This document shows, in pieces, positions 1-64,000 of a stretch of 64,000 bases of DNA. This DNA comes from Spinacia oleracea. Taxonomy: Eukaryota; Streptophyta; Magnoliopsida; Caryophyllales; Amaranthaceae. Each line of letters opens with the position of its first letter. The first letter of the stretch is position 1. The translations under genes and the position numbers were made by a program. The stretch spans positions 18,500,001 through 18,564,000 of the forward strand of contig NC_079489.1 of the NCBI RefSeq assembly GCF_020520425.1, read 5' to 3'. The notes under the pieces were generated by a model, which was given only the letters and a program-made list of their open reading frames with translations, made no database searches and was not told the origin of the DNA.

Positions 1-606
1 TTTTATCCCAATTCATGCAAAAACCTAGAGAGGAGCATTGGGAAGCAACACCGTGGGTGGTACGATACTTGAAAAAGTGTCCAGGACAAGACATCCTTTT
101 ACGGTCTGATAGTACATCACGACTGGAGGGATGGTGTGACTCAGATTGGACTAGTTGCCCGTTGACTCGTTGTTCGCTCACAGGGTGGTTTGTTTGACTT
201 GGTTTTTCACCCGTGTCCTGGAAGACTAAGAAGCAACTTACCGTGTCTCGTTCCTCGGCAAAGCTGAATATCGCTCAATGGCGGCATTGATGTGTGAGCT
301 AAAATGGCTAAACCAACTGCTTAAAGATCTTGGATTGGAACATAAGCAGGTTATGAATGTGTTTTGTGATAGTTAATCGGCGCTACACATTGCACAAAAT
401 CCGGTGTTTCATGAAAGAACAAAACATATTGAAGCAAACTGCCACTTTATACGAGATGCGATTAAGGAAGGTATTATTTGTCCATCGTATGTATCAACAA
501 ATGTGCAATTAGCAGATATTTTTACAAAGACACTCGGTAAAGCACAGTTTGAATTTTTTTTTGGCAAGATGGGCATTCGAGACTTACATGCTCCACCTTA
601 AGGGGA
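1..606 (+). pseudogene. Ty1/copia pol 3' end (RNase H), decayed
   Basis: The translation carries the Copia RNase H signature: HWEA near the start, WCDSDW, then in other frames VSRSSA, HIAQNPVFHERTKHIE and LADIFTK near 520. This is the C-terminal end of Copia pol, which degrades the RNA strand during reverse transcription. Stops and frameshifts (a TGA near 197, a frame break near 260, a TAG near 375) split it into pieces, so it cannot be translated as one protein. The reading runs off the left edge. A short purine run (AAGGGGA) follows the last stop and leads into an LTR-like sequence, as expected at the 3' end of an element. Confidence 0.85.
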
Positions 607-857
607 TGTTACGATAGATTAGGCATATTGTAATAATATCCTAATTAGAGTTATTCTAGTACAATTAGATATACGTTATAATCTACTCCGTAGTACAGCA
701 GCAGCAAAAGTCTAATTAAGTCCTAGTTTGTATGTCACTAGGAAAGCAGTAGTCCTCATTAGAATTGGTTTACAAGACTAATGATGTACTATATATATTT
801 GCGAAATCAATGAGAAGAAATACAACTTATTCAATATTTGCCAAAAATTAATATCCA
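607..857 (+). repeat. 3' LTR of the Copia relic
   Basis: It begins TGTTACG directly after the purine tract and runs about 250 bases of AT-rich sequence with a TATATATATT stretch near 789-798. The right end is uncertain. It is placed where similarity to a Helitron RPA exon begins. The 5' LTR lies outside the window, so LTR identity cannot be tested. Confidence 0.55.
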
Positions 858-1022
858 ATTTAGTTTCATAGGTTATTGTTTCGACTTATCATAATTGATA
901 AAAGTAGTAATTTAAGAGTAATAATAGTAAATGAATAATTTTCTTGCCTATTATTTGCAGTAATTAGCTAATTATAAACTGTTATATAATCTCGCATGCA
1001 TCGCGTGCATGGAAGAATAGTA
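858..1022 (+). mobile_element. Decayed Helitron 3' end with an RPA exon fragment
   Basis: Bases 866-925 align to the RPA exon of the full Helitron at 18485-18545 (shared words TTCGACTTA and TGATAAAAGT). Bases 1000-1016 resemble its 3' terminal hairpin (GCATGC-ATC-GCGTGC, one stem mismatch), followed by AATAGT where CTAGT would be expected. It appears to be an internally deleted, mutated relative into which the Copia element inserted. Confidence 0.6.
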
Positions 1023-1460
1023 AAAATGTAAGGGAACTAAAGAAAAGTTAATACTGTTTTAATTAATTTATAGTATGAAGAAATAACAAAGGACCATTAC
1101 ACAAACTATTTAAGCAAATACTAAATTTGACTTTTGTGTTAGGAATGGTAGCTCTCCAATCTTCATCAAAACAAAATATGATAAAAAGACAAAAAGGGCT
1201 GTATGTTTTTTTATACACAGACACAGATACACGAAAAAATTAAGTTTGGCTTCTATCTTGATAGCAATCTAGCTTGACAGAAAACAAGAAATTACTGTCT
1301 ATCTCTGTGGCTGTTTGTCAAATATCACACAGATATCAAGTACGGAGTAGTATGCAACTCCGGCAGTGTATATCAAATTATCAATTAGAAATTCATACAC
1401 ATTCCACATATGAAATTAGATATCAAACATAATATACACTTTGCTTTTATTGGATAATTA
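1023..1460. other. Gene-free AT-rich stretch
   Basis: No open reading frame, repeat boundary or RNA gene can be supported here. The sequence is AT-rich with scattered stops in all frames. Confidence 0.5.
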
Positions 1461-2510
1461 TAGGGAGTGTTTGGTTAGGAGAGGTTTGAGGGAAAAATAA
1501 CTTTTTAAAGATGAAGTAGAGGTTTGACCTTTTAAAAAAGCTAATTCAAAGTGTTTGGTGAGGAGAGGTTTGAAAATTTTGCAGTGAAAAAGTTAATTTT
1601 GAAAAAGCTCAACATATAAACTTTTTGCAATTAGAGGTTTGAGAAGTGAATGTAAAATGACTACTTTGTCATAATATTGCCTAAAATTACAACTTTTTTC
1701 CTAAAATTTCCTAATATTTCCCTCTTGAACATAATACTCACTCCTTCATTTCACCTCATTTTTTTTGTTAAATCATTTCACCTCATATTTTTTGTTAAAT
1801 CATTTCACCTAATTTTTTAGACTAGTTTCTTGCTGTAATAATTTTATAATAGTACTTCAAAGCACTGCTTGAAATATATTGCAATAATGCTTGTAATATT
1901 TTGTAATATTTTTCTATTTGCAAATCAAGAATTTATATATTCCCTCTGTTCTTGAATATTAGTCCCTTTTGGAATCTTGACACTATTCACAATTGAAGAG
2001 AATCTTCTCATTTCTTTCCAATACATACTTCAAAACATATTCATGTGAGATCTTATTTTGTTCGTCTTAATGTGTAGTTTAACAATATCAAATTTGTATA
2101 TTTTTTTAACATACGTATTTGGAGATATTTACGTTTAAATATTGAGTTGAAACGAGTTGAAAAGTCAAAACAGGACTAATATTTAAGAACGGAGGGGAGG
2201 GAGTATTTAAATTTTAAACTAAAGAATACTTTTAAAATAAATAATTTTGTTTATTTTTATTCAAAAAATAAAGAGAAAACAATTAACATAAAACTACGTG
2301 TACGTCTAATATTAATAAGAACAAAATATCCAACAATAAAGTATTTCAATGTCCTTAATGGTTATTTTACATATTAAACAACTAACAACTAGTTCACCAA
2401 ACACTTTTACTCAAACAGCCAAATCAACCAGTTAGTCAAATCAGTTAATATAAACAGCTAACAGCTAGTCAAACCAGCTAACATCTAACAACTCCTAGCC
2501 AAAAAGGGCG
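1461..2510. mobile_element. hAT-like non-autonomous element
   Basis: The left end AGGGAGTGTTTGGTTAGGAG is approximately inverted at the right end (reverse complement CGCCCTTTTTGGCTAGGAG). The subterminal part at 2380-2500 has repeated AACAGCTA/CCAGTTAG words typical of hAT-derived MITEs. The flanks ATAATTA and ATAAATTA suggest an imperfect target duplication. There is no transposase, and a Stowaway has inserted in the middle. Confidence 0.55.
1941..2204. mobile_element. Stowaway MITE
   Basis: The ends are TCCCTCTGTTCTTGAATATTAGTCC on one side, inverted as GGACTAATATTTAAGAACGGAGG on the other, with TA at both flanks. These are Tc1/mariner-type (Stowaway) termini. It is nested in the hAT-like element. 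Confidence 0.75.
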
Positions 2511-2515
2511 ATAAA

Positions 2516-3020
2516 TTAAAGGATTTTTTTGGTATTTAATACCTTATGAAAATTTTGTTTTAATTTACTACCTTAAAGTATGTTTTTGTTTGAAATCACT
2601 ACCACTTTACAATTTTCTCATTTTAAAATTGAGATATTTCTTTCGTTTCTTAATCATTTTAAGTGATTCAAATCTCATACTTCTCATTTATGTGTAAGGA
2701 TTCCATAGAGATCTTGCTTTTAAAATTTTGTAAAAGGTAAAATAAATTTTAAAATATTTGTGAATTATTGAACGAATTGTTTTAAAATGTCGTTCTCAAT
2801 AAAATCCCTATAGAAAAAGGAAAATAATGAGCTCTGAATCATTTTAAACGATTAAGAAATGAAAGATATATCGTAAATTTAAAATGAGAAAATTGTAAAG
2901 TGGTAGTGATTCCAAACAAAAACATACTTTAAGGTAGTATATAAATTAAAATAAAATTTTCATAAGGTAGTAAATACAAAAGTGGTGTATTTTTAAGGTA
3001 GTAAATACAAAAATTTCCCC
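2516..3020. mobile_element. Fold-back element with long inverted arms
   Basis: Bases about 2532-2690 are inverted at about 2815-2977 (shared words such as CACTACCACTTTACAATTTT and its complement), giving arms of roughly 150 bases around a short loop. The right end has a second partial copy of the terminal word AAGGTAGTAAATACAAAA. The long arms suit a Mutator-type MITE, but no target duplication was recognised. No protein is encoded. Confidence 0.65.
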
Positions 3021-3055
3021 TAGTTGGCGTTATTACCCCTGAGTATAACTAGTAT

Positions 3056-3690
3056 AATACCCGTTCCTTATAACTAGTATAGTACCCGTTCAATGCACGA
3101 TTTATGATATAAATATTAAATTTGTATATCTAAACTATAGCCATAGACAATTATCCCCCATCTAAATAGAGCTTATAGATAATCCTCTTATTAAAACTAA
3201 TGATTGATAGATCTGTTACTGCCCCATTTTGTGTCTTATTTGTTTAACAAACTGAAAAAAATAAGGGTATATAGATAAATTTATGTTCTTCCCCTTTCAT
3301 AACCCATGGCAAACATAAATTTATACTCATCCGCTCGTTGCTTCAATAGTCATACCCACTTAATACTCCACTATCATCTACTCTCTTCGTTTCATATTAG
3401 TGGGGACACTTTGACTTTTCTATTCACAAATTTCAATTTGACTATCATTTGTGATTTATGGGTGAGGAAAAATATAGTCGTGTGAGGTGTGTTTGATTCG
3501 TGTCGATATGTACTTTCGGAATATCAACTTTTTAAATTTTACGAATACTTAATCGTAGATATTATTGTCCAAACATTTACATTGGCAAGTGTGAAAAGGT
3601 GAAGTGTAACTATTATTTCGAAACGGAGAGATTGCATCATTACCCAATCATTTAACACCTACCTCCACCATATACTTTACTCAACTAGAT
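3056..3690 (-). mobile_element. Non-autonomous Helitron-like repeat, uninterrupted relative of the Helitron target
   Basis: On the minus strand this matches 19164-19530 (shared AAAGTATATGGTGG, GGTAGGTGTTAAATGAT, GTGGGTATGACTATTGAAG). Its minus-strand 3' end has a decayed CGTGCATTGAACG hairpin followed by TATACTAGT, as in Helitrons. The stretch immediately to the right (3691-3706) matches bases 7571-7592. It therefore shows the layout of this repeat without the big Helitron. A Stowaway interrupts it at 3381-3631. Confidence 0.6.
3381..3631. mobile_element. Stowaway MITE
   Basis: Ends CTCTCTTCGTTTCATATTAG and the inverted GAAACGGAGAGA, with TA at the left flank. It interrupts the Helitron-like repeat; the related copy at 19.2 kb lacks it. 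Confidence 0.7.
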
Positions 3691-4034
3691 ATAACTTCGA
3701 AGCAGGGTGGGTTGTTCCAAGACCTGGCAAAACTGACTCGGTCCGAATGATAGACCCATTACCCGATTTTGATCCGAAATGACGACCTAAACCCGGAAAC
3801 CAAATTTACCCGAACCAAAACCGAAACCGATCTGAAATTGGTTTATTCTGAAACCCATACCCAAATCGACCCGAGCCGAATTAACTCAAACCGATTTTTA
3901 TCCAAAATCGAAATTACCCGAACAAAAGATAACTGTAAAATTTGAATCAACTCGCAACCGATCCGAACCGAAGATCCTAAACCAATCCGAACCGAAGAAA
4001 AACTCAAATTATCAATAGATAAACTAAATAACAC

Positions 4035-4118
4035 AAAATTTTTAACTTTTTATTTTTTTATTTTTTTTATTTTTTATTATTATTTTATTTTTTATTATTA
4101 TTATTATTATTATTATAA
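4035..4118. repeat. AT microsatellite
   Basis: Runs of T interrupted by A, ending in repeated ATT units. Simple sequence with no further function visible. Confidence 0.85.
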
Positions 4119-4867
4119 CTCCATATTGGTTATGAAGTAATTCGAGAGTTTGATTTCAAATACTAGTTACTTTACCAAATCATGATAATCTTTTATTAAT
4201 CACTAATATATATTGTTATATTTGTCCATATATTTCATGTTTCGTCTCTCAACCATACATTAGTAGAAGTAAGACTAGAGTGACCTAAATTATCACTTGT
4301 GACAATGTGAAAATATAACACTTATCGTATACTATAATTCTCATACAGTTAATCAGTAATCTCAAATCGTATACGATTATCCCTTAATTATTTTGTAAGT
4401 AATATTGTTACATGATACTCCCTCCGTTCCTAAATATGTGTCCACTTCCTAAATATGGCGTTCCCTTTTAAGTGTCCACTTCCCATTTTTGGACATAAAA
4501 TCTTTCCGAATATACCCCTAAAGTTCTAAACAATTACACACAATACCTAACTCTCCTAATTATTTGTGCCAAAAAAATATTAAAATAATGAAAAAAAAGA
4601 TATTTTTTTTAAAAAAGAGGGGAAGTCAGATTTGGGGAACCCAAACCCACGTTACTTCCCCTCTCTCTCCTTTCATTTTTTGTTTCATCTCCTCTCTCTC
4701 TCTCTCTCTCTCTCTCCTCCATTTCTCTGTTTCTTCTTCATCTCCTCTCGTCCCTCCCTTTTTCTTTCTTCCTCCATCTTCGGCCCTCTCTGATCTATCT
4801 CCCATCATCTCTTTCATCTCCATCTCTCTCCAATTTCACCCACAAAATTCTAGATTTTGTTTTATAT

Positions 4868-4923
4868 GGTGAAATTTGACCATGAAAATTTCAGATCTGA
4901 AGTTTTCATGGTCAAATTTGACC
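4868..4923. repeat. 56-base near-perfect palindrome
   Basis: Symmetric around AGATCT at 4893-4898. Arms GGTGAAATTTGACCATGAAA and TTTCATGGTCAAATTTGACC pair with only two or three mismatches. It lies just after the leader-like tract of the surrounding element. Confidence 0.9.
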
Positions 4924-5090
4924 TTTTAAAACTCGAATATGGCTTTGGATTACTAGGTATTTTGAAATTTTGAATTTTTTTTAGTTTATTTTGGTTTAAT
5001 GACGATTTCTGGGTTTGTTGGTGATTTATTTTTATTTCTGGGTTTGTTGATGATTTTTTGTGATTTAATGGGTTTTTTTTTCTGGGTTTC

Positions 5091-5472
5091 TGGAAGATCT
5101 AGGGTTTCTGGGTTATTTGGGTAACTTTTGTGATCTGAGTTTTCAAAAAAGTGTTTGCATGTGAGTTTTTTTGGGTTTTGATTGAGTTTCTGGGTTTTTC
5201 TGGGTTGAAGATCTTGATTCTTTGGTTGAGTTTCTGGGTTTTTCTGGGTTTTTTCGACTCTTGTTGAGTTTCTGGGTTTCTGGGATTTTTTGGTTGAAGA
5301 TCTGGAAGATCTAGGGTTTCTGGGTTATTTGGGTAACTTTGTGATCTGAGTTTTCAAAAAAGTGTTTGCATGTGCGTTTTTTTGGGTTTTGATTGAGTTT
5401 CTGGATTTTTCTGGGTTGAAGATCTTGATTCTTTGGGATTTTTCTGGGTTTTTTTCGACTCTTGTTGAGTTC
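5091..5472. repeat. Tandem duplication, 212-base period
   Basis: The block beginning TGGAAGATCTAGGGTTTCTG occurs at 5091 and again at 5303. Near-identity continues through GTTTTCAAAAAAGTGTTTGC, and the second copy fades around 5470. It lies in the intron-like half of the mariner-ended element. Confidence 0.85.
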
Positions 5473-6312
5473 GGGTTTAGTTCCAATTTTTTGTTGTTCG
5501 AACTTTTTGATTATTTTAGTTTAGTTCGATTTTTTTTGATAGTTAATCGTAGTTTTGTTCGATTTTTTGATGTTTTGTTTTGATTTATGGGTTTGGTAAT
5601 TTTCATGGGGTTGATAATTATTTTTGATAATTTTTGTATGGATAATCCGTGAATCTGTGTGATTGTAATTCTATTGGTTGATCGATTTTTTTGGTGTAAT
5701 TTGATTGGTTGATTTGGTTGGTAGTGTATTGATGATATGGCATTATGCTTGTTTTTCTGATTTTTCTCTCTTTTCTTTTTGTACTTTTAACATTAAACAA
5801 TTATCTACTTTTTCCTTTCCCCCAAAAAAAACATTCCCAATCATTACCTCTTACACACCATTCAATTTTATTAATTACCGTGCAAATGTCCAAAGTGGAC
5901 ACATATTTAGGAACGGAGGGAGTAAAATATTAAAAAGCAAAATATTTTATGAACGACGACCAAATCTAAAGAGAAATTACTAAATCAAAACTTAAAACGT
6001 GAAAAGCCCGATCTAACCCGAAAAATTTGATCTAACCAATAAATACCCGATCTGACACGAAAAAACCCGATATGATATGATATGATCCGATCTGATATGA
6101 ATGATGTGATCCGATCCGATATGAACCGAATGACCCGATCCGATATTGACCAAAAGTCCTGACACAAATCCGAACTGATCTGACCATCAAAAATCGAATC
6201 GAACCCGATACCCAAATGGACCCGACCCATATCTGAACCCGATCCGAAGAGAAAGTGACCCAAAATGACTCGATCTGAATTCGATCCAAACAGCCCGTTT
6301 TCCAGGTCTAGC

Positions 6313-7556
6313 TGTTCCCTCAACACATGTACGACAACACCTGCCTAAAATTCTCATCCTCATGTCCGTCACCACGATAGGTACGATACCCATCCCTTTC
6401 CTAAACCCGCCTCGCGGGCGAAAAATAAAATTATAATGGTTATATCTTATAAAGGTTTATATTAGAGTATTAATTAATTTAATAATATAATAAGTTTGTA
6501 TTATTATATTCGCAATACAAAATTAATACTCCTTAATAATATGTGAATGTAAAGGATTGCAATATATCACTTATATATCAATTTTGTGCAAAATTATTTT
6601 GATATGAACATTGTGCATCTCAACTTGATTATGGGACAGGTTTGGATTTATTAGACTTGAGAACACTCTCCCATTCCTAAAAATGTAGAGTCGCATTTAA
6701 ATATCTTAATAAATATTATGGTTAAATAATAAATCAATTTTAATAATAAATTTATGCCACTATATTCATAAGTTAGCTAAAAGGTAAACTCGATTTAATT
6801 TGACCAAATAAAGGGATATCATATTGTTAATTGGGGGAGTTTTTGGGAGACGTCTCCCCTAGCCACTTCTCCCCAGCCAAGTCGATGCATACGTGGTTAC
6901 GGAGCGGGAATAAATGTTATTAGGCGGGAAGCGAGACAGGGATGAAGGAAAGTTGTGGGTGATGGCCACAAATCATTTAATGTATCTAGATTATGATGGA
7001 TTCTATATTGCACATTCTCGCCTCGCTTACCCTTTATCTAATTGATTATGAATATTGTGAATATTTTTTTTACTACTATCATACATATAATAATGTTTGG
7101 TTTATTTACTTGATTTCTTTAGTCAGACAACCAAATTGCCAAATACTCTAGAATAGAGTTTTAAAATTCAAAATTCTCTTATCAAAAAAATGATGTCGGG
7201 TCTAGGAAGTCACAAATCCAAAATAACATAGTAGTGGGTAGAAAAAAAAATCGTTATTTTAGTGGGTGCAAATAGCCAAAATTGATTTTATTGAGAAACT
7301 ACAAATTTTCAGATTTTATTAAAAGTTTATCAAGCATCTACATTCAAGTGGGGTCAAATGACCCCACATCTTAAAAATTAACCCCACCCCTAAGTTTAAA
7401 GCTAGGTTTGAGGCGGGTGTGGATACACAGACGGGTAATGAAGCGGGGATAAATTTATTTTCCGCCCGCGAGGCGGTGATTAAGATGAGGGTGAGTACCG
7501 TACCTATTGTGGTGGTGAGAGGATGCAGATTTTAGACCATTGCAAGTGTTAGGGAC
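6313..7556. mobile_element. TIR element with arms of about 115 bases
   Basis: The left arm (about 6313-6430) is inverted at about 7444-7556: GTTCCCTCAACACATG versus reverse complement GTCCCTAACACTTGC, then shared ACGATAGGTACG and CCCGCCTCGCGGGCG. A further partial copy of one arm is at 19540-19780. The interior is AT-rich and has no coding sequence. The superfamily is not determined. Confidence 0.55.
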
Positions 7557-7592
7557 CTACCCCATCCCGATTCAAAGTTATCTCTAGCTGAA

Positions 7593-7640
7593 TCTCTATT
7601 CTATAAAGGAACAGCTGAGGGACATTTTGGTAATGTCACT
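7593..7640 (+). other. Helitron 5' terminus
   Basis: TC start preceded by A, followed by CTATTCTATAA. At about 7621-7637 a small stem GACATT/AATGTC encloses TTGGT. The terminal word matches two other Helitron ends in the window. Confidence 0.8.
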
Positions 7641-8370
7641 TTTCGTGTCCCCCAATTAAAAGTCAAAAATACCCCCCCCAGAGTTCTACAGTTTGTTTGC
7701 CCTACAGACCTCTATTGACTGAAAGAATTTAACGCCCAAAATGAAGAATATGGGCCCATTACCACAGAATAAAATCCCCTTTAACTCAGTTACCAAAGTT
7801 AGTGTTGATTGATGGATTAAATCAGGAAAGGAATGAAAAAAGGGAAAATAAAATATTACAATTATTACAGTTTCTAAATGAAACGAAAACCAAAAACAAG
7901 ACAATTATTACAGTTTCTAAATGAAACGAAAATTATTACAAGACAAAACAAGAACAATACAGCTAAACAATTTAAATTTTTTTAACTTAATTGCAGAAAC
8001 CAAAAACATCCAAAAAAACTCCATTGTAAACCAGAAGAGGCGAAAAAATTCCAGAAATCTACTGCCGCATCACTGTTCTGCCTTCTTGAAGTCGCCCACG
8101 CGTAAGTACACTTTTTCGTATGAATCCTTGCAAAACAAATACAATCAGAAACAGAAATTAAACACTTTCAAAAAATAAAATCACAAATCTGTGTATGCAT
8201 ACAAATACAGTGTAATATTGTACGCATAACATTATAATTTTTATGTATACAAGGCTATATAAAAAATAAAATCGTAATTAAATTTGTGATTTTATGCATA
8301 AAACCAATGTTATTTTCTAATATTGTTGCATTAATTTATTTTGCAGATTTCAACGTATAAGGTAGGTAAT

Positions 8371-9268
8371 ATTCTTGCTTTTTAATGATTTTATATTTCA
8401 ATTTATGCATTTGGTTAAATAATATCATAATTTTTTAAATTTTAAATTGCAATCACATTAGAATTTAATTGGGGTTTGAAGTTCATAACGAGGTACAACA
8501 ACCAAAGACATACGGTTAATTCTTAATGTTTAAAATCTGGAAGGAAAACTAAACTCCTCATCTTTCAGATCTTTGCTTTCCCAAGTCAAATCTCAGATTT
8601 TTTGCATTTCTTTTGTTAAATTTATAGTACTCTTGCCAGATGGGTTTGCATTTTTTAATTCAATTATGTAAATCAAAAAATCTGAAATAAATTATTGTTT
8701 TGCATGTTATAATTTCGGTTTTAAGTTAAATTCCAAGTTGGGTGTTAAGTTCATCAAGGCATACTATAAACAACGGCATAAGGTAGGCCCACCAAACTCT
8801 TAACAAAATATTAATATGCATTCTTGCTTTTTAATGATTTTATATTTCAATTTATGCATTTGGTTAAATAATATCATAATTTTTTAAATTTTAAATTGCA
8901 ATCACATTAGAATTTAATTGGGGTTTGAAGTTCATAACGAGGTACAACAACCAAAGACATACGGTTAATTCTTAATGTTTAAAATCTGGAAGGAAAACTA
9001 AACTCCTCATCTTTCAGATCTTTGCTTTCCCAAGTCAAATCTCAGATTTTTTGCATTTCTTTTGTTAAATTTATAGTACTCTTGCCAGATGGGTTTGCAT
9101 TTTTTAATTCAATTATGTAAATCAAAAAATCTGAAATAAATTATTGTTTTGCAGGTTATAATTTCGGTTTTAAGTTAAATTCCAAGTTGGGTGTTAAGTT
9201 CATCAAGGCATACTATAAACAACGACATAAGGTAGGCCCACCAAACTCTTAACAAAATATTAATATGC
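8371..9268. repeat. Tandem duplication, exact 449-base period
   Basis: Bases 8371-8819 are repeated as 8820-9268 with only a few substitutions (for example GCATGTTA versus GCAGGTTA near 8705/9154). It lies in the non-coding leader of the Helitron. No coding sequence is involved. The high identity points to a recent slippage or replication event. Confidence 0.92.
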
Positions 9269-10358
9269 ATACTTTTTATTGATTTTAAATAATTATTACA
9301 CATTACTTTTCATGCTTTTTTTTGAATAAGTTGTTAGTTGATTTTAAAATACCCTTCTTAATTATCATGTAAATCGGTTAAACATGTGTTCTATAAAATT
9401 AGAAATTGATTATTACATCTAGCTATAACTTATAAATAGTCTTAGGGGAAAAAATTACTTAAGGTATGCATATCCTATGCACTCAAGTATTCGATCACTG
9501 TTCCACAATTCACAAATCACAATTCACAAATCCCAATTCACAAATCCCAATTCCACAACTCAGAATATAATCCCAACACTTAACCTCACCAAATTAAAAC
9601 ATCAAAAAACAGATCACTATTCCACAATCAATGTTCAGAAAATTCACAATTCATCAAATATCGCTAAAATGAAATTCAGTTCAAATCTACCAATTTTATC
9701 ATAATTGTCAAACAAATTCAATTTAGTAATTGCAGTTTTAGTGTCCCATACGGAATAGACAACACCCAATAGTCTCAGAAAAAGCAAAATCAAATGAACA
9801 AATAAAACATCAACAAATAATTCACAATTCATCAAATATTTCTAAAACGACATTCAGTTCAAATCTACCAATTTGTAAGTTTATTGTCAATTACAAATAT
9901 ACTGAGTACTCAATTACAATTGCAAATATACTGAGTACTCAATTACAATTGCAAATCAAGCCGGAAATCTCAAATATTCCTCCACTACAAATCACGAGAA
10001 GATCGTGATAAAGTAAAATTCTCAAATTTAACAGATACAAACAACTAGACATCGATAATAGTAACAACAAATTAGACAAAACCCCAATAATGGTCAAATT
10101 CTCAAAATATCAACTTTAACAGACGAAATCCCAATAATGGTTAAATTCTCAAAACCTAACAAATTCTCAAATTAACAGATAAAAAATTTTGATGAACCCC
10201 AATAATGGTTAAATTAACGTTAAATTCAAGAAACATACAAATAATTGACAAACCAAGAATAGTAACAAAAAATCTCACCAAATTAAAACAAACTTAAATT
10301 AGGCACGCAATTTAACAGAGCATGTAAAACATAATCTAGGTAGGGTCATTACCCAACA
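9269..10358. other. Non-coding part of the Helitron leader
   Basis: AT-rich sequence with no supported gene. Around 9505-9560 the word CACAATTCACAAATCC recurs several times as a short degenerate tandem repeat. Short direct repeats (ATACTGAGTACTCAATTACA) occur at 9899-9945. Confidence 0.5.
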
Positions 10359-10449
10359 TCGCCCATCGCCTCGCAATCGCCCAACGCCTCGCCATCGCCT
10401 CGCCCAGCGCCTCGCCCAGTGCCTCGCCATCGCCTCGCCCAGCCAGCGA
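10359..10449. repeat. GC-rich minisatellite
   Basis: Degenerate copies of CGCCTCGCC and CGCCCAGCGCC in tandem. It stands out sharply in base composition from the AT-rich DNA around it, but the longest plus-strand frame is short, so no protein is called. Confidence 0.75.
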
Positions 10450-10630
10450 CCTTACCCTCCACATTGATACGACATGCAAACCAAAAAAAAAAATCAGTTA
10501 GTTACTCAACAATTAATCGCTAAATTAAATCCTAAATACCCATTCCAATCAGAAAAAACTTGCGCCTATTTTACAAAATACCCTTAATCTGAGTTGAATT
10601 AGTTAAATTAGCGATTTTTGGCCCAACATC

Positions 10631-10990
10631 TTACATAAAAGCCTTAATCTGAGTTGGGAGAGGAATAGGCGGTGATTTCATTTGCTTCAACTTCTGGATT
10701 GATTGATAGTTTCCTTCCAAACACTCTTCATACATAACCATCAATTGCACTGCCACCTATACACAACAAATCAGAAACAAAAGTCTAAATTGGAATAAAC
10801 CCATTATTTCGGATACAAAATCTTAAGAATTTAAATTCAATTCAACATGGAAATTCAGCATGTAACTTGGAGAAGGTGAGAAACTAAATGAAGCACTAAC
10901 CTCCTCGACGCTGCCGTCATCCGCAGTTGTATTGAAAGAATCCAAGCCTACGTTCAGCTCTTCTTCTAAATCATCTATGTATATGGGTTT
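10631..10990 (-). pseudogene. Possible captured host-gene fragment, two exons, antisense in the Helitron
   Basis: On the minus strand a reading frame containing IDDLEEELNVGLDSF and DDGSVEE ends at a GTTAGT donor (exon boundary 10901). A 144-base gap follows, ending GTGTATAG. A second open segment of 41 codons (10631-10756, containing VAVQLMVMYEECLEG and QSIQKLKQMKSPP) then continues in the same phase to a TAA. Acidic and amphipathic composition plus phase-matched splice sites suggest real exons. I do not recognise the source gene. Helitrons are known to pick up gene pieces. The 5' limit is uncertain, and the upstream frame is low-complexity. Confidence 0.45.
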
Positions 10991-11592
10991 GATAAACGAT
11001 GAAGGAGAGAAAAGATGAAGGAGAGAAAAGATGGAGATCTGATAAACGATGAGAGAGAAGGGAGGCAACAAATGAAAATAAGTTTGACTTGGGAGAGGAA
11101 CGGCGGATAACAACAACAACATCAGATAGGGTTTCTGTTGTTAAGTATGGAAAGGATTGGGCTTTGAGAACAAAATGGGCCTCTGTTTTAAACTGTACTA
11201 AAACGAAAATTTGTACCTCTATTATGGTGGTTTATAAAATAAACGGAACCAAATACGGAGTATCATCTAAAGTTCGAATACTAATACGAAAATTTAAAAA
11301 AAAAACACAAGTTATGTTTGACTTTCCTTTTAGTAAAAAAGCATATAAAAAAACATTCAAATACAATATTGAATTTAATTTAAATATAAACTTTCGTTTA
11401 AGTAAAACAGAAAAGCGAAAGGAAACAACATAAAATATTTAATTTATTTTAAAATTATACGTTCGTTTTAGCAAAAAAGGAAAAAAATGCATCAATATGA
11501 ATATTTTCATTTATCCGTTTATATATTGCAACAAAATTACAATGCAAACAACTTATAGTAACCAAATTAATGTGTAGTTTTAGAGTTTCATA

Positions 11593-14500
11593 ATGGACGA
11601 GAATGGAGATCAATGTATGCAAGATCAAAGGTCGATATGGAGGGATAAAAAAAGACAACAGAGAAAATCACTCACTCCAGAACAAAGAGATCGTCAAAAT
11701 GCAAAAAGACGACTCAGCTATGCATGTGAAAACCAATCAGATGTTATAGCTACTCCTGAAAGCCAACCTCAAACTCCATGTTCGGAAGGGCCTGTGATTG
11801 TTACCAATACTCCCAACACTTTGGGAGTTAGAAGGGCTATGGCAGACATCACAAATCGTGCCCACAATGTCACGACTGGATGTGAAAGGCGTGAACGTAA
11901 GAAATCTGAACATAATCAATTCATTTTAAGTATGTAAACATGACAACTTACCTAACCAATCAAAAACATGATTTGATAATGCAGTGCAACCTATTGATGA
12001 ACTTCGTTTACTCGATACTCGGGCAAATCTAGAAAATCGGTTTTTTAGTGTCGGTGAAAGTAGTGCACCCACCGTGACCATCCCAGACCCAACATCAAAC
12101 TCAAGCGGCATGCCCAATAGATTCTTTTGTGTTGGCGAGAGCAGTACAACCAATGCACGTATAACATACCCTACTTCAGACGATGTGGAATTGCCGCGTT
12201 TTGTTGAGGCGGAAAATGAAATACGCATGCCTGGCATATTATTCAATGTCGGTGAAAGTCGTGCAATCGACACCAACAACATATCAAACCCCATTTCTGA
12301 TGATATAAGGGTCTAGAAAGTAGGGAGAACTGGTTATAGAAATTGTGCAAGAAATTACCAAGAGGGTCAAGGGGTTCCTATATTCAGTTTGCCACCCATG
12401 AAAACATGTCCGCATTGCCAAGCACGACTTTTCCATTGTGAATCTCCTGAACTATGTTGCTTAAGTGGGAAGGTCAACTTACCTGATTTTCCATTATCCT
12501 CTGATATGCTTGATTTATATTCTGATCAATCGGAATATGGGGCTCATTTTAGGCAAAACATTCGTAAGTACAACCATGTCTTTTCATTCACTTCAATGGG
12601 AGTTCATTTAGATGACGAACTAGCAAATGCACGTCAAGGCGTTTACACATTCCGTGCACAAGGTTCAATTTACCATCGTATTGGAGGTTTTTTACCTTTG
12701 AACGAAGGAGATCGTCCTCGATTTCTTCAACTCTACATTTATGATACTGAGCATGAAAATGAAAATCGTGCAGCAGAGAATTCATCATTACGCCTCGATG
12801 TCATCGACAGAATAAAGAATATTTTGAATGCTCACAATCCTTTTGTCCACAATCTCCGTCATCTTGCTCAGCGTAGTGACTTAAGTGATTGCAAATTTGT
12901 CATCAAAGAGCAACCTACAAATAAACATCAATACTCGATGCCGACAGCTTCGCAAGTAGCAGCAGTTGTCGTTGGAGGTGATGACATTTCCAACTTGAAG
13001 GATAGGGACATCATGGTAGAGTCAGTAACTGGGCAACTAAGTTATATCAAAGACACTGCCGGTTATTATGACCCACTGCAGTATCCTCTATTGTTCCCTT
13101 ATGGTTCTTACGGCTGGGATTTAAACAGTCGAAGTTCCACTGGTAAGAAGTTGACATGCCGGGAATTCTATGCATACATGTTTCAGGTGCATATTTCTAA
13201 TAACTCTTTTTTAAGCCTTATCCTAAAAATCATATACTTAGACCTTTATGACCAAAACAAGTATTTTGTGTTATAGATGCGACAACATCTTGATTCTCTA
13301 ATCTTAAGAGGTGGTCGTCTACTGCAACAATTTGTTGTCGATAACTGTGTCAAAATGCAAGCCAATAACTTGAGGTGGATTGCACTCAACCAAGATAAGA
13401 TACGTGCTGATTTGTACAAGGGTTTAGAGGATTCTTTACATGCTGGAGAGCATAACACAGGTCCATATTGATTTAAGTTAATCAATTATATTACACTCAA
13501 TAATTCATACATTGTTTCACATAATTCATATAATGTCTATTTGCAGAAAATGTTGGACGACGGACCATACTACCATCTTCATTCGTTGGAAGTCCAAGAG
13601 ATATGCACCAGAGGTATCAAGATGCCATGGCATTGGTTCATAAGTTCGGCAAGCCCGATATATTTCTTACAATGACATGCAATCCATCTTGGCCAGAGAT
13701 ACAATCAGAATTGTTGGCCGGACAAGTTCCAAACGATCGTCCAGATCTGCTGACACGAGTTTTTCATGCTAAACTTGAAGAGTTGAAAAAGGATGTTCTC
13801 GAAAGGGGCGTCCTCGGAACGGTTGTTGCTTATGTATATGTGATTGAATTCCAAAAGAGGGGTCTTCCACATGTTCATATGTTATTAATTCTTGATCAAA
13901 ATGACAAGCTAACCACTCCGGATGACTTTGATAAGATTGTGAGAGCAGTGATTCCTGATGAACAACAAGAACCAAAATTGTATAAGGCAGTTCTTAAACA
14001 CATGATTCATGGCCCATGTGGTGTTCTCAACCACAAATCCCCGTGTATGAAACAAGGAAGTTGTAAGAAAGGATTCCCTAAGGAATTCTCCAATGATACA
14101 AAGCAAGGCAATGACTCATATCCTCTTTACCGTCGTCCACAAGATCGTCCAGCAGTACCGTTGCGTGAGAATTCACGAGTTCGTGTAGATAATCGGTGGG
14201 TAGTCCCATATAATCCTTTTTTGCTCTTAAAGTACGATTGTCACATCAATATTGAGATATGCAGCAGCATCAAGTGTGTCAAATATCTGTATAAGTACAT
14301 CCATAAGGGTTCAGATAGAGTTTCAATGGAAGTTCATAACGGAGATGAGATTGCACAATATGTTGATGCACGGTGGATTTGTGCACCCGAAGCTATGTGG
14401 AAACTTTACAAATTCCCCATGACTAGAATATGTCCTGCCGTAGATCGTTTGCAGGTTCATTTGCCAAACATGCATCAAGTGAGGTTCGAAGGGAACCAGC

Positions 14501-16608
14501 AAATCTCAAGCGTGTTAGCGAACCCAAGAAACTCTAAGACGATGCTCACTGAATTTTTCAAGATGAATTCAGTCGATCCAAATGCAAGGAAATATCTTTA
14601 TCGAGAATTTCCTGAGCATTACAGATGGTTAACGAGTTCACGTGAATGGCAGAAGAGAAAAAGTACACAACGAGTTATGGGTCGATTGTATGTAGCTTCA
14701 CCATTGGAAGGAGAACGATTTTATTTGAGAATGTTACTCAATCATGTGAGGGAGCGTACATCGTTCGAACATTTAAGAACGATCAATGGCGTCACACACC
14801 CTACATTCAGGGCTGCAGCTGAAGCCCTCGGTCTAATCGAGAATGACGAAAGCATTCGTCAATGTCTTTTAGAAGCATGTTCAGTACGAATGCCATCTGC
14901 ATTACGTCGGTTATTTGCAACCATATTGGTATATTGTCAACCAACTGGATTACGAGCACTCTGGGATGAGTTTTTCCCTTACATGGTTGAGGATTATCCA
15001 GCCTCAAACACAACAAGTAATTATGTTTTCCTCACTAACAAACTTTTGCAAGACATAGATAGGTTATTAAGACCACTTAGAAAAAGGATTTCTGACTACA
15101 CAGAGTTGCCAAGCTTACCCGAATGTACTGATGACATTGACGAGCTTCCTTCTATCATGGAAGAGTACTTTTCTGTTCTGGTTCCAGATGAGGATTTGGC
15201 ATGCGTTGGCACTCTCAATAGTGACCAACAAGTTGCATACGACACAATAATGAATGCTGTCATTTCAAAGGCTGGCTGTTCTTTCTTCGTCGATGGTCCT
15301 GGGGGCACCGGAAAAACATTTTTATACAAAGCCCTTCTTGCTACTGTAAAAAGTAGAGGCGAAATAGCTATCCCCACTGCAACATCTGGAATTGCAGCAA
15401 CGTTGTTGCACCAGGGAAGAACATCACATTCGACTTTTCAGCTCCCACTTAATCCAGACAGCTCATCAACTTGCTCATTTACCAAACGTTCTAAAACTGC
15501 AATTCTCCTAAAAAATTCTGCTATTATCGTATGGGATGAGGCCCCAATGACACACAGATATCAATTTGAAGTTGTTGATCGATCACTCAAGGATTTAATG
15601 GGGAATGACTTGCCGTTTGGGGGGAAAATTATTGTGTTCGGTGGTGATTTCAGACAGGTTTTACCGGTGGTTCGAAATGGAACTAGAGCTCAAATGATTG
15701 ACGCATCTTTTGTCAGGTCCTCTATGTGGAGACACATTCGTATTTTGCGTTTGAGAGAAAATATGAGATCAATTGATGATAACGGCTTTGCTAATTTCTT
15801 ACTCTCTGTTGGGAACGGTAATGAACCTACTGTTTCAGATCAGATGATAAGGTTACCCACTGCCATGATTATACCAACAGTGGCAGATAGTTCGATCGAG
15901 GCTTTGATCGACCAGGTCTTTCCAAATTTAAGTGAGCACGTTGGTGATGGAAATTTTATAGTTGAAAGGGCGATCATCACACCCCTGAACGAAGACGCTG
16001 ATAGAATAAATAATAAGGTTGTCGAAAAGTTTCTCGGAGAAGGAAAAACGTATTATTCGTTTGATTCTGTTCCTGAAGATAAGAGAAATTTGTATCAACA
16101 AGAGTTTTTGAATTCGATTTCTGCGTCGGGATTGCCTCCCCATGCTCTCACCCTGAAACCTGGGGTACCCTTAATGCTTTTGAGAAATATTGATCCTAAA
16201 CATGGTCTTTGCAATGGAACACGGTTGCTTTGCCATTCATTAAAGGACAATTTCATTGATGCTGAGATTTTAACCGGACATTCTAGGGGGAACAGAGTGT
16301 TTTTGCCAAGAATTCCCTTGAAAACTGCTGAAGATATTAAATTGCCATTCGAGATGGTCAGAAAGCAATTTCCTGTGAAGTTGAGTTTTGCCTTGACTAT
16401 CAACAAGTCTCAGGGACAAACTATTCCACATGTTGGGATATTCCTCCCTGATCATGTATTTAGCCACGGCCAGCTATATGTGGCATTATCACGAGGAATT
16501 TCAGAGAACACGACAAAGATCGTGGTAGAAAAGGGAAAGGTTCAAGGTTGTGAAGGCATATTCACTAAAAATATTGTGTACAAAGAAGTTTTGTTGTCTT
16601 ATGATTAG
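11593..16608 (+). CDS. Helitron Rep/helicase (RepHel), one in-frame stop
   Basis: This is the rolling-circle replication initiator fused to a Pif1-type helicase, which drives Helitron movement. Proposed exons are 11593-11929, 11985-13186, 13277-13460 and 13547-16608; all junctions have GT-AG and keep phase, giving 1,594 codons plus stop. Visible parts: a basic N-terminus (RKSLTPEQRDRQNAKRR), a cysteine-rich segment (CPHCQARLFHC, about residue 250), and the HUH metal motif LPHVHML (about 682). Then the two-tyrosine Rep motif YLYKYIHKG (about 822), Walker A GPGGTGKT (about 1157), Walker B IVWDEAP, FGGDFRQVLPV, and INKSQGQT plus QLYVALSR near the end. A TAG at 12314-12316 (codon about 223) interrupts exon 2 in frame, so this copy probably makes no full protein. 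The first intron (55 bases) is short for a plant. Confidence 0.88.
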
Positions 16609-16864
16609 AGATACGGAATTAAAGTATTATTTTTTATTTCCCAATTTTGTAATAAACGTTATTGTATTCTTGACATTGAGTAGTTTTTGTAATAATAATT
16701 GATTTACCATATAGCTACGGACGAATTGAGAGATGTGAATTTTATATATCGGAGTAATTAAATGTTTTCATGTATATAACTTTCTTTTCATGTGATATAC
16801 CTATTCATACGTTGTGAATTTCGGTTTATGTAATTCTAATTTTATTCTGAACTAACTTTACAGG

Positions 16865-18897
16865 ATGACAGAGTACCATTATCCAACTTTTGAGCATTTA
16901 TATCCTAGCGGGGTACAACGATATGATGTACGAGCCCGACTGATTCGCAATTATGATATTTTCAACTACAACCATAAAGGAACAACCAAGCAAACATGGA
17001 AAATGATTTTTGTCGATGTTGAGGTAAATGACCTTACGCTTCATTCAAATTTTCATTGAATCTGAACTATATCATAACTTTTTCATGTGTTTCCTTTTGT
17101 AGGGTCAGGCCATACAGTGCAATATTTTCGGCCCCGCGATTGAAAAGTTTATAGGACGGTTTCAAGAGGGATTCATTTATATACTCCTTGCTGTACAAGT
17201 GATATTTGCTGAAGGGAAAAACAAAATTGTCCCCAATTGGAAACAGATGATCATCAAAGAAGAAACAAATGTGATACGTGAAGAGGAGGATGACATTTCC
17301 ATACCTTCATTCCACTACAATTTGGTTCAGTTGAACCGATTAAGTTGTCACATCGACTGGACTGATAGAGTTTATGGTACTTTTGTTTGCCTTTTTTCAA
17401 TATTTAGTTATCATGCATATGTCGTTTATTAATTGAAACATTGATGATGTTTTAGATGCAATGGGATTGGTCCTATACGTTTCACCGGTTGAGAATATTG
17501 GTGTGGATTCATTTAAGCGAGACGTGGCAATAATGGATACAACGTAAGTCCTCTAAATTATTAAAATGTTAATTACAAATCGAATTTACCTTTATTTCGA
17601 TAAATTTGTCTTAATATTGTTTTAATTTCTACTTGCAGCTGGACTGTTATTAAATTAACACTTTGGAATGATTTTGTGCACGTTCTTGATGAAAATCTTA
17701 ATCATGTTGACGTGGCACCAATCATTGTAGCATGTGGTCTGCATGTCAAGAGCTTCTATGGTACATCATCCAAATTAAATTATATAGTAAATGCTGTCTT
17801 TTTAATATGTAGTTTAAAGTATAATATCCAGCTGTGATAATATTTCTAATTGATAAATACAAACAGGTACATATCTTTCCACGGGATACCACACTAGGGT
17901 TTATGTTAACCCGGTTAATGAAAAAACAACATCCTTATCTACATGGTACGCACAATCTCGCCAAATACATGTACAACATAACCTTAAGTATTATGCTCAC
18001 AACTTTTTTCACGTATAGGTATAAATCGAAAAAATTGGCAAAGATAAGGAGAGATTGGTTTCGTTCGTCGACTTTTTCGTTAAAGTCGTCGATTGATATT
18101 TCTAACACTCCCCGTATCCGATTATCTCAATTTCCCAGCGTGAGAAAGGTATCGTTTTTAACCTTGAAGTTTGAGTGTTGTCAACAAATTAAATACGGTA
18201 TTATGTACTTAATTGTCGGACTTTGCGTCTTTTTTTTGGTAGGTTCAATACTGTCGAGTTGTTGCATATGCATGTCGCGTTGATAGTGTTGATAACATCA
18301 TATATGAGGCATGCAATCGTTGCCTAAAAAAGGTTGTCATTTTTCAAGGACTACAAAAATGTCAATCTTGCAATCTCACCAACACTGTAACTATCCCAAG
18401 GTAACTATCTAAATTTTTTTTATACTTAAACACACATTATATATTGGTAAATATCTATATTAATAAATTGATTTAATTTCGTTTTATAGGTTGCTTCTTC
18501 GACTTACCATATTTGATAAAAGTGGTAATTTGAAAGTCACAATATTACACGATCTTGCACAACACCTTTTAGGTTGTTTAGCTACTGAAATAAAATCAGT
18601 ACTTCAACAGGTTTCAATCTAATACTCTAACAACATAATTGTTTTAAAAATATTAGCTCATGTTGATTTTACATTTGAATATATTTTTTAACGTTCATGC
18701 AGCCTAATGGACGTAATCGAGTGATGGAAAAAGTATTTGCATGTTTCGGAAACAGAGCTTTTTCATGGGTGCTACATCCACCAATTGGAGATTTTAATCC
18801 TGAACATTCGTATACGGTTGGATATGTGTTGCATGTCGATTGGGCGGAGGAGTGCATGTGGTTAAACAAATATATTGCGAGCAAAAAAAGAAAATGA
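16865..18897 (+). CDS. Helitron RPA1-like single-strand DNA-binding protein
   Basis: Nine exons fit GT-AG rules and one continuous phase: 16865-17023, 17103-17376, 17456-17543, 17639-17760, 17867-17945, 18019-18148, 18243-18400, 18490-18610, 18703-18897. The product is 441 residues with no internal stop. It resembles the large subunit of replication protein A. OB-fold-like segments come first (KQTWKMIFVDVE, then AIQCNIFGPAIEKF; later WTVIKLTLWNDF). A four-cysteine zinc ribbon follows (ACNRC ... CQSCN, exon 7), then a final OB-like part (LLLRLTIFDKSGN). Plant Helitrons typically carry such genes downstream of RepHel, presumably to coat single-stranded intermediates. It is intact in both copies in this window. 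Confidence 0.85.
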
Positions 18898-19085
18898 TAT
18901 TTACTATTTTGTATGTACTTCAATTTTGATTTTTCAATAGGATATGTTAGTTGTATCAAAATAATGTTAATTTTTTTTAATAGCTTTAAATTCGTCATGT
19001 AAGGCTACGAGTATTGTATGACCTCAATGTCGCAAAATATGGACTTTGCGAATGATTATTAGTGTCTAAAATTTGTAAAATTTCG

Positions 19086-19163
19086 CAAGCATCGCGTGCA
19101 TGAAATAATAGGCACAATAAAGTTTCTAAAATTCACGCACGCATCGCGTGCATAAAATACTAG
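19086..19163 (+). other. Helitron 3' terminus, with a second decoy-like terminus upstream
   Basis: The end proper has stem GCACGC (19137-19142), loop ATC, stem GCGTGC (19146-19151) and then CTAG at 19160-19163. About 50 bases upstream, 19086-19110 repeats the pattern as GCAAGC-ATC-GCGTGC followed by AATAG. The upstream one looks like an older or alternative terminator of the rolling circle. Confidence 0.8.
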
Positions 19164-19530
19164 TAAAGTATATGGTGGGGGGTAGGTGTTAAATGATCGG
19201 GTAATGATTTAAATGATGGGGGAGTACTAAGTGGGTATGACTATTGAAGTAAAGAGCGGGTGAGAATAAATTTATGTTTGAAACAGGTGCTGAAAGAGAA
19301 GAAAGTAAATTTATTTACATACCCTTAATTATTTTTTTCAAATTTTTAAATAAATAACATAACACATGGAATGGGGCAGTAACAGATCTATCCATTATTA
19401 ATTTTAATAAAAAGATTATCTATAAGCTCTATATTAATGGTAATTAATCATCTATAATTGTAATTTAGAATTGCAAACTTAATATTCATGTCATAAATTG
19501 TGCATCTCACGGGTAAGATAACTAGTCATG
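19164..19530 (+). mobile_element. Right part of the Helitron-split repeat
   Basis: Matches the reverse complement of 3056-3690 (minus its Stowaway). It ends with GTGCATCTCACGGG and then AACTAGT, a weak Helitron-like 3' end. It is the continuation of the sequence ending at 7592, from which it was separated by the 11.6 kb Helitron. Confidence 0.6.
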
Positions 19531-21150
19531 ACTTTGAGGTTGGTCAAGGTCTCCACACTCGTACGCATCTAAAATTCTAATCCCTATCCCGTACCCACGA
19601 TATGAAAGGTACTCACACCTCCCAATCTCCTTCTTAACAGGTAAAAAATAAAACTCATCCTCAATCTATCACCCACCCGTGTATCCACACTCGCCTCAAA
19701 TACACCGATGGACTCAACATGTTTTTGGTAAGAGAGTTTTTAAATTTAAAATTCTACTATAGAGTCTTCTACAATTAGAATAATTGAGTAATGGAACAAA
19801 AAATTATAACATGTACTCTCTCTGTCCAAATTTAATCGTTGCAATAATCATTTTACGGTATTTTATGCGATAGGTTATTATAAGCTTATATATTATAATT
19901 TCATAGAAAAATGGGTATGCTGGAAGATGGTGAGATTTTTTTATAGAATCAAGTATAAGAGAGCCAAGTGAGAGAGTGACATAGCTCCACATCGATTTCT
20001 GTTATCAAAAATTGTGTGCAAAGATTTTTCATTAGATTACAATGTAAAATAAAGGCAAATATATTACCCATTAAATGATCAAAGAAAAAGAAACAAATAC
20101 TAAAAAAATAAAACTAAAAACTATTAAAATTATTTTTCATTTAAAAGATGAACTCTTAAATAACTGGATAAGTAGAAACTATAAATTCGAGAAAGAAAAT
20201 ATACAAAGTTATTAAACAATTTTTTTTTCAATAAGCATGTTTTACACAACCCTAAACTCCGCATGTTAGAAAAATTGTTCAAAAGTTCATACGAAGAAAA
20301 TTAGATATAATCTTTAGTTAAAAGCATTTACATAGTTAAACAATGTAATACATATATTATATGACGAAAAATCTAAATTCTAGTACTAAAGTAAAGAAAA
20401 TTAACATATAAATAGTTTGTTTCTTAGTGAAATTGAAAAAGGGATTTCAGATTGATTGACTTTTTTCTTAGAGAAATTAGAAAAAAAGGATTTCGAAAAT
20501 TAGATTTTGATAGCGAGTAGAGAAACAATGTCGTTGAGTGGCTTATTTAGACTACAACAACGAGCGTCGTTCCACCATTTGGACTGCAATATAGTGTTTT
20601 TTTTTTGTTTTTTTTTTGTTTTTTTTTATGAATTAAAATGGAGAGAATTAAGGAGTTTTGTCATCTTTCCAAAGTTATTAGCAATTTAACATTAACAAAC
20701 ATACATTATGAAGGAGAAAATTAAGGGGTAATTTTGATTGGCTTTTTGACTCTTTTTTTTTTTTTTATACATAATTTTTTTTTTTTGTGTCATTACGGTG
20801 GGTTACTTTGTTGTCATTAAGCATTTGGGAAAAAAATTCTTTTTTTAATTACTTGGCCTGATTTTGGTGGGATAAGTTAGCTGTAATTAGTATTTAGTAA
20901 AAAATAATTCCTTTCTTAATTTTTGACTTTTTGCCAGTTGTTACTTGTTGTTTCATCAGTGGCGTAATTTGTGGTTGGGCCTACGTAATATTTACAGTGA
21001 TTAAGTTATTTTTATTGTAGCTTTCCTTATTTATTTCCGAGTGTTTCCCTTTATGGCGTTATTTACTGTGGCTATTGACTGATTTTCTTATGTTGCTTTT
21101 TTATTGTATTTAATACTTATTGTTAATATAATTGTGGTTAATAGAGGAAT
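19531..21150. other. Gene-free repeat-derived stretch
   Basis: Bases 19540-19780 match, inverted, the right arm and adjoining interior of the 6313-7556 element. At 19814 a TACTCTCTCTGTCC word looks like one Stowaway end, but no matching partner was found. The rest is AT-rich with long T runs near 20600 and 20755. No gene is supported. Confidence 0.5.
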
Positions 21151-21225
21151 GTTAGTCTTTTCTATAGGGGATACTAAAAGTGTATTTACTAAAATAACCT
21201 CAGGTGTTCCCTTATAGAATAGAGA
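21151..21225 (-). mobile_element. Helitron 5' terminus remnant, minus orientation
   Basis: Read on the minus strand from 21225 it begins TCTCTATTCTATAAGG after an A, then CTGAGGTTATTTTAGTAAAT, the same family of 5' ends as at 22610 and, more distantly, 7593. No convincing matching 3' terminus was found to the left, so the element is partial or its extent is unknown. Confidence 0.6.
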
Positions 21226-22142
21226 TAGATAGATATTGACAACTAACTTCCGTCAACTTTACTTACCTATGTTTAAATAATGCAAAGAGAACATATCCTT
21301 AAGCTCTATTTAGTTCAAGTAATCTAAGTTGCACAACAAAAGTCAAGTTCAACAAAAAGTTTAAAAGTCCAGCTTGTTTTATTCAACTTATCTTGTACAG
21401 TTTATGTTCGTGATAGACTTGACCTAAAGAGAATAAATTTCAAAGTTATGCACAATACGACTCAAAAGGGAAATATGTGTTCTAAGTTGTAGGTCATGCC
21501 TAACTCCTATTTATATCACAAAATTCATTAAAAAAAATATATACTGTTACATAGACCAACACATTGGACATGACAAAACACAAATAAACAGTTGAAATTT
21601 AGCATAACACGAAAGATCAAGCCATTTAATGTGTGGATCAGATCCGGCTCGAGCATACCAATACAAAGCACACGAGCTTAACACGAGGTTCGTACGGACC
21701 AAAGCCATCCTTAAAGTATTATTAACCAATAGAGTGCCCATTATGGTAGCTAAGAAGCACATTTGCACACCAAATGGTGAGTAAACGTAATAATGTTAAA
21801 GAAAACAATGAAACCTGAGTTACCTAACCCATTCAATTCAATTCAATAAACAAGAGTTTTCTGTTTGAAGTACATACAAAATACCCATTCAAATCCATTA
21901 CCACAAAGTTTTCTGTCTTCTGGGGTGCATTGGTCATGGTCTTGCATCTCTTTGCAGATTCACCGCCATTTTTGAGCTAAACGCATAGATCTTGCATAAA
22001 AATTCCTTTGGTACTTCCTCCCTAAATAATTAGTGAAATTTAACACTTTGTTTTAGTTAGATTAAACCACTATTTCTTCGACAAATCATATTCTTACACT
22101 AATTCCAATTACATGTAAAACACATGTTGCCGAAGACGAATA
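21226..22142. other. Gene-free stretch spanning the end of duplication copy 1
   Basis: No gene is supported. Copy 1 of the large duplication ends at 21867. Bases 21868-22142 are unique in the window. A minus-strand frame at 21547-21768 has no recognisable domain. Confidence 0.5.
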
Positions 22143-22786
22143 TTTCCTCCGTTCCATAAATATCGCACCATCTTGTTTTTTACACTACTAGTCTTATATG
22201 CACGCGACGCGTGCGAATATAAGAAACATTTATGTTATTATATTTAAACCTGAACTAACATGTAATAAAATATAAATAAATGCAATGCGTGCGAATATAT
22301 GAAACATTTGTGTTATTACATTTTAACCTGAAATAACATGTAAAAAATATAATATAAATGCGATGCGTGCGAATGTAAGAAATAGATAAATTAGATAGAG
22401 CCGAACGCATATAAACAGATTGATTAAAATGGTAAAAATTTATTTAAGGGGCTAGATTGATTAAAATGCTTCTTTGGGCTTTTTCTATTGGGTAGGTTGT
22501 CATTATATTCTCTATTAAGTGTGGACTATGGAGGGTATTTTAGTAATCCAAAGGGACACCAAAAATGGATTTACTAAAATAACCTCAGTTCTTCACTTAT
22601 ATAATAGAGATTCACAATAACGATTTGGTCATCTTTTGTAATTCATACCTAAGAAAAATTGTAGTCCTGTAGGATCTTGCTATCGATATAAATTTTCTAA
22701 ATATCAAAGTGTGTGTTGAAAAGTCGAGATATGAAGAGTCAAAGTGTGTGTTGAAAAACGTGTAATATTTAAGGAACGAATTACGA
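22143..22786. mobile_element. Stowaway MITE split by a small Helitron
   Basis: The left end CCTCCGTTCCATAAATATCG has its inverted partner near 22766-22785 (AATATTTAAGGAACG, degenerate). Removing bases 22188-22610 rejoins CACTA with TTCACAATAACG into a continuous MITE body. This locates the small Helitron's insertion between A and T. Confidence 0.65.
22188..22610 (-). mobile_element. Non-autonomous Helitron, 423 bases
   Basis: On the minus strand it starts TCTCTATTATATAAG (from 22610, after an A). It ends with hairpin GCACGC-GTC-GCGTGC, then CTAG at 22188 followed by T. Both termini resemble the 11.6 kb Helitron, which could have supplied the proteins. Bases 22265-22380 contain two further GCGTGCGAATAT-like words in the subterminal region. 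No coding capacity. Confidence 0.85.
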
Positions 22787-22875
22787 ATGTTTAGGTAAAT
22801 ATCAATCTGAGGGCGTTTGGTTACATGTTTGATCTAGCTTGATGAGAACCAAAAGGTTTGGTTACATCCTAAACA

Positions 22876-24433
22876 TTTTGCTCTTAAAGTACGATTGTCA
22901 CATCAATATTGAGATATGCAGCAGCATCAAGTGTGTCAAATATCTGTATAAGTACATCCATAAGGGTTCAGATAGAGTTTCAATGGAAGTTCATAACGGA
23001 GATGAGATTGCACAATATGTTGATGCACGGTGGATTTGTGCACCCGAAGCTATGTGGAAACTTTACAAATTCCCCATGACTAGAATATGTCCTGCCGTAG
23101 ATCGTTTGCAGGTTCATTTGCCAAACATGCATCAAGTGAGGTTCGAAGGGAACCAGCAAATCTCAAGCGTGTTAGCGAACCCAAGAAACTCTAAGACGAT
23201 GCTCACTGAATTTTTCAAGATGAATTCAGTCGATCCAAATGCAAGGAAATATCTTTATCGAGAATTTCCTGAGCATTACAGATGGTTAACGAGTTCACGT
23301 GAATGGCAGAAGAGAAAAAGTACACAACGAGTTATGGGTCGATTGTATGTAGCTTCACCATTGGAAGGAGAACGATTTTATTTGAGAATGTTACTCAATC
23401 ATGTGAGGGAGCGTACATCGTTCGAACATTTAAGAACGATCAATGGCGTCACACACCCTACATTCAGGGCTGCAGCTGAAGCCCTCGGTCTAATCGAGAA
23501 TGACGAAAGCATTCGTCAATGTCTTTTAGAAGCATGTTCAGTACGAATGCCATCTGCATTACGTCGGTTATTTGCAACCATATTGGTATATTGTCAACCA
23601 ACTGGATTACGAGCACTCTGGGATGAGTTTTTCCCTTACATGGTTGAGGATTATCCAGCCTCAAACACAACAAGTAATTATGTTTTCCTCACTAACAAAC
23701 TTTTGCAAGACATAGATAGGTTATTAAGACCACTTAGAAAAAGGATTTCTGACTACACAGAGTTGCCAAGCTTACCCGAATGTACTGATGACATTGACGA
23801 GCTTCCTTCTATCATGGAAGAGTACTTTTCTGTTCTGGTTCCAGATGAGGATTTGGCATGCGTTGGCACTCTCAATAGTGACCAACAAGTTGCATACGAC
23901 ACAATAATGAATGCTGTCATTTCAAAGGCTGGCTGTTCTTTCTTCGTCGATGGTCCTGGGGGCACCGGAAAAACATTTTTATACAAAGCCCTTCTTGCTA
24001 CTGTAAAAAGTAGAGGCGAAATAGCTATCCCCACTGCAACATCTGGAATTGCAGCAACGTTGTTGCACCAGGGAAGAACATCACATTCGACTTTTCAGCT
24101 CCCACTTAATCCAGACAGCTCATCAACTTGCTCATTTACCAAACGTTCTAAAACTGCAATTCTCCTAAAAAATTCTGCTATTATCGTATGGGATGAGGCC
24201 CCAATGACACACAGATATCAATTTGAAGCTGTTGATCGATCACTCAAGGATTTAATGGGGAATGACTTGCCGTTTGGGGGGAAAATTATTGTGTTCGGTG
24301 GTGATTTCAGACAGGTTTTACCGGTGGTTCGAAATGGAACTAGAGCTCAAATGATTGACGCATCTTTTGTCAGGTCCCCTATGTGGAGACACATTCGTAT
24401 TTTGCGTTTGAGAGAAAATATGAGATCAATTGA
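22876..24433 (+). pseudogene. Helitron helicase fragment, copy 2, middle part
   Basis: Matches 14219-15776 with no indels. It contains the two-tyrosine motif YLYKYIHKG, Walker A GPGGTGKT and Walker B IVWDEAP but lacks the HUH motif and everything upstream. The frame runs into the LTR of the Tekay element just after ENMRSID. Substitutions relative to copy 1 include V to A in QFEAVDRS and S to P in VRSPMWR. It is non-functional as a Rep/helicase. Confidence 0.93.
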
Positions 24434-27147
24434 TGTAATACCCTGAATTTTTAAAATACGGTTTACTATGCTTAATAATTCTATTTAATTTAATGTCTAT
24501 TATTAATCGTTTTAAATCTTAATTCCAGACGCTATTTTTTTTTTATAATCTTACTTAACTCGGAAATTTTAATATTTCAGTCGTAAAAATACTTCGATTT
24601 TTATAATTCAATTAGTTTTTTTTTTTTAAATTATAATTATTTCCGAATTATCTTTTAAAGCTTAATTAGGGAGTAAAAATTCTGAAATTTCTCTAGCAAT
24701 TCACAATTTTCAAGATATCCTTATTCTCCTAAATAAGCCAAAGTTAGTTTGTCTCCTTCCTTCTTTCTTCTTCTGCTTCACGCAGCTTTTGCCATGGAAG
24801 TCAAACTTCCCTTTTACACTTGTCTCACACATTCTTACAATTGATCCACGTATCCTTGCCTAACTCCCTTAGTCACCAGAATTGCAGGTTTTTCTTCACA
24901 TTTGTCATTCCAACCAATCTTAACTGAGTCAATGAACACCAATTCACACTAGAAATAGCTCTCAAAATAGGCAGAAAATGAGAAGAATCAAACTCAAAAT
25001 CGTGAGTAACAATCAGTTTCAACCTCATTGAATTCCAACAAAACTAAACACAATTCAATTTCACTTCCTGCTTTTCTGTAATTTAAACCACCACCACCAA
25101 CGACCACCGTCTGCCTACCACCACCGTGACCACCATCGATAACCACCTTCGACCACCACCAACACAGCAACCACCTTCGACCACCACACCTCCCTCACCC
25201 TCTCCCTTCCACCACACGCACCCCCTGCCCTCTCCCCTGCTTCCTCTTTCCCCTCCTTCGGCGCGCCACCAGCGTCGCAGCCACCACACCAGCCCACTCC
25301 CCTCGCCTGGTCAACTCATTTCCCCCACACTTCCCGGCGAGCTACACGACCACCAATCGAAACACCCTTCTCCAAAACTCCCCTGCTTCCCCTTCGTTTT
25401 CGCACTCCCTCCTCCTCTCTCACGCTGCACCACCGCCGCGAAACACCACCCACCTGCACCGGCGTGACCTTGTTGCGCCGCCCGGCCGTCCGTCGCTCCT
25501 TCTCCTCGCGGCTCTTCATCCCCTTCGTTGCTTCCCTGTTTTGGCCCCCCCTCCCCCTGTTCTTGACCCAGGAAACCGAAAGCAACAAAAAAAAAAGAGG
25601 AGAGAGAGAGAAATCCAATCTCTAAATTTTGGAGCCTTGATTTGTTTTTCAAACCTAACTCCAAATTGGGCCACATTTCATTTGGGCCTTGGGTAAGACT
25701 AAATCTGAATTTTCAGATTTTTAATTTGTCAATACTTATGGTTTAATAATTTTTACAAAATATTTACTAATAAAAACTGTTTATTATTTTTCAGATTTTA
25801 TTATCAACTTTATGAGAATAAAGATTCTAGTTTTATTTATCAAAATGGAATTTAAACATTATTTACATGAAAATTTATTTATAAAATATATATGTAATTC
25901 AATTCAAAATTCGATTAATAATAATATTTTCTTTAAATGTCGAAATTATATTTTATTAAAATTCGTTATTTATTTCATTACTTATAAAATTTATGATTTA
26001 TAAAATATTAAATTTTATAATTATTTATCGATCTAGTACTAATTCAATTATTTACTATTTTTAAAGAAATTGGACTCGGAGCTCAGGACGAACGAACCAA
26101 CGAAAATCCTTAGCAAAATCGTGGAAGTGAGGTAACGGCTATTGCTAGTACCCGCAATCCCCTTATAAATATGATTTATGAAATTATGACGTTATGATTG
26201 AATTTATGAATTAAATGTTTTGATGTGTTTTATGGATTGTGGGATGAAATATGATTTGTTTGAATTGTTTATTATAATATGATTTGATTGAGTTTTCTCA
26301 TAAAATTATGTTTATGCAATGCTTTGAAAGAAATAATATGTTTATTGATCCCAGGATCAAAATGTTGTTTTATGAGCTAAATGAGTTATGTTATTTCGAA
26401 CTGAAATACAAGCCAAGGCTTGGTAAAATTATACAAAACATGATAAATGAAAGTGAAAGACCTGGTTTGTCTGGCGGTATATAAACTACCATCTTCCTAT
26501 CTACCGGTCATGCATGCACCACGGACACCTGTCCACCCATGGATTACGAGCCCAGGCTCCCATGGTTTATGAGCCCAGGCTCAGGGCCCAGGCCCCATGT
26601 TACGATGAGCCCAGGCTCTTATGGGCCCAGGCCCAGTGGAGAATTCCTTCACGGTTCGTACTTGCCGACAACTAGCATGTTAAATTGTAAAGTTTATGAA
26701 TGAAGTGAATATGATGTTTTATTAAATGTTTTACTTATTCTATTCTCCCTGTGTTATTAAATAAAATGAATTGAAATGAATTTACGCTGCTAGAATAGTT
26801 CGTTACTGAGTCTTCGGCTCACCGTTTTGTTTTCCGTTTTAGGTACTGCGGGGAATGATGGGCACGAGTAGTGGCGAGGAGTTTCACTTTAATATTATCC
26901 ACCTAGTTTATGTTTACGGTTCTAATAGTTTAATAAGTTTTAATTAAAGACTTTAGTAAGTTATGTACTTTCATCTTGGTAATATAAAAGATTATATATA
27001 TTGTTTTGGAGTATTTAAAGGCTTATGATTGATGTTTGCCTTGTAATTTCCGAAAAGGAAGTTACGGCAGGTAATGTCCCGACCAATTAGGTTAATTCCG
27101 CTGCTAATTATGCTTTAAATTATTGAATTAGAGGTCGGGGCGTTACA
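24434..27147 (+). repeat. 5' LTR of the Tekay element
   Basis: Starts TGTAATACCC and ends GCGTTACA. It contains a C-rich, CCACC-dominated block (25085-25560), a possible TATA box TATAAATA at 26164-26171, and a cluster of dyad motifs at 26548-26635. It is nearly identical to the 3' LTR. Confidence 0.95.
26548..26635. repeat. Five GRGCC-CA-GGCYC dyads in the LTR
   Basis: Three copies of GAGCCCAGGCTC and two of GGGCCCAGGCCC within 90 bases, each an inverted repeat around CA. The same cluster is in the 3' LTR at about 34178-34266. It lies downstream of the possible TATA box. It may be transcription-factor sites or RNA structure in the leader; neither is shown. Confidence 0.85.
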
Positions 27148-27162
27148 GTTTGGTATCAAGAG
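27148..27162 (+). other. Primer-binding site
   Basis: GTTTGGTATCAAGAGC follows the LTR directly. TGGTATCA-AGAGC fits the initiator-methionine tRNA 3' end, apart from one extra A relative to the usual TGGTATCAGAGC. Confidence 0.8.
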
Positions 27163-27376
27163 CAAAGGTTCTGGACCATAAGTGCTAAACCTTACGGGTT
27201 TTGGCACGAATAGAATTCATTAGGCTTTAAGTGAAGAATTTTAAGGAATGAGTTAAAAAGAATGTTCTAAAATCTTGCTAAGTTAAAATGAATATGAGTG
27301 TGAGTGTAGGAACGAGATCAAAGGGATTATTTTATATTATTATTTCGCTTCAATCTGATAAGATATGTTATGCAGA

Positions 27377-30300
27377 ATGTCGACCATTGATGCTATCAAC
27401 GATGTTACCAACGGAGCTCGCAACGAGCATCATGTTCACGATGATAACGACATTACTCACGAGGAGTATGTCCATGTTAATGGCCATGAGGAAAGGATGG
27501 AACGATTGGAAAATGTGAGTGCAATGTTGGCCGAATTAGTCCATGATTCTCGGAAAAAGAAAGATGTTAGTGGGAACGAGAGCGCAACGATGTTCAAGAA
27601 CTTTTCGTCGCTTAACCCACCATCCTATGATGGCAAGCCTGATCCAGTTGAGTTCGAGGATTGGATAAGTCGCATTGATCAGTTGTTTGAAACCCTGCAA
27701 TGCCCTGAGAAATGGAGAGTTGATTTCGCAGTGTTCTACTTGACGGGTCAAGCAGGATTATGGTGGAAAGTTAACAAGGAACGAAAGAATGGGTCTGGAT
27801 TTGGTTGGAACGAGCTACAAAAGTTAATGAGAGACAAGTTTTATCCACCATCCCTGAGGAAACAAAAAGAAGATGAATTTCTACACTTGCAACAAGGAAC
27901 AATGAGCGTGTTGGAATACGCAAATAAGTTCATGGAGTTGTCAAGGTTTGCACCAGACCTGGTGTCGACAGAGCAGTCCAGGATGAACCGTTTCAAGCGA
28001 GGCATGCACCTTAAGTACCAGGATAGGTTGTCCACTCAGAGGTTTACTTCATACCAGGATATGGTTGATATTGCAGCTAATGTAGAGAGAGTGGTACTGC
28101 TTCGAGAAGCGAAGAATGTTGGGTATAAAAGGAGAAATGAAAACCAGAGTCAAGGAGGAGCAAAGAAGCCTAACCAAGGCTATCAGGGAAACCAAAGGAG
28201 GAACGATGTTGGAAACAAAGGACAAGGTTATCGTGGAAACCAGAATAATAGGGCGCAAGAATGTGCCAAATGTGGGAGAAGAGGCCACATTGAGAGTGAA
28301 TGTCGTGTAGGATCGAACACTTGTTTTCGATGTGGGAGCCATGATCATTACATCAGAGATTGTCCGAAGCAGGTAACCCCAACCACGAGAGGACCAGTTT
28401 CAACTAACAACGATCGTGGTCGGAACAACAACAACACAGGAGGTTCAAACCGCAACCCACCCCGACCACCGCCAGCTGGAAGAGTTTTTGTGATGAGACA
28501 GGATGAGGCAGATGAGAATGATAATGTTATCACCGGTACTTTCTCTATCCATTCTTTAGCAGCCCATGTTCTTTTTGATTCTGGAGCTTCACATTCCTTT
28601 ATTTCTCCATTGTTTGCAAAGTATTTAAATTTGAAACCATGTTGTGACTTTCATGCTATGAGTGTTTCCCTTCCTAGTGGAGAAATTGTGAAATGTAGAA
28701 CCATGTATAAGGATTGCCCTATTATAATAAAGAAAGTTGAGTTTCAAGCAGACTTAATAGCTTTTGATCTATCTGAATTTGATGTAATCTTGGGAATGAA
28801 TTGGTTGACTAAGTATGAAGCTAACCTTAATTGTCCGAGGCAAAGTGTGACCCTTATAACGCCAGATGGAGATAGAGTTTCATTCCATAAGCTAGTAAGA
28901 AAACCAACGATTCAAATTGTCCATGCTTTGAGAGCACATAAAATGATTGAGAGTGGTTTATCTGGTTATCTGTGTAGTGTTATTGACTTAAATACCTCTG
29001 GACCTTCCATTACCGACATACCTGTTGTTTGTGAGTACCCACATGTTTTTCCAGAAGAAATACCTAGTATGCCCCCACCAAGAGAATTAGATTTCAGCAT
29101 CGAATTAATTCCGGGATCCACCTCTATTTCTAAGGCACCATATAGAATGGCACCAGCTGAGTTACAAGAATTAAAGAAACAATTAGATGAGTTACTTGAA
29201 AAAGGATATATTCGACCTAGTGTTTCACCTTGGGGAGCCCCTGTCTTGTTTGTGAAGAAAAAGGACGGAACTATGAGGCTATGCATAGATTATCGAGAGT
29301 TAAACAAGATTACCATTAAGAATAAGTATCCCTTACCCCGTATTGATGATTTGTTTGACCAACTTCAAGGTGCAAAAGTGTTTTCTAAGATTGATTTGAG
29401 GTCAGGTTACCATCAACTTCGAATTAAACACGAGGATATTCCAAAGACAGCCTTTAGAACCAGATATGGTCACTATGAGTTTGTTGTGATGCCTTTTGGA
29501 TTAACCAATGCGCCAGCTGTATTTATGGATTTGATGAACCGTATTTTTAAACCATACCTTGATAAGTTTGTAGTTGTTTTCATTGATGATATTTTGATAT
29601 ATTCTAAGAGTAATGAGGAACACGAGGAGCATCTGAGAAAAGTGTTAGATATGTTGATCGAAAACCAGTTATATGCTAAGTTGTCAAAATGTGAATTCTG
29701 GCTTAAGGAAATATCATTTTTAGGACATATTATCTCTGAGAAAGGTGTATCTGTTGATCCTGAGAAAATAAAAGCAATTGTGGAATGGCCTAGACCAACT
29801 AATGTACCCGAAGTACGGAGTTTTATGGGTTTAGCTGGATACTATCGAAGATTCGTTCAAGATTTTTCTAAGATTGCCTTACCCATAACCCGATTAGTTA
29901 GAAAGAATACCAAATTTGTGTGGAATGATGATTGTGAATGTGCATTTCAAGAACTTAAGAAACGTCTCACCACTGCCCCTATTCTTACCCTTCCATCTGG
30001 AACTGACGGATTTGTAATCTATAGTGATGCCTCTAAGAATGGGTTAGGATGTGTCTTAATGCAAAATGGAAAAGTCATAGCTTATGCTTCACGCCAACTC
30101 AAAGTCCATGAACAAAACTACCCTACCCATGACCTTGAACTTGCAGCTGTTGTTTTCGCCCTTAAGATTTGGAGACATTATTTGTATGGAGTTTCGTGTC
30201 AAATTTTCACCGACCATAAGAGTCTTAAGTATATTTTCACCCAAAAAGAACTCAATATGAGGCAACGTAGGTGGTTAGAACTTCTTAAAGATTATGACCT

Positions 30301-31903
30301 TGATATTCAATATCATCCCGGAAAGGCTAACGTTGTTGCAGATGCATTAAGTCGGAAGTCTCACCTAAATTCTATCCTAACTTTTTCCCGAGTCAACCGA
30401 GATGATCTACAAAAGATGGAAATTGAGTTTATCAAAGGAAATGCTTGCTTGAATGTGTTGGTAATGAAGCCAACTTTGATTGATGAAATTAAGGAAGTGC
30501 AATGTAAGGACTTGCAATTAGAAAGAATAAGGAGTGAAGTGGAAAATGGGAAGTCACCTGGTTTTGTCATTCAAGAGGATGGCACGTTAAGGTTTCAGGG
30601 AAGATTATGTGTGCCTAATGATGAGAAGTTGAAAAAGAGAATCTTAGAAGAAGCTCATAGTTCACCATACTCGATTCACCCTGGAGGAAATAAGATGTAT
30701 AAGGATTTAAGGCAAATGTATTGGTGGAGCAACATGAAGCAAGAAGTGGCAGAGTATGTGGCTAAATGTTTGACATGTCAGAGAATCAAGATCGAGCATC
30801 AAAGACCAGCAGGTTTGTTGCAACCTCTGGATGTGCCAGAATGGAAATGGGATTCAGTTTCAATGGATTTTATCATAGGATTACCAAGATCAACCAAGGG
30901 AATGAATGCTATTTGGGTCATTGTTGATCGATTAACAAAGTCAGCGCATTTCTTAGCCATGAAGAACAATTCGAGTTTGGATCAACTTGCTGAACTATAT
31001 GTGAACACTATTGTGCGATTTCATGGAGTGCCTAGTTCTATCGTTTCTGATCGTGATACGAGGTATCAATCAACCTATTGGAAAGAATTGCAGAAAGCTC
31101 TTGGGACGAAACTTAACTTCAGTACCGCATTTCACCCAACGACTGATGGACAAACAGAGCGTACCAATCAAATTGTCGAGGATATGTTGAGAGCATGTAT
31201 TTTGGATTTTCAAGGAACCTGGGAGAAGTTTCTACCTATGGTTGAATTTTCGTACAACAACAGTTATCAGGCCACTATTGGTATGGCACCTTACGAAGCA
31301 CTTTATGGAAGGAAATGTCGTACACCATTATGTTGGAGTGATATCGATGAAGCACGTGTTATAGGACCAGAATTGATTCAAGAAACTACTGACAAGATTC
31401 GTTTAATCCAATCAAGAATGATGGCAGCACAAAGTAGGCAAAAGAGTTATGCCGACCAACGAAGAAGACCACTAGAGTTTGAGGTTGGAGATCACGTATT
31501 CTTGAAAATTTCGCCAACAAAAGGAATAATGAGATTTGGTCAAACAGGAAAGTTGAGCCCAAGATACATCGGGCCATATGAGATATTAGAAAGAGTAGGT
31601 ACAGTAGCATATCGACTAGCTTTACCAACCGACTTGGAAAAAGTGCATAATGTGTTCCACGTGTCGATGTTAAGAAAATATGTTCCTGATCCTAGCCATG
31701 TGATTACGCATGAACCCTTGTTATTGCGAAATGATTTGACTTACGAGGAGAAACCAATTGAAATCCTAGAACGAAGAGAGAAACGACTTAGAAGCAAAGT
31801 AATTCCAATGGTTAAAGTCTTGTGGGCCAATCACTTGACATCTGAAGCTACATGGGAAGTCGAAGTGCAAATGAGATCGAAATATCCCCAATTATTCGTT
31901 TAG
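27377..31903 (+). CDS. Gag-Pol polyprotein with C-terminal chromodomain
   Basis: One uninterrupted frame of about 1,508 residues from MSTID (an in-frame ATG at 27365 is 12 bases upstream). In order: Gag ([13 protein letters not shown]), two CCHC knuckles (CAKCGRRGH near 28260, CFRCGSHDH near 28325), protease (DSGASHS, about 28578), reverse transcriptase (CIDYRELNK; active site FIDDILIYS near 29580), RNase H (SDASKNGLG). Then integrase with its HHCC zinc region (CLTCQRIK near 30775) and catalytic core (SMDFIIGLP), and finally a chromodomain ([14 protein letters not shown], about 31825). The chromodomain is the mark of chromoviruses and is thought to bias integration to particular chromatin. 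No stop or frameshift is present, so this copy could be active. Confidence 0.96.
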
Positions 31904-32047
31904 AAACGATAAGATGTATGAATTCTAAAATATTATGATGTTATTCCCGCCAAGTTTATATAGCAAATAGGATGATTAAGTATGACATGTATAATTTCTA
32001 AGAATGGCAAGTTCAACTGAGCTCCAGTTTCGAGGACGAAACTTTTT

Positions 32048-32062
32048 CTAAGGGGGTGAGGA
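32048..32062 (+). other. Polypurine tract
   Basis: CTAAGGGGGTGAGGA immediately upstream of the 3' LTR, the usual primer site for plus-strand synthesis. Bases 31904-32047 are a short untranslated region with nothing else visible. Confidence 0.85.
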
Positions 32063-34778
32063 TGTAATACCCTGAATTTTTAAAATACGGTTTACTATGC
32101 TTAATAATTCTATTTAATTTAATGTCTATTATTAATCGTTTTAAATCTTAATTCCAGACGCTATTTTTTTTTTATAATCTTACTTAACTCGGAAATTTTA
32201 ATATTTCAGTCGTAAAAATACTTCGATTTTTATAATTCAATTAGTTTTTTTTTTTAAAATTATAATTATTTCCGAATTATCTTTTAAAGCTTAATTAGGG
32301 AGTAAAAATTCTGAAATTTCTCTAGCAATTCACAATTTTCAAGATATCCTTATTCTCCTAAATAAGCCAAAGTTAGTTTGTCTCCTTCCTTCTTTCTTCT
32401 TCTGCTTCACGCAGCTTTTGCCATGGAAGTCAAACTTCCCTTTTACACTTGTCTCACACATTCTTACAATTGATCCACGTATCCTTGCCTAACTCCCTTA
32501 GTCACCAGAATTGCAGGTTTTTCTTCACATTTGTCATTCCAACCAATCTTAACTGAGTCAATGAACACCAATTCACACTAGAAATAGCTCTCAAAATAGG
32601 CAGAAAATGAGAAGAATCAAACTCAAAATCGTGAGTAACAATCAGTTTCAACCTCATTGAATTCCAACAAAACTAAACACAATTCAATTTCACTTCCTGC
32701 TTTTCTGTAATTTAAACCACCACCACCAACGACCACCGTCTGCCTACCACCACCGTGACCACCATCGATAACCACCTTCGACCACCACCAACACAGCAAC
32801 CACCTTCGACCACCACACCTCCCTCACCCTCTCCCTTCCACCACACGCACCCCCTGCCCTCTCCCCTGCTTCCTCTTTCCCCTCCTTCGGCGCGCCACCA
32901 GCGTCGCAGCCACCACACCAGCCCACTCCCCTCGCCTGGTCAACTCATTTCCCCCACACTTCCCGGCGAGCTACACGACCACCAATCGAAACACCCTTCT
33001 CCAAAACTCCCCTGCTTCCCCTTCGTTTTCGCACTCCCTCCTCCTCTCTCACGCTGCACCACCGCCGCGAAACACCACCCACCTGCACCGGCGTGACCTT
33101 GTTGCGCCGCCCGGCCGTCCGTCGCTCCTTCTCCTCGCGGCTCTTCATCCCCTTCGTTGCTTCCCTGTTTCGGCCCCCCCTCCCCCTGTTCTTGACCCAG
33201 GAAACCGAAAGCAACAAAAAAAAAAAAGAGGAGAGAGAGAGAAAGCCAATCTCTAAATTTTGGAGCCTTGATTTGTTTTTCAAACCTAACTCCAAATTGG
33301 GCCACATTTCATTTGGGCCTTGGGTAAGACTAAATCTGAATTTTCAGATTTTTAATTTGTCAATACTTATGGTTTAATAATTTTTACAAAATATTTACTA
33401 ATAAAAACTGTTTATTATTTTTCAGATTTTATTATCAACTTTATGAGAATAAAGATTCTAGTTTTATTTATCAAAATGGAATTTAAACATTATTTACATG
33501 AAAATTTATTTATAAAATATATATGTAATTCAATTCAAAATTCGATTAATAATAATATTTTCTTTAAATGTCGAAATTATATTTTATTAAAATTCGTTAT
33601 TTATTTCATTACTTATAAAATTTATGATTTATAAAATATTAAATTTTATAATTATTTATCGATCTAGTACTAATTCAATTATTTACTATTTTTAAAGAAA
33701 TTGGACTCGGAGCTCAGGACGAACGAACCAACGAAAATCCTTAGCAAAATCGTGGAAGTGAGGTAACGGCTATTGCTAGTACCCGCAATCCCCTTATAAA
33801 TATGATTTATGAAATTATGACGTTATGATTGAATTTATGAATTAAATGTTTTGATGTGTTTTATGGATTGTGGGATGAAATATGATTTGTTTGAATTGTT
33901 TATTATAATATGATTTGATTGAGTTTTCTCATAAAATTATGTTTATGCAATGCTTTGAAAGAAATAATATGTTTATTGATCCCAGGATCAAAATGATGTT
34001 TTATGAGCTAAATGAGTTATGTTATTTCGAACTGAAATACAAGCCAAGGCTTGGTAAAATTATACAAAACATGATAAATGAAAGTGAAAGACCTGGTTTG
34101 TCTGGCGGTATATAAACTACCATCTTCCTATCTACCGGTCATGCATGCACCACGGACACCTGTCCACCCATGGATTACGAGCCCAGGCTCCCATGGTTTA
34201 TGAGCCCAGGCTCAGGGCCCAGGCCCCATGTTACGATGAGCCCAGGCTCTTATGGGCCCAGGCCCAGTGGAGAATTCCTTCACGGTTCGTACTTGCCGAC
34301 AACTAGCATGTTAAATTGCAAAGTTTATGAATGAAGTGAATATGATGTTTTATTAAATGTTTTACTTATTCTATTCTCCCTGTGTTATTAAATAAAATGA
34401 ATTGAAATGAATTTACGCTGCTAGAATAGTTCGTTACTGAGTCTTCGGCTCACCGTTTTGTTTTCCGTTTTAGGTACTGCGGGGAATGATGGGCACGAGT
34501 AGTGGCGAGGAGTTTCACTTTAATATTATCCACCTAGTTTATGTTTACGGTTCTAATAGTTTAATAAGTTTTAATTAAAGACTTTAGTAAGTTATGTACT
34601 TTCATCTTGGTAATATAAAAGATTATATATATTGTTTTGGAGTATTTAAAGGCTTATGATTGATGTTTGCCTTGTAATTTCCGAAAAGGAAGTTACGGCA
34701 GGTAATGTCCCGACCAATTAGGTTAATTCCGCTGCTAATTATGCTTTAAATTATTGAATTAGAGGTCGGGGCGTTACA
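32063..34778 (+). repeat. 3' LTR of the Tekay element
   Basis: Nearly identical to the 5' LTR; differences seen include poly-T and poly-A lengths, AAATCCAATC versus AAAGCCAATC, and TTGTAAAG versus TTGCAAAG. It contains the same C-rich block and the same dyad cluster. It is followed by the ATTGA target duplication. Confidence 0.95.
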
Positions 34779-35615
34779 ATTGATGATAACGTCTTTGCTA
34801 ATTTCTTACTATCTGTTGGGAACGGTAATGAACCTACTGTTTCAGATCAGATGATAAGGTTACCCACTGCCATGATTATACCAACAGTGGCAGATAGTTC
34901 GATCGAGGCTTTGATCGACCAGGTCTTTCCAAATTTAAGTGAGCACGTTGGTGATGGAAATTTTATAGTTGAAAGGGCGATCATCACACCCCTGAACGAA
35001 GACGCTGATAGAATAAATAATAAGGTTGTCGAAAAGTTTCTCGGAGAAGGAAAAACGTATTATTCGTTTGATTCTGTTCCTGAAGATAAGAGAAATTTGT
35101 ATCAACAAGAGTTTTTGAATTCGATTTCTGCGTCGGGATTGCCTCCCCATGCTCTCACCCTGAAACCTGGGGTACCCTTAATGCTTTTGAGAAATATTGA
35201 TCCTAAACATGGTCTTTGCAATGGAACACGGTTGCTTTGCCATTCATTAAAGGACAATTTCATTGATGCTGAGATTTTAACCGGACATTCTAGGGGGAAC
35301 AGAGTGTTTTTGCCAAGAATTCCCTTGAAAACTGCTGAAGATATTAAATTGCCATTCGAGATGGTCAGAAAGCAATTTCCTGTGAAGTTGAGTTTTGCCT
35401 TGACTATCAACAAGTCTCAGGGACAAACTATTCCACATGTTGGGATATTCCTCCCTGATCATGTATTTAGCCACGGCCAGCTATATGTGGCATTATCACG
35501 AGGAATTTCAGAGAACACGACAAAGATCGTGGTAGAAAAGGGAAAGGTTCAAGGTTGTGAAGGCATATTCACTAAAAATATTGTGTACAAAGAAGTTTTG
35601 TTGTCTTATGATTAG
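34779..35615 (+). pseudogene. Helitron helicase fragment, copy 2, C-terminal part
   Basis: Continuation of the interrupted helicase, matching 15772-16608. It keeps INKSQGQT and QLYVALSR and ends at the same stop codon. One substitution changes NGFAN to NVFAN. It is separated from the N-terminal part by the retroelement. Confidence 0.92.
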
Positions 35616-35871
35616 AGATACGGAATTAAAGTATTATTTTTTATTTCCCAATTTTGTAATAAACGTTATTGTATTCTTGACATTGAGTAGTTTTTGTAAT
35701 AATAATTGATTTACCATATAGCTACGGACGAATTGAGACATGTGAATTTTATATATCGGAGTAATTAAATGTTTTCATGTACATAACTTTCTTTTCATGT
35801 GATATACCTATTCATACGTTGTGAATTTCGGTTTATGTAATTCTAATTTTATTCTGAACTAACTTTACAGG

Positions 35872-37904
35872 ATGACAGAGTACCATTATCCAACTTTTGA
35901 GCATTTATATCCTAGCGGGGTACAACGATATGATGTACGAGCCCGACTGATTCGCAATTATGATATTTTCAACTACAACCATAAAGGAACAACCAAGCAA
36001 ACATGGAAAATGATTTTTGTCGATGTTGAGGTAAATGACCTTACGCTTCATTCAAATTTTCATTGAATCTGAACTATATCATAACTTTTTCATGTGTTTC
36101 CTTTTGTAGGGTCAGGCCATACAGTGCAATATTTTCGGCCCCGCGATTGAAAAGTTTATAGGACGGTTTCAAGAGGGATTCATTTATATACTCCTTGCTG
36201 TACAAGTGATATTTGCTGAAGGGAAAAACAAAATTGTCCCCAATTGGAAACAGATGATCATCAAAGAAGAAACAAATGTGATACGTGAAGAGGAGGATGA
36301 CATTTCCATACCTTCATTCCACTACAATTTGGTTCAGTTGAACCGATTAAGTTGTCACATCGACTGTACTGATAGAGTTTATGGTACTTTTGTTTGCCTT
36401 TTTTCAATATTTAGTTATCATGCATATGTCGTTTATTAATTGAAACATTGATGATGTTTTAGATGCAATGGGATTGGTCCTATACGTTTCACCGGTTGAG
36501 AATATTGGTGTGGATTCATTTAAGCGAGACGTGGCAATAATGGATACAACGTAAGTCCTCTAAATTATTAAAATGTTAATTACAAATCGAATTTACCTTT
36601 ATTTCGATAAATTTGTCTTAATATTGTTTTAATTTCTACTTGCAGCTGGACTGTTATTAAATTAACACTTTGGAATGATTTTGTGCACGTTCTTGATGAA
36701 AATCTTAATCATGTTGACGTGGCACCAATCATTGTAGCATGTGGTCTGCATGTCAAGAGCTTCTATGGTACATCATCCAAATTAAATTATATAGTAAATG
36801 CTGTCTTTTTAATATGTAGTTTAAAGTATAATATCCAGCTGTGATAATATTTCTAATTGATAAATACAAACAGGTACATATCTTTCCACGGGATACCACA
36901 CTAGGGTTTATGTTAACCCGGTTAATGAAAAAACAACATCCTTATCTACATGGTACGCACAATCTCGCCAAATACATGTACAACATAACCTTAAGTATTA
37001 TGCTCACAACTTTTTTCACGTATAGGTATAAATCGGAAAAATTGGCAAAGATAAGGAGAGATTGGTTTCGTTCGTCGACTTTTTCGTTAAAGTCGTCGAT
37101 TGATATTTCTAACACTCCCCGTATCCGATTATCTCAATTTCCCAGCGTGAGAAAGGTATCGTTTTTAACCTTGAAGTTTGAGTGTTGTCAACAAATTAAA
37201 TACGATATTATGTACTTAATTGTCGGACTTTGCGTCTTTTTTTTGGTAGGTTCAATACTGTCGAGTTGTTGCATATGCATGTCGCGTTGATAGTGTTGAT
37301 AACATCATATATCAGGCATGCAATCGTTGCCTAAAAAAGGTTGTCATTTTTCAAGGACTACAAAAATGTCAATCTTGCAATCTCACCAACACTGTAACTA
37401 TCCCAAGGTAACTATCTAAATTTTTTTTATACTTAAACACACATTATATATTGGTAAATATCTATATTAATAAATTGATTTAATTTCGTTTTATAGGTTG
37501 CTTCTTCGACTTACCATATTTGATAAAAGTGGTAATTTGAAAGTCACAATATTACACGATCTTGCACAACACCTTTTAGGTTGTTTAGCTACTGAAATAA
37601 AATCAGTACTTCAACAGGTTTCAATCTAATACTCTAACAACATAATTATTTTAAAAATATTAGCTCATGTTGATTTTACATTTGAATATATTTTTTAACG
37701 TTCATGCAGCCTAATGGACGTAATCGAGTGATGGAAAAAGTATTTGCATGTTTCGGAAACAGAGCTTTTTCATGGGTGCTACATCCACCAATTGGAGATT
37801 TTAATCCTGAACATTCGTATACGGTTGGATATGTGTTGCATGTCGATTGGGCGGAGGAGTGCATGTGGTTAAACAAATATATTGCGAGCAAAAAAAGAAA
37901 ATGA
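35872..37904 (+). CDS. Helitron RPA-like protein, copy 2
   Basis: Same nine-exon structure as the first copy at a constant offset of 19,007: 35872-36030, 36110-36383, 36463-36550, 36646-36767, 36874-36952, 37026-37155, 37250-37407, 37497-37617, 37710-37904. All splice sites are kept and there is no stop. Visible changes are W to C in HIDCTDRVY (exon 2) and K to E in YKSEKLAK (exon 6). The zinc ribbon (ACNRC...CQSCN) is preserved. The frame is intact but the parent element is truncated and cannot move by itself. Confidence 0.82.
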
Positions 37905-38170
37905 TATTTACTATTTTGTATGTACTTCAATTTTGATTTTTCAATAGGATATGTTAGTTGTATCAAAATAATGTTAATTTTTTTTAATAGCTTTAAATTC
38001 GTCATGTAAGGCTACGAGTATTGTATGACCTCAATGTCGCAAAATATGGACTTTGCGAATGATTATTAGTGTCTAAAATTTGTAAAATTTCGCAAGCATC
38101 GCGTGCATGAAATAATAGGCACAATAAAGTTTCTAAAATTCACGCACGCATCGCGTGCATAAAATACTAG

Positions 38171-40877
38171 TAAAGTATATGGTGGGGGGTAGGTGTTAAA
38201 TGATCGGGTAATGATTTAAATGATGGGGGAGTACTAAGTGGGTATGACTATTGAAGTAAAGAGCGGGTGAGAATAAATTTATGTTTGAAACAGGTGCTGA
38301 AAGAGAAGAAAGTAAATTTATTTACATACCCTTAATTATTTTTGTCAAATTTTTAAATAAATAACATAACACATGGAATGGGGCAGTAACAGATCTATCC
38401 ATTATTAATTTTAATAAAAAGATTATCTATAAGCTCTATATTAATGGTAATTAATCATCTATAATTGTAATTTAGAATTGCAAACTTAATATTCATGTCA
38501 TAAATTGTGCATCTCACGGGTAAGATAACTAGTCATGACTTTGAGGTTGGTCAAGGTCTCCACACTCGTACGCATCTAAAATTCTAATCCCTATCCCGTA
38601 CCCACGATATGAAAGGTACTCACACCTCCCAATCTCCTTCTTAACAGGTAAAAAATAAAACTCATCCTCAATCTATCACCCACCCGTGTATCCACACTCG
38701 CCTCAAATACACCGATGGACTCAACATGTTTTTGGTAAGAGAGTTTTTAAATTTAAAATTCTACTATAGAGTCTTCTACAATTAGAATAATTGAGTAATG
38801 GAACAAAAAATTATAACATGTACTCTCTCTGTCCAAATTTAATCGTTGCAATAATCATTTTACGGTATTTTATGCGATAGGTTATTATAAGCTTATATAT
38901 TATAATTTCATAGAAAAATGGGTATGCTGGAAGATGGTGAGATTTTTTTATAGAATCAAGTAAAAGAGAGCCAAGTGAGAGAGTGACATAGCTCCACATC
39001 GATTTCTGTTATCCAAAATTGTGTGCAAAGATTTTTCATTAGATTACAATGTAAAATAAAGGCAAATATATTACCCATTAAATGATCAAAGAAAAAGAAA
39101 CAAATACTAAAAAAATAAAACTAAAAACTATTAAAATTATTTTTCATTTAAAAGATGAACTCTTAAATAACTGGATAAGTAGAAACTATAAATTCGAGAA
39201 AGAAAATATACAAAGTTATTAAACAATTTTTTTTTCAATAAGCATGTTTTACACAACCCTAAACTCCGCATGTTAGAAAAATTGTTCAAAAGTTCATACG
39301 AAGAAAATTAGATATAATCTTTAGTTAAAAGCATTTACATAGTTAAACAATGTAATACATATATTATATGACGAAAAATCTAAATTCTAGTACTAAAGTA
39401 AAGAAAATTAACATATAAATAGTTTGTTTCTTAGTGAAATTGAAAAAGGGATTTCAGATTGATTGACTTTTTTCTTAGAGAAATTAGAAAAAAAGGATTT
39501 CGAAAATTAGATTTTGATAGCGAGTAGAGAAACAATGTCGTTGAGTGGCTTATTTAGACTACAACAACGAGCGTCGTTCCACCATTTGGACTGCAATATA
39601 GTTTTTTTTTTGTTTTTTTTTTTTATTTTTTTTTATGAATTAAAATGGAGAGAATTAAGGAGTTTTGTCATCTTTCCAAAGTTATTAGCAATTTAACATT
39701 AACAAACATACATTATGAAGGAGAAAATTAAGGGGTAATTTTGATTGGCTTTTTGACTCTTTTTTTTTTTTTTTTTATACATAATTTTTTTTTTTTTGTG
39801 TCATTACGGTGGGTTACTTTGTTGTCATTAAGCATTTGGGAAAAAAATTCTTTTTTTAATTACTTGGCCTGATTTTGGTGGGATAAGTTAGCTGTAATTA
39901 GTATTTAGTAAAAAATAATTCCTTTCTTAATTTTTGACTTTTTGCCAGTTGTTACTTGTTGTTTCATCAGTGGCGTAATTTGTGGTTGGGCCTACGTAAT
40001 ATTTACAGTGATTAAGTTATTTTTATTGTAGCTTTCCTTATTTATTTCCGAGTGTTTCCCTTTATGGCGTTATTTACTGTGGCTATTGACTGATTTTCTT
40101 ATGTTCTTTTTTATTGTATTTAATACTTATTGTTAATATAATTGTGGTTAATAGAGGAATGTTAGTCTTTTCTATAGGGGATACTAAAAGTGTATTTACT
40201 AAAATAACCTCAGGTGTTCCCTTATAGAATAGAGATAGATAGATATTGACAACTAACTTCCGTCAACTTTACTTACCTATGTTTAAATAATGCAAAGAGA
40301 ACATATCCTTAAGCTCTATTTAGTTCAAGTAATCTAAGTTGCACAACAAAAGTCAAGTTCAACAAAAAGTTTAAAAGTTCAGCTTGTTTTATTCAACTTA
40401 TCTTGTACAGTTTATGTTCGTGATAGACTTGACCTAAAGAGAATAAATTTCAAAGTTATGCACAATACGACTCAAAAGGGAAATATGTGTTCTAAGTTGT
40501 AGGTCATGCCTAACTCCTATTTATATCACAAAATTCATTAAAAAAAATATATACTGTTACATAGACCAACACATTGGACATGACAAAACACAAATAAACA
40601 GTTGAAATTTAGCATAACACGAAAGATCAAGCCATTTAATGTGTGGATCAGATCCGGCTTGAGCATACCAATACAAAGCACACGAGCTTAACACGAGGTT
40701 CGTACGGACCAAAGCCATCCTTAAAGTATTATTAACCAATAGAGTGCCCATTATGGTAGCTAAGAAGCACATTTGCACACCAAATGGTGAGTAAACGTAA
40801 TAATGTTAAAGAAAACAATGAAACCTGAGTTACCTAACCCATTCAATTCAATTCAATAAACAAGAGTTTTCTGTTTG
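38171..40877. other. Gene-free flank, duplicate of 19164-21867
   Basis: Contains the same repeat pieces as copy 1, including the minus-oriented Helitron 5' terminus remnant near 40245. No gene is supported. It ends where unique sequence leading to the IQD gene begins. Confidence 0.8.
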
Positions 40878-42574
40878 TCTCAAATAGTCTTTGCATTCAA
40901 GTAAAGTTTGTTGAAGTTGGCCACATTGAGTGAAAGAGTTGCCAACCTTCCCTATCTCTCTCCTCCCCTTTCTCACTTTCTCTCTCTTCATCCTCAGAAT
41001 CTTCAAACCCAAAAGTTAAAATTATAAATCCAAATCAAAAGGGTAAACAAAGTTGGGGAAACCAAACATTAAAAAAAAAAAGTACTGCAATAATTCCCCC
41101 CTTTGAATTTCAAAGTTTCTAGAGAGAGAAAGTTGCAAAAGAAAAGTTTAAAACATTATTATAAATTCCGAAAGCTTTTCTTTCTCTCATGAGAGAAAAG
41201 CATAAACTGTACAGGAAGTTTGAGGTGGGCTAACCAAAAAAAAGAAAGACAAAAAACAGCTCAACTTCCCCCTTTCAGACATTTTGAAGAAATTTTTAGT
41301 AAAGGTACAATATTATCTTAATTAAAGCTTTAATTTTGGTTGGATTTTGTTTAATTATGATTAATTTTACTTGAAAAAGCTGATTTAAAAAAAAATTGAG
41401 TTAAGTAATGTTAATGCCATTTCTGTAAAGGTGTGAGCTTTTCTGGGGATCAGTGATTGAGTTTTCATTAAAATCTTAATTAAAGCTTAAAGATATAGTG
41501 GGTTTTGTTTAATTTTTGAGTAATTATGGTTAATCTTACTTAAAAAGCTGATTTTTTTTCCAATTCTATACTGCCCATTTTGGTTAAGCTGAGAGCTTTT
41601 ATGGGGATCAGTAATGGTAGAGATTTTGCAGCTTCTTTTTGGATTTTTAATGCCATTTCTAATTGTTCTTCATATAAGTGCCTATTTGTATTGTTTAATA
41701 GTGATTTAATTAGCCGTTTCCTCTGTTTCAGATGTGCAAATCCAGAACTCAGCAAATATATATAGGTATGTAAGTTCAGAACTTTCTGTCAGATACCTGT
41801 TTTATTTTTTTATTTTTTATATTTGTATAGAAATTTCAAAATATTAACTGGGTTTTAGGTTTTTGTTTTGGGTGTTTGAATTTAGTGGTTGGTAAAGGAA
41901 TAAAGTGATAAAAACAACACAAATTTGTTTTTTTTCAGGCACTTAATTTCATATAGAATTTTGGTGTTTCATTGTTTTTCTCTTCTTTGTTTGACTGCTG
42001 TTGTTTCTTTCTAGTTGTAATTTGTTATTACGAGGTTGCTCAAACTTTCATGTTGAAGATTCAATTTGTGGTTATTGGAATTTGAGCTTGTGACAACAGA
42101 ATATAGGTGGTAATTCTAAGAAAGTTGAGGAAATTGAATATGGTTTTGGACAATTTTGTAGCCAAGTCAATGGCCTAATCAATGGAAATTCTTGTTTCAG
42201 TTGTTTCAGAGTGTTGGGGAGGGATCAAAGAGGGTTGGAATTCATAGTTCTCGTTAAGTGTTGTATGCCTTTGGCCTAATTTGAGGTGGTTGCATGTGAT
42301 TTCGAAAGCAGGTTGGAGGAATATAAATGTATAATTTAAGTATGTAGATGTGAAGAGTCTGAGTTATATAGGTGTATGATTTATGTTGATTCCTCAATCA
42401 GAAGTAAGTTGGTATGTTTGAGTGTTTGACCCTTGCATCTCGAAGTGTTGGAGTAAAGATAAGAGGATTAATGTTATCTTTTATCTCTATGTATTCTACA
42501 TTTTTACATCGGGTTGCGACTGAGATTCATTTCCTTTTGTGACGCAGCAAGTAAATTACAGTAATGTTAGCAAA
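40878..42574 (+). promoter_or_regulatory. Promoter and 5' leader of the IQD gene
   Basis: A CT-rich tract (40950-41000) and a stretch rich in AGAGAG (about 41115-41130) suggest the transcription start lies in roughly 40900-41150. Likely leader exons end at a GT donor at 41305 and include a small exon 41732-41765 (acceptor GTTTCAG, donor GTATGT). The coding exon starts at 42548 after GACGCAG. No clear TATA box was identified. These exon limits are inferred from splice motifs alone. Confidence 0.5.
41732..42564 (+). promoter_or_regulatory. Possible spliced upstream ORF in the IQD leader
   Basis: If the small leader exon 41732-41765 is joined to 42548, an ATG at its first bases opens a 16-codon frame that ends TAA at 42562, ten bases before the main ATG. 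This depends on inferred splicing. If it is real, it would be expected to reduce translation of the IQD protein. Confidence 0.35.
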
Positions 42575-45500
42575 ATGGGGAAGAAAGGAAGCTGGTTTTC
42601 AGCAATTAAGAGGGTCTTTGCACATAGCTCTAAGGAGAAAGTAGCTGATGTAAGTGGACTTTATTGCTTTTTAAGGTTTTATTGTTCACTCATCATTTTC
42701 AGATTCGTAACTTTGAGTTCAGACAATTGCTAAATTGTACCCAAGAAAATTGGGATTTCATGTAATAATAATCCATATTTTATTCGGGAGTTGGAGTCTG
42801 ATGTTTACATTAAAACTTATCTGGCTGGGTACTTGTTATTTGGCTGTCATGTCGAACCTGATAGGGAACAGAGAAGAAAACCTCTAAAGAGAAGAAAAAG
42901 AAAGGGGGTGGGAAGCTAAAACATGGAGATGGTCATTCATTCTTGCCTTTTGTCAGAGAGCCAAGCAGCATTGAGAAAATACTTGGAGAGGTTGAAAGGG
43001 AGCACCGAATTACAAATTATGACCCTCCAACTCCACCTGAACAACCAAAGGCGGAACCTCCTCATGTAACACCTCCGCCTGTTCGAACTGCTTCTCCGCC
43101 TGTTCGAACTGCTATTCCACCTGTTCGAACTGCTTCTCCTCCTGTTAGAACTGATACTCCTCCAAGAGCGCCCACTCCACCCAAGGCTGCTTCCCCTTCA
43201 AGGGATGCCGTTCCACGGACTCCACCTTCACGGGATGCCGTTCCACGGACTCCACCTTCAAGAGATGCCATACAGCCAACTCCTCTGAGAGAGCCCACCC
43301 CTCCAGCAAGAAGGGTAGCTTCTCCTCCACGAGTTAAAACACCTGTGAATGCTGCGGCTCCGGCTAAGGTTCCTTCATCAAGGTTTGTTCAACAACGGAG
43401 GCCAGAGCCGACGTTAAGGGAACAGCATGCTTGTGCTACTAGGATCCAGGCAGCTTATAGAGGTTATATGGTAAGCTATCCGAACTGCTCTGTATTTGTT
43501 TGGTTTTCGTTTACACAATTACACTTATCTTATAACAGTAGATGCAACCTGTGTCACAGATCGTCCTTTGAATCTCATGATTATTGGTCTTTCTTGGTGC
43601 ATTAATTAGGGAAAAGGGCTGACACCTGCTGGTTTTTCATTTACTTTTTATGCTCCTTGTGTGAGCAGATCATTGATTTTTAGGCTTTTGTTCTCTACTT
43701 CTCTCGATTGTTTTTTGTAGATGTAGCTTGTGTCAGACAATTCAAAAATCTCAATTAAACAATTAACTAAAGTTTTCAAACACGAATGAACCTTATTCTG
43801 AAAGAACCTAGAGAAACTTATTGTACAATGATTTACCATTAGCGGGAAAGCAAAAGAGACTTGTTTGATCATACATGGAAACATTTCGTGCTGCAAAGTC
43901 CTGTTTGTAAGAGCTGGTCTTAGTTGTGCATTTATGGAATAAGCTTATTACATTTCCAATTTGTCAATATCTTATCCAAGGACACTCTTGGATTATATTC
44001 CAACTGAGGAAGTCATTACTATTGGACAACTATCTAGTGATGGAAGTATCTAGCAAAGTACGAAGTATGTGGTATGGAACTCAAATAAATTATGCCTGTC
44101 AAACCCTACATATATGCCTGTTTCCCGGGATATATTTATTTGAATTTTTTTAATTGTTCTTCCTGAAGCATCTTCTTGGGGAGTTTGTGATCTTAAGTCT
44201 CATTTTCCATGTGACTTTGACTAAATATCGCTAGGCAAGGAGGAGCTTTAGGGCTATAAGAGGTCTGGTGAGGCTGCAAGGAGTTATGAAAGGGCATAGT
44301 GTGAAGCGTCAAACATCAAATGCGTTGAAATGCATGCAGATGTTGGTTCGCGTACAAAATCAAATTCAGTCACGAAGGATCCAGATGTTAGAAAATCAGG
44401 TGTTACAGCGGCAGGCTCTGTATAAGGATGACCAGGACCAAGAGAGCAGCTTCAGCAAGTGGATGGTATGTTTAGGCTTTGATCTGTAAATCCATGACCT
44501 GGAACATTTATGCTTTCCTAGTCATTTGAATGGATATGCTTTTTTGCAGTCTGAGAACCAGGATCAATGGGATGACAGCACACTGACTAAGGAAGAAAGA
44601 GAGGCAAGAATGAAGAGGAAGTATGATGCAATTGTTAAGAGAGAAAGAGCAATGGCTTATGCATACTCCCATCAGGTACTTTTTCCTCTTCAGCTTATGT
44701 CATAAAATGTGTTATCCTTGTGGCAAAAGAGGGTTTCTCGGCGTAAATATTACAAATTGTTGCTACCCTTTTAAATGCAAGGCGATGTAGAAAAAAAGTG
44801 AGCAGGAAAAGGCAGATGACTGGAGACCTACCGAAATGGTTAGCTAGATGATTATTCGGGGGCGCGGAGATTTGTAGTTTCTTTATATTGACTGCACCTT
44901 TTGATTTCTGAGGGCCCCTTTACTTTCTGCAGTTCCAGCGTCATATTCGTCTTGTCAAAATAATAACTATGCATATCATGATTTTTCTGCAATGAGAAGC
45001 AAAGTGTAAACATATGGTTAGGTACTTAGGTAAGTTAATCCATCCAAAGTAGGTATTAGATGGGCCATTTACTGTAAAGAACTCATAACTTGATTTTTGG
45101 TAGTTAGCAGATTACACATACTTTCATTTAATTTTTATTCTAGACCCTAGAATAGAATGATGTCGGAAAAGAAAGCTCATATCCTTTTCTGCATGCCCCC
45201 AAATCACCAACTTTTGTTTGCCGTGTGAGAATGTTCATAGACCTTGTGCAGTAGCAACAGTCTTACATTGGGATTATTTTTTTCTTCTTATATCTCTGTT
45301 AGTTGTTTAAATCAACTCCAAGAACGGCAAATGGAGCTATAGCGGATTTCCGATCAGGAGGGTATCCCTACTGGTGGAATTGGTTAGAACAACGGCAAGT
45401 ACCACCATTGACGCCAACTAACCGTTCACGAAGCCCTGTGATAAAGAACTTCCTAGCAATTCCATCTAAAACACACAAGGACTTGAGTGGTAGCAGCCCA

Positions 45501-46001
45501 GTTCCCCAGTCAAGTAACCTTGGAGGTCTCGGGTTCAGTAATATGGATACTCCATCTCCAAGATCCAGCAGGTCAATGGTAGCCCCAAGATCAAGACAGG
45601 CAAAAACCCCACCCAGTAGATTTCAGCAGAAATTATCTCGAGGGAGTGCAGCCTCATCACCCTTTAACGGACGAATATTCAAAGATGATGACAGTCTAAT
45701 GAGCTGCCCGCCTTTCTCGGTTCCACGTTACATGGTGGCTACGGCTTCTGCTAATGCCAAGTTTAGAGGCAGTCCCGTCCCAGATAGCCCAAGCAGTATC
45801 ACAGATGAGCCGAAAAGGCGGATGTCATTTCCTTTTACTCAAGGGGCTGGATCTTTTAAGTGGAACAAAGGGAAAGAACCGAGTTCACCAAGCGTGTCAG
45901 GGAAGAACCAGTCAGTGCAATCTATAGGAAACTTGAGTGTTGATTCTACAGTTTCTATGCCTGCTGCTGTAGGAAGAAAGCCATTTAACCGTTTCGTGTG
46001 A
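42575..46001 (+). CDS. IQ67-domain (IQD) calmodulin-binding protein, IQD13/IQD14-like
   Basis: Coding exons 42575-42649, 42865-43470, 44235-44465, 44550-44675 and 45303-46001 give 578 residues, with GT-AG junctions all in phase 0. It starts MGKKGSWFSAIKRVF, followed by SFLPFVREPSSIEKILGE, both typical of this subgroup. A proline-rich repeat (PPVRTASPPVRT) follows at about residues 75-150. The IQ67 domain (ATRIQAAYRGYM, then ARRSFRAIRGLVRLQ) spans the exon 2/3 border just after GYM, the intron position conserved in the family. The C-terminus has SCPPFSVPRYM and ends RKPFNRFV. Family members bind calmodulin and associate with microtubules and the plasma membrane to shape cells. The gene looks intact, and the start is fixed by family resemblance. 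Confidence 0.95.
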
Positions 46002-46138
46002 TTCTTTTTGTCTATTTTTTTTCCTCCTCTACTCTCTCACTGTGGGCCTGGTTTTTACGTTACATTTTTTTTCCATGTTTTTTCTTATCTACTTGTGAGT
46101 GCTTGTAAACGAGTTAATTACAATTGCTGATGTATACT

Positions 46139-46144
46139 AATAAA
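46139..46144 (+). terminator. Poly(A) signal of the IQD gene
   Basis: AATAAA 138 bases after the stop codon, preceded by T-rich and TTGTAA-like sequence, as expected for a plant polyadenylation region. Confidence 0.6.
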
Positions 46145-46972
46145 GACGATGTAGAATGTGATTGCTTGTAAGTACCTGCTTATCATTTTAATTACTATTG
46201 TTTGGGATGTACTGATTTTAATGCATCTTCTGCTTTCAATTGCTTGATGATATTATCATAAATTTTACAGTCCATCATTTGGCAAAGAAGCGTGTTTACC
46301 AGTTCAGCAGATTGATATTCTGTGGTTTGTTTTACACTTTTATATCCTACTTACACATTTACTGAGTTGCATGTATGAAGTGTTATGTTGAAGCTCATGT
46401 CTTGGTGCGAATCGTGCGACAGTCAAGTGTGTACTTGCTATCCGCTAGGTCACGTGTTCGATTACTAGAAACCATCTCTTTATAAAAATAAGGATAAAGT
46501 TACATTTGGACAATCACATTTTTCCATAAGAAATACTTCCCCTGTTCTTATTTACATGACACAATGGGATTTTAGACACTATTCACACAAACACCTTTGA
46601 CTTCATTTTGTGGTTTATACATAAGAAAAAACATAGTCGTGTGAGGTCTTATTAGATTCGTATCAGTAAATATTATTTAAATATCAACTTTTTATAATTT
46701 TTTTTTCTGATCCACAATTAGAGATATTAATGTTTAAAATCGTGCATTGGCAGACGTGCCTAAATAATTGTGTCATTTAAAAAAGAACGGAGGAAGTACT
46801 TTGTATAACCATGAGTTCATGACACCAGATGTCCACAATGTAATGCTTGTTCACTTTCATAATATTTATTTTGTTCACAAATATTGTATTACATATGACT
46901 TTTTTTTCTATTAATGAACTATTTTTATTGTAAAAAAAAGTTCACATATTCAATATCAACTCGGCACCTCTA
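46145..46972. other. Gene-free spacer
   Basis: Apart from one Stowaway (46536-46796) no feature is supported. It separates the IQD gene from the Reina-like element. Confidence 0.5.
46536..46796. mobile_element. Stowaway MITE
   Basis: Ends CTTCCCCTGTTCTTATTTAC and inverted AAAAGAACGGAGGAAG, with TA at both flanks (46534-46535, 46797-46798). About 260 bases, non-coding. Confidence 0.8.
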
Positions 46973-47287
46973 TGATGTGGGAGCTATCAAGCTCACCAAC
47001 AATGGTGGTCGAAGTTTCCAGAAAAGAGAGAGATGAGAAGAAGAAGAATAAAAGTTTGGGGAGAAGTCAGAAGAGAATTGTAGGAGAGAGAAGGAATCTT
47101 TGTATTTGATTAATTGTGTTCCAAATACAATGTTTTAGCTGCTTAAATAGCTGGCTGACAGCAACAACTAATAACAGATTCCACTAACAAACAAAAGTTG
47201 TTATAACAACTTTTCCCGCCAAAAACAGAATACAACTTATTTGCTTAAAACTGCTTAAAAAGGAAACTAAAATAGCATCCCATATCA
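46973..47287 (-). repeat. 3' LTR of the Reina-like element
   Basis: On the minus strand it starts TGATATGGGA and ends TCCCACATCA, a short TG...CA inverted end. About 315 bases with a CT-rich, transcribed-leader-like tract. The other LTR is outside the window. Confidence 0.75.
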
Positions 47288-47291
47288 TAAC

Positions 47292-47821
47292 TGTTGTGGG
47301 GTTTTTCCGGTGAGATACCTTGGAGGTTTTCCGGTAACTTTTAAGGATTTCACAAGATTGTATTTTTATAGAGAGAGAAAGTAGAGAGAAGGCAGAGCAG
47401 CAATTGCTCTTGAATGTATTGATTGTGACCCCTTTTTCTAGGGAAGTGGGACTATTTATAGTACTAGGATTTTGTGGGAATGACCTAATATTCCCTTTAC
47501 ATGATTGGCTAGGGTATGGGAGGAGGACATGTGTCCTTTCTCCTTACAATTCCCTGGCCCTTTTGGCAATAGTGGGCTTTTTGGGCCTATTGTGCTTATT
47601 CATACCACTTGGAATACCTACTACCTAGGCCCCTTTTCAGGTATAGGTACATTACATACATTTATACATTCTTAAATACAAATACATATACATTGTAAAT
47701 ACGCAGATTGATACTCATGCTGTGGTCTAGTCTTCGTATGGTTTCTGCTTAGGGGGCGTAATACGTGCCATGTGTCGCATCCTCATTGGTACACGAAGGC
47801 ATGGTAATTTTGCCCACAACA
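47292..47821 (-). repeat. 3' LTR of the Tat element
   Basis: TGTTGTGGG...CCCACAACA ends. A minus-strand TATAAATA is at 47453-47460. On the minus strand the LTR is preceded by the purine-rich GAGGGGCAAA. Confidence 0.92.
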
Positions 47822-47955
47822 TTTGCCCCTCAAGAAGGGCATTTCTGGAAACACTTTCCGGGTATCGCTTCTTGACCTTTGATTTGCATCTTCGTCTTTG
47901 GGACAGGCGTTGAGGTGGTGACACGTGTCACCTTTCTCCATTTTGCCCCTCCCTG

Positions 47956-47963
47956 TATATAGA
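47956..47963 (+). promoter_or_regulatory. TATA box of the antisense gene
   Basis: TATATAGA, about 30 bases before a likely start region near 47985 and about 135 bases inside the 3' LTR. A 5' exon, a donor at 48171 and an acceptor ending at 48375 follow in order, as in an ordinary plant gene. The promoter call is inferred from this arrangement. Confidence 0.6.
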
Positions 47964-48066
47964 GGGGGGTAAAATTCATTTATTGCATTTCGTTTTCACA
48001 GAGCTATTCACAGGCGATTTCCGGCGAACTCCCACCACCAGCAGGCGATTTCCGGCCACCGCGAGA

Positions 48067-48150
48067 CTCAACCTGTTCTTCACCAAACTCAACCTGTTCT
48101 TCACCAAACTCAACCTGTTCTTCACCAAACTCAACCTGTTCTTCACCAAG
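48067..48150 (+). repeat. Four tandem 21-base units in the leader of the antisense gene
   Basis: CTCAACCTGTTCTTCACCAA(A/G) occurs four times without a gap at 48067, 48088, 48109 and 48130. It lies in the inferred untranslated first exon, just before the donor at 48171. Confidence 0.92.
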
Positions 48151-48380
48151 TACTTCACAGATCCTTCAAGGTTAGTTTTCGCCTTTCTTCCTTGTTTTTG
48201 TTATCCCCTCGTCATTTTTTCCCTTTATTAGCGGCCGGCCTCCTAGTACTAGGTAAGGGTTTGAAGGTTTTAATTGAGATTTTTCCGCCGTTCGTTTTTT
48301 GTCGGGGTGGACGTCCAATCGCGTCTTTTTCTTCTTTGTTGGTCACTCCTAAGCCGTGCTTCGTTCACTATGCAGAAGGC

Positions 48381-51300
48381 ATGGCTAGAACCAAGCAAAC
48401 GGCAGATCCTACGCGCCTGCGCTTGCGGGAGGAAACATTCACACCCCCTAGGGAGAGATATTCTTCCACCGCCCCGGCAGCCGACGAAGAATATGCCGAA
48501 CTCTTTCAAGAGATCGATGAATATGTCGAGGTGGAGGAGCAAACGGCAAGCTCGTCAGGGGGTACAGCGAGCCAGGCAGTGGGGGAGTCGAGCGTCGCTC
48601 CATCGCCATCGGCCGACGAGGAGCAAGAGTCCGCTCCCCAGCCTATTAGGCCCAGAGGACGGGAGGAGGCCCAACTGCTTCCGTCGGAGATTCACCCAGA
48701 CATGGGCTGGATGCGGTGGCTAGACAGGCATGGAGCCCAGATGAGGGACGACCTCTGCGTGGGGGAGGGGTACCAGATGCGTGTGCCGGCCGGTCTGGAC
48801 TCGACCGTCAGCCTGCTTGCCGAGGGAGAGTTCCCAGTGTATGCCGCATCCATCAAGCTCGGCATGAGATTCCCTCCACACCCCTTCGTTGTGGAAGTGT
48901 TAGATGGTTTTAACATTGGGGTGGCCCAGCTGACCCCCAACTCGTGGGCTGATATCTTTGGCTATATTGCCAAATGTGCGCTGAACGACGTGGAACCGTC
49001 TTTCAACGCTTTTTTGCATCTGGTCTCCCTTTCTCGTTCCCCCAGTGCCGCCAAAGGGTGGTTCAATCTGAGCAGCCGTGGTACATACCAAACAGTGGTC
49101 GGCAAGCTCAGCAAATGGCATATGTGGAGGAAAAGATGGGTCGTGTTTTACACGGACGACCAGGAGATGTACGAGAGGATGAGCCGCTGGAATTGCAATG
49201 CCAACTATATGGACCGTGACGAGCCCCTCCCACCCCTTACTGCCGAGGAGTGGGATCAAATAATGGTCCTGTTCAAGGCCAACACTTACCACTTAACCGC
49301 GGACAAGACTTTCCATGTGCCGGCCGAGTGGTTGCCGCACATTAGTCAGTTTCGGAATGAGGCCTTTCTAGCGGCCGTAGGCTTAGGATATTCTATGACT
49401 CGAGGTTGTATGCCAAATTATGTGCCGTCCCGCGTTGGTCTATTCATTTTTTTCTAATTTTGGATTTATTTTGTTCACAGCGGAAGGGATGAGCAAGTTA
49501 TCGGCGGCGGATATTGGGAAGGGCGACATGACCGATTGGATGGCCGACATCTATGAGGCCAAGATGCAGAAGGCCAAGGCCGAGTTGGAGGAGAAGGTGA
49601 GTATTCTCTTAGGTTGTTGTCTTTGCCAGTTAAGCTTTTCCCGTCCAGTGCCTACAGTGGGCGTCTTTTTTAGTGACGAGCCGTTATCTTGGCGTGTGAC
49701 CCGTGTTTTCTAAGGTAGGCCTCGTCACTTTTTAATGACGGGCCCCTAAGTTAGTGTTTTTCTTGCGGTTGCCAAGGTGCGCCTCGTCACCTTTTAAGAC
49801 GGGCGTCCCTTTGGTGACGAGCCTTTTTTTTTTTTTTTGCAAGTGACTCGTGATTGATAGGGTACGCCTCGTCATTTTTGAGACGGGCGTCCTTTTTAAT
49901 GACGAGCCACTATTCTTTGAGTGACTTGCACTTGATAAGGTACGCCTCGTCATTTTCGAGACGGGCGTCCTTTTTAATGACGAGCCACTATTCTGTGAGT
50001 GACTTGCGATTGAAAGGGTACGCCTCGTCATTTTTGAGACGGGCGTCCTTTTGAATGACGAGCCACTATCTTGTGAGTGACTTGTGATTGAAAGGGTACG
50101 CCTCGTCATTTTTGGGGCGGGCGTCCTTTTGAATGGCGAGCCACTATCTTGAGAGTGACTTGTGATTGAAAGGGTACGCCTCGTCATTTTTGAGACGGGC
50201 GTCCTTTTGAATGACGAGCCACTATCTTGTGAGGGACTTGTGATTGATAAGGTACGCCTCGTCATTTTTTAGACGGGCGTCCTTTTGAATGACGAGCCAC
50301 TGTCTTGTGAGTGACTTGTGATTGATAAGGTACGCCTCGTCATTTTTTAGACGGGCGTCCTTTTGAATGACGAGCCACTGTCTTGTGAGTGACTTGTGAT
50401 TGATAAGGTATGCCTCGTCATTTTTGAGACGGGCGTCCTTTTGAATGACGAGCCGCTATCTTGTGAGTGACTTGTGATTGATGACGAGCCACTATTCAGT
50501 GAATGACTTGTAATTCATCACGAGGCCCAATATCTGACTGTCCTTTACGCTCTTTTTCTTTTTAGCAAGCTAAGGACGCGGCTAAGGCGTCAGGGAAGAA
50601 AAAGGGGACGACTCTGTCCCAATTGAAGAAAAGGGCCGTGCCAGCTGGCTCGGAGACTCCGAGTACCTTCAAAAAGCCCAAACATATACCCCGCCGTCTG
50701 GTGAAGAAGGGCGAGTCAAAGGTTGCTGAGGGGGGTCGCCCTGATGACGATGAGATTGGCGTGGACAAGCCGTCTCTGGTTGTGGACTTGGTGTCCAAAT
50801 CAAAGTCTGGTGGGCATCCTGACGAGTTGGAGGACCCTCTTTCGGGAATTCCGGCCGACGTCCGTTCCCAGATTCCTGCGGAGGTGGCCCGCCGAGCTAG
50901 GTCATCGGGCGGTAAGTATTATTCGAACGTCGTTCAGAAGTATCGAGCCTCCTCTGGCAGTTCTTCTTACTCTCCGCGTCATCCTAAGGCCGTTGTTTTT
51001 CCTATAGCTAAAGACAAAGGGAAGGATGCTGCTGCTGCAGAGGACGAGAACGTACCCGCTACTCCTCACTATTCGTCAAAGGATAGGGTGGCTATATGCC
51101 GTAAGGTATTTAAGGCCGTCCCCGCAGAGTATGTTGCTTCTCTTCCTGGCCGCAAGACTGACGCCCAGTTTGGTGCAATCCAGGCCACCCTACTCGACGT
51201 GAGTCTATTTCCCACTTTGCTTGTACTTGTTTTTTCTTTTCAAGTCATTTACTAACATGTAGCTCCTTTTGCAGTTGTTCTGCCGCATGGAATTCTGCAA

Positions 51301-51589
51301 GAGTTGGAAGACGCGCACTGCTGAGGAGCTCAAAGCTCAGGTGGCTGAGTCCACCCACCATGGCGACTATGCATTCAAATCCATTGAAGAGGTCCGCCTG
51401 CAGATGCAGACGACCATATACCTTCAAGCAAAGGAGGTAGCTTCATTGAGGTCTGACAAGGCCGAGCTGCTTAAGAAGATCTTGGCGCAGGACAAAGACA
51501 TGGTGACAATGGTCGAGGAGGCCAAGACAGCGGCGGCGGAAATACGGACGCTTCAGGACCAGTTGCGGGAGTACCCTCAGGTCAAATAG
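48381..51589 (+). CDS. Antisense gypsy-type-transposon-domain protein with histone H3-like N-terminus
   Basis: Exons 48376-49404, 49481-49596, 50566-51198 and 51275-51589 (phase-compatible GT-AG) give about 695 residues. A leader intron (48171-48375) ends five bases before the ATG. The protein begins MARTKQTA, identical to histone H3 up to residue 7 of the mature tail, then diverges (DPTRLRLREE). An acidic low-complexity stretch follows. The central region (about 110-300; FPPHPFVVEVLDGFNIG, LTPNSWADIFGY, GWFNLSSRG) resembles the domain called putative gypsy-type transposon. Then come a lysine-rich segment and a helical, coiled-coil-like end. A TAG at 51587 truncates it. A relic frame with one frameshift (near 51615) and another TAG (51754) continues to a TGA at 51865. 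The role is unknown. An alternative first donor near 49437 is possible. Confidence 0.8.
49780..50500. repeat. 78-base tandem array in intron 3 of the antisense gene
   Basis: About nine copies, with successive TACGCCTCGTCA words at 49863, 49941, 50019 and 50097 (exactly 78 apart) and more degenerate copies on both sides. Each unit holds GCCTCGTCATTTTT and the inverted AATGACGAGCC around GACGGGCGTC, so each can fold. Because 78 is divisible by three, a 177-codon minus-strand frame runs through it. That frame is a by-product of the repeat. Confidence 0.93.
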
Positions 51590-51867
51590 GCGGCTGAGGA
51601 AGCCGAGCATCTTCGGGGGAGCTGGAGACGGCCAGGTCGCAAGTTCGCACCTTGCGTGAGCGTCTTCTGGAATCCTATGATCAGGGGGAGCAAGCGACCA
51701 AGGACGCTGTGAAGCACGCCTGGGAGAGCCACATGCCAGAGTATGATCTCGCGTAGTTCCAGCGGCGATTGGAACACAGTGCCGCTGTGTTGGCTGCTGA
51801 GCGTCTCGGTCAGCCGCCCCCTGAGTTTGTACCTTCTGATGATGAGGACGATGCGGCTGCTCCCTGA

Positions 51868-52139
51868 TTTGCTTCCTTCCAAGTTCTTCAAAATTTTATT
51901 CAAGTGTTCCCATGCCTAAGGGCAAAAACAATTATTTTGTTAAGTTTTGGCGCTGCTGGCGTCTGTACCATTGTGCCTGCTGAGCACACAACAATTTCTT
52001 TCTTCTTTGTTTTTGAATTCTGGGCTACTTTTACACGCCTTTCTACGGGCGTTGTTTTATAAGTAAATAGGTTATTTTTGTTGCTTCTTTTATCTCGCAT
52101 TTATTTGCTCTTCGTAATTTGATTATTCCTTAATCAATA
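51868..52139. other. 3' region of the antisense gene
   Basis: T-rich sequence following the relic stop codon at 51865, plausibly the untranslated end of the antisense transcript. No poly(A) signal stands out. Confidence 0.35.
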
Positions 52140-53390
52140 GGCTTAATCAATAGGTATGGTAGCCAAGGTGCAACTGAGTATACACTAAGCACGTTGGTGC
52201 CGCAGGCAACTGAGCATGCGCTAGGCACTATTGTGGTCGTCTCTTTCTTTGGCGAGCGTGTCTATAACGATGTTGATTGACGCAAGTCAGTCAATAGGTA
52301 TGATTGCCGCTAGACATGCTCGTCAAATGGGCTGGGCGGCCAAACGTTCGTGCCGCCGAACTTTTGAGCAAACAACCTTTGTTTCAAAGTTATTGGTGCC
52401 GCAGGCAACTGAGCATGCGCTAGGCACTACTGTGGTCGTCTCTTTCTTTGGCGAGCGTGTCTATACCGATATTGATTGACGCAAGTCAATCAATAGGTAT
52501 GATTGCCGCTAGACATGCTCGTCAAATGGACTGGACGGCCAAATGTTCGTGCCGCCGCACTTTTGAGCAAACAACCTTTGTTTCAAAGTTATTGGTGCCG
52601 CAGGCAACTGAGCATGCGCTAGGCACTACTGTGGTCGTCTCTTTCCTTGGCGAGCGTGTCTATACCGATATTGATTGACGCAAGTCAATAAATAGGTATG
52701 ATTGCCGCTAGACATGCTCGTCAAATGGACTGGACGGCCAAATGTTCGTGCCGCCGCACATTTGAGCAAACAACCTTCGTTTCAAAGTTATTGGTGCCGC
52801 AGGCAACTGAGCATGCGCTAGGCACTACTGTGGTCGTCTCTTTCCTTGGCGAGTGTGTCTATACCGATATTGATTGACGCAAGTCAATCAATAGGTATGA
52901 TTTCAGCTAGACATGCTCGTCAAATGGACTGGACGGCCAAATGTTCGTGCCGCCGCACATTTGAGCAAACAACCTTCGTTTCAAAGTTATTGGTGCCGCA
53001 GGCAACTGAGCATGCGCTAGGCACTACTGTGGTCGTCTCTTTCCTTGGCGAGCGTGTCTATACCGATATTGATTGACGCAAGTCAATCAATAGGTATGAT
53101 TGCCGCTAGACATGCTCGTCAAATGGACTGGACGGCCAAATGTTCGTGCCGCCGCACATTTGAGCAAACAACCTTCGTTTCAAAGTTATTCGTGCCGCAG
53201 AGCTTTTGAACAAACAACCTATGTTTCAAAGTTGTTCATGCCGCTGAGCTTTTGAACGAACAACCTATGATTTAAGGTTATTTGTGCCGCTGAGCTATTG
53301 AGCAAACAACCTATGTTTCAAAGTTGTTCATGCCGCTGAGCTTTTGAACAAATAACTTATGATTTAAGTTTATTTGTGCCGCTGGCACTT
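52140..53390. repeat. 199-base tandem array between the convergent genes
   Basis: TATGATTGCCGCTAGACATG recurs at exactly 199-base spacing (TGATTG at 52301, 52500, 52699, 53097; TGATTT at 52898), with a partial unit at the left. From about 53190 it gives way to shorter related units built on GTGCCGCTGAGCTTTTGAAC. The array occupies the space where the gag-pol and antisense transcripts would end. Such 3' arrays are known in Tat elements as seeds of satellite DNA. Confidence 0.95.
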
Positions 53391-53759
53391 ACTATGCCGT
53401 ACTGGTTGGCCAGCGGCTTGCTATACTGGGAAGGGAGTTGGATAGGTGATCAGCCTACAACTTGGTGCTAATCTGGGCCACTTCTTAGGCTTCAAACAAT
53501 TAGTCTTGCTGAGAGTTTTTGCTAATCTGGGCCACTTCTCAGGCCGTCATACAATTAGGCTTTGGTTATGCATTGGAGTGTACATTTTTATATTCATTGT
53601 GCGAGCAATAAATATTATGAGACAAATAGAGTAGTATTATTTATAACTTTGCAAGGCGAATTTAGCCGGTTACAAAAGTAATTACTACCCTACTATGACC
53701 ATTAGAGGCCGCCCCTTGGGCAATGGATCGTGGTACGTAAGACAAAGCTTAGCACATAG
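53391..53759 (-). other. 3' untranslated region of Tat pol
   Basis: Sequence downstream of the integrase stop codon. The word GCTAATCTGGGCCACTTCT is repeated (53468 and 53522). No coding sequence is supported. Confidence 0.5.
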
Positions 53760-56700
53760 TTAGACGAAATACTTCTTGAGATTGTCGGCATTCCAAGTGC
53801 GCAAAATAGGCCGGCCCTGCATGTCTTGAATGTGGTATGTTCCATCTCTAACCTCATCATAGATCTCATAAGGTCCCTCCCAAGTGGGCGTCAGCTTACC
53901 CTGTTCGTTTGCTCGTCCTGTGGATTCCATTTTCCTGAGGACAAAATCTCCCACTTTGAGCACTCTATTAGAGACTTTCTTGTTGTATTCTCTTGCCATT
54001 CTTATCTTGTACAGCTGTTGTCTGAGCGCTGCATTTCCTCTAACCTCGGGCAGGAAGTCCAGGGCTGCTTTCATTGTCTCCCAGTTAGCATTTTCGTCAT
54101 ACAGCATGACTCTCAACGTTGGTTCACACATTTCTATGGGTAGGACAGCCTCGGCGCCATAGGCTAGCAAGAAGGGTGTTTCACCGGTTGAATTCTTAGC
54201 CGTGGTGCGGATGGACCATAAGACATTTGGCAGCTCATCAGCCCATAGACCTTTGGCTTCGTCAAGCTTCTTTTTCATTCCTTCGGAGATAATTTTGTTG
54301 AACGCCTCTACCTGACCATTGGCTTGGGGACGTCCGACTGATGCAAAACAAGTGTGTATGCCGTGATCTGCCAGCCACTCTTTCAGCTTAGGCGTCTCAA
54401 ACTGGGGCCCATTATCGATGACGATAGCCTGTGGAATCCCAAAGCGAGTCATGATGTTCTTCCAAATGAATGCTCTCACATCAGTAGTTTTTATGTTTTT
54501 GAGCGCTTCTGCCTCCACCCATTTGGTGAAGTAATCTACAGCAACGATGACATAACGCCTTCCTCCTGGTGCGGCCGTAAATGGGCCTAGAAGATCCATC
54601 CCCCACTTAGCAAATGGAATTGGGCTTGTAATGGGTGTCAGAACTCGTGCCGGTCGGTGTATTAGGTGAGAAAAACGCTGGCATTTGTCACACTTCTTGA
54701 CCAGTGAAATTGCGTCCTCCTTAAGAGTCGGCCAGTAATAGCCGGTTCGAAGTGCCTTTTCAGCCAAAGCCCTTCCACCAATATGCGAGCTGCACAACCC
54801 CTGATGAAGGTCTTCTAAAATTTCCTGCCCCTTCTCAGGTGTTACACATCTTAACAAAGGACGGGAGTAGGCCTTTTTATAGAGGGTGCCGTTCCACATT
54901 TCAAACCAAGAGCATTTCTTCTGAAGTTTTGCCGCTTCCCTTGAGTCTTCGGGCAAGACTCCATTTATTTTGAAGTTTACTATGTCATCCATCCATGTGG
55001 ACGTCCTGTCAAGAGTTTCCACCTCCATTTGCTCAACACTTTTGTGCTCTTTTACCTCCCAAAACACGTGCCGAGGGGTATCACAAGACGCGGAACTTGC
55101 CAATTTTGACAGGGCATCAGCTTGGTTATTTTCCGAGCGAGGGACTTGCCTTACTTCAAAACTTTTCAGTGGCTCTACTTCCTGATGGACGGCCTACATG
55201 TATTTGACCATAGTCGGATCCCTAGCTTCGTAGGTCCCATTAACTTGGCTCACAATCAGTTGGGAGTCAGATAGTGCTACAATCTCCTCGACGCCTGCCG
55301 CCTTACACATTTTAATGCCACAAAGCAGGGCTTCATATTCCGCTTCATTATTTGACGCCTGGAAGTTAAATCGCATAGCATACTCAAAAGTATCTCCTTC
55401 TGGGGAGTGACAGATTATCCCAGCTCCACATCCATTCTGTGTGGATGAACCGTCTACATACACTGTCCACATCGTGTTTGTATTCTTGGCAAAGTCTGGC
55501 CTCTTCATTTCAACAATAAAGTCGGCACATGCCTGCCCCTTGACAGCTTTCCTCGGCTCATAGGTGATATCAAAGGCGTTCATCTCTATTGCCCAATTCA
55601 GCATTCGTCCTGACGCCTCCAGCTTTGTGAATGGCAGTTTGAGCGGTTGATCTGTGTAGACCACTATTTTGTGAGCTAAGAAATAAGGACGGAGCTTTTT
55701 GCTGGCCATGAACAGAGCCAAGCCAAACTTTTCCACTGTAGGGTATCTAACTTCAGCATTTTGAAAAACATGACTGACAAAGTATACCGGCATCTGTATT
55801 CCCTCCCTCTCTGTCAGTAGAACGGCACTCAACGAGTGCTCGGACACGGCGAGATACATGTACAAAGTCTCTCCTAGCAAGGGGCTAACAAGTCGAGGCA
55901 AGGTATGCAAGTGCTCCTTTAATCTGACCAATGTCGCCTCGGCTTCGTCCGACCATTCAAACTTGGCCTTCTTTCTGATTGCCCTAAAAAAGTAGTGGCA
56001 CTTGTCTCCAGCCCTGGAAAGGAATCTGCCCAGGGCGGCCAAGCAACCTGTGAGCCGCTGGACCTCCTTCACTGTCTTTGGTGAGCTCATATCAATTACT
56101 GCCTGGATTTTGTCTGGGTTGGCTTCAATTCCTCTTTCATCAATCAAGAAACCTAAGAATTTGCCTACCGTCACCCCGAACACACACTTCTTAGGATTCA
56201 ACCTCATGTTGTAAGCTCGAATAGTCTCAAATGTCTCCCTGAGATCAGTTATGTGCGCCGCCCTCAGATTACTTTTTACGATCATATCATCAATATAAGC
56301 TTCAATATTTCTGCCGAGCTGCTTAATGAACACAGTGTTAATAAGACGCTGAAAGGTGGCCGGTGCATTCTTTAACCCAAACGGCATCACATTGTAGCAG
56401 TAAAGGCCTTGTTTAGTAAAAAATGACGTTTTTTCCTGGTCGTCAGGCCACAACGGAATCTGATGAAACCCTGAGTATGCATCCATAAAGCTCATCATAG
56501 CATGCCCTGCTGTAGAGTCGACGAGCCGGTCAATCTTGGGCAATGGGAAACTGTCCTTGGGACATGCCTTATTGAGGTTGGTGTAGTCAACACACATTCT
56601 CCAAGTACCATTAGGTTTTTTGACGAGGACCACGTTAGCAACCCAGTCGGGGTACTGACTAGGCTCGACGAACCCTGCCTCCATCAACTTTTGTATTTCC

Positions 56701-59522
56701 GCGGCTGCCGCCTGATTTCTATCTTCCCCATGGTTCCTTTTCTTCTGACGAACCGGTTTGAAGTTTGGGTCCACATTCAGCTTATGGACGGCCACAGCAG
56801 GATCAATACCCGGCATTTCATCCACTGTGAAAGCAAAGATATCTTCAAATTCTCTCAAAAGGTGGACCAACTCTGCCGCCAGCGGGTCGTCAGGAGAAAT
56901 CCCGATGGGCACTACTCTGTCAGGTTTATCTGTGTTTAATACCACATTGAAATGAGCCCCAACAGGCTCTGGGCGTCTCTCTTCCATGTGCCCTGCTGAG
57001 ATAGTTAATGTTTCTTTGACGATCTTGGGTTGTGTGTCGCCACATTTTCGTTTGTTTCCCGATGTCCCTTTCTCTTCACCCGTCCCCCATGCTTCTGGAC
57101 TCAAGGTGGTTAGGTAGCAATCTCTAGCTTGTTGCTGGTCACCATGTATAGTGCTGACACTCCCATCGTCACAAATGAACTTAAGAAGCATCAGATGAGT
57201 CACAATGACAGCCTTTGCCCTATTCAAGGTGGGACGCCCCAAGATGATGTTATATGCCGTCAGGTCTTTCACTATGAGAAAACGGACGTCCATTTGTCGA
57301 GATTCCTTTTTATTTCCCATCCTCAGAGGAAGGGCAATTATGCCGACTGGGTGGATGATACTACCTCCGAAGCCTATAATGGGATAGTGGATTTTCTCAA
57401 TCTTTGAGGAATCATGTTGCAGCCGATTCAAGCACTCTAGACTAATTATGTCCGACGAACTTCCTGTATCAACCAAAATACGCCTAACCCTCAGATTAGC
57501 AACTTTTAACTCAATTACCAAAGGATCGTTATGCGGGGTGGAGATTTTCCCACGGTCGGCCTCGCCGATTTCCACTTTTGGAAACGGGTCAACTGTGGCC
57601 TTGCCGGACAGCATCACTTGCCCCAATCGCTTGGCATAATCCTTCTGGCCCCTCATGGTCGGCCCGCCGGCGGCCAATCCTCCGGAGATGACTGCTACGC
57701 ACTCTGGGTCGGTACGATTCCCATCTTCCTCAGAGGGAGGGGATTTGTTTTTCTTGTAGAAGGGTTTGCCAGAACCTCCCGTGTTCCTGCTGATATAACT
57801 CTTTAAGAATCCCTTGGCGGCTAGGCCGTCCAATGCCCTTTTCAAGCTCTTACATTCTTTGGTGTCATGCCCAATGTCACTGTGAAAGTGACAGTACAGT
57901 TTTGGGTCCCTACTTTCTGGTGGCGACTTCATGGGAAATGGACGATCAATGTCATATTTGGACCCGACGTCCATCAGAATTGTGTACATGTCTGTGTTAT
58001 ACTCAAATCGCTCCCGATCATAAGTTCTGGACCGTTTCTGGCCTGCCGCCCCGGGAGCCCTGTCTGACTCTTTTGCAATAGCCCACGTCCCGTTAGGCCG
58101 GCTCTTCTTTTCGAATTTCTCCTTTTTTGCCGCCGGCTCGGCGGTATCACTTCCTCTGGGATCTTTCGGGACGCTGCAAATCTCTGTTGCATGGATGAAG
58201 GCCTCGGCCTCATCCAGCACTTCTGGCATTGTTCGGACGCTTTTCTTTACCAGATCAAACTTGAAAGAGCCCTTTTTAAGCCCTCGAATGAAGTTATCGA
58301 ATGCAACACCATCTGGCAAATCCGGAATTTGCCCTGCCTCTAGATTGAATCTCTTCACATAGCTCCTCAGAGACTCGTCTTTCCCTTGCTGAATCCTACT
58401 CAGATGCATGCTCGTCTTCTTTTCTTCCTTGTGAGCCATGAACCGAGTAGAGAACAATAGCTCGAGCTCCGAAAAAGAGCGAATAGTTCCGGCTGGAAGT
58501 CTCTCGAACCACTTAGATGCTACTCCTTTGAGTGTGCCCGGAAAATACTTACACCAGGTTGAGTCAGTTGTTCCTTGGACATACATGTGATGCCGGTAAA
58601 CCAAGAGGTGCATGTCTGGATCTGTGGTCCCATCGTAAGCATCAATGTTGGGCGGCTTGACTTTGGGTTCCCTCGGGGCTCTCATGATGGAGTCTGCAAA
58701 AGGGGTGGTGTGTCCTAGGGCCATGTTGGACACTCCCTCCTGAATGTGATACACAGGATCTTGACGCCTTGAGTAAGGTACCCGCTGGGAAGACTCGCGT
58801 CCGCGAGTTTGACGGGTTGGACGGGTGACCCCTGGGCGCGCCTGGCTCAGATGCATATAAGTTGGATGAGGGAGAGGTCTATCCGGCATGACGGGGGTTG
58901 ACCCAGTGTCAGAAAGTTCAGACTCAGAGCCAGGAAATTGCTCTGCGCGTGGCTGCTCACGTCCTCGGGACGTTTCTCCAATCAGCCGCCGTGGCAGTCG
59001 GCGTGGTAGGTAAGACATTGCCTGATTGGGCTGACTTGCTGGCGGCTGCCTCCTCAGGTCCTCGCCTGTCTGCCTGGTCCAGACGTTTGGGGGGCGCAAA
59101 GAAAGTGTTGGCCTATTGCTTGCCGGCCCCTCCTGATTTGCAGCCACAGTAGTGGTGTAGATCAGCATACTCTTCTGTACCTCAGCATTAACTGTCTTTC
59201 CCATATCAGCTTGGAACTCAGCCAAAATAGCCCGAAGAGCACCCACAGAGACAGGCATATCAGGGTTTTCCTCTATTACTGTATCCGCCCGAGGATCCAG
59301 GTGCCCTCCAGGAGGGGTGCGATTGGCCTGGTCGTCCTCCTCGCTGAGCACCTCTACCTCGGCAGCGTGACGAGGGGTGTGCCCGGCCGCAAATATACGC
59401 GCGGCATCTCCAGTGATTCTCGTGGCCGGCGTATGATGTTCAGTCGGCATTTCTCTTTCGAGGGGTGGCCGCTCTACCCGCGTAGGCCGCCCAGTATAGT
59501 TGTCCTGTCGTTGATCTTCCAT
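53760..59522 (-). pseudogene. Tat gag-pol, one in-frame stop
   Basis: One frame from the ATG at 59522 (MEDQRQ) to 53760, broken only by TAG at 55194-55196. Order: Gag capsid region (KWFERLPAGTIRSF, RSYVKRFNLEAG), protease (LVDTGSSSD, about residue 682), reverse transcriptase (CVDYTNLNKACPKDSFPLP; active site YIDDM near residue 1073), RNase H. Then the additional archaeal-type RNase H (YVDGSSTQNGCGAG, NNEAEYEAL), and after the stop its end (NNQADALSKLA) and integrase (CDKCQRF, GMDLLGPF, VIDNGPQFE). The second RNase H places it in the Tat clade. The stop lies inside that domain, so integrase would not be made from this copy. Apparent starts further upstream are in the primer-binding site. Confidence 0.92.
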
Positions 59523-59534
59523 GTTACCGTACCT

Positions 59535-59553
59535 CCCCACAGACGGCGCCAAA
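59535..59553 (-). other. Primer-binding site of the Tat element
   Basis: On the minus strand TTTGGCGCCGTCTGTGGGG directly follows the LTR. This GGCGCCG core is usual for Tat and Athila elements. It fixes the direction of the element. Confidence 0.88.
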
Positions 59554-60082
59554 TGTTGTGGGGTTTTTCGGTGAGATACCTTGGAGGTTTTCCGGTAACT
59601 TTTAAGGATTTCGCAAGATTGTATTTTTATAGAGAGAGAAAGTAGAGAGAAGGCAGAGCAGCAATTGCTCTTGAATGTATTGATTGTGACCCCTTTTTCT
59701 AGGGAAGTGGGACTATTTATAGTACTAGGTTTTTGTGGGAATGACCTAATATTCCCTTTACATGATTGGCTAGGGTATGGGAGGAGGACATGTGTCCTTT
59801 CTCCTTACAATTCCCTGGCCCTTTTGGCAATAGTGGGCTTTTTGGGCCTATTGTGCTTATTCATACCACTTGGAATACCTACTACCTAGGCCCCTTTTCA
59901 GGTATAGGTACATTACATACATTTATACATTCTTAAATACAAATACATATACATTGTAAATACGCTGATTGATACCCATGTTGTGGTCTAGTCTTCGTAT
60001 GGTTTCTGCTTAGGGGGCGTAATACGTGCCATGTGTCGCATCCTCATTGGTACACGAAGGCATGGTAATTTTGCCCACAACA
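59554..60082 (-). repeat. 5' LTR of the Tat element
   Basis: Matches 47292-47821 with a few substitutions (for example TTTCGCAAG versus TTTCACAAG) and one base fewer near 59563. The minus-strand TATAAATA is at 59714-59721. It is followed at the right by target duplication ATAAC. Confidence 0.93.
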
Positions 60083-60085
60083 ATA

Positions 60086-60104
60086 ACTTTCCCCCAAAAA
60101 GAGA
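60086..60104 (-). other. Polypurine tract of the Reina-like element
   Basis: On the minus strand CTCTTTTTGGGGGAAAGTT follows the pol stop. The Tat element has inserted immediately after it. Confidence 0.75.
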
Positions 60105-60111
60105 CTTGTCC

Positions 60112-63100
60112 TCAAGTCTGGATGACAAAGTTAGGAAAACGTGTTTCAAAGTCCACTGCCACTTCCCATGTAGCTTCATGATCCTCAAATCCAACCCAAC
60201 TGACCAAATACTGAACCTGTGGGGCATTTTGAAACTTAACTACTCTCTTCTGAAGAATGGCAGCTGGCTGAACTGAATTTTCCTCTGTAGATGAACCCTG
60301 GAACCATGGAGGAATGTGAGCAGCAAGGGGTAAAGTGCCATGAAAGGCCTTCAACTGTGAAACATGAAAAGTGTCATGAATTTTGGCATCACTAGGAAGC
60401 TGGAGCTTGTAAGCAACTGGACCAATCTTAGCCATCACTTGAAAAGGACCATAGAATTGCAAAGCTAGCTTTTGATTAGTTCTCCTTTGTAAAGTCTGCT
60501 GTCTATAAGCTTGTAGCTTAAGCCAGACCCATTCACTAACTTCAAACTCCCTTTTAGACCTGTGTCTGTCAGCTTGTACCTTCATCCTTTCTTGAGCTTT
60601 AGAAAGGTGCAACTTGAGGGACCGAATCATTGCTTCCCTTCTGAGTAAACTTCTGTCAACCTCTGCATTACTGGATTCAGTAGGGAGATAAGGCAAATGT
60701 AGAGGAGGTGGTTGATTATAGACAACTTCATATGGAGTGAGTTGAGTTGCAGTATGGAAATGTGTGTTGTACCACCATTCAGCCAATGGTAACCACATGT
60801 TCCAATTGTTAGGGTGTTCTCCTGTCATGCATCTCAAATATGTCTCCAAACACCTGTTAACCACCTCTGTTTGCCCATCTGTTTGAGGGTGATAAGCTGA
60901 AGACAGTAAGAACTCAGTGCCTTGAAGAGAAAACAAACCCTGCCAAAAATTGCTAAGGAAAATGGCATCCCTATCACTGACTATGGATCTAGGCCAGCCA
61001 TGGTGTTTAAACACATTGTCTAGATAACATTGAGCCACTTGGAGTGCTGTGTATGGGTGAGAGAGAGCCATGAAGTGAGCATACTTGCTCAACCTGTCCA
61101 CCACTACAAATATGACTTCTTTGCCCCCAGACTTGGGTAAACCAGAAATGAAATCCATTGACACATCTACCCACACTTCTTCAGGAACAGGAAGGGGTTG
61201 CAGAAGGCCAGGATATGCTGATTTGTCATATTTAGATGCTTGGCAAGTCACACAGTTTCTCACAAACCTTCTGACATCATGTGACAAGCCCTTCCAAACA
61301 AACAAAGCTTTCATCCTTCTCAAGGTGAGCTCTCTTCCACTGTGACCACCCTCAGGGGAAGCATGTTGCCAAGTGATGATCTTGTGTCTGAGTTCATGAT
61401 CTGGCCCAATTACCATCTTATTTTTCCTTCTAAGGATACCATGTTGTAACTGATAGCCATCCACCAACTGTTGTTGTTCTAAAGATTCCACAATAACTTT
61501 TAACTTGTCATCTAGCTGGTAACTTGCTGTAATCAATGTAGATAAGTTAGAATCAAGTACAGAAACTGCCATGCAAAGAACTTCTGATCCTTGTACCCTA
61601 GAGAGTGCATCAGCTGCCAAATTTTCCCTCCCACTCTTGTACTGGATCTCATAATCAAAACCCATCAGCTTTGACAACCAGAATTGCTGAAATGGTGTTG
61701 AATTTTTTTGCTGTAGTACCCATTTTAAGCTTTTCTGGTCTGTTTTGATAAGAAAATGACTCCCCATTAAATACTGTTCCCATTTCTGAACAGCAAACAC
61801 AATAGCTAACAGTTCCTTTTCATAAACTGAAAGTTTTTGCCATTTGGGACCCAAAGCTCTACTGATAAATGCTAGTGGATGTCCTTCTTGCATTAAAACA
61901 GCACCAATACCAGTTCTGGAAGCATCTGTCTCCACAATAAATTGTTTATCAAAATTTGGAACAGCTAATACAGGAGCTGTAATTAATGCCACCTTCAGTG
62001 CCTCAAAAGCACTCTGAGTTTGTTCATTCCACAAGAAACTGTTCTTCTTAAGCTGTTCAGTTAGAGGTTTACTGATGAGAGCATAGCTTTTTACAAATTT
62101 TCTATAATAACCAGTCAGACCTAGAAATCCTCTAAGTTCTTTGACTGTAGATGGCACTGGCCAGCTACTAACTGCAGCGATCTTCTGTGGGTCTGTTTCC
62201 ACTCCATGTTCAGATATAAAGTGGCCCAAATACTCCACTTTTCTGGTAGCAAAAGTGCATTTGATTTCCTTAGCATACATCTGGTTATCCTTCATCAGAT
62301 CAAAAACCATGGTAAGGTGCACCCAATGATCCTCTAGAGTTCTACTATACACCAGACTATCATCAAAGAACACTAAGACACACTTTCTAAGGAGAGGTTT
62401 AAAAACTTGGTTCATCCAATTCTGAAAAGAAGCAGGAGCATTGGTTAACCCAAAGGGCATAACCAGAAATTCATAGTGTCCAGTGTGAGTTTTAAAGGCT
62501 GTTTTGTATACATCATTATCATTGACCCTCATTTGATGATATCCAGCTCTAAGATCAAGCTTACTGAACACCACAACACCTGATAACTCATCTATCAGTT
62601 CATCAATCACAGGAATAGGGAATTTATTTTTAATTGTTTTGCTATTCAATTCTCTGTAATCTACACACAACCTCCATGTGCCATCTTTCTTCCCTACCAA
62701 CACTACTGGTGATGCAAAAGGACTAGCACTTGGTTGAATAATTCCCCTATCCAACATTTCTTGTACCAACTGTTCTATTACATCCCTTTGCTTAAGAGGG
62801 TACCTATATGGTCTGATATTCACAGGGGTGGAACCTGGGTTAAGTGGGATAAAATGATCAAATACCCCCCTTGAAGGAGGCAACACAGTTGGTTCCTCAA
62901 AAACCATACTGTAAGTCATTTTGAGTTCTTTCAACTCTTCACACTCCTGTTCTGTCTGCTGTACTTCTGTGGCTAGACAAGTTTGGTCTACCACTTGCAT
63001 TAAGCACAACTATGCAGCTGTACTGAAGAGTTTAGCTGATGGTTCCCCTTCAACTACTTTCAGTTTTCTGGTTGGAACCCCTTTAAGCATTACTTGTTTA

Positions 63101-64000
63101 CCATCCAAGCTAAACTCCATTCTCAGCTTATTAAAATCCCAACTGATGGGTCCCAATAAGCTAAGCCACTGAATCCCAAGCACCATATCACAGCTCCCCA
63201 AAGGAATTAGCAACACATCAGTCACAAAACTCATCCCTTGCATTTCCCAAGTGAACCCCTGGCAACTGTGTTGGCAAGCAAGATGGTTTCCATCAGCCAC
63301 AGTTATTGCTTGAGCTGGTATTTTGTCTAATTTACATCCCAATTTTTTGGCAAAGTCCAAATCCACAAAGTTGTGAGTGCTACCTGAATCAATCAGTATT
63401 TGTAGGGGTTTTCCTTTCACCGGACCCCTAACCCTCATAGTACTGAACCCTTGGCTTCCTGCTAATGCACTCACTGATATTTGGGGCTCACTTATCTCCT
63501 TTTCAGTCACCTCTTGATCATCAGAATCACTAAGTTCTTCAATCTGATCACCTGGAATTTCCACAGTGAACAGTTGTGGTTCCCTAAATTGACATTTGTG
63601 GTTTCTGTCATAAGGGGAATCACAGTAGTAACACAGTCCTTTAGCAATTTTTTCTTGTCTTACATCAGCTGGTATATATTTAAAGTTTCTGGTTCTTTGT
63701 TGTGGATATTTTGTGAGGGCTAGGCTTGTGTTTGGCTTATTTGTGGGTGTGGGTAGCAATGGTGGTTTAGTGTTTGGTAAAAGAGGAACAGATTGCAATG
63801 GTTTAGGGTTAAACATTTATGTTTTGTAGGGTTTGTGAGATACAGCTTCTAGATTTTCTTCCTGAAGTCTGGCTAAATCAATAGCTTTAGCAATAGTGGC
63901 TGGTTTGAAGGCTTTTACAAATGGCTTAACAGCAGGTTTCAAACCCCCAATGAAGCTTTCCAGCATGTAAGTATCAGGTAAGACATGATTATTCATCAAC
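60112..64000 (-). pseudogene. Reina-like gag-pol with two in-frame stops
   Basis: A single minus-strand frame enters from the right edge, broken by TAA at 63817-63819 and TAG at 63010-63012. Gag end: a zinc-knuckle-like CYYCDSPYDRNHKC near 63700. Protease: LIDSGSTHNF near 63390. Reverse transcriptase: CVDYRELNSKTIKNKFPIP; active site FFDDSLVYS, where the residue after DD is S instead of the usual I or L. RNase H: ETDASRTGIG. Integrase: CVTCQASK, SMDFISGLPKSGG, VSDRDAIF. Chromodomain: YLVSWVGFEDHEATWE, close to the end. Everything from the RT to the end is open for 965 codons. The stops would block normal expression. Confidence 0.93.

Follow-up and report, generated by a model that had tools for sequence, protein, structure and literature searches.

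Does a spinach retrotransposon protein that begins like histone H3 imitate the H3 tail, or does the likeness have some other origin? The question is raised by a plus-strand gene in the window, by which we mean the whole 64,000-nucleotide stretch of Spinacia oleracea DNA that was analysed. A sequence-only reading of the window had claimed that this gene starts exactly like H3, and we confirmed that its first codons read MARTKQTA from position 48381, residues 2-8 of the product being identical, in the correct register, to A1-A7 of H3, whereas D stands in place of R8 immediately after them. The N-terminal match to H3 is thus real, and it is its meaning that has to be weighed.

A TRP28 gene antisense to a Retand-type element

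The gene lies in an LTR retrotransposon with Ty3-type anatomy on the minus strand of the window, for which LTRs, gag and pol domains and a target-site duplication (ATAAC, 5 bp, at both ends) are all present (Table 1). Between the integrase and the 3' LTR, antisense to the element, sits a plus-strand gene with the TRP28 domain (PF04195), which a domain search placed at residues 154-217 of the product (E 3e-11). The element sizes calculated from the coordinates (LTR 530 bp, internal region 11,732 bp, pol-3' LTR interval 5,938 bp) all fall inside the ranges that excerpts of PMC11963269 give for Retand (315-1,194, 7,380-12,869 and 2,933-6,566 bp, respectively); the spinach Retand cluster reported there has other sizes (LTR 425, internal 10,719). 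By its anatomy and domains, which match the description in PMC11963269, we assign the element to the Retand/Tat type, in line with the sequence-only reading, which had placed the antisense gene in a Tat element. According to passages of PMC6337768, Ogre/Tat is the most abundant Gypsy lineage in spinach repeats.

Antisense genes of this kind are described in parts of PMC11963269 and PMC7264820. The Retand ORF4-type TRP28 genes resemble ours in being antisense between pol and the 3' LTR, in carrying PF04195, in having tandem arrays nearby and in possessing a candidate promoter of their own, and gene23 of the maize element Grande is another antisense ORF at the same place (PMC7264820). In the same excerpts, the antisense protein of Grande is reported to be nuclear (PMC7264820), and TRP28, a predicted DNA-binding domain of unknown function, is found in 97% of the surveyed clusters of Retand elements with recent activity (PMC11963269).

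Table 1. Coordinates, within the window, of the element and of its antisense TRP28 gene.
Feature	Position	Strand	Remarks
3' LTR	47292..47821	-	530 bp; differs from the 5' LTR by 5 mismatches and 1 gap; target-site duplication ATAAC at flank
TATA-like box of the antisense gene, candidate	47956..47961	+	sequence only
Leader intron, predicted	48171..48375	+	AAG/GTTAGT ... TATGCAG/; splice consensus
Codons 1-8, MARTKQTA, H3-like tip	48381..48404	+	translation
Codons 9-17, DPTRLRLRE, remainder of conserved block	48405..48431	+	genome pattern matches and pN/pS
Coding exon 1 of TRP28 gene, predicted	48381..49404	+	PF04195; end by splice consensus
Coding exon 2, predicted	49481..49596	+	identical peptide in P0002
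78-bp tandem array	49723..50482	+	within predicted intron 49597-50565 of the antisense gene
Coding exon 3, predicted	50566..50911	+	similar peptide in P0002 and P0004
Coding exon 4, predicted	51008..51198	+	splice consensus and comparison with spinach proteins
Coding exon 5, predicted	51275..51589	+	ends at a stop absent there from P0002
199-bp and 46-bp tandem arrays	52194..53384	+	between TRP28 gene and integrase
Integrase ORF	53760..55028	-	rve and Integrase_H2C2 domains
gag-RT-RNase H ORF	55194..59522	-	Retrotrans_gag, RVT_1 and RNase H domains
5' LTR	59554..60082	-	529 bp; PBS-like TGGCGCC next on minus strand

Start codon and exons of the TRP28 gene

The TRP28 frame opens at the ATG at 48381 with the N-terminus MARTKQTADPTRLRLRE (longer translation, MARTKQTADPTRLRLREETFTPP) and stays open to 49457, past the predicted end of exon 1 at 49404. 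This ATG had been taken for the probable true start, and our observations point the same way. First, it lies five bases after the predicted acceptor TATGCAG, which ends at 48375 (candidate donor at 48170/48171). Second, the leader exon, from the TATA-like box to the donor, has no ATG, and the sole other ATG ahead of the start (48370) is inside the predicted intron. Two spinach proteins, P0002 and P0003, are annotated from the same start, with MARTKQTA and MARTKQKA, respectively. The annotation of P0001 has a longer start, back through the leader, and those of P0004 and P0005 begin at methionines further on. Both the leader intron and the promoter were called from the DNA, not from RNA.

Our three protein searches yielded these five Spinacia oleracea proteins, which are the closest relatives of the TRP28 product (84-98% identical), and one further protein, P0006. 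Since the last coding exon stops earlier than in P0002, the window copy probably makes a shortened protein (region 51275-51860). The predicted structure of the first exon product has a mean pLDDT of 32 (four sequences), too low to be informative. On the opposite strand of the 78-bp array (49723-50482), we also noticed an open frame of 177 amino acids.

The match to histone H3 and its chance expectation

Four H3-type genes of the same genome (L014, L015, L020 and L021) give MARTKQTARKSTGG. The window has 2433 ATGs, counting both strands; a single one opens a frame matching ARTKQTA at 7/7 residues, and the next best reaches 4/7. From general residue frequencies, we estimated the chance of ARTKQTA at ~6e-9 per random N-terminus, which corresponds to ~36 expected occurrences among 5.8 billion proteins. 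The H3 match is too short for detection by database search, and comparing the 40 N-terminal TRP28 residues with PDB chains gave no match, not even to H3, with E values of up to 10 admitted.

TRP28 copies of spinach fall into two clades

By searching the 894 Mb genome for the MARTKQTA codon pattern, we found 353 matches, H3 genes included, and none with the reversed control; among the 100 MARTKQTA sites listed, two further matches have H3-type codons besides the four H3 genes read. The DPTRLRLR codon pattern gave 351 matches (control 0), and the first 30 of them, taken unselected in genome order, carry exactly MARTKQTA in 24 cases, the remaining six having MARTKQTT (3), MARTKQMA, MARTKKTA and MAKTKQTA. 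A third codon pattern, FPPHPFVV, which lies in the domain and distant from the tip, gave 650 matches (control 0). Sampling by this core pattern is independent of the tip sequence and covers only copies with those codons, so that further TRP28 clades with other codons at this place may exist. All samples of copies were drawn among the first 100 matches listed, and hence come from the first contigs of the genome.

We assigned the first 30 FPPHPFVV matches manually, 18 of them to the clade of the window (clade A) and 12 to a sister clade (clade B). Fifteen of the 18 unselected clade A copies have MARTKQTA, one has MARTKQTT, one MARTKQMA, and in L102 an indel falls within the tip. In contrast, ARTKQ occurs in 0/10 of the readable starts of the unselected clade B copies, which follow M[AVT][RQP]I (L086 and L096 were unreadable). 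Then, 20 further core matches were picked mostly by clade B codon type, 5 being of clade A type and 15 of clade B type. In the former group, L106 has MARTKQTE and L117 has MARTKQTA, with no readable tip in L104, L105 and L107; in the latter, the start was unreadable in L108, L109, L110 and L112, and L118, being identical in location to L087, was counted once. Altogether, clade B comprises 20 distinct readable loci (10 unselected), 0/20 with ARTKQ, whose tips are MARIEDEEQFEGESSSP, MVQIDEDPCFEGESSSA, MVRISKDLDFEGESSYQ and similar. Since 14 of these 20 distinct starts have M-A/V-R, it is mainly TKQTA that is special to clade A.

In a protein tree based on 75 residues, clades A and B stood apart with a support of 1.00; L087, L099 and L102, which have stops in the core stretch, were left out of the tree and assigned to their clade by sequence. 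For L078, L091, L097, L100 and L102, which are broken between tip and core, the tip was read directly. P0006, encoded on a 1,396-base contig and the only relative outside the spinach records, grouped with clade B, and its start is probably MVRISANPDFEDE and not ARTKQ. Among the copies read, the H3-like tip is restricted to clade A and is not common to related TRP28 proteins: as a general feature it is not supported, unrelated starts such as those of clade B and P0006 being what the sequence-only reading had named as evidence against its claim. These comparisons cover one plant genome, that of spinach. Two scans of viral_contigs returned, respectively, no match and 38 stretches fitting the pattern, and a scan of genome_contigs returned 137 such stretches, none of them a relative in either set.

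The acceptor TATGCAG is present in most clade A copies read and absent from L011/L053, L024 and L066. Two clade A copies, L102 and L072, have indels inside the tip codons. The clade B tip (MARIEDEEQFEGESSSP and variants) is itself shared and acidic, and looks conserved (L079, L087-L089, L092-L095, L099, L101, L111, L113-L116, L119-L123).

The tip is constrained as part of a longer block

Divergent clade A copies encode the same peptide by different codons. For seven of them that were selected by codons 9-16, pS is 0.514 and pN 0.059 over codons 2-8 (ratio 0.114). Selection by codons 1-8 gave 11 divergent copies, with L010 retained despite a frame break in codons 14-17 and L016 despite a stop at codon 16; in this set, pN/pS is 0.119 for codons 9-17, 0.323 for residues 18-100 and 0.149 for the core (101-341). 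A nine-copy set including the indel copy L072 and also L056, whose core comparison is apparently frame-broken and which is not one of the seven, gave ratios of 0.215 (codons 2-8), 0.315 (residues 18-100) and 0.187 (core). Over all 43 copies, which are mostly close, the ratio for codons 2-8 is 0.227. The 19 clade A copies chosen by the core are likewise mostly close; among them, 8 synonymous and 3 nonsynonymous changes fall in codons 2-8 (pS 0.080, pN 0.010), and codons 9-17 have a pS of 0.239 and a pN of 0.073, the latter being inflated by the frame-broken tips of L091, L106 and L117. Each copy was compared with the window copy and the copies are related by descent, so that all these ratios are descriptive and not tests. 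Of the 45 tip-region loci, 15 (L059-L073) were picked, most of them for having no upstream MARTKQTA or for their place beyond the MARTKQTA list; L063, which fits the second pattern by chance, and L072, because of its tip indel, were left out of the counts of 43 copies and 44 rows.

Together, these data indicate that the tip is constrained about as much as the core, whereas the rest of the first hundred residues evolves fast. Even L011, the most divergent copy, with a core pN of 0.188, still has the tip MARTKQTADPTRLRLR. The conserved unit nevertheless measures ~17 residues and extends beyond the 8-codon H3 match, codons 9-17 being constrained too; constraint in the non-H3 part of the block means that the H3-like residues do not stand out from it. 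The comparison of the tip with the codons that follow it, which had been proposed earlier, shows protein-level conservation in divergent copies (0.11 versus 0.32 for residues 18-100), over a block of ~17 residues rather than 8. Being kept in one branch and different in the sister branch, the tip resembles a working part, and the comparison of copies makes a linear motif, maintained in one branch only, the probable reading. An early reading based on four close spinach proteins, according to which the tip is not specially conserved, was overturned by the divergent copies.

Changes within the tip are unevenly placed. Across the 43 copies, the equivalents of H3 A1-K4 are changed in 2/172 cells, T3 and K4 never, and those of Q5-A7 in 12/129 (Fisher p 0.0013, assuming independent copies, which they are not); counted over the nine distinct octamers, there are 2 and 7 changes, respectively. 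The clade A copy L067 has Glu2, and P0003 has Lys at the H3 T6 equivalent. As H3 readers hold A1-K4, this pattern fits recognition by such a reader without proving it. In the PHD-H3 crystal structure described in an excerpt of PMC5415848, H3 A1-K4 form a strand that pairs with the PHD finger.

H3-tail mimicry and its alternatives

That the clade A tip is a selectively maintained motif working as an H3-tail mimic is, on the sequence comparisons, our preferred explanation, which we rate a little below an even chance. Ala at position 2 of a protein predicts removal of Met1, and such processing would leave a free ARTKQTA end, as in H3. A host reader or modifier of the H3 end could then dock on the free Ala1-Arg2-Thr3-Lys4, the candidates being a PHD-finger protein, a VIM/UHRF1-type protein or an H3K4 enzyme. 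While the TRP28 part would hold the DNA of the element, the tip would recruit the host factor to that DNA or, alternatively, keep it away from chromatin; the mimicry reading would also imply a nuclear location and a benefit to the element. According to parts of PMC8594673, VIM proteins are the plant relatives of UHRF1 and mostly have a PHD finger. We are more doubtful of the specific version in which one Ty3 clade would carry a decoy H3K4 tail, bound and perhaps methylated like H3, that recruits or titrates readers against silencing or for guiding integration. Several observations weigh against mimicry: Glu2 of L067 should block Met removal, P0003 carries Lys in place of H3 T6, the sister clade keeps a different, acidic tip, and such N-termini are expected by chance at the number given above. 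If mimicry were true, this would be a case of a plant retroelement imitating a histone at the N-terminus of one of its proteins, and if the decoy version were true, it would be the first function assigned to TRP28 proteins. The H3-like tip of clade A set against the tip of clade B offers a concrete, cheap and discriminating handle on the binding partners of TRP28.

An equally serious explanation, which we likewise place just short of even, is that the 17-residue tip is a real conserved motif whose likeness to H3 is coincidental, for instance a basic RNA/DNA-binding, nuclear-import or protein-docking motif (R3, K5, R12, R14, R16). Since conservation continues beyond the H3 match, up to about residue 17, a role independent of H3 is just as probable as mimicry. 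Such a motif explains the ~17-residue unit and the clade B tip as well: constraint on codons 9-17 was found in the 11 divergent copies (only L010 being frame-broken there), and the recurrent, unrelated tip of clade B suggests that the family as a whole tends to conserve a tip, irrespective of which sequence that is. On the other hand, seven consecutive identities at the exact free H3 end are improbable by chance, and the least variable positions are those held by H3 readers, in copies that share ancestry. Taking M-A-R as given, as in many clade B copies, leaves TKQTA alone to explain, which is much less unlikely.

Two further explanations deny the tip a function of this kind or derive it from H3 itself. 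A chance match without special function, conserved merely by recent copying of the element, seems improbable to us. A shared tip means little among close copies (the leader intron of the window copy, read in frame, is identical to that of P0001 at 50/60 positions, and the exon at 91/107), and in the first four spinach proteins the tip is no better conserved than the remainder, but divergent copies with a pS of about 0.5-0.6 across the exon still retain it. Least probable is an origin by capture from an H3 gene followed by drift from residue 9 onwards, as the confinement of amino-acid identity to the first eight codons might suggest. Arg3 is encoded by AGA in 43 of the 44 clade A rows, window included, but by CGT in the four H3 genes read, which bears out the earlier claim that the gene is not a recent H3 fragment; moreover, no H3-like residues were seen in frame on either side of the tip, and the many clade B copies with M-A/V-R but not the rest suggest change in place rather than capture.

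Relation to known systems

The PCNA-associated factor PAF15 has its H3 mimic at its N-terminus, where its identity to H3 is shorter than that of the TRP28 tip. It is presented in passages of PMC8594673 as a non-histone protein whose H3 mimic domain is ubiquitylated by UHRF1 as H3 is, but PAF15 is a mammalian host replication factor and not a transposon protein. The same passages describe DNA ligase 1 as a non-histone protein with a short H3-like motif read by UHRF1 (PMC8594673); that motif is internal and H3K9-like, whereas the TRP28 tip corresponds to the free H3 end. Influenza NS1 is described as having an H3-tail-like sequence that engages the machinery recognising H3K4 marks (excerpts of PMC12937675), located at the C-terminus of the viral protein, unlike the TRP28 tip, which is at a free N-terminus as in H3. 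Finally, the integrase chromodomains of Ty3 elements also handle the H3 tail (PMC12786077, in part), but they read methylated H3K9, whereas the TRP28 tip would imitate the tail.

For the Retand antisense genes, a histone-like N-terminus is not mentioned, and in spinach the tip occurs in one of the two clades seen; the main text of PMC11963269 has 0 occurrences of "histone", "chromatin", "mimic" or "ARTK". In the portions of the open-licence PMC literature covered, PMC12937675 included, we found no mention of a histone-like end, nor, in such portions including the review of plant transposon mimicry PMC12085086, an example of N-terminal histone mimicry by a plant retroelement. The general idea is not foreign, since the transposon-derived proteins ALP1/ALP2 are described in parts of that review as interfering with a histone-modifying complex (PMC12085086).

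Other elements in the window

The window also contains a long Rep/helicase-type ORF region at 12398-40877, which we take to be Helitron-like and which is partly duplicated: 14219-15782 and 15770-21867 match 22876-24438 and 34777-40877 at 99.6-99.8%. Within 24432-34778, an ORF at 27365-31903, presumably Ty3-type, lies between direct repeats of ~2.7 kb that are 99.7% identical and are probably LTRs. This ORF and its repeats are located inside the second copy of the Rep/helicase-type region.
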